In this document: positions 1-64,000 of the stretch, one piece after another
Numbering within the stretch: position 1 is the first letter of the stretch
How the letters are laid out: each line of letters opens with the position of its first letter
Assembly (NCBI GenBank): GCA_013420905.1
Contig: JAAXNY010000001.1
Location: 5,270,001 to 5,334,000, forward strand
DNA from: Collybia mongolica
Taxonomy: Eukaryota > Basidiomycota > Agaricomycetes > Agaricales > Clitocybaceae
Direction of reading: 5' to 3'
Length of the DNA: 64,000 bases
The notes under the pieces: model-generated
Told to the model about the DNA's origin: nothing
Databases searched by the model: none
What the model saw: only the letters and a program-made list of their open reading frames with translations
Translations under genes and position numbers: made by a program

Positions 1-589
1 CATGAGCAGGCGACGGAGAAAGGCATGGCCCTCTGCAAGCTGAATAGAATGGTATTTATGCACGGCTCCTGAATGAAAGTGTTGATGGAATGTGCGCCGG
101 TGGCGTCGCCACCATGCACCATAAGGTATAAATGCGAAGTTGGAGTCCCAGTCCATACTAAGATCACGTTAATGGCAAGCTTCATTTTTGAACATATATA
201 TTGGCCTGCTCACAGGCCGAGGAGCATCGGCATTGGCGGCCGATCAGAGTAGTTGGCAGATCGCTTTTCTAGGATGTCGTTGGTTTTGGCACGAGAGCCG
301 AGAATGAGGAAACCCTGGCCGAAAACCTTGAAGTAGACCATGTCGCCTGCCGCAGATAACCAACATGTTTGCGGATTTCGACTTGCAAGGGTTGAGGTGA
401 CATACCATAGACCTTGAACCATTTATCGTATTGAAGCCAAGCGAATTTTCGGGGCATATCGAAGAAGTTGCCGATTATTGGGTAGCCCTTCGGACCAGGG
501 GGTAAGGGAAGCCCTGACCGCTTTCGGAAGGAGCGCCAAATAAACAGCGAAACTCCTACTATGATATATAGAAGAATGTTTGGGTGCAT
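1..589 (-). CDS. Cytochrome P450, copy 1 (5' part only, runs off the left edge)
   Basis: This is the N-terminal part of a membrane-anchored P450 monooxygenase. It has a short N-terminal membrane helix, a basic stop-transfer (FRKR) and the proline hinge LPLPPGPKGYPIIGN typical of microsomal P450s. Exons read from the minus strand are 589-406, 346-214 and 157 to beyond base 1, with exon 1 and 2 lengths (184 and 133 nt) identical to those of the second copy at 2024-4109. The residues WWRRHRRTFHQHF in exon 3 correspond to the helix C region. By comparison with copy 2, the window cuts exon 3 about 32 nt before its end, so the heme-binding part is not visible. The hinge and following segment resemble fungal OrdA-like (O-methylsterigmatocystin oxidoreductase-type) P450s of basidiomycetes; the substrate is unknown. 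It is a tandem paralogue of the next gene. Confidence 0.9.
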
Positions 590-963
590 GCTGGTGGAAG
601 ACAGGGTGTATTGCTATGAGGGGAAGAAGTGGAGAACACGGGATGCAAAGGTCAAGTCATTTATAACGGATGGCTCATGACCTTTACAGGAAATGAGTGT
701 TGCTGATAGGCACTTTACCCTTCTTTTACTACATATGAAGATTTAACTGAACTCCTGCTGACTCTTCCGACATGAATAATTGACGGTGGCGCTATTGGGA
801 ATCCGAATCCGTCGACCCCTCCTGCGGGATTAAAATTAGCAATGCCGCAAGACGGTCTGTCCCTATTCAGTCACAACGGAGTTTCCTAAAATGCTTTGAG
901 CTTGCCAAACCGTGTGCATCAAGATCGAGGAAAAATTTCCTCTATGTACGGTATATTGTTGCA

Positions 964-1000
964 TACACACACACACACACGCCGGGGGGGGGGGGGGGGG
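964..1000. repeat. CA microsatellite followed by a run of 17 G
   Basis: A run of CA dinucleotides at 964-980 is followed by GCC and 17 consecutive G at 984-1000. It lies upstream of P450 copy 1. The G run is prone to length variation and sequencing error. Confidence 0.9.
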
Positions 1001-1430
1001 AAACCTCCGAACGTCGTCATCAAGTTTGACACTGTTATTACGACAGACTGTTGGGTTCGTGGAGATGTTGTAAAAGCTTTGGGTTACACCGTGAAGTCGT
1101 GGTGGAAGGAGGTCCGCGGATGAAGTTCTCCGGTCTTGTCGCGCCTGTGCGAAGTTTGGAGCAATGTTTATGTGGCCAATTCGTGTAATAAGACATGGGA
1201 CCTACGAAATGTATCTTTGTGGCGTCACGATTAATCCGAACCCACCAGAGGGATTTGGACGGAATATCATTCAAAGACAAAAGGAGGCAAGAATTTGGTC
1301 ATTCTTTCAGTGGTCTGACGGCTCTCCTGTAAGCAATACACAACAAAGTATCAGAATGAGCAAAAACCAGGCAAATACCACAATAACGAAATGATTACAA
1401 TTATTTTTCATAGGACGATCTCAGTGTTCA

Positions 1431-1683
1431 CTACTGTCGAGTCTGCGTACGACTTGCTCCATATCTTCTGGATCCAAGGTCGACACTGGCTGAATGAGGG
1501 ACGAGTGTATGTGTATCCAAAGGTAGCTCAGCAAACTGGGCGAAAGAAAGGAAGCCAATACAACGCACCAGCAAGCGCCCGCTCTCACTCATCAACATCC
1601 CCAACATCAGGATCGAAGGACGACTCAACGTCAGAGCTGTGGATATGAACGTCGATATTTCTGGGCGACTGGTGACTTTCAAG
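1431..1683 (-). pseudogene. Decayed 3' copy of the Ser/Pro-rich gene at 5371-6316
   Basis: On the minus strand this stretch can be read as SSFDPDVGDVDE-stop-ERALAGALYW and ends near DMEQVVRRLDSSEH. It parallels SSFDPDIEDVNEWEQELAGVWY and the LEEVEEVARGLNE tail of the intact gene at 5371-5796. The Trp codon of the intact gene is TGA here, and the middle of the acidic region is missing. Only the part corresponding to exon 2 is present, so the duplication ended near the intron of that gene. No function is expected. It supports a tandem duplication that carried the P450 gene and part of its neighbour. Confidence 0.7.
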
Positions 1684-2023
1684 TTCCATACAAGGAGTTC
1701 AGATTCCGCCGTGTTCCGAATTCCGTAAATGAAGAGTGACAGTCGCGCGCGTCACGCGCGCCTGGTGGGATTGATCAGATGCACCTGGACGCGTTTGGTC
1801 GTCATTTTGGGTATTACACAGATCTTGGGAATCTGAACCCGATACGTATGATTATGCGCGGTACAATAGTAACTATCCCAATTATAGGGAAGCGACCCCC
1901 CTACTATACTGCAACGACGGGCGCGATACTCTATATACTACGGGCTCACTGTGGCAAACGAATCTATATATACAGATATATAATAGGGCCTTTCTTTATA
2001 AGAGATACTACATCAAAACAACT

Positions 2024-4109
2024 TCACTCTATTTCTTGCCCGCGGATAAGGGCTTCAGCTGCGCTTGAGCGTGGCTTGATACGGCAATTGAATGGGGCAG
2101 GGCCACTGGTCACGAAAGGAGCATGTCAATAACATGGGATGGGGGAATTCAAGATTTCTTACGCAATCATTCCCGATGTCACCGTAGGCTCGAGACGCAT
2201 TTCCTTCCCTTGGGCATCCACAGGGAGCTTGATATTGTATACAGAGAGGACAAGCGATATCATGGCGTATAAAGATTCATCGCTCAAATATCTCCCTGGG
2301 CAGATACTGCAAGAGAGGTCAATCGATGTCAGGCTGTATCGGGACGCCAAACCCACCGACGGCCGTATCCAAATGCTACTACGGATGGATTCTGCGCATC
2401 CGGGTCAAGTCTTCCATCCTTGAGCCAACGTTCGGGTTTGTATTCCTCGGGTGAAGGATACACTTCGGGATCATGTAGAATTGTCCTGAAAAGAGGAACC
2501 ATCAATAAACCACGACACGTAAGCTATGACCGGACCTCACCAGGCACACCCCAAGACAATGGTGCCTTTTGGGATCAAATAGCCATTGTACTCGTCGTCA
2601 TTACTGCACACATGGGAGGTCGCTATTTGCGCTTCAAAGTGAGATCAACTCGTTCAGGAAAGAAGTTTTACGTACCCATCGGAGCAACCGATTGCCATCT
2701 CATTGTCTCCTTAACCACAGCGTTAATGTATGGCAAAGAATCCCTGTCATAGAAATCCGGTAGTCTGTTCGACCCGATGACACTGTCGAGTTCGGCCTGA
2801 GCCTTTCGCTGAACGTCTGGATACATGGCCATTGCCAAGAAGAAGAATTGAAGAGCTGCGACCGTCTAAACATTTTTTTCATGTTGTTTAAGATCGTCGA
2901 TGAACCTGGACGAATTAACTTACGGTGTCAGCACCACCTAGTAAATCAGTTAGATTTGTTACTTTTTAATTGTCTGAAAGAGGGGGTTCTTACCAGCATA
3001 TGCAACAGCAGCGGTGTTCCGAGATATGCTCTCCTCTTCCGCGCGACGCGTATCATTCTCATCAGGCAATGCCTCAATCAAGGCCGTAGCCACTGATGGT
3101 ACCGCGTTACCTTGGCGCTATTGATATCCAAAGTCAGTAGTGTTATGAGCACTGATTAACAGACTAACGAGGGTTTCTTTAACGTGCGTGAAAGGCTTGA
3201 ATGCCATGTCGGTACTCAGTTTCTTCCACTTAGCAGCTTCTCTTTTGAAACCAGCACCAGGCATCCAACTTGGCACGTATTTCAAGACCGGTAACAAATC
3301 GACTAGAAAGCGGCCCGGGATACCTGCTTGAGACAACCCGTGCAGAGCTTCTTCGGCGGTGGTAACATATGGGTCGTCCGAGTCTGACACCTTGATCCCG
3401 TAGGTTATGTTCATAATTATAGCCGCAAAGAGACTACTTAAGGTTCAGTCACATGATGGTCAGAGAACAGCGAAAAAACGCACTGTCGAATATGATGCCT
3501 GAAGTTTTCGGGTGTCACAAGCAAACGGCGGAGAAATTCGTAGCCCTCCGTAAGTTGAATTGGGTGGTATCTACGGACAGCACCTGAGTGGAAGTGCTGA
3601 TGGAATGTGCGTCGATGACGTCGCCACCATGAACCATAAGGTATAAAGGCGAAGTTGGAGTCCCAGCTCATACTATGATCAGGCTACTAGTAAGCCTCGT
3701 TTCCAAATGTATATACTAGCCCACAGGCTCAACTTACAGGTCGAGCAACATCGGCATCGACGGGCGATCAGAGTAGTTGGCAGATCGCTTTTCCAGGATG
3801 TCAGTGGTTTTGGAAAGAGAACCAAGAATGAGAAAACCCTGGCCAAAAACCTGGAAGTAGACCATGTCACCTGTCGGAAATCAGTGAATATGATGTGTTC
3901 ATGGTCTTCACTTGAGAAGACATACCATAGACCTTGAACCACTTATCGTATTCAAGCCAAGCGAATTGCCGGGGCATATCAAAGACGTTGCCAATAATTG
4001 GATAGCCCTTTGGACCAGGAGGCAAAGGGAGCCCTGGTCGCTTCCGAAAGGCGCGCCACAAGAATAGCGAGACTATCGCGATAACACATAGATAAAGTTG
4101 TGAACCCAT
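2024..4109 (-). CDS. Cytochrome P450, copy 2 (complete, 11 exons)
   Basis: A complete microsomal P450 monooxygenase of 509 residues when spliced. Exons (minus strand) are 4109-3926, 3870-3738, 3672-3484, 3436-3169, 3117-2994, 2937-2924, 2865-2676, 2622-2550, 2485-2357, 2306-2163 and 2105-2024; their summed length is 1530 nt, a multiple of three. The family signatures are intact after splicing: N-terminal anchor and LPLPPGPKGYPIIGN hinge, I-helix AGGADTT, K-helix ETMRW (ExxR), PERW, and the heme loop AFGYGRRICPG with its Cys ligand. The heme loop is interrupted by an intron exactly within RRIC, and the I-helix core lies in a 14-nt micro-exon. It resembles OrdA-like fungal P450s and probably acts at the ER in secondary or xenobiotic metabolism. 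Substrate cannot be inferred. Confidence 0.93.
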
Positions 4110-5370
4110 GCCGATGAAAGATAGGTTGTATTGTTATGGAGGGGGAGAATTAGAGGGTATGAAGTGCAAAGGTCAAGTCGCTTATAACTGGGGGATTATG
4201 ACCTTCTAGGAATGTAAGCCGCGGAGAGACATCTAACCCTTCTTTCACTACATGTGTACAGGGCTCACTGACAGATAACTGCAGAATAGAGAGTCATGGA
4301 GGGTCGAACGAGATGTGATGGGAACCGACTTAATAGGAAGCCCCAAAGGACGGTAACCTCCACTGCGACAATACAATCGCTTCAGGGATTCTCGGAAGCG
4401 TTCCCGGAGTCAAACATGTCGATATTTGCTGGGTGTAGTAATCGAGAGCTGTCTGTGAAGTCGTGGACACGACTATGATGCTTCCGCGGTGGCATTTTTG
4501 GCGTGTTTTCCTGTATATGGTATTCTTTTTTGATTTCGTTTACGCTCCGCTTGGTGAACGCCAGCCTCTGGTCCATAGTTTTGGAACGCTTGACTCCTCT
4601 GACATAGATCGTTAAGGGTAACGGCTTTTAGGATGTTATCGACACTTCTTAGCGGAATCACATCAAGGGGGCCGTGAGATGGATCAATCTTGTTCGGCCG
4701 CACCGGGACCTAACCTTCTGTGATAATCAGGGTCAGGATAAAGCCGCCCCAACGTACGATGGGATACAGAGGAATCTAAAGCAATACAGTTGTTTGACAG
4801 AACCCTCTACAGGGCGAAATTCGGTATCCACATGACCGACCGCGACGTCGCCGAATTTGACACTGTCGTTAGCGAGATATTAGGGACGCTTTGCGACTCC
4901 ACGAAATTGGCCTTACTCTGGTTCTGGCATTCCAAGCGGCTGGAACGAGCAAATTAGCCAATAGGAAGGCTTGCATCTATCACGTCGCAATTTTTTACGT
5001 TTGCAAAACGTCTTTGTTGTTGCCATCGGTGGAGATTTCTGGTCATATCGTGGGATCGCGGCGGAAGGGAGTTCGCGGGTGGTCTAGAGTCGCGTCTGCG
5101 AAGTTTAGTACAATGCTCATGTGGTTAATTAACAATGATGGGACCTAGGCCTGTATATCAGATATGCCGTTATTGCGTCATGACTTGCCGACGTGCGGAA
5201 CCCACCAATATACAGATAAAAATAGAGGTTTCTGTCATTTGTTAACAATTGTCTGAAAGCCTGTCAAACGTGTATCCATAACATGATATTATAATGAGCA
5301 TAAACCGAGTAAATACAACAATAACGATACAAATACATGTTAGGCCCGAGCTCCAAGATCTATGACCGCT
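4110..5370. other. Gene-free stretch between P450 copy 2 and the next gene
   Basis: No supported gene. The first 140 bases resemble the P450 copy 1 upstream region. The part at about 4845-5340 is the duplicated block shared with about 1004-1400. Short open frames at 4296-4703 have no recognisable domain and no counterpart in the left copy. Confidence 0.6.
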
Positions 5371-6316
5371 TCATAGTTCCATCTCAACGTCCTCCATCTC
5401 ATTAAGCCCCCGTGCGACCTCCTCTACCTCTTCTAGATCACTCCAATTGAATAGATCTTTTTCAGCAATATCCTCAAAGTCGGCCAGCGCCGCACGCTTA
5501 GCACATTCTTCGGCATACGCCTCAAGTTCTTCATCCTCGAGGTCGACGGGAGTAAGTTCTTCCGTGACCCCAACACTAATCAACTGAGAGCCGTGTGTAT
5601 GGGCATCTAAGAAATCAAAAGGCAGATCAGTATGTTGAACACAAGAAAGAGGGTACCACACACCAGCAAGCTCCTGTTCCCACTCGTTAACATCTTCGAT
5701 ATCAGGGTCAAAGGATGACCCAACGTCAAGAGCATAAGAGACTCTATATGAATGTCGAGTTTTCCGGTTGACATTAGACATTATCCTGCGAAAGAGCTAA
5801 GAAGCCGTGAGAAGGCGGCCCGAGTCCGAAACCATTGAGACTCACCTCGTCGTCCATGATGCTGTTGTCATCTTCCTCGTCGTCGTCGTCCATGGTGTCG
5901 TCAAAACCATCACTGCTTAAATCATATCTCCTTCCCCTGATAGCCTTCTCCCGTGCCTTTGCTGCCCTTGCAAAACACTTGGCCTTAAATTTCTCCCTAA
6001 GGAAGCTTTTCTGGGGGTCCTGAACAGGGGTTGACGCGGCACTTCCGCTGTAAAACACAGACCCGTCACTCGAGCTAATGGCACGCGCGCTCAGAAAAGT
6101 ATTCGATGAAGACGCAACGGGAGTGCTAGGGGTCCTGTTTTTGTATTGTGACCGACGTCGCGCTTGAACTGCTGCCACAGGAGACGATTTTGGAGTGCTC
6201 GGTGAAGCAAGCGGTGAAGAGTTAATAGGTCTGAAGTTTGGTGCTAGAACTGAGTGTTTCGAATGTTGTGATGACACTGGCGTTGAAGGAAAGTGCAAAG
6301 GACTTGAGTGCTGCAT
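5371..6316 (-). CDS. Ser/Thr/Pro-rich protein with an acidic tail, function unknown
   Basis: Two exons, 6316-5846 and 5796-5371, with a 49-bp GT-AG intron, give a 298-residue protein. The intron end was placed at CTTCTTAG (plus 5797) because this keeps the frame open; the later CAG would give an early stop. The start at 6316 has ACCACA before ATG; an in-frame ATG at 6376 is possible. Residues 1-100 are low complexity with repeated TP/SP pairs (SSPLASPSTPKSSP), which suggests kinase target sites. Next comes a basic stretch with RARKAREKAIRGRR-like character, then an aspartate/glutamate run (DDDDEEDD) and an acidic C-terminus. I recognise no domain. A broken copy of exon 2 lies at 1431-1683. 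Confidence 0.75.
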
Positions 6317-7204
6317 TGTGGTTATGGTAGGTGTGAATGAACGAGACTCAGAATCTGCAGTGCAATAAACAAACAAACAATAACTTCGCGCCTGGTCACG
6401 TCACGATGGCCGCACGGTCGCGTGTCTCCGCCAAAACCGTAAGTTCTCTTTATTATCCGTCATTGGACATGCATACTACATCGCTAAAGCGAAATGAACC
6501 AACCCTATCGTGTATGATCACTATATCAGATTATGTTTGGTTGTACTAGCGCCGAGCACGACCCTTGCTAAATCCCAATGGTTTTTTTTCGCAGGACACA
6601 CCGCGGGGGGAATGATTGAAGCCCGTCCTTTCACGCCATGGAGGCCAGAAACGTATGTTAGTGAATAGATCCATCCATACAGTGAGCACTCTAAAAGTGA
6701 GTCTTGTGGGTCCCCAAATTTGAGGTCTCCACTACCAGTTCGGGAAACAATGCCGGTATGTAGGCAAGCACATCTTCTCCTGCTTCTGGTTAAGTATACT
6801 TATGTAGCCTAGCTTAGCCTACTTCCCCAGATCTTCATTACGCAACTTCCTAAACACGTTGCTTTAATATAGTGGACTTGTAGCGGACTGACATACGTAT
6901 TGGAACTCCTTCGAAGTATGATGTAACAAGAAAATTCAAGTTAGCTGTTAATAATGACCAGTACACTGCAAAACCAACAAGACGTAGCAGTGAAGGTCAA
7001 TGGATCCTCTAGCAAGTACCATTCAATTTCACTGAACCTGAGGGTGACGAATAAGATTAGGGGGTGGCGCGGCATGTCCGGGTGTTTCCGCATCTGTCAA
7101 TGCCGTCGGCTAGTTTTTTCCTTGTCCTCGTCCAGGTCAGCCCACTCCCACATATAATAAGCTAGCTTCCCCCCTTCACGCTCTTTTATCACCCTCTATC
7201 CAAG
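6317..7204. other. Intergenic region with the promoter of the Kre9-like gene
   Basis: No supported gene. A TATA-like box (ATATAATAA, 7152-7160) lies about 45-53 bases before the start at 7205, in a CT-rich stretch (CCCCCCTTCACGCTC-like) typical of highly expressed fungal genes. Confidence 0.55.
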
Positions 7205-7992
7205 ATGGTTATGGTATCCCGCATCGCTCTTCTCACTACTACTGCTGCTCTATTCGGTGTCGCATTAGGAGAATTCGCAATCACAAACCCTTCAAAGGAC
7301 TCGTGGTGGGGTACGTCAGCTCCTTAAGCTTATTAGAATTGAGTGTCTGATTATCACTCCATCTTCAACACTCGAACGTATCTAGTCGCTGGATCTCAGA
7401 ATGTACTGACATGGAATTGCAAGGAAACCACTCACGCAACGTTCACCGCCCTGTGAGAATTTCTCCTTTTTCCATGAAACTAGCATCCTTTAAACTTCAA
7501 CCTTCTGTGAAGTATCGCTAACAAGGTCAGATTATATTACCGCTATGCGCTGCCTCCTAATCACCGTTCTCATAGGACCCCAAAATCTTGGTTGCGCCCA
7601 TGGCATTCATTGGGATCGTAAACAACTTTGATTGCTCAAAAACTATCACTCAAGACCAGGCGAGCCAAGCAGCAGGAACGGGTTACACAATTCAGCTGGC
7701 AAATCCCCTGAATTCTACAGAGGTTGCCCATTCTCGTTATCCATGGAAGATTCAATGCTGAACCAGCTTTCAGGTATATATTACCTCTGATGAGTTTGAG
7801 ATCAAGCCTCTGGGATCCGCCTACCCCACTACAATGACTCCCTCCGGGACTGGAACGTCGGGCAATAGCACGTCACCCACCGGCTCATCCAATTCCACTT
7901 CTCCCGCCAACTCCAATGCGGCATCTTCTTTTACATCGTTCAGCTTTGGCTTTGCCGCTATCGGAGCTATCCTCGGACTCGTAGTTGCTTAG
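7205..7992 (+). CDS. Kre9/Knh1-like Ser/Thr-rich GPI-anchored cell wall protein
   Basis: A secreted, probably GPI-anchored wall protein of 183 residues. Exons are 7205-7310, 7386-7452, 7513-7525, 7576-7722 and 7774-7992; they sum to 552 nt and stay in frame. It begins with a signal peptide (hydrophobic core ALLTTTAALFGVALG). The Kre9/Knh1 N-terminal-like domain follows: FAITNPSKDSWWVAGSQNVL, TWNC and later TGYTIQLANPLNSTEVYIT. Then a Ser/Thr/Asn linker and a C-terminal hydrophobic tail (FGFAAIGAILGLVVA) suited to GPI transfer. Exon 3 is only 13 nt (encoding part of LIANK) and is needed to keep both frame and family sequence. The fourth intron starts with the unusual donor GTTGCC. Family members are linked to beta-glucan assembly in yeast; the exact role here is unknown. 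Confidence 0.88.
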
Positions 7993-8738
7993 GATATGTT
8001 TCTGTTTTCCTATAGGACCTTTTATACCATGGTGATCCTTTGTACCTCACTGTTGCTGCTACTACCTCCGTTCCTCTATCACTGACGATTCAGGTACAGT
8101 GTACCGTACAACCCCCGCCACCCACGTTCTTTACCTAATGCCCACTATATCGGCCCCCTGTACGCCACTGTTGTACCACTCCTGAATCATGCTTTTTTCG
8201 ACTATCGGCGTCAAAGATCACGCTGGGCCCCTTGGCAATTGCAGCGTTCCTGGACATGTGGCTTTATATGGGTCTATTTGACCTGCTTTCGGAGTGAGCC
8301 TAATGTCCAGGGTCCACACCATTCTTGCCATCTGTCAAAGTAATGTTCTGAATGAAACTGGGACATATTTCTGGTCATTCCTGGAACTCCTCTTGGTGCA
8401 ACCCGCGCCGTCGCTCGTCTCAGCGTCGAAAAAAGCGCAACTCTTTACAAGATCACAGTCCCATCAAGTTCATCAGAGCAGCTTTTTTTCGGCCCTACGG
8501 CCTACGTCCATATGGGCTCCGTGATATCGATCCCCAAATGAGAGCCCCAAGATGATTGAGTTATAACCTATGAAGGTGCTTCTTTTGCTTCTCTCGAACG
8601 CTGTTTATTCCCCCTTTGCCTATATTTACGTCCCACTGGGTTGGACGCTGTGCTACGAATGCTCTAGGGCTTTCGATTGCACATTGACGATTGGTTTGAC
8701 GTTAACGGATTCCAGCACCCAGCGGATCGGCCAATTCC
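7993..8738. other. Gene-free stretch downstream of the Kre9-like gene
   Basis: No supported gene. Open frames at about 8290-8555 have no recognisable domain. It includes the 3' end of the upstream gene and the promoter of the next one. Confidence 0.5.
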
Positions 8739-10494
8739 ATGACTGAACTGACCGTGAGTGATTTCCAAAGCCTGTGAGCACATAATTCGAATCCGATCAC
8801 AAAAGACACGGGGTGTGCTAACGGACCGACAATCAACAGGAGCGTAAATTATTATATGACCCTCATCTCATTCAGTCAGTTCTGATATCTATTAACTCTC
8901 TGCCGCCGGAAACTAACAGGATCTGCCTCTCGCCCTTGTTTGTGTCAGCCCTGCTTATCCATGAATATTTCCTTACCTTCACGATGGAGGTTGAGCGGTT
9001 CTGGGGTCCAAAACGACTTACATGGGCTGTCTTCTTTTTTTACCTCAATCGCTATCTTACCCTATTTGGCCACCTGCCCGTCATTGTTGAATTTTTCTGG
9101 CATTCGACGGCAGACAGTAAACGTCAGGTGAGTCATCAAAAAAGTGGTAATCAGGCACTCATTCAACTCTTTATAACATCGAATAAAGATGTCAGTTATC
9201 TCACTGCGTCTATCTCTGCTGCCAAGCTCACGTTGTCCACTAGCTGTCATGACCTCCAGTCCTATCACCAATATTTCGCAGTCACCGTGCAAATATGGGT
9301 ATCAAGTAAGTGCCGATTGGCGTGTACACCCTCAGTCTGGTCTCAAGTTCTATAGCCTTGTTGATCATGCGGATGTACGCTCTTTATGATCGAAGCCGTC
9401 GGATTCTCGCTTTGTTCCTTGGCGTGGCACTAACCGCTGTTATCGTCGCTTGCGTGAGACCCAACACTCTTCTCGCCACAATTTCCTCCAACCTGGTCGA
9501 TTTTACAGTGGTCAATATTTACAGGAAAGGAGGAAGGACCGACCCCAGAGTATTTTTTGCCCGTGGGTTGTCCAGCATCGCTCTCTCATCACGCGTGAGT
9601 GACCCCACCTGTCATCATTATTCTGGCTTACCTCCCCACTTTGATAGCGCCACAAGTCTGCACTAATCTTGAAGATTAAATATCACACTTATTTTTGTAT
9701 ATATAGGACTTGCCGCAGCCTGGGGTGGAATGTTGGTTTTCGACACCTTGGTCTTCTTGATGACAGTCTATAAGTCGCTACTCTTCCGCCAGACGAGTGG
9801 TATGAACCTCCTCACGTTAATGCTTCGAGATGGTGAGCTTGAGGAACTCTGTAAGCTGGCTCAAGTTACCAAAAAGCCATGCAGGATCGATATACTTCGG
9901 AGTCATGATTGCCTCTAATCTCGCGAATATTTTGACATTTGTAGTGAGTTAGGTATTCTTTTATCTAGCCAATTGTCGCTCACGACCGAAGGTCTAAGTA
10001 TGGTGGTGTGAGTTGATTGTAGCTCACGCCCAACTCAAACACACTCTAACCCCAATTTCAGTTATTCGCTCGAGGCGTAGGAACAACCTTCACGAACGTG
10101 TGCGTACGTTCAACCGCTTTTTGCACACTAAATTGAAACCTAACACAGGATATCTTCCATAATGATAACTCGATTAATGCTCAACCTACGTGACCCAAAA
10201 TTGTCCTTGGGCTCTCAACGCTCAACGTCAATCACCGGGCCCGTTTTCCGAACCCGTGAGGTTGTTTCCACATTGGTAGATCTTCGCACCCAAGATACGG
10301 AGTTCACAGATGTCCCGCAGTGGTCACGCCATTATAATACTGGTTTCAGTGAAGATGAATATCGAGGACCTAACAGGAGTGCAGGTGTGTTGAGAACTTG
10401 TGGTGACAAATATTCGTTGCTGACAAAGCTTGGGTTGGATGTAGAGTTAGATATGGGGCTTGTACCAAGAAATCCGACCATGACAAGACCTTAG
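8739..10494 (+). CDS. DUF6533-type multi-pass membrane protein (exon model partly resolved)
   Basis: A member of the large basidiomycete family with a DUF6533 N-terminal domain and about seven membrane helices. Recognisable pieces in order are: FVSALLIHEYFLTFTMEVER with FWGPKR (about 8935-9010), SYHQYF.VTVQIWV (9259-9300), IALLIMRMYALYDRSRRIL (9350-9410), a loop piece with GCPASLSHH (9520-9595), GMLVFDTLVFLMTVYKSL (9729-9780), LLTLMLRDGSIYFGVMIASN, and the tail ARGVGTTFTNVISSIM plus RLMLNLRDP ending at 10494. Several junctions are clear, such as RDG/SIYFG across 9831-9881. The junctions near 9300 and 9600-9705 need weak or unusual splice sites, so the gene may be slightly decayed. The start at 8739 is a guess. 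Function of the family is unknown. Two paralogues lie at 20.6-24.6 kb. Confidence 0.65.
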
Positions 10495-12841
10495 CAGCTG
10501 GACAATCTATGATTGTGTAATATTATGTATCCGTAGCTCACCTGAATCCTATAGTTTATCGCCAATACAGTGCACAATACAGGAACGGACCGAAGAGTCA
10601 CGTTCGGCTACTGACTCGAGCCCAGCATATTGTGGCACAGCACTATCTAACATAGGTGGCAAATCTAAATTATCCGAGACACTTACAATCTATCAACAAC
10701 GCTACTAAATGTGCACTGGATAGGGAGAACCGAAGGGCTTGATTTCGAATTCTTCAGAAGTGGCGTAAACCTGGTGAGGGAACTTGTGAGACCTAACTTG
10801 TTACACACAATGGGTTTGCAAATAGTCACACACCTCGGTCGAATTTAACGGGTTAGCAAGCAAGATAGTGTACCCCAACCCTGGAGACCGAACAGGCTGG
10901 ACGATCTTAGAGCAGTCAAAATTGTTTTGAATAGCAATCAGAGCAAGGGGGGCTAGCAGTTGAACCTGTTATGATGTTTAAAATTATCTGGCCATCCTTG
11001 TGGCTGGTCCCACTGACCTCATTGGCTATCCTGTGGGACGAAGGATTTCAGAGGACTGGCAATAATACGGATGGGAGGATAGTTTACAGAACGGTAAAAG
11101 TTGCGACGGGGGAATTTTTGCATGTCCACGTCAGGACGTTCTGCGAATTAGCAACTAGTCGAAGCAATGTGTTGGAAAAACGGGTAGACAAGGCCGGGCG
11201 TATATAAAATGTACGTACCCCACCACGAGTCTTTTGCTGGGTTCGTGACCTCTAACCTGGCGAGTGCTCCGGAGAAAAGGGCGGATGCAGTCAAGAAAAA
11301 TGACAGTCGAGAGAAAAAACCCATTTTGAGTTGAGAAAGAGGAGACGACGTGATGGGAGTATCATCGGGGGCGAGTTAGTCAATCATATAGATTTCATCA
11401 ACTCTAAGCTGTAGAACCATGACGCAACCTTAATATCTTCCCATGTCCCGGCGGTTTGGAAGTTGAAAGAAGTACCTCTATATATAGGTATCTGGTAACG
11501 TATTGTTTTCCTGGACGCCAAATAATGTAATGATTGATTCATGCCGTTACACTACCAGATGATACTGAAATTCTGAAACTGTTTGATTCAGCCCCGGCTG
11601 TGTAAAAGTCTACCGAGACTTACAGGAGGTAGTTGGCGCCAAAGCCACTTTCACACTGCCGGTTACGAGGATATGGGCCTAGATCACGCCGCGGACGAGG
11701 CTTACGGGAATACAATCAACAGGAACATAAACGAGAAAATCTAACAAAATTGCACGGTGACGAATGAATGGGTGGCAACTGCCAATAGGAAAGAGCCCGG
11801 GTGGTTGAACGCCAATGAGGCAGGTGTGATTGGAACTTCCTAGAACAGAGTTGATTTATAGGCTGTGCAGTGAAGGCGCCAGCGTCTAGTGACCCTCCAA
11901 AATTATGATGTTGGTGCGTACGCGGCCAGGTGACGTATCATCCTCTTGAATCTCGCCAATCAAGGACTCATCGACGATAAGCAGCTGTTCCATCGCCGAG
12001 GTGATAGTGGGGAATTCTCGCACCCGTTTGTTTATAACCATCCCATCCTTAATCCATCATTGCATCGAAGAATTGAACACTCGGCCCCGGACTGGCATCG
12101 TCGGGTCGAAGGGACCAATGCCAACCTTGCTCGTGGAAGCTGGTCCGAGGATGGACTACAGATTTTTTTGTGACGTCCTGTCTGACGTCGATTCATATTT
12201 GAGCTGGTGTTAGCCCCACGATCGGTCTCAGGTTAGCTGGGGCCTTGTGTCCTCAGCTGTGCAACAGGTGATGAGTTTAAACTGAGTTACAATTGGGCTT
12301 GCGTTTGCGTACCCCTACCCCTCTAGCTACCGAGAATAATACTCGACTGGAGCCACCACAAGTAGGTCCTTGTTAACCGGCATGCTATACCGGGTTAACC
12401 TCACGGCTTCCCCCCATGCGATATTTGAAGTTTAGAACCAAAGATATTTTTGGGCCGGAATCGGAGATGTGGTGGTTCTGACTCAGAGAGCGCGAGAGAT
12501 CACTGAACGCGAAGCCTAGATGGTAAAGAAAATGGTTGGAAGATTTTGGAATAGGATTAGTCTGGGGAACGGGGGAGAATTACGTTGACAGAGTATATGT
12601 GGTGCTTGGACGGGCCTGGAAGATGGAGTGTAAGGGACAGGTATTGGCCATTAGAGAATATAAGTAGCCGTTGAGGAAATGAAATGTGCGGCGACAACGT
12701 GTTTGTTCACATTCCGGTTGGAATCGTAGTGTTGACTTTGTGTTGACCAGAGCAAGCGCTATGCAGCATCGCGTCGTAGGGTGAAGATTTGTGCATGTAA
12801 AGCCTTGGGTCCCTAATTAAAGGCTAAGCCTCAGACCTGGG
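10495..12841. other. Long gene-free stretch
   Basis: About 2.3 kb without a supported gene. Open frames are short and lack recognisable domains. No terminal repeats or coding relics were recognised. The base composition is not visibly different from neighbouring intergenic DNA. Confidence 0.5.
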
Positions 12842-13381
12842 TTATCCTATTGCCGTCGGTTTATCAGCGGGGCACGCGTTCAACTTTTTTTTTAAGCGTG
12901 ACCATACTATTGTGTCACGTGTCCCTTTGAAAGAAGGTCCACGGTTTTTTCCCTGCCTCAAGTACCAAACTTCCATTCCTCGGACCCGGACTACATAGAG
13001 GAACTGCTGAACAAGGTTGATTGTGCAAACATCAGAAATTCCTTGGGCTGTGTTTTTTTTTGCGACGAGGCTGGGCCTGGCGACCTGGAAAACATGACTG
13101 AAACTCTCCATTCCTGGCTGGTTGTACCTGGTTTTCAAGCATCCTATATAGCTTGCAGTGATACGAGATATGGACCATGAATGACTCGTGATGTTCGAAC
13201 CTTCTGGAAGTGACTTGTGAACGATTGTCTTTGAGCGGTATGAGGACTTATCGAAACTGGGGAGATACAGAAAGAAGCTATCCTCATACAGCTCGGCTTT
13301 TGGGAAATTAAAATCGATGTGCAACAGGCTTCGTTCGAAGCCTCCCACCAGCGTGACAGGAGCTCGACCGAATTCATCCAT
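12842..13381 (-). CDS. Unsupported 179-codon open frame, possibly spurious
   Basis: An uninterrupted minus-strand frame starting with MDEFGRAPVTLVGG and ending AIG. It is longer than most chance frames here and is divergent from the RRM gene at 13753. I recognise no domain, no signal peptide and no membrane segment. It contains long T/A runs in its 3' part (for example the KKNT and LKKKL stretches), which suggests non-coding sequence. It could be the first exon of an unknown gene or a chance frame; I favour chance. Confidence 0.2.
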   Translation of the reverse strand: MDEFGRAPVTLVGGFERSLLHIDFNFPKAELYEDSFFLYLPSFDKSSYRSKTIVHKSLPEGSNITSHSWSISRITASYIGCLKTRYNQPGMESFSHVFQVARPSLVAKKNTAQGISDVCTINLVQQFLYVVRVRGMEVWYLRQGKNRGPSFKGTRDTIVWSRLKKKLNACPADKPTAIG

Positions 13382-13752
13382 TGAGCTCCCTTGTTAGCTG
13401 GAGGGATGGTTCGGGGCGATCGCTGTATGGACAGGTCCGAGGGGTTGAAGTGGGTTGTGGTAACGGGGGCAAAACGAATATAAATGTTGTGGTGTCTGAT
13501 TCTGGGCCCGCGTTCCTTTCGTTAGTACTTGCATCTTCTCCGTCCCGAGCATATAAGCTCAACCCTTATCATCCAGTTTCTTGCTATTATCCTTTAAAAT
13601 TATTGGTATTGCTATACGATACGTACTTGTACGCAATCCTCCTCGCCCTGCGTTACCAAATCCGAGCCTTTACACCAGCCAGCTACCACGCCGCTATTCA
13701 ATTATTATATCTTTCAGCTAGTCTCTTCGTGTTTATCCCGCTAGTTTCTATC

Positions 13753-16700
13753 ATGGCTGATTCTCCACATTCCTCGCTTTCTACGCCGACTCCAGCTTCG
13801 TTATCCATCCCAAGAGCACCTCCAACGCCCCCAAAGTCATCACCTTCTCCCACTCTTGAAACACGGAACCATTCTTCTGTGGAGATCTCTGCTCAATCAT
13901 CTTCGAGCAACGTTTTGGCCAATTCTTTGCCTCCTACATCACCTACAACCTCCTTCTCGTTCCAGCCAAACACCGGTGTGTCATCCAACAGATCCAGTTC
14001 TTATAGTTTCGCATCGCCTCCCCACTCTCCGCATACCAAGTTAACACAACGGACCCCCACTACCTCGCCATCGTCCTCCCGGTACCAATCACCCCTGACG
14101 AGCCCGAGGGTCTCTCATCAGGGAAACTACGAGCTTGAGGAAGGTGAATTGGATGATACTGACTCGGACATCGAAATCTACCTTTCCTCGATCGGGATTG
14201 ACGATACGGTCCCCAAGGTACATGTCACCGAATCAGGTACGTTTTCGACTAAAAAATCGCTCTTCGTTTTAATAACAATGCGCAGCTGCATCTGAAGAAT
14301 CCCCTGTTTTTCCATCCGCTACCTCCCCGGAGCAGAAAGCGCAGGTTGTCACGTCTCCCCAACTGCCTCCAGCACCGGTCCAGTCAACAATTCCGCTCCC
14401 CGACATCTGCACAGAGCGGCAACTCAGCCCGCATGCTGGAGTTTTTCACTACAAACCTGCGCTCATCAAGAGTCCCGAAATCGAGGTGACTAGTAAGCCT
14501 GATGCGTATGAGGACAAGACTCCGAACGTCTACATCAATGGACTCCCTCCTCATTTTCCAGAAGATCAACTGTTCGCGCTCGCATCTCCTTTTGGCGAGA
14601 TCAGAAGTGTACGCACGTTTACGAGGCATGTACGAGACAGCGAGAGTGGCTATGGATTTGTTTTGTAGGTTCCTCAACTCCATGGTTGGCGGAATTAAAC
14701 TGATTCCTCTCGTAAGGTTTGAAACGGTCGAGGCCGCGGAGAAATGCATAACGTCACTGAGGCGGTATCGTAACCTCCATCCCACATTCTCTAAGGTGAG
14801 AGTTATCTTACATATACGTGTTTCTTTAACTTTCCCATTTACCTGCGCATATAGCAGGTCCACAAGATCCCGGGAACCGCGTATTCGCAGGCGAATATTC
14901 AGTTACACCCCACGCCTCCGGGATCTAATTCGTCTCTTGCTGGATGGGAACAAGAAAGTCGAGGAGACTTAGGGGAAGATGCAACTTTCAAAGCAAAGAT
15001 GGAGAGCTTACATGATCCGACGAGCACAAACCTATATATGGAAGGGTAAGCATGATTTATATTTTCTTGTGGCAATTTACCATATTTACTAAACTCCTGT
15101 TGTTTAGACTACCTTTGAGCATTGATGAACCCGTGGGTCCACTTTGTTCATCCTTGCCCCCAATGTGCTGATCACTCTGTTTAGACCTTGGCAGCCCTAG
15201 TCTCCCCTCATAGGATAAGTAGCAGTCGGTTTTTCCAGACGAGGCTCAGCAACCCTCCACGGATCATTGCTTTTGTGAGGTATGTTAGTAAAGAACTGCG
15301 ACTTTAATGCTATACCAATGTTTTCAATAGGTTGGAGACGCGTGCTGGTGCAGAAGAAATCATCGAGCGTCTACATGGGCGTATGGTGAGAGGATGGAAT
15401 GATGCTGGCAGCAGAATTTCCGTCCGGTTTTCCGACACCGCAGAACAGCGGGAGCTCAGAGTATGTCAATAACCACTTTTCTCGTTCAGGTGTTGTATTT
15501 ACTCGGGATTGAAAGCGAAACGAAAGGAATTCCCACGAAGGAGATAACTCGCCGTCACGCATTACCATCGCACAAGCAGCCCTCCTCAACCTTCATGGCC
15601 AAGAACTCCGTTCTCAAATCACCGCTGCCCCGCAAACACGTCCTCCCATCCCCTCCCTTTCTCTTGATCGCTGCCTCAACCGTCCCCAAACTGAGCATTC
15701 TAGATTCCCGGAGTACTCGTCCAATGCATACCTCCAGACTCCCGCTTTTTCTGTCGATTATTCTCTCGCACCAGGCCGCAGGCAAGCATCTAGGTCCCAC
15801 ACACCGACTCACTCTAGTCCATACCATCACCATACACCTCTACCATCAGATCCCCGCATACAGGGTATGGACCCAACCATGGCCGCTTTACTTGACTCTC
15901 TAAGAGGTAATGGGGTGCCGTTCCATAGTGCTTATCAGGATCATTCACATAGGATGCTCCCAGGCCGTGGCTCGATGCGTGTCCCCTCTGAGATAGACTA
16001 CGGTATGGGGTATGATCAGTTCGCCGGGCCAGTACCTACCCGTTCTGGGTATACCGCTACGGAGGAATTTATCATGCGAGCACACGCCGACTCCAATGCG
16101 CAACGACGGAGGCCTCCTCCCTTGGATTTGGTCCGCCGCCGTGGCGACAGTGATGCGAGCGTAAACATTGGCATGGGTGTTCGTGGATATAGGGCGCAGG
16201 CCTCAGCTGTGTCCCTTCCCCAGCAGCAACAACACCCTCTCTCGCCATCCTTGATGGATCAACCACTTTCTCCTATGAACGAGGACGAGTTTCACGCAAC
16301 CGCAGCTCGCAACAATGAATACCGCCAGACCTTGATGCAGCCTACCAACAATGTCTCGAAACACAATCACCACATCCATCCTGCGCATGTCAATGCCCGC
16401 CTCTCCCGCGACCACGCCACTTCTCAACAGCAGCACCAACGCCAACAACAAAATTCACCGTCGCTTGTTCCATCGCCTAATCCCAATTTGCATCGCTACC
16501 AGCAAGCGCACTTGCGCTCTTCCACGCTTCCGCATCGCACGCCTTCCGCAGCAAACCAGCACCAGCGCCACTATCACCACAGCAGCATGAGCATCCCGAA
16601 CTCAAATACCAATACCAACACGCCCAGCCTGCCCTCTCACAACGCCAGCAATATTTTCACAAACAAGAACATCACCATCAGCGATGCGGGCATCTATGAC

Positions 16701-17045
16701 ACTGACCGCACAGACATCATGGCCAATAAAATTAATAATAACCACTACGACGCAGCCAAGGCACAACGACAGCATCACAACCGTGTCGAGCGCGAATATC
16801 CCGATCACCAGAATCCGAACTTTTATGAAATCGACCAGACGTCGCCCTCGATGGTGTCGCCTTCTCTTACTTATTCCTCCCATACGCCCTCGACGCTCAG
16901 TCCTGCCACGCCGTTCTTTGGCTCTTTCCAGGGCGGACAGGCTGACGGTTTTCCGAACGCAAACTCTAAGGCAGAAGGGTTCGGGGCCGGACGATCCGCG
17001 ACGCAGGGGTTCGATGGAAAGAAGGTGAGAGCGGGGAGCCATTGA
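13753..17045 (+). CDS. Two-RRM RNA-binding protein of the RBMS/MSSP type
   Basis: Spliced from 13753-14236, 14286-14664, 14717-14795, 14858-15045, 15108-15132, 15185-15279, 15331-15460 and 15516-17045 (2910 nt, 969 residues). It has a long Ser/Pro-rich N-terminus, then two adjacent RRMs. RRM1 has RNP2 VYINGLPPHF and RNP1-like SGYGFVLFE. RRM2 has RNP2 TNLYMEGLPLSIDE and RNP1-like RIIAFVRLE. The order and the TNLY..GLPLS.DE signature match single-stranded nucleic-acid binding proteins of the RBMS/MSSP family. After RRM2 comes a helix with AQAALLNLHGQELR, then a long low-complexity tail rich in Gln, His, Asn and Ser (QQQQ, HHHS runs), a common feature of condensate-forming RNA regulators. The acceptor before 14858 is a TAG-CAG tandem site that could add one Gln. 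It is likely a post-transcriptional regulator. Confidence 0.88.
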
Positions 17046-18435
17046 AATATATCTCCTCGGACAGACAAGAAGAGGACTTGAATGCAAGGCAAAGCTGAAA
17101 GAAATGAATACAGAATGATTGCGGGCAATATTCAGGTTAAGATGTCGACCTTCACTACCCCTCGAGACACTCAGACATTGGACTGTAGACCATGTAGTGT
17201 AAGAGTAAAAACGAACCCTATAGCTATTTTGTACATACCGTTGTTGATCGCGTTAAAATTATTACAAGGAAAGCCTTTTTTTATACCAAAGACGACGCGC
17301 AATGCAAGCTCCTCCCCTCTAAGTAGCTGTGGGTAAAAATTTCCGGAACACAAAATTTTATCCGATCATGGATCGCAACTTTTAGTTGACTCTTACCAAA
17401 AATTACCGTTCGCGACTTTTCGGCTCCTTCAGGTGCAAGATAGTTTCAGCCAGCTGAATGGTCAGTGTGACCTTTTGGTTACTGTTTAGAAGCCCCCACA
17501 TCAATCCCGCCGCGTTTCCAACCGAAAATCACCAATTTGGTGTCCCTGTCCGCGTTGTGGAACTAGAGGTGTGTACAACGTGCACCACAATCGGTATCAC
17601 CTGCTTGGGGCCTAATTTTAAATGTACCCAGAAAGGACGCACATGATGTTTACGACAACACGCGTCGTTCTGCGCAGTTGGGAGCTTACTATCTGAATGG
17701 ACGATTAACGCCCTACCGACGGGTTTTCAGATATTCCAGGAAAACCCGCGGCCCCATTCCTATCTGTTATCGCATGATCATCACGCCCGACTAGGCCTCG
17801 TCTCGGAGTCGGGACTACCATTCAGCATCGCGTGAATATATCTTACGCGGCAGTTTCGACCAGGAAACGCAGAAGGCATCACCATGGATTCTATACGGGC
17901 GCCCGCGACCTTCTCCATACACCTTTAAAAACGCCTTATCTCTGTTTAAGCCTACCATAAGCGTCGCCAGCGGGTCGAGGCACGCCTTCCACATTCGCTT
18001 CCGTGGCCCCATGATAAATATCCAGTAAATAGCCACTATTTTACCGTGGAACATGACAGGAGGAAAGCCAGCAAGCGTTTCCGAAATAGGCGGGTCCGTG
18101 TTCCCACCCAAAGTTACCTGTTCTCCAGCATTACAGATTAGGTGATGCCGCCGTCACTTCAATTGCCGCATGGGGTAACCGAGCGTTTAGAAGTCTCCTG
18201 ATTCTTCGTCCGCCTCGAAGCCGCGTTTACGCTGTCCATCGCTTCCAGAAACCTCCGGCGAACTTTCCGAAGTAAAAGCGTAAAACAATGCGGCGTACAA
18301 CCGATGATTATCCACCCCAACCTGACCCTCCAAGACATTACGCCAAGGCCATTTACGCCTCTGGATTGACCACAGGTCGACGCGACAGCAGTCGTTAATT
18401 CACCTAGCGATGGAGGGTCCGAGCGTCCTGAGGAG
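17046..18435. other. Intergenic stretch upstream of the GH7 gene
   Basis: About 1.4 kb without a supported gene; the minus-strand frame at 17815-18111 has no recognisable domain. It should contain the control region of the cellobiohydrolase gene. Confidence 0.5.
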
Positions 18436-18442
18436 TATAAAA
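18436..18442 (+). promoter_or_regulatory. TATA box of the cellobiohydrolase gene
   Basis: TATAAAA at 18436-18442, followed by a pyrimidine-rich leader (ATCTCTATCTCTCAGC-like) about 30 bases later that is a plausible transcription start. It lies 225 bp before the chosen start at 18667, which leaves room for a leader intron at 18603-18657. Confidence 0.7.
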
Positions 18443-18666
18443 CCTGCAACATGCCAGACATCAATCTCTATCTCTCAGCCTAGGAATTTCTTGTATGTTC
18501 TCTTCTCTTGCGACTCACTTCTTGCCCATGCCTAACACTTTCACGTCAACAGTTGAGTTTCATCTGCAAGTTCCCCTAAATCATTAACTGTATTCTTCAA
18601 TGGTAAGAAACGCGATCTAGTCCTGTTTCTGTCGTGATAATCATGTTGTCCATCTAGCCTTCCATC

Positions 18667-20297
18667 ATGTCGCGGTATTATACCGTCGCCCTCATTGCCT
18701 TCTCCCTCCTCGCCTCGACACGGGCCCAACAAGCCGGCACACAGGTCGTAGAGACCCACCCGAAGCTCAGCTCGCAAAAATGCACGACGAGCGGAGGTTG
18801 CACCACTCTCAACACTTCAGTCGTGCTTGATGCCAACTGGCGCTGGCTGCACACCACCAGCGGTTACACCAACTGCTACACCGGCAACGCTTTCGACACA
18901 GCCCTGTGCCCCGATCCTACCACCTGCGCTCAGAACTGTGCTGTAGACGGCGCTGACTACGCTGGCACTTACGGTATTACCTCTACCGGCACCGCCCTCA
19001 CTCTCAAGTTCGTCACTGGCAAGAACGTCGGCTCGCGTGTGTACCTCATGGCCAGCGACACGGCCTACCAGATGTTCAAATTGAAGAACCAGGAGTTCAC
19101 TTTCGACGTTGACATGTCCAACCTTCCCTGCGGTCTTAACGGTGCCCTCTACTTCGTCGAGATGGACGCAGATGGTGGTCTTTCCAAGTACCCCGGCAAT
19201 AAGGCTGGTGCCAAATACGGAACCGGATACTGCGATGCTCAGTGCCCCCATGACATCAAGTTCATTAACGGCGAGGTAAGAAAAATCGTCAATTTCTTTT
19301 CTATAGCAAACTAAGCACTATCTTAGGCTAACACCATCGGCTGGACTCCCTCCGATAATGATGTAAATGCGGGCTCTGGACAGTACGGCACGTGCTGCAC
19401 AGAGATGGATGTCTGGGAAGCCAATCTCAACGCTGCCGCTTACACCCCCCACGTCTGTTCCGCCAAGGGTCAGACCCGATGCCTCGGCACCCAGTGCGGT
19501 GATGGTAGCAACAGATATGGTGGAATTTGCGACAAGGACGGTTGCGACTTCAACTCTTACCGCATGGGTGCACCCAACTTCTTGGGTTCCGGCAGCACTG
19601 TCGATACCAGGTCAAAGATCACCGTCGTCACCCAGTTCATCACCGCCGACGGCACTGCCAGTGGCGCCCTTTCAGAGATCCGCCGCATCTACGTCCAGAA
19701 CGGCAAGGTCATCCAGAACTCCAACGTTAACATTCCCGGCATCTCCTCCGTCAACTCCATCACCGAGAACTTCTGCAAGGAGCAAAAGACCAAGTTCGGC
19801 GACACCAACGACTTCGCAGCCAAGGGCGGTCTCAAGCCCATGGGCGACGCCTTCAACAACGGCATGGTTTTGGCGCTCAGTATCTGGGACGACCACTCAG
19901 CGAACATGCTCTGGCTCGACAGCAGCTACCCCACCGACAAGGACCCCTCTATTCCCGGAGTCAAGCGTGGACCCTGCGCCACCACCTCTGGCAAACCCGA
20001 AGACGTCGAGAAGAACTCCCCCAACGCATCCGTCACCTTCTCTAACATCAAATTCGGTGATATCGGCTCGACCTACGGAGGCTCTACCGGAACCACCACC
20101 ACCACCTCTGGATCTGGTCAGCCCACCGGCGGCACTGTTCCTCAGTGGGGTCAGTGCGGTGGTATTGGATACACTGGCCCTACCGCCTGTGTCAGCCCTT
20201 ACAAATGCAACGTCATCAACCCTTGTGCGTATCTCTTACCCTCTCGAAGCAGATGAACGGTGCTGACATTCAACAAGACTACTCTCAGTGCTACTGA
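18667..20297 (+). CDS. GH7 cellobiohydrolase with C-terminal CBM1 (Cel7A/CBHI type)
   Basis: A secreted reducing-end cellobiohydrolase of 508 residues. Exons 18667-19275, 19327-20224 and 20278-20297 sum to 1527 nt. It has a signal peptide ([15 protein letters not shown]), with the mature protein beginning near QQAGTQ. The GH7 domain carries the catalytic motif EMDVWEAN (nucleophile Glu, Asp, acid/base Glu). A Thr/Ser/Gly linker ([13 protein letters not shown]) is followed by a CBM1 with [13 protein letters not shown], conserved Cys and aromatic residues; the third exon supplies the last six residues (YYSQCY). It acts outside the cell on crystalline cellulose. An upstream ATG at 18600 is followed directly by a GT-AG intron (18603-18657) and then reads in frame (MPSIM) into the chosen start, so translation could begin there. 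Codon use is C-ending and clearly biased, as expected for high expression. Confidence 0.97.
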
Positions 20298-20655
20298 TCA
20301 AAAAAGGAAATGGCTGAAAAATAAGTTTGTGATTTTCTCTCACTCCCAGGAAGTGTTTATTCTGACACCCACCTTGCTACAGAGTCTCCAATTTCCTGTC
20401 CATATTATGATGTGTAAATCGCGTATATTGTAACATTGTCTGCCTGTAACAGTCGAGCTTTTACCCTCCATAATCGGATGTATCTTGCCTTGTCCATTGC
20501 TTGCGCACCTCAACAATATTAAAAGAGTGTTTTGTTTTTCATACAACTATTGGCCCAATTCCATAAGCCTGATATTCTAGAAATACGACTGAAATGTCGG
20601 TGGAATGCAACTATGGGTGCGGTAATGTAATGAGACGATGAGCTGAAAGAGTGAC
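20298..20655. other. Convergent intergenic gap
   Basis: Short region between the 3' ends of the GH7 gene and the minus-strand DUF6533 gene. No gene seen. Confidence 0.6.
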
Positions 20656-22290
20656 TTATGTTTCCCGTGCTTCATCGTTTATATTCCTTCCGAAGCTGTG
20701 AGAAGTCGCGGAGGCTGCTACAGACTGATCGAGAGCGCCGCTCCATAGAGTGTCAAGTTCTATGTGAGTCACCTCTACCGTGGTGCGGATGCCAATGCAA
20801 GTCACTTCGTGAAGGTTCAACATAAGGCGCGACATCATAGTGCTTGATATGCTAAATTTAAGTTATTGGTTGTTCGTAGATGAGAAATTATATATATATT
20901 GACAATAAATGCATACCTGGCCGCGAAGGTTGACAAACCTCCTCTCATGAACGTCTGTACCGTGATCTTAATTAGAAAAATTTGGTAGTACCCATGGCAG
21001 ATAATCCGTACTTCACAGAACTGTGACAATCGTGAGTGCCCAACGCTAGTTGAAATAATGGCCTCACGCACATAGTAAGTCATTATGTTGACCAAATTTG
21101 ACAAAGCAATTACACTGTAAATGAATCATAAATAAGGCTTACTTATAAGCAGTTTATACAATAGGCGAAACTCACGCGAAATATATGGAGCCTGTTAAAG
21201 GGCGTGTGAGAGTGGCAAACGAGAATTGACTACGACTGACCATCTCTGAGTAAGATCTGACTAATTGAGATGCCAGAAACGTACGGTTTTCTGGTCGTCC
21301 AAGTTTTCGACGTGGTGAGAGTGAACAAAAGAGTATCATAGACAAAGAGCGTCCACCAAGCACCTGACATACCTGTTCGTGATATCGTGATGAGGAGTGT
21401 ATCCAATTGTAAGAACAATGGAAACCATACGTATTGCTCTAAAAACGCAATTTCAATCAGCGGCAGCTCCCGAGGACAGAATAGTTCTATGCAGACGTTT
21501 TATGAGAGACATTTATATGACATCCGGATGTTCCGTATGCAGGGGTACTCTTCTGTCCAAACAAGAGCCACTTTGAGAACATCAAGTTAGGTGAAAGAGG
21601 TTGGAAACGTTTCCCGAGAGTTGACCTACAATCGCAACAGCAAACAAGATTGATGCAACGCAGCTCAACAACTGTCGTATCCGTCGTGAACGACCATGCA
21701 ACGCGTAGACCCTCAATGAAAGCAGAACTTGGATGGAGATATCGTCAGATTTGGCTTTCAAGAGATAAGATGCGATAATTCAACTCACAGCATATGATAA
21801 GCTGGTTGATTATCAGCAGAATCTGACGCACGATATTGTAGCGCCTGCAGCTGTAGGGTGGAAGAAACATTTTCAGTTTCAAGCAGAACGTATTTCTGAA
21901 TCCTAAAATGCCGACCTCTGAATGAGGTAGTGTTGGACATTAATGGCCGTAAATCTCAGCGTGAGGTTGTCACTCACTTGAGGCGGCAATGCCGTAAACC
22001 CAAGAACCATTACTGTAACATTACTTGAAAATGCACCGTATCGGTTCGAGAAGAAACAGTAGGAGCTCGTCGATTTTGGTCGCCTCCAGATGAATTCAAT
22101 CTCACGATCTACACCGTCAGACTTTTGATGAGAGCATTCGACATATACGTACCGAGGGTGATGAGATGATCGTAAAACAGAATGGCTAGAAAGTGGGTAT
22201 TATAGGTAAGTCAACAAGTTCCCCTCAAGAACATTTTTTTACGTACAGGCCGCAAAAATATGAAGGTAATCATGAGCCACTCTATTGGAA
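20656..22290 (-). CDS. DUF6533-type membrane protein, tandem copy A
   Basis: Minus-strand member of the DUF6533 family. Pieces in order are: FLAILFYDHLITL (about 22215-22165), an intron, then DREIEFIWRRPKSTSSYCF.. to TALPPQ (about 22110-21975), LLSLRVYALHGRSRRIRQLL (about 21750-21690), SGAWWTLFVYDTLLFTLTTS with ISQILLRDG (21370-21235), GSIYFA (21190-21172), FMRGGLSTFAASISSTMMSR across an intron near 20870-20925, and the tail LMLNLHEV to the stop at 20656. The I-S-S-T-M-M-S-R-L-M-L-N-L tail is a family hallmark. The N-terminal exon and start codon are not resolved (the coordinate 22290 is an estimate). All segments seen are open. Function is unknown; a membrane sensor or transporter role is only speculation. 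Confidence 0.75.
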
Positions 22291-22957
22291 GTTGGGAGTA
22301 TTTCGATAAGTGCAGGTTTTCGTACACAATAGGAAAAGGGGGCTTACATTTCTCGCGCGGCCTCGGGGGTGACAACAAGCATGCGGCCTATGCGTCGGGT
22401 GTCGTAGACGGGTGATAACAGGGATGGGGTATCGGGCCCAGGCATTAGTATTTAAATGGGCTGATAACTCCAAGGTACAAGTTTTCCAAGATATTGGAAA
22501 GGCAGCCAGGGCTGTATAGGCATGAGTCGACGTCGACACACCCAGGCGGATTTGCGGAGTTCAACGCTCAGGTCACTCAGGTACTAAGTGATAAAGGAGT
22601 TTTATAGTGCCTTCAAGCGAACAGCGATCAAGTCTTAAGAGTGTTCACATATGCAGAACGACCCAGAACCAGGGCCGACGGCTCCGCTCTGGTGGGTGTG
22701 CAGGGCGGGGTAAGTTTATCTGTGAATTCCAAGCAACTTCATCAAGAAATGATTGGTCGACGTTGCGGCCTTGAAAAGTAGGGATTTGGTCAGGTTCGCA
22801 TCAAAAAAATTTAGTATGGCTTGGACAAATCCACATGACCACCTCGGAAGTTGTTAATAGGAGTCTTCTGACTCGCTTTGGATTCACCTACCTACAACTG
22901 AAGCAAGGCTGAAAGCACGGTAAATCTGTAGCAAGGTTAAGTTGCGGCTAGGGTACA

Positions 22958-24620
22958 TTATGGATTTATGTGAGGTAGGGCAACATGTATATCTTGTGGT
23001 TCCTGGGCGTCATCCATCCCCGCTCTCGGATCATGAAAAGCTACCGAAAGACTTGCCGAAGCCTGATCGAGAGTGCCACTCCATAGGGTATCCAGTTCTA
23101 TGCGAGTCGTTTCCATCGTGGTATGGATTCCGATGGAACTCACTTCGTGGAGATTCAGCATGAGGTGGGACATCATGGTGCTTGAAATGCTACAATATTG
23201 GTTATTTGTAAATTGTGATCAAGTCTTAGTAAGATCATCTAGACGTTAAACACTCACTCGGCTGAAAAAGTTGATAAGCCTCCTTTCAGGAACGTCTATG
23301 CCAAGACTTTGGTCAGCTTCGTCGTAATCATAGCAAGAATTCGGCATACTCCACATAACTGTGGTAGCCATTAGTGTTAAATGTATATCAGGTTAGAGAA
23401 TTAACCAGTTGCACGTACGTAACATGTCAATATATTTGCGAAATTCGACAAAGCAATCACACTGCATGACGTTTGAAAGGTGGTCGGTCTGGAATATTAG
23501 GGAAGCTCACGCGAAGTATACGGAACCTATTGAAGGACGTGTGAACAAAATAGTCTGGGGAAAACGATAGCGACTGACCGTCTCGGAGTAAGATTTGGCT
23601 GATCGTGACGCTAGTAGTATAGGATTTATTGATCGTCCATGTTTTGGATACGGTGAGAGTGAACAAAAAGGCGTCGTATACGAACAGGGCCCACCAAGCA
23701 CTTGACATGCCTGGTGAAATGATCAATAGTAACTCGATAGGGGGGGAAACACAACATACGAATAGCCCTGTAAATATTCAGGGTTGATTAGTGTTGGTTG
23801 AGGGCAGAAAATAACCTATTCCGACGTTTCATTAGAGACACCGATATAACATTTCGATTTCAAGGCATTCTCCTGTCCAAACGCTAACCACTGCAAAAAG
23901 ACTCGTTAGATCGACGAGAATATGACAAGTATCTTATGAGAGAAGGTGACGCACCAGTGCGATGGCAAACAGAGATGCTCCAGTGCACACCATCAAAGAC
24001 CGTATCCGCCGCGAACAACTATACAGCGCGTAAACTCTCAACGATAGTAGAACTTAGGTAGAGAAATGAATATAGTGGATGGAACTGTCCTCAAAAGTGG
24101 GACGTGGAAAACTCATCTTACAGCATGTGATGAGTTGGTTTATGACCAGAAAAATCTGTCGCAGGACAAGGTAGTATCTGCAACTATATTGATGATCCTT
24201 TCGTCAACTTATGACGAGGTAGTTACGGGCGCCAGCATCCTGACCTCTTTGTGCGATGGTATTAGTGACATTAGTCATAAACTCAGAATTAGTTGCCACT
24301 CACGCGACTCGAAAAGCCTGTGAATCTAAGAGTCAATAATATGACATTGCCCAGAAGAGAGTTGTATCGATTTAAGAAAAAATAGCAAGAGCTCTTTGTT
24401 TTCGGCCGTCTCCAGATGTATTCGACCTCGCGACCTACGTTATCTGCATTAGGAACCCTTGAGGAGGGTTAGTAGTCAAATCGCATGCTTACCGAGAGTG
24501 ATGACATGATCATAGAACAGGATGGCTAGGAAATGCCATGTGATGAAATAAGCCCCGAACCCTCTCACAGTCGATCTACGTACAGTTGGCGAAGACACGG
24601 AGGTAGTTGCGGATCAGCCT
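22958..24620 (-). CDS. DUF6533-type membrane protein, tandem copy B
   Basis: A tandem paralogue of the gene at 20656. Recognised segments are: HFLAILFYDHVITL (about 24535-24490), LLSLRVYALYSCSRRIRSLM (about 24045-23985), MSSAWWALFVYDAFLFTLTV with SKTW and ISQILLRDG (23705-23585), a membrane exon near 23520, and the C-terminal exon STMMSHLMLNLHEVSSIGIH to the stop at 22958. Spacing of the pieces is like that in copy A, so the duplication covered the whole gene. The start codon and first exon are unresolved. The family is expanded in basidiomycetes; no biochemical role is known to me. Confidence 0.75.
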
Positions 24621-25221
24621 ATTGGAAACATCCCAATGAGCGCAGTGTTACATAGACGATACAGCAGCTTATTTGCTTACAACTCTTGTGCCGTTTGGTG
24701 GGTGTCAACAAACATGGAGACTATGTTATGAAGGTTACGTGCAGATGATTATAATGGAGGTGAAGGGGTCCAAGTTGCATCAGCTGTGGACTTGCGAGTT
24801 CAAATGGGATGTTACTTCCTAGCGGGCGGGCAGGGTTGTATATGCGCGCGAGTTCGGACCGGGTCATTGACGTCACTTCAAGGTAGGGCTTGTGCTGACT
24901 GAGACTGTTTCCAAATTTACTACGACGTGCAACGAAAATAATAGTCCAGTAGTAAGGTGGTTTCCTCGAGTCGGTGAGTTAAGCTTGTCTATCGGCGGCG
25001 TTCCTGTCCAAGAAATCAAGGATCGCAAGGAAATCGGTATTGCCTTTGATCGTGACGAAATAGTTTTGCACTAGTGGCGATTTCGAGGCAGGCTGCCTGT
25101 GGACCCTGGCATTATGAAACAAAGGGTCCCTTCCTGACTCGAAACCCGCTTACACCAAAAAGCATACATTTTGGCTTTGGATAGAATTCAGAGAAGCGTT
25201 AAAATCTTGAAAATTCACTTC
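24621..25221. other. Gene-free stretch
   Basis: Contains the upstream region of DUF6533 copy B and the 3' flank of the amino acid permease. The small open frame at 24892-25074 has no recognisable domain. Confidence 0.5.
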
Positions 25222-27599
25222 TCAATTCGTCATAGGTGACACAGGGACTTGGCGGAAGACGTATCTCGGAACACCGTCGGTTTGCAACATCCATTCCCTC
25301 TGAAGCTTGTACCCTTTGCGCTTCGGTAACCATATACACCAGACATACCAATACGCTATCCCAATCCAGGACACCATAACGGCGACGAAGACGTGTAACT
25401 GAGAAAAAAAGGGTTAACTGAATACAAGTAATCGGGGCTCATCGTATATTGGAGTACGACTTACCCAATATGGAAGCTTATCATAGACCCTCGATCCAGG
25501 GGCAGGTGGGATAAGTGGGACGACGACGAGAAACACATTAGAAAGGAAGAATAAACCTATGATTATTTTTGGAGCGCGGAATGGAGGTTTCCAGTCCCAT
25601 TCACGATAAGCTGAAGTGTAGAGGAGGAGCAACCCGAATGAAACCATGGCGTTGATGATTGCTAGAGAATACGAAGACACTGTTATTTTGAGTTAGTTAG
25701 TCTCAGACCAAAAGGAATTGCGGTATCCGAGACTCACGACTGATCATGAAGAGATACGCGTCCCCGGGCGGGGGAGTGATCATGAAAGCGCATGACACTA
25801 CATATTGAGTGAAAAGACCGGCTAAAGGCGCATTGAAGGGTTTGTTACTGGCGAAAAATGATGGGTACGGAAGGATACCCTCACGACCGAGTTCTTGAAT
25901 AACTGCGGAAATGAATCTCTTCGTTAGTACGATTACAGCGGACCCGAGGGCAGGGTTAAACCTCGGCCTTGAGAGAATTGTCCGGCTAAAAGGTTGCCCA
26001 ACACTGATAGGGCAACAAATACGCTAAGTGCCTATATTTATCTCTTCAGCATTTACTGCGGAAATGTAGGCGATCTATTCTCACCCTTTCAGTTGTCGGG
26101 CCGTATAGGTTACGAAAGAACAGTGCTCTGTGGTCGGAGTTAGTGGATATGCTGGCCCGGGGTTCCCTATACATACGCAACAATCCTTCGACTTCCCAAG
26201 ATATCGGCCTTGGAGACGGCAGCGAAGTAGGCGATATTCACAAACAGGTACACAGTAGTTACAAGGAGCATTGCTAGGGGCGCAGCGCGTTTGATTGTTC
26301 GGACAGGGTCTCTTACCTCGGACAACGCGTAGTTTGCATTCGAATAGCCAACGAAAGACCTAAGCAACAAATAATTCATCAATGGATAAGAGAACACACT
26401 CAAGAACGTAACGCCCTACCATATAACATTGTAGAGCCCTGTGACAAACCCATTTGCTCCAGTTCCGCTTCCCTCCCACATCTTGGCCCATTCAAAATTT
26501 CGTGGCGTCTCATAACCCTCTCGCACAGTAAATCCCGGAATACCAGCAAGGCAAAGGATACCCGACAAGGCAATCGCAAAGAGGATAACAAGCTTGGAGA
26601 ACCCGAGTGTATTTTGGACCCGTAGCCCCCATTTCAGAGCAGTACCATGCATGACGAGACAGAACGTCAAACAGAGGAAAGCAACAAAGCGGGTATTGTA
26701 CCGAGAAGGAGTAAGAGAGAGAGAATGCACCACATCTGGCTGTAGCTTAATTTTAACTGCCATCAAAAATAATTTAGGCTTACATTCTCCGAAGACGATG
26801 CTGTTGGCCGCAGCGGAGCCCTGTAACAAGTGGGTCACTTCCAAGCTACATGATAACGGAATGTATGCGTACAGTGATCAAGGCATATATGGAGAACGCA
26901 CAAGTCATTAGGAACTTGGGACGACGGTATATGAACTCGAGGTAGTTCTTCTCCCCGCCACTTCGTGGGAGGCCCTGTCATATGAACCCCTTCGATGGAA
27001 GGTTCTATGAGAAGATTAGACATTATGGGACATACCGTTCCGAGTTCGATGTAAACTGTCGTTCCAGCAGCAGCGATAAGAGCACCAACGAGCCACATCA
27101 CCAATGCAACCCCAACACTACCAGAAGTCCGAAGAATGACGCTGGGCGTCGCATAGATTCTGCAGGCAAGACAGTTCATTACGGTTAGATGCATTCCACA
27201 ACGAAATAGAATGGTCAAACTCACCCAGTTCCTATCACCCGATTAAAAATGAGGAAAACGACACTAAATAAGCCTATTGGGGCGTTAGAGGGGTCGTGGC
27301 AATCGCTGAGAATAATCATCATTCACCAAGCTGTCGCTTTTGAATAGGAATGTTGTCGAATGATTCTCCTCTCCGCCTTACTAATTAGAGGACATGGTCA
27401 GTTATGAAAATGTCCGATTGCAATGCAATAAGTTGAGTTTCGTACAATCGCCCTCACCGCCGTGCAATGCTACCCCATCAAGTGCGTTCCCTGGTACGGT
27501 GGATGTGGGGTTAAAAGTTGTTTCATAACTTCCGTATCCCTGCAAAAGCCGGTCTGTCTCTGAGCCTGGAGATGAGTCGTCCTCAGTTGAGGTTGGCAT
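25222..27599 (-). CDS. Amino acid permease of the APC/LAT type (methionine permease-like)
   Basis: A plasma-membrane amino acid transporter with about twelve helices. The minus-strand start at 27599 gives MPTSTEDDSSPGSETDRLLQ, a hydrophilic cytosolic N-terminus. Recognised blocks in order are: FDNIPIQKRQLGLFSVVFLI then NRVIGTG (first helix), IYATPSVILRTSGSVGVALV, a block with LPRSGGEKNYLEFIYRRPKF, HGTALKWGLRVQNTLGFSKL, SFVGYSNANYALSEVRDPVR, then AAPLAMLLVTTVYLFVNIAY, VIQELGREGILPYPSFFAS, and a C-terminus YKLQREWMLQTDGVPRYVFR ending VSPMTN. These are hallmark segments of the LAT/high-affinity methionine permease group in fungi. There are many short introns; not all borders were fixed. Substrate specificity cannot be read with certainty. 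Confidence 0.88.
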
Positions 27600-28119
27600 G
27601 AACCTAGAAGTAACAGAGGGTACTGGTTTTCACGTCTGATAGACCTTTTCCTTCAAATTGTTTTCAGTCTGCTGCAACCTATCCCTGGCTATCCTAGGAT
27701 TAGTATATCTCTATGGTCGGTTTATGAATGAGTAAGAGCTTGGATAATGCGCCACTGGCACTGTGACGGAAATCGCGGACTCGGAACCAATTTCAGGGTT
27801 CACGCGACATGGGTTATGATCACGTGGAGTAATCAGAACAATGTTGCAGGGGACTTGTGGTGATATTTTGACTGAACTTAGATGCCTTTCCTGTACAATG
27901 GTAGTTGTATGGCTTAAGATTAGTTTTGATCACAGATCTAGAACGCCATCAGGGGAGGAAAAGTTTGTTGAGACGATCGCAAATGAAAATAAATCTTATC
28001 TTATCGCATCAAATGTCCATGATCACTTGTACATACAATCGGTGCGGAATATTCATCGTACGTTACAACAACTGAAGGATAATTTTAATGCGTGGCTTCT
28101 GAATTTTTGACTTTTCCCC
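27600..28119. other. Intergenic stretch
   Basis: No supported gene; one plus-strand frame at 27841-28110 lacks any recognisable domain. It is flanked by the permease start and the cyclophilin stop. Confidence 0.55.
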
Positions 28120-28809
28120 TTAGACGATACCCGACTGAGCGATGGCGACCTTTTTCTTGGTTGCGCCAGACGACGAGCCCAGCTTCTCAATGTCTTTCAC
28201 AATGTTCATCCCCTCAACGACCTCGCCTACAAAACAGTTAGAAATGCGCGAACATATGATACATTGAACGCTTGCTCACCGAAAACGACATGGGCACCAT
28301 CGAGCCACGACGTAACGACAGTGGTGATGAAGAACTGCGAGCCGTTGGTGTTCTTGCCAGCATTGGCCATGGAAAGGAGACCAGGTTTTGTGTGCTTCAG
28401 TTGGAAGTTCTCATCTAGAAAATATTTTAATAAAAAATTCAAAAATGAAACAGTATTATTACCTTCAAACTTCTCCCCGTAAATTGATTTGCCACCAGTG
28501 CCGTTGCCCCGTGTGAAGTCACCTCCCTGGAGCATGAATTGAGGGATGACACGGTGGAAGGCAGAGTTTGCATATCCGAAACCGTGTTGGCCAGTGGCCA
28601 ATTCACGGAAGTTTCTGGCTGTCTTGGGGACAACATCGTCGTAAAGTTTGAAAACGATGCGACCAGCGGCTGCGCCATCGATGGTGATATCAAACTATAA
28701 AAACAGTGACAAGTAGGTCAGATCGTGGTCGATCGGTGAATTCGAAAAAATATGGAAGGTATCTTTCACGTATATTAAATAGCGGGGAACTTACAAATAC
28801 GTTAGCCAT
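28120..28809 (-). CDS. Cyclophilin A-type peptidyl-prolyl isomerase, copy 1
   Basis: A single-domain cyclophilin of about 163 residues. The first exon is very short (MANVF), followed by a long intron and [20 protein letters not shown]. Active-site residues are present: [20 protein letters not shown] (catalytic Arg, Phe, Gln), FFITT and [11 protein letters not shown] (the Trp needed for cyclosporin A binding, and His). The C-terminus is [12 protein letters not shown]. There is no signal peptide or organelle tag, so it should be cytosolic. It catalyses proline cis-trans isomerisation and assists protein folding. The second copy at 29188 is in the same orientation and shares the exon layout around MANVF/FDI. 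Confidence 0.95.
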
Positions 28810-29187
28810 GATGAGTGGATGTGGAAGAGAAAGCTGTTTTGGAGATCAGGACGATGATGTTATCTGTTATAAAAGATCCGGCTGTTACCGATCATCTCAC
28901 GATGAGACAAACGGGTTACGTAATGGTCGAATTGGGTCGCTTGTAAGACGGAAACGGTTTCAGTGATAGTGAGCATTGGAGAAAAGACTCACTCAGTGAC
29001 TGCACAGACCATTACCAGATTTTGGCTTAATGGACGTTGTGAAAATATGACGTTAATGCCATGTTGTAGGCTATAATTACTATCCATTGCATGACGACAA
29101 CACCTCGTTTGTGTGAAAATGTGGCGGAACGGTCGGACCGTCGAACAGATTATATGATGCATGACATATATCCTTCCCGCGAGGGGT

Positions 29188-29867
29188 TTAAACAGTTCCC
29201 GACTTAGCAATAACTACCCTTGACTTGGGCGTACCAGAAGAACTCCCAAGCGCCTCGATTTCCTTAACAAGCTCCATATTCTTGACGACTTCCCCTATAT
29301 ACCAATGATAAGAGATCGCGTCGATGATGAAGGACGCTCATACCAAATACAACATGCGCGCCATCTAGCCATGCAGTGGTGATTGTAGTGATGAAAAACT
29401 GGGATCCATTGGTATTCTTGCCCGCATTGGCCATCGAGAGTATACCAGGCTTAGTATGTTTTTTCACGAAGTTCTCGTCTATGGGGCAGGCATTATAATC
29501 GCTGAAACGGATGCTGAGAGGCAATCGCACCAGGGAACTTCTCGCCATAAATCGATCTGCCACCAGTGCCATTCCCTTTTGTGAAGTCTCCACCTTGAAG
29601 CATGAAGCTAGGGATGATGCGATGGAATGCAGACCCCGCATATCCATAACCGTGTTCGCCGATCGCTAGTTCCCGAAAGTTCTTGGCTGTCTGTGGCACT
29701 ACATCGTCATATAGTTTGAACTCGATGCGTCCAGCGGGCTTATCATTGATACTAATGTCAAACTGCCAGAGAAAGGATATGTCAGATGGGTCACTTGTCT
29801 AAACACAGAACAGCTGGTGGTGGGCCCGAAGGTCTCGGAAGCTCATACTCACGAATACATTTGCCAT
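29188..29867 (-). CDS. Cyclophilin A-type peptidyl-prolyl isomerase, copy 2
   Basis: A tandem paralogue of the gene at 28120. It starts MANVF with an intron, then [20 protein letters not shown]. The active-site segments [20 protein letters not shown] and [11 protein letters not shown] are intact, so it should be catalytically active and cyclosporin-sensitive. Introns follow KFP (donor GTGCGA) and VFG. It ends [13 protein letters not shown]. The intron near KFP is close to the position of the intron near KFE in copy 1. The two proteins differ at many positions, so the duplication is not recent. Confidence 0.95.
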
Positions 29868-30755
29868 GGTAGGTGAGCTCGAGAGGTGTGGTTGTGAAGG
29901 ATTGGGCGCTACGATCGGTTATGATAAGTCGGAAGTCGGATCAGAAACAAACATGTGGGGTTATACGGGTTGCTATCATCAAGGCTTCGCTATTGGACAT
30001 TGCTTTGCAAGATGGCGTCTTGACCACTATATATGTTCCGAATCTCCTTAGAGAACAGCAGAGATCCGGAATTAAAGGCCATGTGATGGTCCTTGGTGCC
30101 CATTCGTCTTCGACTGAATTGAGATGCAAACAAGGGAGGACACAAACGGGGGGAACAAAGGCGTAGGTGATGGTTCGTCACACCTGTAGTCTTCCGTTAG
30201 GTCGCAGAAGCCTAGAGAAAATATTGCCTCCCGGACTTGCGGATTCATTGGTCCGGGCAATATGTCAATGGACACGAGTGTTTTGAAGTTGATGATTCCA
30301 CAAGAAGCGCGCGCTTTAATTTAGACATGTCGGAGCTTGCACATTTCTGTGGGGTCGGCAAACCTTGAGGAGTCAGATGTAGTTCAATAGCGTGGGTGCG
30401 AAACATGGTCCAGGCGAAGGGGATAGCACTCTGTTCATCTCCGGGACCGAAAGGCACTCGGTTCGGATGAAAGGAGAGCACGACTAGATTCTTGATCGAG
30501 GGGGCCTTGCATTATCCTATGACGGGAAAGAAGTGGCCAGAGACCTGGGAAAGGGTACCTTCCGCCGTCGCGTATAGTTGTGGTCTGAAGGTAAATTGGA
30601 CAACCCCAGCGCTTTTATGAGCTGTGTGATTGCCGTGGAAAGAGTTGTTATGGCCCCAGGTCCAGACATCCCGGATTTTCTGGTAAAAAAGGCAGCATTC
30701 GAGACGTCAAGTCATGTTGGACACGTGATTGTGCACAGCCCCGAGTTCTGGAGTT
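29868..30755. other. Gene-free stretch left of the LINE
   Basis: No supported gene. Overlapping open frames at about 29870-30480 on both strands show no domain. The right end, 30756-30768, is the target site duplicated by the LINE. Confidence 0.5.
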
Positions 30756-30768
30756 ACCCCCGCGCCTA
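30756..30768. repeat. Left target-site duplication of the LINE
   Basis: ACCCCCGCGCCTA, identical to 37319-37331 directly after the poly-A tail. The first A could belong to the tail, giving 12 or 13 bp. Confidence 0.93.
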
Positions 30769-30884
30769 ACACAGTTTCCTTGATCTCTTACCACCACCTG
30801 GTAGGAGGTTAGACACGTAGTAAAGTTGCAAATTGCCATTACTCCCTGGTTGAGCCCACCCGCTCCCACCATTTCTTGCGCTGT

Positions 30885-32999
30885 ATGCCTGCCTCTCGCT
30901 CTAAAGATAAACCTCTTAACCCTCCCGACCCCCCCGGGGGCTCAGGGACGGTCGACCCTGCCACCGTCTTCCGACCTCCTCCGTCGAAATCTCCATCCCC
31001 CGCTATTAGCTTCTCTAGACAATCTCTGGAGCGGGCTCTACGCATTCAGAGGACGAAGCCCAGTAGGGCTACCTTCTCATCTGTCCACCCCTCTCCCGCC
31101 GGGAGCGACGAGGAGGGGGACCCTGAACTCGAGGCTGCCGACAATGCAGACTCTACTGTTAAGCGGACCGCCAAGGGCAAAGGCCGCGCTGCCGCACCCA
31201 CGGACGACGCCGAGATGATTGATGTCTCAGGCATCCCCACGGATGCATTTGCTGAAGGGGATGACGTTAACTTACAATACTCCTTCCAATTCCGTCGAGA
31301 TCCAAAGACTTGGACCTCTGACACTGAATCCGCTGCTTCCTCAGCGCGCGCGATCGCCTCCTTCCTTGAATTTGGTGCGCAAAATGGAAAGATGTGGAAT
31401 ACATCAGAATCTGACGGTCTCGTCGAGGCCTCAGGTCATCTGATCCGTGGCCTGGTCAAACATGGGTTTGTCAGGAACTCCCTCCGTGGCTTGGACCCCC
31501 AGTCCTCGACATGGACGTTCATGGAAAGTGTCGCGACCTCTATCCGCACTGCCCTTGCGGAGGAACGCCAGGCCCACCACGCCAAGTTCCCTCCTCCTAA
31601 AGTCCCTCCCGGCCAGCTGCCTAACCCATCCAGGCACCGGTCTTTCGCTCATCGCGGCTCGGACCCCGCCGGCGCTCGACGCCCCGGCACGTTCCAGCAA
31701 ACCAAACGACGTAACCCCGACAATAATCCTTTCAGGAACGGGATGTACGCGCCGCCGGCCCCGCTATACTCGCAAGTAGCAGGTGCCCCTCCACTGGCCC
31801 CCGGCCCTTCCAATCAGAAGAAAGCCAGGACCACTCAACATGAGGAGAGTTTAGTCAGGTTGGCCCAGGCCTTCCCGTACTCAAACCCGAATCAGGTCAT
31901 GGGTGCAAGCGAGCTGCTCGCACCAAAAACAGCCGGTCCTAGCGCTCCTAACAAGCGCAAGTCCACCACCCACGGCCTGTCACGCAAAGCGATGACAGTG
32001 TTCGCTTCCCCCGCAGTCCCATGGGACCTCAAACCATGCTGCGCTCCCCTGACTGACGCCCTCACAAAGGCACAGTCCAAACTCCGGATCCTGCACGAGG
32101 AGCGGTCACTTGGTAGCATCACTATCACAGCTGACAACATCCCGTCCGAGTCCGACATCAAGGTCATCCACCGCTGGTTCCAGTGGAACGCGGGACAGAC
32201 CGAAGTCAAGGATGCCACGATCTACGTGGAGGCTGGCTCGTCCAGATCCTCTATGATGGTCGCTGACTTCCCCTTCTACGGCCTCGAACCCAAGCTGGGG
32301 GAGAACGGCAAACCAATCCCTATCTCTGGGCAAGACGCACTCAACGTCCTGCTTCAACGGTGTAATGCCGAACAGAGAAAGGCTCTCCGATTCTACCACT
32401 CTGTCCCGCCCAGAGTAGTGAAAGCGTCTGGTCACGCGTCTAACGCGTACCTCTTCTTCGAGATATACGACTCGCGGGGCGGGTTGAATCTTAAAGCGCT
32501 CAAGGGAACCTCATTCCAGTGGGGGACCCATAGGCTCCGCTTCGCAGAGGCAACCCCCAGAGTGGGGGCGCCCCTATGCAACCGCTGTTGGAGGTACGGG
32601 CACCGCTCTACGGCGGCGGCCTGTCCTTCCAAAAGCATCCACTGTCAGAAGTGTGGTGGCAACCACGCCAAGAACTTCCACCGTGTATTGGCCTCGTGCT
32701 GCAAAGCACAGCCGAACGCGAAACCACCTATCACGGCTACACCAGGTAACGAGCCGTGCCCCCACCCAGACAGGTGCATCAACTGTCGAACCGCCGGTCA
32801 CCCGTCGGATTCGAGGGACTGCCCCTTCTGGAAGAAGAGATACAATGCCGGGTGGATCCTGGCTAAGTATAAATCCGTCAAAGTAGGCGACGCCATCATC
32901 GTCCCCCTTAGTAAGCTCACTGGCGCTTCCCCACCTCTAGGACCCCGTCCCCGAGCTGGAGAGCGTCATCTCCACGCTCAGCAAACTAGTCATCAATGA
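30885..32999 (+). CDS. LINE ORF1: nucleic-acid-binding protein with zinc knuckles
   Basis: A 704-residue protein starting at ATG 30885 (MPASRSKDKPLNPPDPPGG); the upstream in-frame triplets are non-ATG. The N-terminal half is Pro/Ser-rich and basic. The C-terminal part carries CCHC-type knuckles: C-x2-C-x4-H-x5-C (CNRCWRYGHRSTAAAC), a second C-x2-C cluster (CQKCGGNHAKNFH) and a third C-x2-C-x4-H-x6-C (CINCRTAGHPSDSRDC). Such proteins coat LINE RNA in ribonucleoprotein particles. The stop TGA at 32997-32999 overlaps the ATG of ORF2, which suggests coupled re-initiation. Confidence 0.93.
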   Translation: MPASRSKDKPLNPPDPPGGSGTVDPATVFRPPPSKSPSPAISFSRQSLERALRIQRTKPSRATFSSVHPSPAGSDEEGDPELEAADNADSTVKRTAKGKGRAAAPTDDAEMIDVSGIPTDAFAEGDDVNLQYSFQFRRDPKTWTSDTESAASSARAIASFLEFGAQNGKMWNTSESDGLVEASGHLIRGLVKHGFVRNSLRGLDPQSSTWTFMESVATSIRTALAEERQAHHAKFPPPKVPPGQLPNPSRHRSFAHRGSDPAGARRPGTFQQTKRRNPDNNPFRNGMYAPPAPLYSQVAGAPPLAPGPSNQKKARTTQHEESLVRLAQAFPYSNPNQVMGASELLAPKTAGPSAPNKRKSTTHGLSRKAMTVFASPAVPWDLKPCCAPLTDALTKAQSKLRILHEERSLGSITITADNIPSESDIKVIHRWFQWNAGQTEVKDATIYVEAGSSRSSMMVADFPFYGLEPKLGENGKPIPISGQDALNVLLQRCNAEQRKALRFYHSVPPRVVKASGHASNAYLFFEIYDSRGGLNLKALKGTSFQWGTHRLRFAEATPRVGAPLCNRCWRYGHRSTAAACPSKSIHCQKCGGNHAKNFHRVLASCCKAQPNAKPPITATPGNEPCPHPDRCINCRTAGHPSDSRDCPFWKKRYNAGWILAKYKSVKVGDAIIVPLSKLTGASPPLGPRPRAGERHLHAQQTSHQ

Positions 33000-35900
33000 A
33001 TAAGTTGTTTAGAGCGCGCATATATTGTCAGAATGTAGCAAAGAATACACTTTGGCTTGAATCGCTCCTTGAGTCCGAAAAACTTAAGTGGGACATTCTA
33101 TTAATCCAGGAACCCCCCTGGAAAGTCGTCAGACACACTGCGTCGCTCACGGCGAAGGAAGGTGCCCCGGTAATCGGGGGGCCGACCCACCCGGAGTGGA
33201 CGTGCTTCTCCCCCCCGGGCATTGATGTAAATGCCCGACCGCGTGTCCTCACGTATGTGCATAACAGGCTCCGGCCCGCTAAGCCTGCGTTGAGACCAGA
33301 CATTGTCTCTCATAGAGACATCATTGCAATTTCGCTAAAGGGCCCTGGTGGCCCGAAAACGATAGTCAACGTATACTCTGATGCCGAGGGAACTGCCATC
33401 AGACACATATCCGATCACCGGGACAGATTCCGTGACGTGGGTTATATGGGCGGTGATTTTAACTGCCCGTCCCCGTTATGGGACCCCGAAGTGATTGACA
33501 ACAACCCGAAGGCCACCTCCCTACTGGAGGTGACACAAGACATCGGTCTCGAGAGAGTTGGGCCGCCCGCTAGGATGACCACGCATATCCCACGCAACAA
33601 TGAACTCAGAGAATCAATCTTAGACCTTGTGTTTCTCGAAGACACAAGGACATATCAAGCAGAAGTCCGTGTGGGGGAGGCAGGAGCCTCGGACCACAGG
33701 CCACTTACCACAGTCCTCCCCATTAGACACGAAGTCATGGAGGGGAAGAAGCGCATTAAGCCCAAATCAGAAGAGGAAAGCGATTTTCTTGAGATGATTG
33801 GGTTTAACCTAGACTCCATTGAGCTGCCGGCGGAACCGTCAGCTGAGGGAATAGACCATGTTGCTGAACGGATAGCCACCATCTTCAAGACCGCGTGGGA
33901 CAAATTCGCCGAGGCCGGGCGCGTAAGCGCCCGATCCAAGCCTTGGTGGAATGCGACCTGCACGGAGGCGAAGGAGATGGCCATGTTCACTAATGAGCGA
34001 GATGACTGGAGGACCCTAAAGAGGGTCACCAGACAAGCCAAGAGGGTCTTCTTCGATGAGCGCATTGAGGAAGTGTCTCACACCACTAAGAGGCCATGGG
34101 ACCTCATGAACTGGGTAGGGCCTCGCAAGACACCCGCTGCCGTTACGATCAACCATAACGGCAACCCTTGCAACACTAACGAGGAACTGTGGAACGCCAT
34201 CCACAGTACGTTTAACTCTGCCCACGACAGACCAACCAACATGGCTGAAATGGGTGACAAATGGAAGGCCCCCGAGACCAGGGGCTGGACTAAATTTAGC
34301 CTCAAGGAGATGAGGGATGCCCTTCAAGGCACCTCGAACAGTTCGGCCCCTGGGCCGGACAACATCACCTGGAGGCATTTGAAGCGGCTCCTTGTAGGAC
34401 CCAAAGCCCAGGCTGTCATAGTCTGGCTGGCGAACGCATGCCTGTCATGCGGACACTGGCCGGAACATTTCAAAGCCTCCCGCACTGTCATCATCCCAAA
34501 GCCAGGGAAGGCGACATACGACACTCCTAAGTCTTATAGACCCATCGTGCTCCTAAACACGTTGGGCAAGCTTATTGAGAAAATGCTTTCCACCCGCTTG
34601 CAGTTTGAGGCTCAAGCGGCGGGAGTCCTGCACCCGAATCAATTCGGTGGTGTCCGCCAAAACTCCACCGAAGATGCCGGAGTACTTCTTACCCACATTG
34701 TCCGCGAAGGATGGACAAGGGGGGTTAAGACAAGCGTGGTTGCATTTGACCTAGCCCAATACTTCCCCTCGATCAACCACGAGGTGATGATCAACATCTT
34801 AGAAGGCCAGGGGTTCGCGCCCGAAATAGTCGCGTTCTTCCGGTCGTACCTGGTGGGTCGCAAGACCAGATATGTCTGGGGGGACGATGAATCCCCCCCA
34901 TTCGATTCGAGCGTAGGACTGGGACAGGGCTCCGCCCTATCCCCAATCCTATCGGCCCTCGTACTAGCCATTCTCATGAAAGAGTTCTATAGACGGAATG
35001 AGAATGAATCCGACCTCATCTCCTACGTCGATGACGGGACCATCATATCCCAATCAAAGACGTGGGAAAGCAACAATGCTATGCTCAAGAGAGCGTACAA
35101 CATCATCTTCCTCATGACGAGAGCCATGGGCCTGATCCTAGAACATGCGAAGTCCGAGGGCTTCCATTTCAGCCTTCTGAAGTCGGATGATAATCCGACC
35201 ATAGATCTCGGCCACGCCCCCTATACAGGGGCCACCCCTCTGAAACCGGGCATCCTTTGGAGATACCTAGGCTTCTACTTTGACCGCGCGCTCTCATTCA
35301 AGAAGCACGTGGAGATGTACGCGAACAAGGCCCTGACCTCAAGCAGGGCCCTGTTAGCGCTTGGAAACTCGGCACGGGGCTTAAGACCCGTGCACAAAAG
35401 AACTCTGTATCGGGCTTGTGTACTTCCAATTGCGACGTACGGATGCCGGCTATGGAACGTTGATGGGGCCCGCATCAAGGGGCACCTCGAAGCACTCCGC
35501 AAGATGCAACGAAAGGCTGCACTTTGGATCACAGGCAACTTCAGGACCACCCCGAAAGGGGCCCCGGAGACTCTCGCAGGCCTCCCGCCCATCCACTTGC
35601 ACATCCGTAAGTTGGTAGAGAGGAGCCACTACCGTGTCCGGACCCTGGCCAAGAGCCACGCAGTCAGGAACTTAATTGACGGACAGGCACACCTGTCAGT
35701 CAGTCGCATGTCCGACGCCAAAAGGCGCAGGATCAAGTCCGGGATAATGGATTCATTTTCCCGATTAATGGACTGCAATGATGATGCGTCCCCAGTGTTC
35801 CCCCTCGCGCAACCGGGCAGTCGATTACTTGACTGGGCGGCCGAGAGGGTGGAAATCAGACCCTCCCCTCCACCCGAAAAAGAGAAGGAGAAGAGGAAGA

Positions 35901-36841
35901 CGGCTTTCGCTGATTTCGGGAAAGTTCTCACCCACCGAATCAACGAAGCTAAACTCGACCCAAAGCGAGTCGCGATCATATGCGACGGGTCCGTCCCGCG
36001 GTCCGAGGACCTCCAAGCTACCTCAGCCTGGAGAGTCTGGTCGGACGGTACACTGTATAGCGGCCTTGCCCCCTGCGGGAATGCCACCTCGGACGATGCT
36101 GAGGCCTGCACCATCTCGAAAGGGGTGGACGAGGCCTTCGGCATCCCTAACTTAGACATCCGGAAAATTGATGTCTTCTCGGACTCCGTGAATGCAATCA
36201 ACCTGGTCATTGACCCGACGCACCACACGGCACACAAATGGGCCGCCAACGTGTCGGCCAAACTCGCTTACTGGCTAACGGTGAAACCGGACGCCAGTAT
36301 TACTCTGCACCACACACCAAAGGCGTGCGAGGTGCGCGAACATATACTTGCCCATGAAGCGGCCTCCACTACAGAGGTCCCACATGGAGAAGTAACACAC
36401 ACATCCCTCGCTAAGGCGAGGGCGGACGCAGTCCTACGTATGACGGACGCTTGGAGCGAATTGGCCAAGCAGAAGTCTTACATTGGGGCCCACTTCCTGC
36501 CGCTCCATGAAGGGAGTAAGCAACTATTGCCAAGCCACCTGAAAGGGGGGACTTGGATCGGAAAGGTGTCCACAAACACCAGTGATACCGTCAGGCTGGC
36601 GCGGGCCCTAACGGGCCACGCACCGATTGGCGCGTACAGACAGAGGTTCCTTAAGGAGAAGGAGACCTATGACTGCGACTGCGGCCTCGGAAAGGAGACC
36701 GTAGAACATGTATTCCGGTACTGTCCGCTTTACCAGCGGAAAACCCGGCCCGGGAGAGAGCTGACCCTTGTATGGGTCAGCAATTTCCTCCACGACAACC
36801 CGGCGGCCTTTGGGGTTTTCCGGGAACCCCGTTTAGAGTAG
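32996..36841 (+). CDS. LINE ORF2: endonuclease, reverse transcriptase, RNase H
   Basis: A 1281-residue replicase. The N-terminal APE endonuclease has QNVAKN, LLIQEPPW, GGDFNCPS and ASDHRPL. The reverse transcriptase spans about residues 480-780, with YRPIVLLNTLGKLIEK, FDLAQYFPS, GLGQGSALSP and the catalytic SYVDDGT. An RNase H-like domain follows near residues 990-1150 (ICDGS, DDAEA, FSDSVNA, and HTPKACEVREHILAHEA in place of the usual last Asp block). At the C-terminus a knuckle CDCG...HVFRYC matches the Tad/I-type pattern. No stop or frame break is seen, and all catalytic motifs I can check are intact. Confidence 0.96.
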   Translation: MNKLFRARIYCQNVAKNTLWLESLLESEKLKWDILLIQEPPWKVVRHTASLTAKEGAPVIGGPTHPEWTCFSPPGIDVNARPRVLTYVHNRLRPAKPALRPDIVSHRDIIAISLKGPGGPKTIVNVYSDAEGTAIRHISDHRDRFRDVGYMGGDFNCPSPLWDPEVIDNNPKATSLLEVTQDIGLERVGPPARMTTHIPRNNELRESILDLVFLEDTRTYQAEVRVGEAGASDHRPLTTVLPIRHEVMEGKKRIKPKSEEESDFLEMIGFNLDSIELPAEPSAEGIDHVAERIATIFKTAWDKFAEAGRVSARSKPWWNATCTEAKEMAMFTNERDDWRTLKRVTRQAKRVFFDERIEEVSHTTKRPWDLMNWVGPRKTPAAVTINHNGNPCNTNEELWNAIHSTFNSAHDRPTNMAEMGDKWKAPETRGWTKFSLKEMRDALQGTSNSSAPGPDNITWRHLKRLLVGPKAQAVIVWLANACLSCGHWPEHFKASRTVIIPKPGKATYDTPKSYRPIVLLNTLGKLIEKMLSTRLQFEAQAAGVLHPNQFGGVRQNSTEDAGVLLTHIVREGWTRGVKTSVVAFDLAQYFPSINHEVMINILEGQGFAPEIVAFFRSYLVGRKTRYVWGDDESPPFDSSVGLGQGSALSPILSALVLAILMKEFYRRNENESDLISYVDDGTIISQSKTWESNNAMLKRAYNIIFLMTRAMGLILEHAKSEGFHFSLLKSDDNPTIDLGHAPYTGATPLKPGILWRYLGFYFDRALSFKKHVEMYANKALTSSRALLALGNSARGLRPVHKRTLYRACVLPIATYGCRLWNVDGARIKGHLEALRKMQRKAALWITGNFRTTPKGAPETLAGLPPIHLHIRKLVERSHYRVRTLAKSHAVRNLIDGQAHLSVSRMSDAKRRRIKSGIMDSFSRLMDCNDDASPVFPLAQPGSRLLDWAAERVEIRPSPPPEKEKEKRKTAFADFGKVLTHRINEAKLDPKRVAIICDGSVPRSEDLQATSAWRVWSDGTLYSGLAPCGNATSDDAEACTISKGVDEAFGIPNLDIRKIDVFSDSVNAINLVIDPTHHTAHKWAANVSAKLAYWLTVKPDASITLHHTPKACEVREHILAHEAASTTEVPHGEVTHTSLAKARADAVLRMTDAWSELAKQKSYIGAHFLPLHEGSKQLLPSHLKGGTWIGKVSTNTSDTVRLARALTGHAPIGAYRQRFLKEKETYDCDCGLGKETVEHVFRYCPLYQRKTRPGRELTLVWVSNFLHDNPAAFGVFREPRLE

Positions 36842-37319
36842 GGTGGGTGTACCGGGAGGTAAGTAGGTACTTGCTGAGGGGTAGCCGCGACACCGAGGCA
36901 TCAGTCTCGGGCTTCGGCCCGGGATGAGCGGCCATGCATGGCCTCGGCCTCTCCGGACTAAGTCGACCTCCTCTTGAGGAGGTCTCCAGGGGATGAGCCC
37001 CCCCGGGGAACCTGTCGGCAAGGGTGGCCGCACTTAAGCTTATTTATCAAGCGGATTGAGAGGCGTGGGGGGCGTGCCCTCCTGCTACGACGCCTGCTCT
37101 CGTTTCCCGAAAGGGACTATTTTACGGCCCCTCACAAGGGGGCTCACTCAGGGAGCGCTTCCAACCGGGAACGGGCGGGGCAATCCAGACCTGCCTCATA
37201 TGACGGCCTATAATGGACATATCTCGACTCGGCTTGATACGATTACGGTTACACGTGACCGCTTCTGTACTTTTGTATTGCGGTATATAAAAACGTTGAA
37301 AGGAAAAAAAAAAAAAAAA
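36842..37319 (+). other. LINE 3' untranslated region and poly-A tail
   Basis: GC-rich with several small inverted repeats (for example CTCGGGCTTCGGCCCGGGA at about 36907) and ending in A16 at 37304-37319. A TATATAAAA stretch lies just before the tail. Confidence 0.8.
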
Positions 37320-37331
37320 CCCCCGCGCCTA
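37319..37331. repeat. Right target-site duplication of the LINE
   Basis: ACCCCCGCGCCTA, a perfect copy of 30756-30768. Confidence 0.93.
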
Positions 37332-37796
37332 TTCCAACTTAGAGCTGAAAGCTGAAAGTGGCACCATGGCACCAGTTCAAGTGATTAAAGATGAATCTCT
37401 CGTCACAATTCTAACGTGTTCATATTAAGGAGCAGTAGATGTTGGTGGCGGCACTGCATGTACATGTGAATTGGACATTAGGCTTTAGCCACTAAAACCT
37501 CGCGCGCGCGGATATTTTGAAGATCCTGTAATGCGCCGCCGGTATTTACGCCGTATTATCCGTCAACCGCACGAGCTTCACACTTGATACAATATTGCTA
37601 ATATAATATCTCGACACGTCGTCGCGTTTCCCACAATTCTTCCGCGAGGACCACATATTTACAAAATGGGCGATGTCGCTGGTCAATTATTCCAGGAAAA
37701 TAGAATCAATACACTAATACATCATAAGCTTAAATGCCATAAATCATTAAATATAACCGAAGCACAAGCTTCCTACGTTAAATAAAGAGGACGTTA
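37332..37796. other. Gene-free stretch
   Basis: Between the LINE and the stop of the quinate permease. Contains a short CG run (about 37500-37510). No gene seen. Confidence 0.55.
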
Positions 37797-40005
37797 TTAA
37801 ACATGCTCCTTGTGATCATTCGAAACCTTCTCCAGCGAATCATGGCTCCCCTCCCCAATCTTTCTCGCCGCATTCGCATCGTGGATTCTGCCCATGACAA
37901 CTGCGTGGGCTCGCCAGGGCTTGAGGCCGGGAGCGAAGAGCTCTTCCATACGCTCAAGAGGTATTTGTTTCGTTTCAGGAAGAACGAGCTGAGTGAAGGA
38001 GAGTCCTCGTCAATCCGCATAGAGGTTGGGATAGGCAGGAGAGACGTACATAAACGTAGAAGATCGAGAGAACCATCAGGCTGGCGAAAAACATATATAC
38101 GCCGTAGCCCATATCGGTGAACATCTGGGGCGTGAATCGTGCAATTAGGAAGCTAAAAAGGGGTCAGCGGACTGCTCGGAAACATGTCATTCCAATAAAA
38201 CTCACCCGAAGAGCCAGTTGGAGGCAGCCATGCAAGCTTGGGTGAACGTGCGGACATGTTGGGGGAAGAACTCAGCACCGACAACCCAAGGGGTACCGTT
38301 CCACGAAGGAGAGTAGAAGATCGTCCAGATGTAGAAAAAGGCAACTGCGACAGGATATCAACAAAAAAACGCGACCGATAGTGAGAGCAACGTACCTGCA
38401 CTCCTGCCTCCCGCATCCAAAGTAGGCTTTGGGTGGTCTGCAGGTTTGGCGATGGCAATGTAGGCGCCGATGTAATACATAGAAATTGCACCACCAACAG
38501 ACCCAACCATCAGAAGGTAGCGACGCCCGAGGGAATCAACGAGCCATAGCAGCCAGATCAGCGAGCCGATCAATTTAACTGAGGGGCAACTTAGGTTCAT
38601 GTATCATTATGTTTGTAGGATCGACGATTCTTACTGATTCCAAAGACGCCGGTTGTAAGTAGAGATGTACTCGTGCCGGTTAGACCGATGGATTTGAAGA
38701 CGGTAGGGCTGGGAGGCGAGGGATAAATCAGGTATGTGGAGCGAAGTCATAACATCCACATACGAGTAGTAATTGACAGCGTTGATACCAGTGCCGTTCT
38801 GCCATGCGAACAGACTCGCACCAATTAGCAATCTTTTGATGAGCAACTTGCTCGCAAAGACAGTCTTGAGGGGTCCCCAGAATCCGGCACCAGCGAGGCC
38901 GCGTTCATGCGCAATAGTCGCCTCGATTGAGCGAAACTCGTCGATCAAGTACGGAGCATCTTCGGGTAGGTGGCGGAGGTAGCAAAGGTTCTTCAGTGCT
39001 TCGGCGTTGCGGTCGCGAGACACGAGCCAGCGAGGGGATTCGGCCAGGAAGAATGCACCGATGGAGAGGAGACCTCCAGGCTGGTAAAAGACGGTTGGGG
39101 GTGGATGTATGCAAAGAATTCATGAATACCTACAATGAGCTGAACGGCGAATGCAATAAGCCATTGGCTGTGCCCGGGTTTGACATTTTGATGTGTGCCG
39201 TAGTTGATCCAGAAACCTTCAAGTCCCGTGAGTAGAAAAATATAATGAGTATGGAAGCCACCGTACCCACGACACCACCAATTTGCCAGCAAAGCTCGTA
39301 TAATCCAATCAGACGCCCACGGATGGCGGGCGGTGAGATTTCTGCAACATAAATGGGCTGAAGAACGCGGGGTTATCACTCCCGTGTTCCCTCTTAGCTT
39401 GGGAATGAAGCTCACAGCCAAGTTGGACGCGGCTCCAATTGCCAGGCCGACAATGACACGTCCAGCATAAATGATTCCTAGGCCAGTAGAGGCGCTGTCC
39501 AAGCATGTGAGATATGAGACCTGAAATGACCGCGACGGGGCGTACCTTGCGACACATTGTAGAATAGCACCCACGCAAAAAACGGTCCCCGAAGCCAGCA
39601 AGCCCCATTTGCGGCCTAAATAATATCCCATGGGGTATCCAAAGATAGCACCAAAGAAGCACCTAATGCGTGAGATGTAAGAGACCGAAATCGAGTGAGA
39701 CAGACAATACTCACCCGGCTTGGTATAGAGAAACGATATTTGCTGAGATGAGATTAAATTCCGTGGTCGTCTTGTTTGTAAGACTGAATTCTTTCTTGAA
39801 ACTGGCAAGGGATATCGAGGTTCCAATGAACGCAGAGTCATAACTAAAGAGATACAATCAATGATCGTTTGTTATTGACAGATAAGATGTCGACGTACCC
39901 AATCATAACAGCAGCGAAGGTCGCCACCATCGCTGCAAAGTATACTCTCCAGTTGTACACCTCAGAAGGCGTGGGCCTGTCTTCGACCCGAGAGAATTTT
40001 CCCAT
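37797..40005 (-). CDS. Quinate permease (MFS sugar-porter family, QutD/qa-y-like)
   Basis: A plasma-membrane proton symporter of the sugar-transporter group, probably taking up quinate. It starts MGKFSRVEDRPTPSEVYNWR, followed by helix 1 with ATFAAVMIGYDSAFIGTSIS; this DRPTP..VYNWR..IGYDSAFIGT pattern is that of fungal quinate permeases. Other blocks are YPMGYYLGRKWG, IYAGRVIVGLAIGAASN, GRLIGLYELCWQIGG, FWINYG, AESPRWLVSRDR, WQNGTGINAVNYYS and the C-terminal LPETKQIPLERMEELF then HDANAARKIG. The stop is at 37797. Around ten short introns are present; most but not all borders were checked. It is divergent from the 3-dehydroshikimate dehydratase gene, as expected for a co-regulated catabolic cluster. 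Sugar transport is possible, but the sequence pattern and neighbours favour quinate. Confidence 0.88.
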
Positions 40006-40751
40006 GGTGATAAAGGAGCGTCTGGGTGTGGCGGAGAGTCGACGTGGGCGGTGGGAAGAAGTCGACGAAAAACCAGGAAAAAATGACCCGCTATTTGTAG
40101 CCAGACTGTCAGCTAAGAGGAAAAGAAACGAATGTGGTGCAAAATAAGCCAATGGCATCGGGGACGGACATCAGTTCTTCCGGGTGCGAGTATCGCAGTC
40201 ATGTGGGAGGAGTTGAGGAGGAGATGTGAGGCCATCCACCGATCGTTCCTGGCAACACCCGATCACCTAAACGCCACCCTGCCACTTTTCAACCATCCTT
40301 ATCCCCACGTGGTCCCATAGAATGGAACAACATATCCCGCCACCATCAACTCCTGGGGTAGGCTCTCTCCGAATATTTAGGAGCGTGGTGCACGTCATAG
40401 TCATAGACTGCCACGAAAATCTGGCGGTGGCAAAACAAACCTAACAATAATTTAAATCTTTCGACACAAGTCAAGTTACATGAACACAAAACTCGAACTT
40501 TTCGCCCCCAGGCTGCCTACGGTGTTCAGGACACGTAAATTGAAGATCATTGAATCAGTGAGGTAGTACATTGTGGGGTAACGCCTTCATAGACCCCTTT
40601 GCGGATAAGAGTTTTGGAACGAGACCACAGAATCACACGTGCCACAGCCAAAACACACGACCCCGACCTCAAATTCTCACTTCACATGAAATCGTATCCT
40701 CATCCCTCCTAAGTGGACCACGAACCAGGAGCCTGTTAAGTCGAGACCACT
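40006..40751. promoter_or_regulatory. Divergent promoter region between quinate permease and dehydroshikimate dehydratase
   Basis: 746 bp between two divergent start codons with no supported gene, so it must hold both promoters. I could not identify a convincing activator site. Confidence 0.6.
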
Positions 40752-42057
40752 ATGCCGTCCAGAGTTCCGTATAGCTCTATCCCAATAGCAATTCCTTCAA
40801 TGTGTCTAGGTACGCAGTTCCCAATACTTACCTAATTCGCCAAATAATGTCAATATCTTACCAAGGACGTGCCTGGGTCCACGAGCTAGATGTAAAGTTT
40901 TCCGAGGCCGGAAAAGCAGGATTCAAGGGGGTTGAAATGTTTTGGGAAGATCTCGTTTGGGTCGCCAAGAAATTTGACCCCGACACCGACGAGAAAAATG
41001 AGGCAGTTATGTTACAAGCCGCCCAATATGCTCGATATTTATGTGATAAGAATGGGCTCACCATCATGGCGCTTCAACCTTTCTTAAACTATGAGGGGCT
41101 GCTAGATGAGGAGCGCCATAAAGAGATGATTGTCAAGCTCAAGTTATGGTTCAAAATCGTCAAGGTATTGGGCACAGACTTGATTCAAGTTCCTAGCCAG
41201 GTAAGCTCTTAAACTCATTATGATGGTAATGTCACAAAGTGATACCCTTGCCATCAGATGCACCGAGAGGGAACGACTGGAAATATAGAGAAGATTGTCG
41301 CTGATATCAAGGAAATCGGGGAACTCGGACTCAAGGAGACGCCTCCCGTTAGATTTGCCTATGAGGCACTGTCATGGGGGGCTTATATTAACCTGTATGT
41401 TCCTCCATCTTGGTTCGGCCAGCTCATGGAATAACAATCTAGGTGGGAGCAAGTTTGGGATGTGGTCGTAAAAGTAGACCTTCCCAACGTCGGAACAGGT
41501 ACGTACCATATCCGGCACCTGCTCCTAGGATTAACTTTCTTTTACAGTTCTGGACACCTATCATGTTAGATTTTTATGGCGTTTACCCGTCAGGTTAGCA
41601 CTCATGCCCCTCCCAGATCGCTGGCCGCGTCTATGCAGACCCCACATCGCCCTCTGGGAAGCAGCCAAACGCCGAAGCAGACCTCGCCGCCTCCGTTCGC
41701 CTCATGGAAACGACTCCAGGCCTTGTCGACAAAATTTTCTACGTCCAGCTCAGTGACGCCGAGCGCCTCTCCCCGCCACTCTCCCCCTCCCACCCCTTCT
41801 TCGACCCCACACAGCCGCCCCTCATGCAGTGGTCCCGCAACGCGCGCTTATTCCCATGCGAACCCGATCGAGGTGGGTATCTCCCGATCACTGATATAGC
41901 AAGGGCGTGGTTTGAGAAGCTGGGTTTCCGTGGTTGGGTCTCGTTGGAGATTTTCTCCAGGACCATGGGCGAGGGGGGTGAGAGTGTTCCGCGGGACCAT
42001 GCTCAAAGGGGTATCAAATCTTGGAATGATCTGGTGAAGGAACTTGAAGGAGCCTGA
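40752..42057 (+). CDS. 3-dehydroshikimate dehydratase (qa-4/QutC-like)
   Basis: Converts 3-dehydroshikimate to protocatechuate. Exons 40752-40809, 40866-41200, 41258-41394, 41443-41498, 41548-41564 and 41617-42057 sum to 1044 nt (347 residues). It is a xylose-isomerase-like TIM barrel. N-terminal SIPIAIPSMCLGRAWVHELD and FKGVEMFWEDL match fungal enzymes. The likely metal ligands sit in YEALSWGA, LDTYHIAGR, YVQLSDAE and SLEIFSR. The fifth exon is a 17-nt micro-exon encoding LDTYH, which carries a probable ligand; without it the metal site would be lost. The start at 40752 was chosen because the first exon supplies the conserved IPSMCLGRAW. It is cytosolic, and divergent from the permease. Confidence 0.93.
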
Positions 42058-42479
42058 GTATCTTGGCGATACCAGTTATATATTCCATATTCCGCCTATG
42101 TACCTTAGTGGGGAATAGGCCGCCGACATAGACATGTTAGAGCATATCAGTGGGGAAACTCCGATCCGCCTTTCAATTTCTCAAGTTATTTCATTTTGTG
42201 GGGCTTGGTTACCGGGCTTAAACATTCAAATTAGACTTTCCTCAATACATCACCATCGACTTCAAGTCAAAGCGATGACAAATTTTTGGTTAATAGAATT
42301 GCAGCCCAACCTCAAACAGTTACCGAACATCTGTGTCTGCCCAAAAAATGTGATTACCTGGTGATTCAATTGACCAGATATCTTGGTCGTTCTCTCGTAT
42401 TTGGAAGAAGCATCTGAAATATTAAATTCGAATAACAAATACAAAGACTGCAGGACAGACATGAAAGAATATTGTGCCC

Positions 42480-43342
42480 TTAAAGATCTACCTGAACACC
42501 ATCTAACCACGATTTCGCCTGACGTAGTAGCTTGTCATGTTCCTCTCCCCGAGCTCCAGGCATATCTCTTTTTACTCTGATCCCAGGCATGCACGCTTCT
42601 TGGCAATAGGCCAGATACCGATACCCAACGGGAAAGACGGCCAGTTTCTCGTCGTCGATCTCAGGAATACGTCGTGGATCCACAGCAAGGAGCTTGTCTT
42701 TCTCGTAAAAGTGGCGGACAAAGCGCATACCCCATTTCCCGGCTTCATCTTTTTCGAAAAACATACAAAAACTGAGGGACACGCGGTTAGTATATTGCCA
42801 CTGGATAGAGTGGTATACTTGCCGGCAATCCGATTCTGCATCCACAACAACTCTAAAGATGGAACGGAATTATCTTTAGCTAGGGAATAAACACGAAATC
42901 TCGTCCCAACTTACCCATTCGGCGGAAGCTCAAATCTCTGCGTGATCGTTGCTTTCATCTTCACGACCGCTCGAGTCCCAGCAAGATCCACGGAGGACCC
43001 ATGGACGCGGTGCATAATACTGACACCATTGTCCATGCCCGCCTGTGACGCAGAGATGAAATCTTCGATTGCCGTGCGGCCCGTCCACGTCGTGTACACA
43101 AATGCCCCAGGATGGAAGAGGGAGCGGAAATTCTCCCACTCCCGAGCATCACTGTACCCAGTACTGGTATAAGTAAACTAAATCATTTTGGATAATGTGT
43201 ACGCGGGTATTCACCGATACATGGGCCACCCTTCCGCGAGCTCTCTTAATTTGAAGCGCTCAAGCGCAAGATCGTTTGGACCATTATTGCGGATTGCATG
43301 GTCGGGACGGGTACCGGCAAGGAGTGAATGGAGGTCCGGCAT
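42480..43342 (-). CDS. SnoaL/NTF2-fold protein in the quinate cluster, role unknown
   Basis: A small protein of about 215 residues in four exons. It begins [20 protein letters not shown], continues [40 protein letters not shown], a stretch with [20 protein letters not shown], then [17 protein letters not shown]. After two more introns it reads [20 protein letters not shown] and ends DGVQVDL. The pattern (short helices, [11 protein letters not shown] strand, buried MHRVHG) fits a SnoaL-like NTF2 fold, which includes dehydratases, isomerases, decarboxylases and ring-hydroxylating dioxygenase small subunits. It shares a 294-bp divergent promoter with the dehydroquinase gene, which argues for a job in the same pathway. 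There is no signal peptide. The exact reaction is unknown. Confidence 0.75.
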
Positions 43343-43636
43343 ATCTAAAGGTCATACAGACGAAGCGACATTACAGAAACACACCTCCTTTATATATACA
43401 TAACGATGAAAGACTCCCAACAGTGGTGTCATTCGTGAAATCGTAGTAGAAAAAATCATCGGATCTCCCGGGACGTACCTCCGAAGGACCCTGCCTATCT
43501 CAGATCGAGGGAACAACTACTCTCCGATCAGCCACATGATTCCAGGGGAGGAAAGGCTAACCCTTAATCCGAAGCCTTCCCCACCACCCATAAACCGTAT
43601 TACTTACACGAGCCTAATGAACCACCTTGTTCTACC
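43343..43636. promoter_or_regulatory. Short divergent promoter between SnoaL-like and dehydroquinase genes
   Basis: Only 294 bp separate two divergent start codons. Contains TATATATA at about 43390 on the SnoaL side. A partial inverted repeat GGCTAACCCTTAATCC lies at about 43555; it resembles the ascomycete QA activator palindrome only weakly. Confidence 0.6.
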
Positions 43637-44118
43637 ATGTCTCCTAACCTCTCTATCCTCCTCATTAACGGCCCAAACCTGAACCTTCTCGGGACGCGAG
43701 AACCAGGGATATACGGCACCGACACTCTCCCCAATGTCGTCGCGCGTACCAGGACCGCTGCAGAGAAGGAGGGCGCAACATTCGCGGACTTCCAGAGCAA
43801 CCACGAAGGCGCTATCGTTGACAGAATTCAGCAGGCGGGAGTCGAGGGCGTAGACGGAATTGTCATTAACCCTGGTCGGTATGGTCTATGTTGCTTCAAG
43901 TATATTAATTATTCTGACCATGACCGGCTTCCTCAGGCGCTTTTACCCACACGTCGGTCGCCATTAGAGACGCCCTGACTGGGACCGCAATCCCATTCAT
44001 TGAAGTCCACGTCTCAAACATCCATGCTAGAGAGGCATGGAGACATCACTCCTACTTCACCGATAAGGCTGTTGCTATCATTGCTGGGTTGGGTACTAAG
44101 GGATATGGTGAATATTAA
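43637..44118 (+). CDS. Catabolic 3-dehydroquinate dehydratase, type II (qa-2/QutE-like)
   Basis: Converts 3-dehydroquinate to 3-dehydroshikimate. Exons 43637-43874 and 43937-44118 sum to 420 nt, giving 139 residues, close to the usual 145-150 for type II enzymes. All family blocks are present: [20 protein letters not shown] (active-site Arg and Tyr), [34 protein letters not shown] (catalytic His) and [20 protein letters not shown]. Stand-alone type II dehydroquinase in fungi serves quinate breakdown, while the biosynthetic activity is in the pentafunctional AROM protein. It probably forms a soluble dodecamer in the cytosol. Confidence 0.97.
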
Positions 44119-44449
44119 TATACGACCCCATCTTTGTTCGTGAAATTGTATTAACTGACCTCCAAGATTATGCCATAAATTTTGTTATTACAAGCTTCAA
44201 GAAGAGGGTAGTAGTAGTTTAGTATATTGTGATTGTTATACGTATACATGTGTATAAACTATCTGTAACGAAGTCTTGTTCAAAGGGAACGCGTGCTTCG
44301 ATTCATGACTTTAATTACCTTCCTGAGTCCAGCCGCCTCATTTGCTAAAATTCAAGGCGAGGCGACGCCATCTGCTGGTCCGGATTGGACATGCGATAGT
44401 CTGAGGTCATTAAAACTATATGTAAATATTATGCAACAAGAATGAGATA

Positions 44450-45805
44450 TCATTTCCGATGTGCGGGGTCTTTCCCCGCTGCATGGTCCACCTCAGTACC
44501 AACTACAGCCACATCACCCATAGTTTCGCATATGTTCCGAGCGGGGAGGTCAACGTGTCCGAGGATTCTTTGGTCGCTTCCAACCTCGAGCGTCGGGTTT
44601 GAGGTATACCACATCCGCTGTTGGGCTAGACCTTGCTCGATCATGGCCTGTAGAGCGTTTTTATTACCAGGGAAGGTGATATGCGAATTTGAGGTTTACC
44701 TGCACGCCATCGATCCCATGCCAGCCATGAGCGATGGCTACTTGAAGCATTGGGGTAGATCGTGGCTTGTACTGCCAGAGGACAGTTAGCACGCATTTAA
44801 CAACGTAGACCGCTGGCCTTACCGCCATCTCCAGGAAGAGACGTTTGTCGAGTACAGGTAGGGTTTCCGACGTCTCAGTAGGTTTGTTGTATGGTATCGT
44901 GAGAACCGAAGATACAGTTGTATATACCATACGCTCCTCATGTGTGATCGGAGAAAAAGAGGCTGTAAAAAGTTCGAATGAGGTTGATAGCAGCAGCAGG
45001 AGAAAGCTCACGGATGGCGCCGACAACCATAAGGATCCTGACAGAATCTGGCTGGGCAAGGTGTTTCTCGACTTCATCTGGGTTTCTGAGATAGATCAAG
45101 GACCCCTTTTCAGTGAGGTGCGGTAGAGAGGCCTGAACAGCGCGAACTTCTTCAACATCACGATTGATTAGGAAGATGGGACTGAGCCCCAGAAGGGTGA
45201 GTGCGTGGGCCGCGGACCGCGTCGTTGCGCCACCCCCGATGACAAGACCAGCACCCCTGATAGCTGCAGGATAGGTCGCCTCGGAGGAGATGGTGAGTTT
45301 GGGGAATTGCATACGAACTGCTCGTAAGAGTGCATTCCGGACGCCGAGAACTGAGATGATGGAATTCGGCAGAGTTCGCTCTGACAAGAATTTGCAACAT
45401 ACTGTCTGTATTTTGGCCAACGAGTTTGTAGCCTGTGGGTGTAGGAACCTTGACAATCGTATTGCACGCCCCCGTAATTTTGCTTTCCGGCGAAATCTCG
45501 TCAAGGTATGAAAGCATATCGGTCTTGAGAGGCATCGTTACACTGTCATTGTTCAGTAAATCTTGGAATAGAAGCGGGAGGTGTACTCACGCCGATCCAC
45601 CAAAATCATCACTGGACAAAACTTTTAATAGATCTTCAGTCACTTTGCTGGACGACCAGAGTTCATAAGTGTTTAGTGCGCCTGCTCCCCATGCATTGAA
45701 ACAAGCGCCGTGTAGTGCCGGTGCAGCAGAGTGGGCGATGGGGTATCCAAACAAGTAAAACTTCTTGCCCACAGGCGGGGGGTTGGGCGGCAAGGATGGG
45801 GACAT
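44450..45805 (-). CDS. Quinate/shikimate dehydrogenase (AroE-like, qa-3/QutB-like)
   Basis: Oxidises quinate to 3-dehydroquinate and/or shikimate to 3-dehydroshikimate. Start at 45805: MSPSLPPNPPPVGKKFYLFG, then YPIAHSAAPALHGACFNAWG (substrate-binding block), VTMPLKTDML (catalytic Lys), ITGACNTIVKVP, VGQNTDILGVRNALLRAV (catalytic Asp; GQNTD and ILGVR are joined over an intron), GLVIGGGATTRSAAHALTLL (nucleotide loop) and FLINRDVEEV. The C-terminal part is SFSPITHEERMVYTTVSSVL, FLEMAYKPRSTPML and DGVQAMIEQGLAQQRMWYTS. INRD after the second strand suggests NAD rather than NADP. Five or so introns were inferred; the one opening at GAI-P and closing before SFSPI replaces a frame that would stop early. 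It is downstream of the dioxygenase gene in the same direction. Confidence 0.9.
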
Positions 45806-46126
45806 GATGATGAAGCTCGCATCGTTCCCAATCTAAAAGGTTTTATTTGGAAGGACGGGTTGCGCGCAACCGAGCGGAAGAAACATCTGCGATCTGGTCT
45901 GTCCAATAGGTCTCGTGATCGGAAAAAGTAGAATTACAAGTTACATAATGGATGGTCATGATATGGCAAGTTTCTGGGTTATCGTTGTCAAGACCTTGCA
46001 GCTTGCAGATGTGGTCGCATGGTCATAACCTGGGTATGTCATACCAAATCATAGGTTTATAGTGAGGACTCTGGAGGTGGTACATTTCTCGTTCTCATAA
46101 GTATACAACATGAACAAATAAACGGT

Positions 46127-47615
46127 TTACTGAGCAAACGCTGGCATGGTTACTTTCCTCACCTCTGCACATTCTTCCAGTGTGCCCAGGATAAAATCCT
46201 GTTTGAGAAGAAGATGGGGCTTTGCCTCTGCGAACCCACGGGACTTGGTCAATGATATATCGCTTACAAGTTCTGGCTCCTGTGTAGAGTAATGAGATTC
46301 AGTCAGAAAGGTCGGGACGATGCCACGTACAACGATCAGCGATGTTCGGACACCAAAAACGGCATCACTCGTTATGTAGGGGTCATTTTTAAGGTACAGT
46401 GCTGTAACAAGTTTTTCGAATCCGGGTGCCTGTAGAAAATACATAACCTGTGCAACAAGTGAAGGAAGCAGAACAAACCTTAATCATTATATGCAAATGC
46501 GCAGGCCTGAATACATGGCGTCCTAGTTTAGAAATCAAGCTACCAACTGTGCCGTCGCTCGGAATAGCATATGGGACAGGACTGGGATATAGATAATTAG
46601 CACATCGGAAAGTCGCAACCTTGCAACGGGGTTTGACATACACAACAGCGCGAAAGGAGTATGAACCATCATCGGCGGAATACAACCGGCCTCGACAATC
46701 TGGCTTTTCGCGAACAGTGTACTAAGGAAAGGGTTTAATAATAGAGTTAGAGTAGGTGCCATGAGGGCTCACCTGCGTGTCATATACACCAAATCCATCC
46801 GTCTCCCATGTATCAATGACAGCACCGGCGATTGGATTTCCTTTCGTGTCAAGAACACGTCCCTCGACGAACATATAGTCTCCTTTTCCTTCAGATGCTA
46901 TAGATTCACCATTCGCGACTACGCGAGCGTCGGTACCTGATTTGGAGACCAAACTAGAGCCATGACGTACTGTCATGTGCGTCTTCCGTGAAGAATGGGC
47001 CGAGAACGGTAGCTTCAGTTGCATTGGGTGGTTTGGCATTGTTTAAAGTGTCGATCAGGGTGGATACCCCAAGAACATCAGAAAGGAGAATGAATTCTAC
47101 GAAAGGTCGGTAAGGATCTATGACATGACACATAGAAGTACAGGCCATATACCTTGTCGGATGTCAGAACACATCTTTCCTGTTTCCGTTAAGAACTTAA
47201 TCGAAGCCCTGTAATAACCATAGTCAAAATTTTGGGTGGCTTGTCGGGGGTACTGGCGAGGCTTACATCCATTCATCCGATGTGATGGAGGTTTCTCGAA
47301 TAAAATCATGCAAGTGATTAGTCTGACGAATGCGATATAAATACCCATGTAGGGACAGAATAATCGACATGACCGACAAGGTTCTTGAATATGAACTTCA
47401 TCCTCTCGTCTGGGCCTGTGACATGCCCAAGTCAGAAAGTATAATGATGAAACAGAATTCACAGGGCTGGCCTACAATTCGAGTTTATGGCATGGACGTT
47501 GCTTGTGATTGACTCAGCCGACATATCCACAATCTTCGGCAGCTTCGAGAGGTCGATACCATGGCTTGCTGCGATCTTATTTGCCTTAAGAGCGGGTTCG
47601 TTGTGGATAGACATA
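46127..47615 (-). CDS. Intradiol ring-cleavage dioxygenase, hydroxyquinol 1,2-dioxygenase type
   Basis: A non-heme Fe(III) dioxygenase that probably opens hydroxyquinol to maleylacetate. The start is ATG 47615 (MSIHNEPALKANK); the frame is open further upstream but has no ATG. The N-terminal dimerisation domain shows HDFIRETSITSDEWM, SIKFLTETGKMCSDIRQEF and LLSDVLGVSTLIDTL. The catalytic part shows ATEATVLGPFF, IAGAVIDTWETDGFGVYDTQ (first Tyr ligand), VPYAIPSDGTVGSLI (second Tyr ligand) and GRHVFRPAHLHIMI (two His ligands). The ATE.TVLGPFF stretch and the N-terminal domain separate it from protocatechuate 3,4-dioxygenase and favour hydroxyquinol over catechol, as does maleylacetate reductase nearby. 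There are many short introns, not all fixed. The C-terminus after the last intron is poorly conserved. Confidence 0.87.
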
Positions 47616-48540
47616 GTTTCCAGTGGTATCACAAGATGGGGGAGTGGGGGGGGGGAAGACAAGTGCAGTAGTTCTGGGTCTTTATTCGAAGGCTGAGTGT
47701 GGGTGCCTCTGAGAGCTCATTGTAGTTCCGGCCATAGCTGAAAGTGGAGACGCCCATATTTGTCATCTACGTTGATCATCCCGTGATCAGTCGTCCCCAC
47801 CAAAGCGGATAGTTACAATCAGTGCGCGACATATAGAGTACTGGAACATCCACGACGATGTCAATCATTGTCTGAATTGATACGTCAGAACTCTTCATCT
47901 ACATCTATTTGTTAATAGATCATCAGGATGAATACTAATGGCCCTTGCACCTTGCAATCCACAACCTGGCTTCCGTCACCACCAGCTCTCAATAGCACAC
48001 CCGTCAGCTCTTTGATGTCCATTTAAGGGGAATTGGGAGGTTGTGGGGGGACACATTGTTGGGACTAACACCGTTTGGGAGGCCGTATTCTGCACTTGTC
48101 GCGGAGACAGGATAGGATGTAAGATCTCATTTATAGTTGATGGGTACTGGTACACGCTTTAACTGTGTGATCTGTCCAAAGTCAGTCCAGGCCGGTTGGT
48201 TGCGCGTATTCGTATAGGTCAACGGTGGCAAACAAGAAGTCGGATCGCCCATCCAATTCTTCCATGTCCTTCCATCTACCTTGGCCAAACGGGCCTCAAA
48301 ACGTCTTACACCTTACACCTGCTTATCAATGGCGCAGACGAGATTGTCCTGCCGGACACAAACTTAATCCTTGACAGACTTTTGGGCAATAGATGTCGCG
48401 ACCGAAATAATCGTTGTGTTATTCGTCATCATATAGGATATCATTTTTGAGATTCTGAAGAAAGATAAAGTCTGTTGAGTAGAGAGGCAATTAGTTCGAT
48501 ATATGAAGGGATGTAGGTTATAATATAAGCAAAGAAAAAA
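47616..48540. other. Gene-free stretch
   Basis: No supported gene. Contains the dioxygenase promoter, a C/G homopolymer at about 47647-47656 and, at the right, the start of the duplicated block. Confidence 0.5.
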
Positions 48541-49300
48541 TCAGGGATAAACATGATGTCGTCAACCAAGGAAACCCAAGTTAGACAATGTAGATAAAAT
48601 TTGAAGCATCATATGAGAGTATATTGAGAACTGAAAGTACTCACATGAACTATATTGGTTGTACTAGCTTCCAGATCGCTTGACTCGGAGTCATCAACAT
48701 CATAAGAAGAGGGGAAAAAAAAGAAAGAAAATCTAGGTGTTGTTTGGTACTATTTGGTCAAGAAGTCATGCCTCTAGGATGCTGAACCTGTCTAATGCCG
48801 AAATCATCATGAGGAAAATGAATTTAGTGTAGGAATGTACTCATTGACCTGACCACCCATGATTCGAAGTTTGCTACCTTGGATATCTCTGTTCGGTGGT
48901 TAAACTGCAACGCGAACCCACCTAGGAATATCATATCATCCCGCCATTCATCTACGGGGCTCACCTTCTCGTGTCATCTTTAGTGCTGGAATCTGGGGTC
49001 CTCGTGACTCGAAAGGCTCAGTTTCAGTAAAACCCTTTCTCCTATCCTCCTTCAACAGGTGAAGGAGGGCGAAGATTCAAAACAACTCTTCACAGTTAGC
49101 GTATATGTTTAGACCACCATACACGCACCTATGGACGCCATGGAACACTGTTATGATCGCGCAGAAGCTCGACTCCAAGAGTCTCATTGCGCTAGGAGAC
49201 CAACCATTGGCCTTGGGAGGCTATCGCACTGCATACATGCCCTTCAAACCATGTTCCTAACATCGTATGTTAGATCCGAGGTATTTCGCCCTTGATTTGT
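48541..49300 (+). pseudogene. Decayed copy of the 5' part of the maleylacetate reductase gene
   Basis: This stretch aligns by eye with about 51428-52290, the promoter and first exon of the intact gene. Shared islands include GTCGTCAACCAAGG and GACAATGTAGATAAAATTTG in the promoter part, AACTGCAACGCGAACC, CATTCATCTACGGGGCTCACC (for CCCTTCGTCTACAATGCCCTACC), CGTGTCATCTTT, CAACAGGTGAAGGAGGGCGA, CGCAGAAGCTCG, GCGCTAGGAG and GATCCGAGGTAT at the first exon border. The ATG of the intact gene reads ATC here, and several deletions break the frame. The likeness stops at the first intron, so only the 5' part was copied or survives. Confidence 0.72.
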
Positions 49301-50066
49301 ACTTGAACGACAACAGATGTCCACAGTGATGTCCCTCACGTCCGAACATGCACATAGAATGCTCTTCTACTTCAATGTAACTGTTACGGGATCAAAAAGG
49401 CTTAATGTCAGCTGTCACTGTCGCGATCCCTACCCTTGCGACATTTGCCACCCTTGTATTCTCTGTCACTGTCATTGGGACAAACATCGATTGGAGGGCC
49501 GTATACAAAGCCTCGTAATGGTGACGGGAAGTGGAAAGTCCTGACCGACCAGTGTTGCTAGCTTGCAGCTCGCTACCAATACCCGTGCATGTGTGGCGCA
49601 TAGTCAATGCAGTCTGCTTGGTTTCCCAGGAGCATATTCGCGCAAGTCACTAATGAATTTGCACCTCATCAAAGACGCCAGCGGTTCGTCAGGCCTTCAG
49701 GTCTCGTCCACATCCTCTCTATCGCCGCCCACGGCCCTTTTAAATGTAAAAGGAAATGTATCAGAAAACTTTCTAATGTCATGCAGTAACTCCATTTGCA
49801 ATCAGATTCTAAGTATCACTTTACCTCCCAGGTGAATTCGATCAAACCCAGATTTAGCTTGATCGTTTACCCGTATGTGCATAAACCCCTATCTGCGCAC
49901 GTACAATGGAACACATCTTTGTAATACGACAAGAAAACACTCGACCGTTCAACGATAGACAACAATGAAGATACGCATGTAGACAAAGCCTTTACAGAAA
50001 GGTAATATCTTGGTGGTTCTGTACTACACGACGTTACCAAAAAGTAAAAGTAAAAGGTTACACATA
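49301..50066. other. Gene-free stretch
   Basis: No supported gene. Open frames at 49317-49835 lack recognisable domains. Confidence 0.5.
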
Positions 50067-50726
50067 TCAGAAGATAGTGGCAGTGGTATTGGGAGCTGCA
50101 GTAGGATGGAAAATATATACAGGACGTTCAGGATCAGTATCAGTGGTATTAACCCAAGGATGGTTAACGTAAGTTTGTTGTTGATATGAACCCTCCGACT
50201 GGAGCGTTTGGTAAAGCTTCTTTTTTCCTTCCTGATCTACCCAATAGATACGGACAGTCTCAAATCGGTTGTTGAAGAATGTAACGTAGGTGGAGGCTCC
50301 ACCGTTAAGAGACCGAAGGCAAGGCACGGCTGCCATCTCGTTAATGGGAATCAGGTTTGTGCTATTGTTCCTGCCAGGGCGAGTTTGGTTGTCGATGATA
50401 GCCTTCTTCACGTTATCATCAGACAGGGGATGGAAAATGGCGAAAGCGGTGTCTGTGTAAACGATCCAAGGGTGGCCGACATGTCTGCTGGTCATACTGG
50501 GAGTTGGGGGCGAGTGTTTTGTATAGCTTTAGCTTCCCATCATAGTCAATCCAGTTGACCTTGACTTCAACGCTTAAACGGTTGATGAACGTGACAGTGG
50601 TGGACGAGCCGTCCTTGATAGATCGAAGGCAAGGCGCAAGACCTGCCGGGTTCGGGACAAGATGCTGTTAGGGTCTCACATAAGGAGGAAAAATCTAGAC
50701 AACACGGAAAAGATGCTTACAGCCAT
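50067..50726 (-). CDS. Double VHL-beta-domain protein with a frame break between the domains
   Basis: Exon 1 encodes only MA (ATG at 50726-50724), then an intron of about 60 bp, then HLVPNPAGLAPCLRSIKDGS. Domain 1 reads STTVTFINRLSVEVKVNWID and LKLYKTLAPNSQYDQQT; domain 2 reads LRSLNGGASTYVTFFNNRFE, VRIYWVDQEGKKKLYQTLQS and SYQQQTYVNHPWVNTTDTD, ending at 50067. LRS...G..T.VTF.NR...V..YW.D.EGK..LY.TL..G..Y.QQT is the von Hippel-Lindau beta domain pattern. At about 50479-50484 the frame changes: domain 1 ends QQT and the next residues GHPWIVYTDTAFAIFHP are in another frame, as if two bases were missing. This may be a real disabling mutation, a sequencing error or an undetected splice. VHL-beta domains bind partner proteins; the role here is unknown. 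Confidence 0.7.
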
Positions 50727-51917
50727 TGACGACGTTAGAGAAGTGTGTTGTGTATGGGAGAGCAGCTGGAACACTGAATTTTTAACGTCTTGCCTCGGCG
50801 TATTTATACAGGCTCAGAGTACCTTTCCTCGTGCCCTTCCTGTCTTCGTGGAATGATTGCGTAACCCAATTAAATTACTGTAGATATGGGTATCAGTATT
50901 CTGATGGTCGAGATGCGAGATAGAAATGGTTCATTACACATAAGTTGACTCCGCCCTTCTCAAAAGTAAGTACCCAAGCTTATACCAGGCAGTATTGTTC
51001 TACGTAGCGGTCTTGGCACGTATGGATCATTTGCAAGCTCGCCTTTCCTGCATAGAAATACGTAACTGCAGCTGTATAGTGCCTCCGTGATCTTGAAAAT
51101 TCCGCACGTCAGGTATTATGGCCGCCCAAACCTTCTCCCCAGAATCACTTCAAGACTTCTTGGGGACAACCGATGTTTTCGGACGACCTGAGCCATTACG
51201 TGTTCCAGAATAGCTTCCTGGTCTGCTCAAAGCTGTCAGTCACAAACCACAAGGGACGCAGTACATCCACTTCGTAAACTTTCAGTCGGCAAAGCGGAAT
51301 GTGCCGTTAACGAGAATGACATTAGTGTGTAATCTGTGACAAGTAGAGGTTCAATTGGAGGGAAGTATATCTGTGTAGCAGTTAGTTCGTTCATGGAAAA
51401 TGGAAAATAAGACGAGTCATCAGGGCAAGAAAAAATCAGAGATGAACATTGTGTCGTCAACCAAGGGAATCCAAGTTGGACAATGTAGATAAAATTTGCA
51501 ACATCATATAGGGCGGCTTGAAGTTTGGAAGCACTCACATGTACTACTTGTCGTTTCCTTCAGACTGCTTGGATCAATACGGACTCCAGAGAGAAACCAT
51601 GTAAACAAAAAAGAAAACATTTTATTTTGTAGTGCTTGGTTGAATGTCCGACCGATTTGCCGTTACACGGCACACCTCTGACCTACGCACATTCTGGGTT
51701 TCCACTGGGATAACTTGCAGGAAAGGCGCGCCAAAGCTCGTGAACGCTATTACTATCATGAAGTAACGAATGCAGCATAAGAATTCACACCCATTCACAC
51801 GACCCCCCACCGATCGAAGTCTGCTTTCAAATCAGAGCAGATTCGATTCGATATGTTCACGCTGTGGAATGGTCCAGGGCTAAATTGCGACACGAACCTT
51901 CCTCAGGACGTTTTATC
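50727..51917. other. Upstream region of maleylacetate reductase, partly duplicated
   Basis: No supported gene. The part from about 51428 onward is the partner of the decayed block at 48541-49300. Open frames at 51236-51810 have no domain. Confidence 0.55.
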
Positions 51918-53083
51918 ATGCAGCCCTTCGTCTACAATGCCCTACCTTCGCGGGTCATCTTTGGTAATGGAACACTTGATCAGGTGCCCCAGGAGATCAA
52001 GCGGCTCGGCTGCAGCAAAGCCCTTATTCTTACCACCCCTCAACAGGCGAAAGAGGGCGAGGAATTGAAGAAGCTCGTCGGGGATCTAGCAGTTGGCATA
52101 TACACTAATGCCACCATGCATACCCCTACGAATGTCACTGACGATGCTGTCGGGATCGCACAAAAGCTCGGCGCCGACTGTGTCGTCGCGTTAGGAGGAG
52201 GATCAACCACCGGGCTTGGAAAGGCCATTGCGCTTCGTACAGACCTCCCGCAAATCGTGATTCCAACCTCGTATGCGGGATCCGAGGTATGTCATACACA
52301 ATCCGCGCTTCACCAACAATTAAACTACTTTTACGCAGGCAACGCCGATCATTGGCCAGACAGAGAATGGTCAGAAGACGACGCAGAAGACCATGAAAGT
52401 CCTTCCCGAAGTTATCATCTACGATGTCTCCCTTACCCTTACCCTGCCCCCACAAATGACCATAACGTCCGGCCTGAATGCGATTGCCCATGCTGTCGAG
52501 GCACTGTACGCACAGGAGGCCAATCCTGTTATCGACCTCCTCGCACAAGAAGGCATCAAGAGCCTTGCGAAAGCTTTGCCGGTTGTGATACAGGGAAAGG
52601 ATCAGGACATTCTTCAAGCCAGAAGTGATGCATTGTACGGCGCCTGGGCTTGCGGGACGTGCTTGGGTGCTGTAGGAATGTCCCTGCACCACAAGCTATG
52701 TCATACACTCGGTTAGCCTCTTTTTCTTTTGCAATTGCTGCCAACTCCCCTACCATACAGGTGGAACATTCAACCTACCTCACGCAGAGACCCATACCAT
52801 TATCCTTCCCCATGCAATTGCATACAATGCGCCCTATGCGAAATCTGCCATCGCGAAAGTGGCATCGAGCCTGGGCGTTGAGAACGCTGCGCAGGCTGTA
52901 TATGACCTTGCTAAAGATCTTGGTGCACCTTACTCGCTGAAAGAAATCGGGATGAAGGAGGAAGATTTGGAGAAGGCGGCAGATATTGCTGCAAAAAGTC
53001 CTTATCCAAACCCTGCTCCGTTGGAGAGGGAGAAGTTGGTGAAATTACTCAGAGATGCATGGGCCGGAACCCGGCCAGAGTAG
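51918..53083 (+). CDS. Maleylacetate reductase
   Basis: Reduces maleylacetate to 3-oxoadipate with NAD(P)H. Exons 51918-52286, 52339-52711 and 52761-53083 sum to 1065 nt (354 residues), the usual size. It starts MQPFVYNALPSRVIFGNGTL, a typical iron-containing alcohol dehydrogenase/MAR start. Then DCVVALGGGSTTGLGKAIAL (nucleotide-binding GGGS), LPQIVIPTSYAGSEATPIIG, QTENGQKTTQKTMKVLPEVI, NAIAHAVEALYA, GMSLHHKLCHTLGGTFNLPH and ETHTIILPHAIAYNAPYA, with conserved His residues. It is cytosolic. Together with the intradiol dioxygenase it forms the lower hydroxyquinol pathway. A broken 5' copy lies at 48541-49300. Confidence 0.95.
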
Positions 53084-53205
53084 CTAGAATTACAGCACAT
53101 TGCAGGCTTCAGCACCGATTCGTTACGTCTCATCGAAATACACGTTAAGCTTCAAATTGATTTAGCATAAGTCGAGAACACAATCTCCACACATTTATCA
53201 CCTCA

Positions 53206-54125
53206 TTAGAGCCCAAAAAAACGACCAAAGAACCCCCTGGACTTCGCTGTGTCATGGACCTCGTCATCGAACATAACTTTGACCGAACCATTCCTGGCTT
53301 CAACAGCGACTTCGTCCCCGGTCCACGACTCTTGATCTTTCCACTCGGAAAAATCACCAATGAAACATCGATGAATTTTGTCGATATCGCTGAACGTCGT
53401 TGACTCTGTCGAGGCCTCAGCGGAAAATTTGACCGACCCATTCCACGTTTTTATCACGAGAAGGCCGCGGAATGAGCGAGGAAGGTGGATGTAGATCGCA
53501 CCATTAGATGCGAACACATTGAGATAGAAAGGCAGCCGTGGAGAATGGGGCGTATGCTGGTGGAGAAGGTATTTTAAGAAACTTGGCACCAGGCGCTGCG
53601 ATCAATCACATACCACTTTGGTAGTAATTCCACCGTTATAGCTCTTAGCATGAATGATAGCACGCTTGCGGTCGGGCGCCTTGACTTCCCTATTGGGATT
53701 GTGCTGGGCCAAAGTGACATCCGCAACGATTTCCCCATTTCTCGACTCGATGTTGAGATTCTTGCGACGGTCCTCAGTTTCTCCAGCCGGAAGTGGGGGT
53801 AACTGGGATGCAGGGATCATAAGCCCGGGATCAAGGACCCATCTGTCCTTGACAGAACCATTATTGCGTGAAATTGAGACAAAGTTGCTCGGTTTGATCC
53901 CTGGTTGGACCGCGACAGGGGGCGGAGGTGGTTGAACAATAGTCTGTGAGTGGGGACTGTAGCTCGGAGGCGGGTCATCCTGATATCGAATTAGGCCTCT
54001 TCTCGCACAAAGAACGCAGCTACAAATAGTCAAGCACTCACTGAATGGATGTCTACGACTTTGGGGGCGGCCTGCGCCTCGGCGCGTTTCGCGCTCTCGG
54101 CTTCGTCTGAGGGCACAATGATCAT
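53206..54125 (-). CDS. DUF7330-type hypothetical protein
   Basis: Three exons on the minus strand. The start at 54125 gives MIIVPSDEAESAKRAEAQ; the frame is open upstream to 54272, so a longer start is possible. After the first intron comes a Pro-rich stretch (DDPPPSYSPHSQ). The second part has alternating beta-strand repeats with NG turns: NIESRNGEIVADVTLAQHNP, IIHAKSYNGGITTKV, FYLNVFASNGAIYIHLPRSF, LLVIKTWNGSVKFS and VAVEARNGSVKVMF. The LPRSF.G.L.I.T.NGSV.FS block is typical of a basidiomycete family annotated as DUF7330. It has no signal peptide or membrane helix. Function is unknown. It is convergent with maleylacetate reductase; a link to the pathway is not implied. Confidence 0.8.
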
Positions 54126-55400
54126 GGTGGGATCTAGGATATAGGTGTAAGGAAAGTAGGGCGAAGGGGGCTCCACTGAACTCACTGAGTTCCGTTTATA
54201 ACAACAGCCTGCAAAGCAGCATATTCCGAGTCCGCAGTTATGCATCATGGAGGGGTGACTGCGGCATATCATGCGTTTTAAACCCAGGTCACATGGAATT
54301 CTCCTTTGGATTTCTGACCTCCTTTAAGGGCTGAGGAATTCACAGAGTGGGCCTCGCGGCGGGCTGAAGGCTAAGTGAACTCCAACGAGTCGACGGGTAA
54401 GTACTGGCCGCAGTCGTGGTGTTATCAGCGACTCCAATGAGGTGGGACATCAATTATTTAATTGTGTAGATGATATCTTGCGTACATAAAATTCATCATG
54501 ATAAACGGTGAGCACGATAATTGATTCCACAACGACGTACTAACACTGCTGCAAATGCGACTTCTGGAGACTGGAAAGATCTTCTAGCCGTTCTGTGTAG
54601 TGCGAAGAGAAACGGTTCAAGTGAGTCCTGTTACAACTTAGAACAAAAATGCATGCCACTCCAATAGCACGTTCGAGGGGAGGAAAATAAGCCAGGTGTC
54701 CGCGTGAAGGATGATAAGACCGATCTAACCGGATCTAGCTATAGAGAGGACTCGAGGAGGAGGGTTGGAGGCGGAGGTGAACATCTAACACTTGAATCAA
54801 TGGCCAGAGAGAGTGCAGACGGTGAAGAAGGGGCTGTGAAGCGAAAAAATCGTAATTTTGAACACATTCAAAAAGACTGAGAGGGTCATTGAAGAAGAGG
54901 CAAGGTGCAAGTGTTTCTCCTGGGTTTTGGCTTTTGCCCAAGCTTTTACATATCGCCCTTCCAGAACCATCTAACTAACTGGTTATCATACCACTAGTGG
55001 AGGCTGATTCTGAATACAATCCCCTGAAAAGTTATATTCTTGAGGCCGTAACCGTTTCCACGAACGCAGCAACGAACGTAGGCCCGGTCTTTGATGGGAC
55101 GCGTTTAGCAGGCGTTAACACAGCGTTCGTAGAACATTTGTAATACCAAATCCAACAGCTCTTAACCTCAAGAGAACAGAAAGATCAATAAAACCATACT
55201 TACACCACGATATCCGTTGATTGGCTAATTTCCGGGCCAGCTAAAGGAACTATAGGTGGAACCTTTGTTCAAACGAGGATGAGACTACTTGTATTTACAA
55301 TTTCCGAGCATACAAGTGACGCACGTGTGTACTACGGAAGCCAGCTGTTCCTCAACGGGACCGCGCTGGTGGTAATACGCCTCCGAGAATTTTGGGAAAT
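54126..55400. other. Gene-free stretch
   Basis: No supported gene; the open frame at 54735-54941 lacks a domain. No repeats were recognised. Confidence 0.5.
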
Positions 55401-58400
55401 CTAAAGAAAATTTGTATCCTTCCAATATTTGATCCACAACGCAACAGCTTCCTGTCCCAATGGAGCCTGATCCAACTGACGGAACGATGAGGAATACTTG
55501 TGAGCGTTGGTGAGCTCAAATTGAGCCCTTCCGCCAGCTTCTTTGTGGGTCTGATCTTTTGAATGAGTCACCTTTTTCCTTGCCTCATCGTCCGTCATAG
55601 CAAAATGCCAGAAGAAGGGAAGAATTTTCGCTGCAGGGAGCGCTTGAACATGACCACTGGCCTTTTTGTCCTCCAGTTGGCCAACCCATTCACTAAAGCG
55701 AACGACAGACAACTGGGATACCGTAATCCCTTGCGACCAAAGCTGCTCAGAAATGTGGTTCACAATGGAATCCCATGATGTGGGATTAGGGTGAAGTAGA
55801 TTGACAACAGGGATCTCGCAGGAAGAGAACAGAAGCTCAACAATAGCTTTAGCGAGAAACGGCATAGAAATCCAGGACACAGCCTGAAACATCACATCAC
55901 GTCAGTCGATGCAAAAAGGCGGAATGATTACAGAAAACGCACCCCGATCGCTGAAGGCAATGCGCCAATTGTTACACTAGATTTTACCATTGCGGGAACC
56001 CAGTCGCTACTGGCCCACGCCCCTGCAGGCAGTCCTCCGGCAACCTGGCCGATACGCAGGGTAGTCCCTTTGACACCAGATTTTGCCAAAATAGCTTCCA
56101 CGACGTGTTTGCTCTCTCCATATCCTTTTCCCAGTGCATATTTCGAGTCTACGAGCGCCTCTGGGACGTATCCATGATCACCGTTCCAGTTTTGAGCCGC
56201 GCTCGTCGACGATGTGAAATAGAAGTGGATGGAATATTTTGAAGAGCGGCATACTTCAAGGAGAGCATGGGTGGATCGAATAAGCGGTTCAAAGGAGGAT
56301 AGAGACAGATTAAAGTCCAATCTCCAAGCATTGTGAATAATGATGTCCACGTGGTCCTTCCATTGGATTAAGTTTTTCTCCTCAATGAGGTCACCTTCGA
56401 GCCAAACCACCTTTTCAGACAGCAGCAAAAGGGCGTCGAGACCTTTTGAACGAAAGGATTCGATTTGGCGTTCAGAGGAGTGTATCTCTCTCTCTCTGTT
56501 GACAGTAAAAATCTTCGTGATCTCCGAGTGACGGAGTAGCTCTTCCAGTATATAACTTCCAAGAGAGCCAGTGGAACCTGTCAAGAGCACTGCCACTCCT
56601 TCGCATGTACGTCCGACATGATCTTGCTCCGGTGAATTAAAGCTAGAATACTTCGCGATCATAGCTTCCAGCTTGTCCAGCTTAGAGCTACCATGAGGTT
56701 GAGAGATGTTACCGGCAACCACGTTCAGTATCGCATCCGTCAAAGCATATATTGTCGGATTCTCATATATGAATGTCGGACTGAGGGCGCAAAAGACGTC
56801 ATCAGGTAGTGCCGTTGTGATTTGTGATTGGAGAGATGTAGCACTGATGCTAGCTTTCCCGGTCAGTAAGGCAATTCCGTCTCGAAGAATTGAATCAATT
56901 CAAGTACCTATCAAACCCAGCTTTAAAAATGTCGTCATCGACATGAAGACTGGAGTATTGCGATGGAAGCAAGCTGGCAGTCAGTTGTTCTAACCATGCA
57001 AGCACATGGCCCCTTTCCCAGCTTGCAGGCGACCTAAAACCTGTGTTTGGATGGAAACCTGTGTATGCACCCGTAATCTCGTCCTCGAACTTCATTAGTG
57101 TAGCTTGCAGAGCCAAGCTCCCTTTTCCGACGCGCTCCATGGGCTTATCGTGGGTTGCAACAATGATCATTTCATGCAAGATTCGACCAAAAGTAGGAGC
57201 CAGTGAATTTGCTTCTCTGATGAACGGCCTACAATACACGCGCGTTAAATAATAAAACGACAATTGAGTTAGATTGGCGTACCAAACCGTATCAATCAAA
57301 TCCGCATCTTTGCCGAACCATCGCTCAGAGTCTCGAGGTTCGATAATTATCCCACAGTGCGGGTGTCCTCTCCCAAACATCAGTGCTCCAGAGAGCTCGG
57401 GGGCGGAATTAATTTTGTCTTCCATGGGAGTAGGAACCACTTTTTCTCCTGAAGAAAGTACAATCACATCATCAGTTCGTCCAACGCTATACAAACACTA
57501 TTTAAAAAATTTGGAACGGTTCCCGACTGAAGCCACTTACACTCGCCATAATCCTTTCCTCGTGGGGTGTGCCTGCACAATGTCATGGGTAGCATACCCG
57601 CATGCGTCCGGTAAGTTCTCGATTGAAGGTTGATGCGATGCGGTGGTCTGAAATTATACACACATCAGCAAGCACACTTAACGCAGACGCGATCAAGGAC
57701 CAACCAATATTTGTAATTCGAAGATGTCTGAGGAACCGGTTTGAGGGACTAGCCTGGGAGTAACGTATTTATTGAATGACACGTAACGCCAATCTTTCAG
57801 TCTCTGGGTGATATTTGCAAAAACCTTAATAGAAGGGTGCCCAGTATCGTCAAGTGGAAGACGATAAGTAGGTATCCCAAACTCCGTGGCCCCATAGCTG
57901 GTGCAAAGTGGAACACCTTGACGGACCAAATCATCACCGACATCTCGGGGTAGAGGTCCTGAACTGCAACACTGAGAATATATTAGTGACACATGGTCGA
58001 AGAGTAGTTTATCAAAACCATACAACGCATTTTAGTGACTTGAGTACCTTCACATGCGCCGGATTGACCCGCCACGCAGTAAGTAAAGAAGGGACACTTA
58101 AGAGCATATCTGCATTCGTCCATTGAATGTGTTGGAGAACGTTCGAGGGCTGAGGAAAGATCTGGGTTGCATCATTGAAACTTTCACCTAACATGATGGT
58201 TATTCCATTGAAGGAATAGAAAATCGACTGACAAACCCGTGCGAAAATCATAAGTCATTGGCGGAAATAATGCAGCAGGTTTGCAGAGCGTAAGAGGATA
58301 AAGTAATTGGAAATTGACTCCGAAAGCATGAAAACCAGGAATAGCCATGGCAGCGCAGATCTGAATGGCATCATCCTTGATTCCTGATACGTCGACTGCA

Positions 58401-59172
58401 ATGGGGATTAGCTGAAGGCGCAGAACCTAAGATATCCACGTACGGAACTTTATCCAGTGTAGAGCTGTTGCGAAAGTTTGGGGAACCGGTTTTGGAAACC
58501 CTACGTGAAATTGGTTTGGTTTTTATCATTCAACAGAATGAAAGACTAGTAACAGACTAACCGGTACTACCGCTGGAGTGGATTATGAAGGCAATGTCAG
58601 ATGGGTGAATACTAGAAGCTTTATGTGGTAAAATGTCTGCAGAGAACCCATCCCTGTCTGGCCGATAAAGGTCGGCCAAAGTCGGCATTGCATGGATGGA
58701 CAGCCCAGAAACAGTCAGTGAGCTGACCAAGCCAACATCAGTCCGACTGGATGATACAATAATGACATCTGAGCAATCCATTTTATTCAGCATTTCGTCA
58801 ATTGCTGCAGGGGGATTTCGAGGTGAAATTAGAAAGGGCTGTTTGAACCTTACATGAGAAATTGCCAAAAGAAATCAGAAGATGACTGACCACAAGTCCA
58901 GCGTCAATGCAAGCAAGGGTGACTGTCTAGTAGAGCAAAATGTCAGCATTTGCGACGATAGCCACGACTCTTCTATCCGTCCCCCCACAGAGCGAGCGAA
59001 TAGTGTGTGCAGCACGATGAACTGCATGCCCAAACATTTGAAATGATATGTTGACAGGGTTCCCATCTCCATAGGAGAATGTGTAAATAGTAGTTTCTGG
59101 ATTGTGAGTGAGATGAAAGTCAAGCAAGTCGCATAAGTGCAGAGATCCGTCGAGGGGAGGGAGTTGGACCAT
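55401..59172 (-). CDS. NRPS-like carboxylic acid reductase (adenylation-thiolation-reductase)
   Basis: Activates a carboxylic acid as adenylate, loads it on a phosphopantetheine arm and releases it as aldehyde with NAD(P)H. The start at 59172 gives MVQLPPLDGSLHLCDLLDFH. The adenylation domain carries IIHSSGSTG-FPKPVPQTF (P-loop), TSYGATEFGIP, a block with GLWRVVGRTDDVIVLSSGEK, and VPTPMEDKI. The carrier site reads DDDIFKAGFDSISATSLQSQ once the intron near 56890-56917 is removed, so the Ser that takes the arm is present. The reductase domain has VLLTGSTGSLGSYILEELL (nucleotide loop), HNAWRLDFNLSLSSFE, FTSSTSAAQNW and YALGKGYGESKHVVEAIL (catalytic Tyr and Lys). There is no condensation domain. 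Basidiomycete enzymes of this type reduce aryl or amino acids; the substrate here is unknown. Confidence 0.93.
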
Positions 59173-59657
59173 GATATGAACGAGTAATCTATGAAGTCGA
59201 AAAATCAGGAAGGAGCTGGTGGGAAAACCTCAAGGTTGTAGGTACACACATATACACGGTATGACATTGCCTTATACCATCGAGTCCGATGCATGTGCGA
59301 GAAGGCTGACCTGTTCTTGTCTGTCCGTCAAGAATACATTAGGATCGGGGGGCAGCGACATGAACGGATTTTTGAAAGGATCGGAATTCGCGACTCCCTG
59401 AGCCCTTCGGGCCGTTAACTTCCCAGAAAGGAACTTACCGGCTTTTCAATCCCTCCACCTTCTTATCCCCCCTGCCGCTTTTCACTCCTTTCTTCCACCA
59501 AGTTCTCACAGCATCTAAATTAATCAGATTGAAGGCTTTTGCACACTTGTTGATCGCATTGAAGTCTTTTTGTGGTTATTTGTGCTGGGGTTGGAAAGAA
59601 CGGTAATCAAATGGTATTGATTGGCCCTAAAGAAATGGGCCAGCCTTGGGTCAGCGG
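59173..59657. other. Upstream region of the reductase gene
   Basis: 485 bp with the presumed promoter. No gene seen. It ends at the target duplication of the MITE. Confidence 0.55.
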
Positions 59658-60186
59658 GCGGTATGAGGGCCCCTAAAAATACCCTATAATGCCGTCTCAC
59701 CATTCCGATAAAAATCAGCAAAAATTTTGTCAGATGCCATGTCTGTTTCGAAAAAAACCGGATAAAACATGTTAAAAATTTGACAGAAGGCCAGTCCTCA
59801 AGGCCTCACGTCCAGATAACGCGGCGCCCTAGTTTAGTGTGCCAGGTGAGGATCCGGATAAATTTTGTGCGCCCTTGCACAACCAGCCGAAATATAAATT
59901 TCCAGAAACTCAAGTGGCAATCAATGCTCATGGAGCTTATAAGGCTATGCAAGGGGTCAGAAAAGTCGTGATTACAACGTTGGGGCATAGAAATAGAGCC
60001 AAAGCGAGAAATATTGTGATTTCCGTAACATTTTGATGATTTATTCAGAGGTAAAAAATCCGGATAAAACATGCCGTCCCAAAACCGGATCAAAATCGTC
60101 CAAAGTCGCCCAAACTTTGTCCAGATAAAGTCAGGAAAAAAGTGTGATTTTTCAGGACGGTGTATTTTCAGGGGTCCTGCGGTATG
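59658..60186. repeat. Target-site duplications flanking the hAT-like MITE
   Basis: GCGGTATG at 59658-59665 and again at 60179-60186, both 8 bp and identical, directly flanking the inverted ends. An 8-bp duplication is the hallmark of hAT transposition. Confidence 0.88.
59666..60178. mobile_element. hAT-like MITE, 513 bp
   Basis: Left end AGGGCCCCTAAAAATACCC; the right end read inversely is AGGACCCCTGAAAATACAC (16 of 19 match). Inside both ends the motif YCCGGATAAA or CCAGATAA recurs (about 59757, 59810, 59851, 60058, 60120, plus CCGATAAA at 59706), like sub-terminal transposase sites of hAT elements. No transposase is encoded, so it is non-autonomous. It sits between the reductase gene and the broken transporter gene. 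Confidence 0.85.
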
Positions 60187-60678
60187 ATGTTTGAAGGTGT
60201 GCAGGGGGGGGGACCATAGAAGGAACGACCATCTTCCTTCGGGTTCGGCTTTGGTCCAAGTATGCATCGGAATAATGATCCAGGATACATGGTAGGTGGG
60301 ACTTGGATATACATGCGATGCATGCGCATCCTCGGGAACGGTGCGAGGTGGGCGTCAGCGGCCGCAGAATCACGTGCCTTCTAGATTAGGATACGTCCTT
60401 GCCAAAAAAAGAAATCGGCCTGAAGTTGATTTTTTTTCTATCACCGGTGCACCCTTGCTTCGGTCTGTCCGTCGGGGACTACTTACTGCCACACCTTTTG
60501 AACCAGTCGGGTGTGATATTTGATCCTTACATGCATGCAATGGTAGGCGATTTTCATACTTAGTATAGCATGTAATCCTCTGGATCCCTGGAGTTAGTGT
60601 ACTGCGGCCCAGTATGCCATAAGGAAGGTAGTGTGGAGATATCAACATTGCTTTAATACATTTATTTCCTTCTATGTC
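60187..60678. other. Gene-free stretch
   Basis: No supported gene. Contains a G9 run at about 60204-60212. Confidence 0.5.
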
Positions 60679-62900
60679 TTAGAAAAAGCCCCTGAATACG
60701 CTACCTAGGAAAAACCATTTCCCTAAAACCATGAAAATGGTTGATCCTAACATGGTGACCGCTGTAGATATATGAAATGAGGAGTATGTCACAGCTTCAT
60801 TGACCTTACCTGCAAATACTCCGACCATGGTGAAATCAGCTTTATCCCCTTGGATGGCACCAGAGATTGGCAGCATCAGCAAATCCTGGGTCCCCTGCAA
60901 AGATCTGCTAGCAGCCCTGCATAGATACCCATAGACACCCATAGTGCCATAGATGCCATAGAGTAGGTTCTGTTGCTGTACACCTCTGTGCAGACCTCCA
61001 TAGCTCTCAGCAGTCATAGCTAAAATTATGCTCATCTGTAAAGTGCTACGAGGTCCTGGATAGTTCCACTTTTTACTGGGCAGAGCATGAGAGATTATGG
61101 TTCCAGTCTGTAGACACACCCCTTGCTTTCGAGATTTGTACAGTCCGGGAGAATAGGGCAGACAGTATTCCATTACATTGCCATATTTTTAGTGAGGTGG
61201 GGTTATTATCTATGAATTTAATAGGTAACGAGGATTACTCTAACCAAGTCTGACAGTCAATCGATAACATTACAAAGTCCCAGGCCATTGAGTATACTAA
61301 CCTACAGTAGGCGCAGGTGCAGGGCAATCTGTTTCTGACAGTTAGTGTAAATGGGTACAAATGAGTGTTCACCTACCAATGATGCCTCAGGTTGATCATA
61401 CAGTGCCATATGACTGTTCTGCCACAGGTTATTATGTGTAGAACTGTAGTGCAAGAGCATGCTTACCCTGACTTGTAGATGTTAACGAAGGTGACATCTC
61501 CCCATGGTAAACCCAGCCCTGCCAGCACTGGAGACTTCTTTGGCCAGCTTTCTGAATTGTGTCATGATCCACAGACACCCTTAGTCTTGGTCCAAGATAC
61601 TGAGTTCTTCCTCATCTGGTTGTTGACCGTTGAGACGTGGAATTGTATGGTGGGAGGAATTTGCCTCATAAACAGAACTTCAAATTGCCACCTCAGACCT
61701 CTGACAACACGGCAATACGGTTAAACCCGATGCCGGTAGACCCGCGACACTTCACATGACAGGTGCGGTATTCACATGGTATGGCCCGGCAACACCATAC
61801 CCGTACCTGCCACACCATGGTTTGAACCAAGCCATGCCCAACACTAGTCTTGGAGAATTTAGAATGGAACTTCATCTTGAGATGTTCAACCCAGTGTTCA
61901 TTGCCCTATCATGCAGTATGCATCCTAAGTAAACTTAGACAAGGCACAAAAACCTGTATTTTGCATACATACAATAATGTTGGATTTTGAATTTTAAGTA
62001 AGTTCGGCCCAATTTTGCACAATCTGCCACACCAAGCATATCCCTGGGCAGATAAGGTAGTAAATATACAGAACTGTATACAAGTATGAGCCACTATGGA
62101 TATCAGGACAGACAGGGTGGATTCTACACACAACTGCAAAGCACTGCAGAGTTCAGTACAACATCTATGGATGACTATGGGCACTACAAGGTCTGTCGGC
62201 TGATTGTGAGAAAAATCAGGGTTTGCTGATGAGTCCAATAAGTGCTCCTGGTAGTAAAGTTAATGAAAACTAATGGAGGAGGGATAAGTGTCAAACCTAT
62301 GGACAAAATCGACATTTGGACACCAGTTCTCCTTCCCACATCTTCCACAGAACCCATCTGAGCAACAGGGACAGCAAAAAGGCCAAGAAATCCTCCTGTG
62401 GTTAAGCTAATATTGAATGCTCAAATGAGGATATTCCAGAGATTAAATGAATAAAAGCACAAACCCATAGCCAATAGCCATCCCCATATATGTCAATTGG
62501 GACTCAGTAATAGCCCATCCAAGGATAAAGCCCACTGACAATATGGTAGTAAAGATAGTAAGATTGAGGGCACCAAACCAATTTGCAATAAATCCACAAA
62601 GCAAGCAGCCCGGAATGGTTGCTGTGTTAACTATAGCAATGAGATAGAAGGAAATGTCTGCTGAGATTCCTATTTTTAAGGCCTTAACTGTCATGAATGT
62701 CAGGGCTTACAGATGTCAGACTTTAATGAACACATTTTCAACATTACTCATGAGTAAAGAGTGCCAGAAAGGAAAGGAAAATAGCGAAGACATAGGAGAT
62801 ATATGCCGGAGATGTTATGACTCCACAAACATCAAGCAACCGGGGCAATTGACGTGGAGGAGGACGACGTGGTTTGATGATCTGTTAGTGATTTGATGCT
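60679..62900 (-). pseudogene. Monocarboxylate-transporter-like MFS gene, split and lacking its N-terminal half
   Basis: Only the C-terminal half is visible. Segments in order (minus strand) are: a block with SPAYISYVFAIFLSFLALFT (about 62825-62760), KIGISADISFYLIAIVNTAT and FIANWFGALNLTIFTTILSV (62680-62510), GGFLGLFAVPVAQMGSVEDV then GRRTGVQMSI (about 62400-62300), an intron, and GALIG. The gene resumes at about 60873 with LPISGAI, then DFTMVGVFAG, an intron, and AVTMLGSTIFMVLGKWFFLG to the stop at 60679. These match the second half of fungal monocarboxylate permeases (GxxxGPPISGAI, VGVFAG). Between GALIG and LPISG lies a 1358-bp inverted-repeat element. No N-terminal half was found between 62900 and the window end. 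Confidence 0.75.
60874..62231. mobile_element. 1358-bp inverted-repeat element inserted in the transporter gene
   Basis: Left end CATCAGCAAATCCTG (60874-60888); the right end read inversely is CATCAGCAAACCCTG (62217-62231), 14 of 15 matching. Removing it joins the transporter coding sequence ALIG to LPISGA with only AG (CT on the coding strand) present on both sides, so the target duplication would be 2 bp. The interior encodes no transposase I can recognise. It contains repeated CCATAG units at about 60915-60965. Class is uncertain. Confidence 0.65.
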
Positions 62901-63788
62901 TCTTGATCTTTTACTACCACCATCCGACTGTGGGAATTCATCCCTCCTGCACTAGATTGTCCCTAAACTACCTAACACCTCATCCCTAATTGACATTGCC
63001 TTTCATCAGACCACTCTTTTGGCCTGGGCCACTATCCTTTTATACCATATCCAAATTTTTAACTTATCAGAGCTGATCCTGACTATCTGCAGGGTCATCT
63101 CATCTTGCCTGTACTGGGGGCTTCACTAATCCGTTCACATCCACCCCATCAACTACCAGGCCACACGAGGACACCACAACTCTAGTACTCTGCTTCGCGC
63201 AGATCCTTAGGGAGCGTCACTGCCAACATCTTTGACGATTTATTCGTACTCACTTAACCACTACACCCAAACACAAAAAGAGGAAGGGGTCTGGCCCCCG
63301 ATCAGCTACTGTCCCTGCACAGAGCACACCTCTTGGGGAGAACACCAGTTTATCGACCAATGGTGGGATTTGGCGGCCTCATTTTGGAGGGGAGTTGTCA
63401 CTTTGGGAGAGCAGTGTGGAACAGGGGGGAAAGTAATAGGGGGGATTCAGGAGAGGGGGAGCAGGTTTGAGGTATGGGTTGTTCATTTAGATTGGACATT
63501 TATCTTCAACACTGGGGGGGAGTAGTGGGTTTCCAGGGCAACCTGAAAATACTAGGAGGGGAGTGGAATGGGGTACCAATGTGAAGGGAGGGGACCATGC
63601 CCCAACAAGTGAAGGCAAACCTTTAAGGCATTGGGAGGTTCAGACATGGTACAGTACAATACCATTGGACTGCAGGTATCCTCAGTCTAGACCCGTAATA
63701 TGACCTGGAGAGCAACTTAGTGTACAGCTCCACCCTGATGGCCCATTACAGATTACTTAGTGGTAATAGGTATTTATGCCTGCATGTA
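62901..63788. other. Gene-free, repeat-like stretch
   Basis: No supported gene. A plus-strand frame at 63232-63525 lies in G-rich sequence and has no recognisable domain. The upstream half of the transporter gene would be expected here but is absent. Confidence 0.5.
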
Positions 63789-64000
63789 CAGTGGCTCAAA
63801 AAACTGCCCCAATGTTTGTACATTTTTGAAAGATCAATATGGTATGAAGTGCTGACATAAGCAGGGGACCTGGGGTAATTATGTAAGATACTATGACATC
63901 GTGGCTTTCCAATGGACCCTGGATCATGTGATTTGGATCAATATCCATTAAGCTATAAGCCAAACAAAATGGCTACTTATTGGGGCAGTTTTTTGACCCT
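63789..64000. mobile_element. Tc1/mariner-like MITE, cut by the window end
   Basis: Left end CAGTGGCTCAAAAAACTGCC (63789 on) preceded by TA (63787-63788), continuing CCAAT. Near the window end, 63979-64000 read inversely is AGGGTCAAAAAACTGCCCCA followed by AT, which matches the left end from GGCTCAAAAAACTG on. CAGTGG starts and a TA target are typical of Tc1/mariner. The last few bases and the right TA lie outside the window. Length would be about 215 bp, without coding capacity. Confidence 0.75.

What the first reader, a model, noticed from the sequence alone, without database searches (positions are those of the whole stretch)
37797..53083. Basidiomycete quinate-to-3-oxoadipate catabolic gene cluster
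Seen: quinate permease, dehydroshikimate dehydratase, type II dehydroquinase, quinate/shikimate dehydrogenase, hydroxyquinol-type intradiol dioxygenase and maleylacetate reductase within 15 kb. Known: in ascomycetes the qa/qut clusters stop at protocatechuate. Inferred: here the upper quinate genes are joined to the lower hydroxyquinol genes, giving one locus that takes quinate or shikimate from plant material to a TCA precursor. I do not know of a described basidiomycete cluster with this gene set.
Basis: partly seen in the sequence, partly recalled or inferred. Interest (0 to 1): 0.88.

Follow-up and report, generated by a model that had tools for sequence, protein, structure and literature searches.

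The report
Mushroom quinate cluster with ring cleavage
A fungus related to the mushroom Collybia nuda carries seven intact neighbouring genes that would take up quinate, a common plant acid, likely turn it into an aromatic acid, likely remove that acid's carboxyl group and likely break the ring for energy; two of these genes, the predicted quinate dehydrogenase and the predicted ring-cleaving dioxygenase, have counterparts on one and the same assembled contig in 23 of 42 compared species.

Summary
Spliced models give intact genes for all six named proteins, ending exactly at the stated coordinates. No protocatechuate-to-hydroxyquinol hydroxylase was found in the cluster, so it does not encode the whole route; the decarboxylase offers a clustered exit to catechol. 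The dioxygenase is nearest to hydroxyquinol enzymes and, like the maleylacetate reductase, was found once in the genome; no protocatechuate 3,4-dioxygenase was detected. The arrangement is not unique: dehydrogenase and dioxygenase share a contig in 23 of 42 species, whereas decarboxylase and dehydrogenase do so in 0 of 16. An ascomycete quinate cluster beside a different, secreted dioxygenase is published (PMC8896014), so 'clusters stop at protocatechuate' is too strong. I call it a new variant of the qa/qut kind: a widespread mushroom linkage of quinate and ring-cleavage genes plus a patchy decarboxylase. No expression or enzyme data exist here.

The parts
37797..40005 (-). Quinate/shikimate permease of the sugar-porter MFS family (QutD/qa-y type), 12 exons, 537 aa
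   Evidence: Spliced model; Pfam Sugar_tr 2.2e-126; TIGR00879 over its cut-off. The substrate is inferred from neighbours.
40752..42057 (+). 3-dehydroshikimate dehydratase (TIM barrel, QutC/qa-4 type), 6 exons, 347 aa; divergent from the permease
   Evidence: AP_endonuc_2 4.3e-27; only NCBIfam match DhshikDhtase_QuiC 1.9e-26, far under its full-length cut-off; best solved match 5hmq 7e-22, a 637-aa chain named 4-hydroxyphenylpyruvate dioxygenase; one paralogue at 33-40% identity elsewhere
42480..43342 (-). PEP2/PPP2-AGDC1-type cofactor-free hydroxybenzoate decarboxylase (SnoaL_4), 4 exons, 228 aa; predicted protocatechuate to catechol
   Evidence: Model corrected; SnoaL_4 2e-9; PDB 7jmr 1.9e-47 and 6w54 gallate decarboxylase 1.5e-39; eight catalytic/binding residues kept, V150 as in PPP2; found once in the genome
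43637..44118 (+). Catabolic type II 3-dehydroquinate dehydratase, 2 exons, 139 aa
   Evidence: DHquinase_II 7.9e-55; aroQ and four subfamily cut-offs passed; only such gene found in the genome
44450..45805 (-). Quinate/shikimate dehydrogenase, 6 exons, 367 aa
   Evidence: Shikimate_dh_N 3.2e-17; NCBIfam best Shik-DH-AROM 154 bits, under its cut-off of 196; nearest other matches in the genome are two AROM-like loci at 37% and 32%; Collybia nuda counterpart 91%
46127..47614 (-). Hydroxyquinol-type intradiol ring-cleavage dioxygenase, 10 exons, 331 aa; upstream of and on the same strand as the dehydrogenase
   Evidence: Dioxygenase_N and _C; PDB 8r2v, 8r2w; NCBIfam best is chlorocatechol 1,2-dioxygenase 5.5e-52, under its cut-off; only intradiol dioxygenase detected in the genome; Collybia nuda counterpart 92%
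48898..49287 (+). Decayed copy of the maleylacetate reductase first exon (66% identity, frames broken), between the dioxygenase and the intact reductase
   Evidence: blastn 4e-20; alignment and three-frame reading
50067..50667 (-). VHL beta-domain protein gene (exon frames), lies inside the cluster; no evident role in the pathway
   Evidence: ORFs; PF01847 6.7e-9 on the longer frame; only such match in the genome
51918..53083 (+). Maleylacetate reductase, 3 exons, 354 aa; Asn in place of the metal-ligand Asp in SGLNAIAHA (position judged by eye)
   Evidence: PDB 3jzd 1e-127, 3hl0 4e-122, 3w5s 6e-121, but a chain named MAR1 (9ph0) only 5e-25; NCBIfam best is lactaldehyde reductase 3e-42, under its cut-off; found once in the genome; metal-site rule from PMC5125639

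Best explanation
Seven intact genes at 37,797-53,083 make up what is predicted to be a quinate/shikimate catabolic cluster that would import quinate, likely convert it through dehydroquinate and dehydroshikimate to protocatechuate, likely remove the carboxyl group, and likely open the ring with the only intradiol dioxygenase detected in the genome, towards 3-oxoadipate. Predicted steps: the permease brings in quinate or shikimate; the dehydrogenase gives 3-dehydroquinate (or dehydroshikimate from shikimate); the type II dehydroquinase gives 3-dehydroshikimate; the dehydratase gives protocatechuate. Because no protocatechuate 3,4-dioxygenase was detected, protocatechuate would have to be decarboxylated before cleavage. 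I propose two exits that share one dioxygenase: (a) oxidative, by an unlinked flavoprotein hydroxylase, to hydroxyquinol, which the dioxygenase opens and the maleylacetate reductase reduces to 3-oxoadipate; (b) non-oxidative, by the clustered PPP2-type decarboxylase, to catechol, which the same dioxygenase would open. Exit (a) would be the older one, since dioxygenase and dehydrogenase stay together in many mushroom genomes; exit (b) would be a lineage-specific addition.
For: Families and intact frames. Dioxygenase nearest to hydroxyquinol enzymes. Reductase: with Asn in place of the metal-ligand Asp as described for this subfamily (PMC5125639, passages). Dioxygenase, reductase, decarboxylase and dehydroquinase each found once in the genome. 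No second PF00775 gene detected, hence no detected protocatechuate 3,4-dioxygenase: (3 of 3 candidates scored). Decarboxylase residues W39, R43, D44, T64, W65, H90, Y154, Q189 match those shown to be needed or to bind in AGDC1 (PMC7862292, passages), and V150 is PPP2's residue, which goes with protocatechuate preference. Same order and strand in one environmental model, P0358. A yeast in which catechol and hydroxyquinol both arise from protocatechuate and one dioxygenase opens both is in print (Blastobotrys, PMC9204233, passages). Protocatechuate hydroxylase and hydroxyquinol dioxygenase in A. niger, and decarboxylation of protocatechuate to catechol in A. sojae: PMC12388069, passages. A decayed reductase copy lies 1.3 kb from the dioxygenase start, divergent to it.
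Against: No expression, growth or enzyme data. No regulator was found in the cluster, no QA-1F/QUTA-like palindrome in the window (motif recalled) and no word of 7-9 bases shared by all five promoter regions compared. The reductase is separated from the rest by 4.3 kb with an unrelated gene. The decarboxylase is not on the dehydrogenase's contig in any of the 16 species compared, so its tie to quinate may be accidental here; no Collybia nuda counterpart appears among the 120 listed of 482 hits. 19 of 42 species do not have dehydrogenase and dioxygenase on one contig. The hydroxylase for exit (a) was not identified; the one flavoprotein tested on contig 11 is nearest to hydroquinone and phenol hydroxylases, and a 2019 paper on a white-rot fungus says this conversion of protocatechuate had been reported only in a yeast (PMC6763618, passage). 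NCBIfam's best names for the dioxygenase and the reductase are chlorocatechol dioxygenase and lactaldehyde reductase, both under cut-off. Exon-by-exon searches can miss divergent paralogues.
Confidence: 0.6

Rival explanations
1. Hydroxyquinol-only route: an unlinked decarboxylating hydroxylase turns protocatechuate into hydroxyquinol, and the clustered decarboxylase is a neighbour with another job, for example gallate to pyrogallol.
For: Dioxygenase and reductase are hydroxyquinol-type; the decarboxylase shares no contig with the quinate dehydrogenase in 16 of 16 other species; protocatechuate to hydroxyquinol is known in A. niger (PMC12388069); 4-hydroxybenzoate and vanillate go by this kind of step in Trametes (PMC12915361).
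Against: The decarboxylase lies between the dehydratase and the dehydroquinase, shares a 294-bp divergent promoter region with the dehydroquinase, and has PPP2's protocatechuate-type valine instead of AGDC1's tyrosine, although that valine is the commonest residue in the family (114 of 120). In Tetrapyrgos its counterpart and a dioxygenase carry consecutive locus tags (007590, 007591).
Confidence: 0.25
2. Catechol-only route: all protocatechuate is decarboxylated to catechol, which the dioxygenase opens to cis,cis-muconate; the maleylacetate reductase serves other aromatics and is a bystander.
For: Clustered decarboxylase with full active site; one yeast dioxygenase opens catechol and hydroxyquinol with similar efficiency (PMC9204233); lactonase-family (PF10282) genes, of a family that might handle muconate, exist elsewhere.
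Against: The dioxygenase scores far better against hydroxyquinol than catechol enzymes of known structure; the reductase and its decayed copy both sit beside the dioxygenase; the decarboxylase is not linked to the dehydrogenase in 16 of 16 other species compared.
Confidence: 0.1
3. The genes are neighbours without shared function, or serve a biosynthetic or detoxifying task instead of growth on quinate.
For: An NRPS-like adenylate reductase lies downstream and no shared promoter word was found.
Against: Seven genes whose predicted steps follow one another within 15 kb, two divergent gene pairs, and linkage of two of them in 23 of 42 species.
Confidence: 0.05

Closest known systems
Ascomycete qa/qut quinate clusters (Neurospora crassa, Aspergillus nidulans; read in PMC12610400, passages)
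   Same: Quinate dehydrogenase, catabolic dehydroquinase, dehydroshikimate dehydratase and quinate permease together
   Different: qa/qut carry an activator-repressor pair and their enzymes end at protocatechuate; here no regulator was found and a decarboxylase, a ring-cleaving dioxygenase and a maleylacetate reductase are added
Ceratocystidaceae CDO4 locus (PMC8896014, passages)
   Same: The four quinate genes lie close to an intradiol dioxygenase gene in many, not all, of the genera
   Different: CDO4 is predicted to be secreted (signal peptide) and has a zinc-finger regulator gene next to it; here the enzyme has the catechol-dioxygenase N-terminal domain and is nearest to hydroxyquinol enzymes, and a reductase and a decarboxylase are present
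AGDC1 gallate decarboxylase (Arxula/Blastobotrys) and PPP2 (Madurella mycetomatis) (PMC7862292, passages; PDB 6w54, 7jmr)
   Same: Family, all eight named residues; V150 as in PPP2
   Different: The passages read describe enzymes, not a gene cluster; here the gene sits inside a quinate cluster. Activity is untested
Hydroxyquinol dioxygenases of white-rot fungi and A. niger (TvHDX1 in PMC12915361, HqdA in PMC12388069; passages)
   Same: Family and predicted reaction
   Different: The passages read set them in routes for lignin-derived and other aromatics; here the gene is tied to quinate dehydrogenase
Blastobotrys raffinosifermentans protocatechuate route (PMC9204233, passages)
   Same: Oxidative and non-oxidative loss of the carboxyl group run together, one dioxygenase
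   Different: An ascomycete yeast; decarboxylase and dioxygenase genes carry distant locus tags (ARAD1C45716g, ARAD1D18458g); the passages read concern protocatechuate and gallate, not quinate

Membership tests
qa/qut quinate utilisation cluster | Quinate dehydrogenase, type II dehydroquinase, dehydroshikimate dehydratase and permease side by side | tested here: met
   all four intact within 37,797-45,805, with the decarboxylase gene among them
qa/qut quinate utilisation cluster | Clustered activator (qa-1F) and repressor (qa-1S) | tested here: not met
   No such gene among the seven models or the 10 flank or gap frames scanned; flanks were not fully annotated. It works like a qa/qut cluster but is not filed as an orthologous qa/qut locus
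qa/qut quinate utilisation cluster | Induced together by quinate | not testable with these tools
   No expression data
AGDC1/PPP2 hydroxybenzoate decarboxylases | Significant match over nearly the full protein | tested here: met
   7jmr 1.9e-47 and 6w54 1.5e-39, residues 19/20-232 of the first, 232-aa model
AGDC1/PPP2 hydroxybenzoate decarboxylases | His-Asp dyad, tryptophan clamp and substrate-binding residues (AGDC1 W35, R39, D40, T60, W61, H86, Y150, Q192) | tested here: met
   8 of 8 identical; dyad, clamp, R39 and Y150 in 120 of 120 homologues, T60 in 108, Q192 in 118
AGDC1/PPP2 hydroxybenzoate decarboxylases | Decarboxylation of protocatechuate or gallate in vitro | not testable with these tools
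   Needs purified enzyme
Hydroxyquinol 1,2-dioxygenase | Closest to hydroxyquinol enzymes among solved intradiol dioxygenases, with N- and C-terminal domains | tested here: met
   NCBIfam lists no hydroxyquinol model for it and ranks chlorocatechol dioxygenase first, under cut-off
Hydroxyquinol 1,2-dioxygenase | Substrate preference for hydroxyquinol over catechol | not testable with these tools
   Needs assay
Maleylacetate reductase (cd08177) | Closest to solved maleylacetate reductases; Asp metal ligand replaced by Asn or Arg | tested here: met
   SGLNAIAHA in the sequence (aligned by eye), rule from PMC5125639
Quinate/shikimate dehydrogenase | Shikimate_dh_N domain, separate from AROM, in a quinate cluster | tested here: met
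Quinate/shikimate dehydrogenase | Oxidises quinate with NAD | not testable with these tools
   Best solved matches are AROM polypeptides, so the substrate rests on context
Type II dehydroquinase | Family score over curated cut-off | tested here: met
   TIGR01088 171.6 bits against 169.85; PDB 3-dehydroquinate dehydratases at 7.5e-52

The most novel reading that the evidence does not exclude
A mushroom quinate cluster has recruited a cofactor-free protocatechuate decarboxylase, so that quinate carbon leaves protocatechuate as catechol, is hydroxylated once by an unlinked flavoprotein, and then passes through the clustered hydroxyquinol dioxygenase and maleylacetate reductase: a third fungal exit from protocatechuate that uses all seven clustered genes in one line and replaces 3,4-ring cleavage.
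Probability: 0.25. Interest if true: 0.7.

Novelty: new variant of a known kind. Interest (0 to 1): 0.55.

Why it matters
Quinic acid is a common plant metabolite that microbes use for carbon and energy (PMC12610400, abstract), but how mushrooms use it is little described. Five literature searches with quinate terms and five on the other steps listed no paper whose title or shown abstract describes a basidiomycete quinate cluster; I saw listings for most, opened few, and only open-licence papers are held. If right, the locus shows that in Agaricales the quinate route is joined to the kind of ring-cleavage enzyme otherwise studied in lignin breakdown, which makes the question of how mushrooms finish protocatechuate directly testable with seven named genes. 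The decarboxylase is also of practical use: a PPP2-type enzyme raised the titre in a yeast pathway to cis,cis-muconate (PMC7862292, passage).

Tried and rejected
A home-made gene finder trained on the window missed or fused genes and was dropped for hand splicing, checked against homologues. The first decarboxylase model (232 aa) kept four residues of intron 1; the 228-aa model agrees with relatives and was used afterwards. A search for a QA-1F/QUTA-like palindrome (recalled motif) gave 0 matches and a shared-promoter-word search gave none in all five regions. I asked whether the decarboxylase came from ascomycetes: in a tree of the window protein and 44 of the 120 listed homologues, 24 basidiomycete rows form one side of a branch against 17 ascomycete rows (99/93), so recent transfer from ascomycetes is not supported; its place among Mycenaceae rows (90/87, under the tool's strong mark) hints at transfer or patchy loss but proves neither. 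A scan of prokaryote genomes found no relative. The idea that the clustered dioxygenase is one of several was not borne out. The idea that it is a protocatechuate 3,4-dioxygenase is not favoured: those match at 4e-11 or weaker.

Full report
Observation. I rebuilt the genes by hand from the raw sequence. Seven complete, intact genes lie between 37,797 and 53,083: permease (-), dehydroshikimate dehydratase (+), a SnoaL_4 protein (-), type II dehydroquinase (+), quinate/shikimate dehydrogenase (-), intradiol dioxygenase (-) and maleylacetate reductase (+). Together they have 36 introns of 48-63 nt, 35 of them GT-AG and one GC-AG. Pfam supports each. The seventh gene, 43,342-42,480, was missed.

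Setting. The window is C1:5,270,001-5,334,000 of a 46-Mb genome in 26 contigs. The dioxygenase and the dehydrogenase are 92% and 91% identical to Collybia nuda proteins, so the host is a relative of that mushroom; the genome itself is unnamed. Outside the cluster I found a cellobiohydrolase-like gene at 18.7-20.3 kb (named from its sequence, recalled), a cyclophilin, an amino-acid permease fragment, an RRM protein, a LINE-like element at about 30.8-36.8 kb (by eye), a DUF7330 gene and an NRPS-like adenylate reductase. None is an obvious pathway member. The flanks were not fully annotated. No FAD_binding_3 hit lies in the window, though only 20 of 65 candidates were scored.

The overlooked gene. 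Against all solved structures (E up to 1) the SnoaL_4 protein matches two: pea pathogenicity protein 2 (7jmr, 1.9e-47) and gallate decarboxylase (6w54, 1.5e-39). The paper on these enzymes, read in passages (PMC7862292), says that both decarboxylate gallate and protocatechuate without an organic cofactor, names the residues concerned, and explains AGDC1's higher gallate activity by Y146, which is V165 in PPP2. In the window protein 8 of 8 named residues are kept, and the specificity position is valine (V150). Among 120 homologues the dyad, the clamp, R39 and Y150 are invariant, and the specificity position is V in 114, A in 5 and I in 1, so valine is the family's usual state and only AGDC1 differs. 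I therefore predict protocatechuate to catechol. Activity is inferred, not shown.

Which ring-cleavage route. The dioxygenase's best solved matches are an intradiol dioxygenase (8r2v, 8e-109) and a hydroxyquinol 1,2-dioxygenase (8r2w, 1e-104), then PnpC, a 6-chlorohydroxyquinol dioxygenase and another hydroxyquinol dioxygenase (4e-71 to 4e-63); chlorocatechol and catechol enzymes come at 3e-37 and weaker, protocatechuate 3,4-dioxygenases at 4e-11 and weaker. NCBIfam offers no hydroxyquinol name and ranks chlorocatechol dioxygenase first, under its cut-off. The reductase matches maleylacetate reductases (3hl0, 3.5e-122) and carries Asn where metal-dependent relatives have Asp, as described for this subfamily (PMC5125639); a chain named MAR1 matches only at 5e-25, and NCBIfam's best is lactaldehyde reductase under cut-off. 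In the whole genome only this one dioxygenase was detected by protein and by family (3 of 3 candidates scored), and only one maleylacetate reductase, one decarboxylase and one type II dehydroquinase. With no protocatechuate 3,4-dioxygenase detected, protocatechuate would have to lose its carboxyl group before intradiol cleavage. This inference is limited by exon-by-exon searching.

Protocatechuate to hydroxyquinol needs a decarboxylating hydroxylase (PhyA in A. niger, PMC12388069; MNX1-type enzymes act on 4-hydroxybenzoate and vanillate in Trametes, PMC12915361). None is among the seven genes. A 2019 white-rot paper says the protocatechuate conversion had been reported only in a yeast (PMC6763618). 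Flavoprotein genes exist elsewhere in this genome; the one tested on contig 11 is nearest to 8r2u, the hydroquinone hydroxylase TvMNX3, and to phenol hydroxylase, so the hydroxylase remains unidentified. In the yeast Blastobotrys both losses of the carboxyl group run together and a single dioxygenase opens catechol (kcat/KM 3950 per mM per s) and hydroxyquinol (2130) (PMC9204233). That is my model for this cluster.

Conservation. The protein database gives the length of the longest contig a protein comes from, and an identical length within one species marks the same contig. Of 42 named species that appear in both top-120 lists, 23 have dioxygenase and dehydrogenase on one contig, among them Collybia nuda (17,315 bases), Desarmillaria tabescens (221,204), Cyathus striatus (315,353), two Lyophyllum and 12 named Mycena. 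The 19 misses include Marasmius, Moniliophthora, Gymnopus, Collybiopsis, Tetrapyrgos and six Mycena. Internal controls: decarboxylase and dehydrogenase share a contig in 0 of 16 species, decarboxylase and dioxygenase in 2 of 15, one of these, Tetrapyrgos nigripes, with consecutive locus tags. A shared contig is not proof of adjacency on large scaffolds. One environmental gene model from a 6.6-kb contig (P0358) carries a match to dioxygenase residues 187-247 (55%) followed by one to dehydrogenase residues 13-118 (52%), the same order and strand as in the window, which is evidence of neighbourhood in at least one relative.

History. A 66%-identical decayed copy of the reductase's first exon lies at 48,898-49,287, and a 121-base repeat precedes both copies. 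This suggests that an earlier reductase copy stood next to, and divergent from, the dioxygenase, which supports the reductase as a true member despite the 4.3-kb gap. The decarboxylase tree (window plus 44 of 120 homologues) places the window protein with an environmental sequence among Mycenaceae rows; 24 basidiomycete rows are separated from 17 ascomycete rows. No Collybia nuda decarboxylase was among the 120 listed of 482 hits. The decarboxylase thus looks patchy, and its place in the cluster may be recent.

What is known. Quinate clusters in ascomycetes carry the upper genes plus regulators, and their enzymes end at protocatechuate (PMC12610400, passages). In many Ceratocystidaceae the four genes lie near CDO4, an intradiol dioxygenase with a signal peptide (PMC8896014, passages), so ring-cleavage linkage is not wholly new, though the enzyme differs. 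My searches (listings, few papers opened) showed no described basidiomycete quinate cluster; they cover open-licence papers only, and Gluck-Thaler and Slot 2018 on plant-chemistry gene clusters, which may list one, could not be read.

Verdict. A real, intact and partly conserved cluster with a catabolic function that is predicted. The upper genes and the ring-cleavage link are well supported by sequence and linkage; the exit from protocatechuate is inferred. It is a new variant of a known kind, of moderate interest.

Noticed in passing
window 48898-49287 and 48532-48652 versus 51427-51546: Decayed maleylacetate reductase first exon and a 121-base repeat also found upstream of the intact gene: a local duplication with one copy lost.
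   Followed up: yes
window 50067-50667 (-): VHL beta-domain gene with internal related repeats inside the cluster; the only VHL match found in this genome. Why a VHL-domain protein sits there is unexplained.
   Followed up: partly
window about 30813-36841 (+): A LINE-like element (long gag-like and endonuclease/reverse transcriptase frames, judged by eye) ends about 1 kb from the cluster's edge.
   Followed up: no
G000 C13:1464442-1465965 and C4:2456808-2458387: Two separate loci each match type I dehydroquinase and the shikimate dehydrogenase domain, as if the AROM gene, or its C-terminal half, were present twice.
   Followed up: no
G000 C11:1626490-1640210: Several flavoprotein hydroxylase genes close together; the one tested is phenol/hydroquinone hydroxylase-like. 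Possible source of the missing hydroxylation.
   Followed up: partly
P0263, P0267 (Bondarzewia mesenterica): Two dehydrogenase models also carry a short-chain dehydrogenase domain PF00106: gene fusion or misprediction beside the quinate gene.
   Followed up: no
window about 55400-58030 (-): NRPS-like adenylate-forming reductase (AMP-binding C-terminal and NAD_binding_4 domains) just downstream of the cluster.
   Followed up: no
window 28120-28809 and about 29264-29665 (-): A cyclophilin gene with a second cyclophilin-like frame beside it, the second judged by eye only.
   Followed up: no
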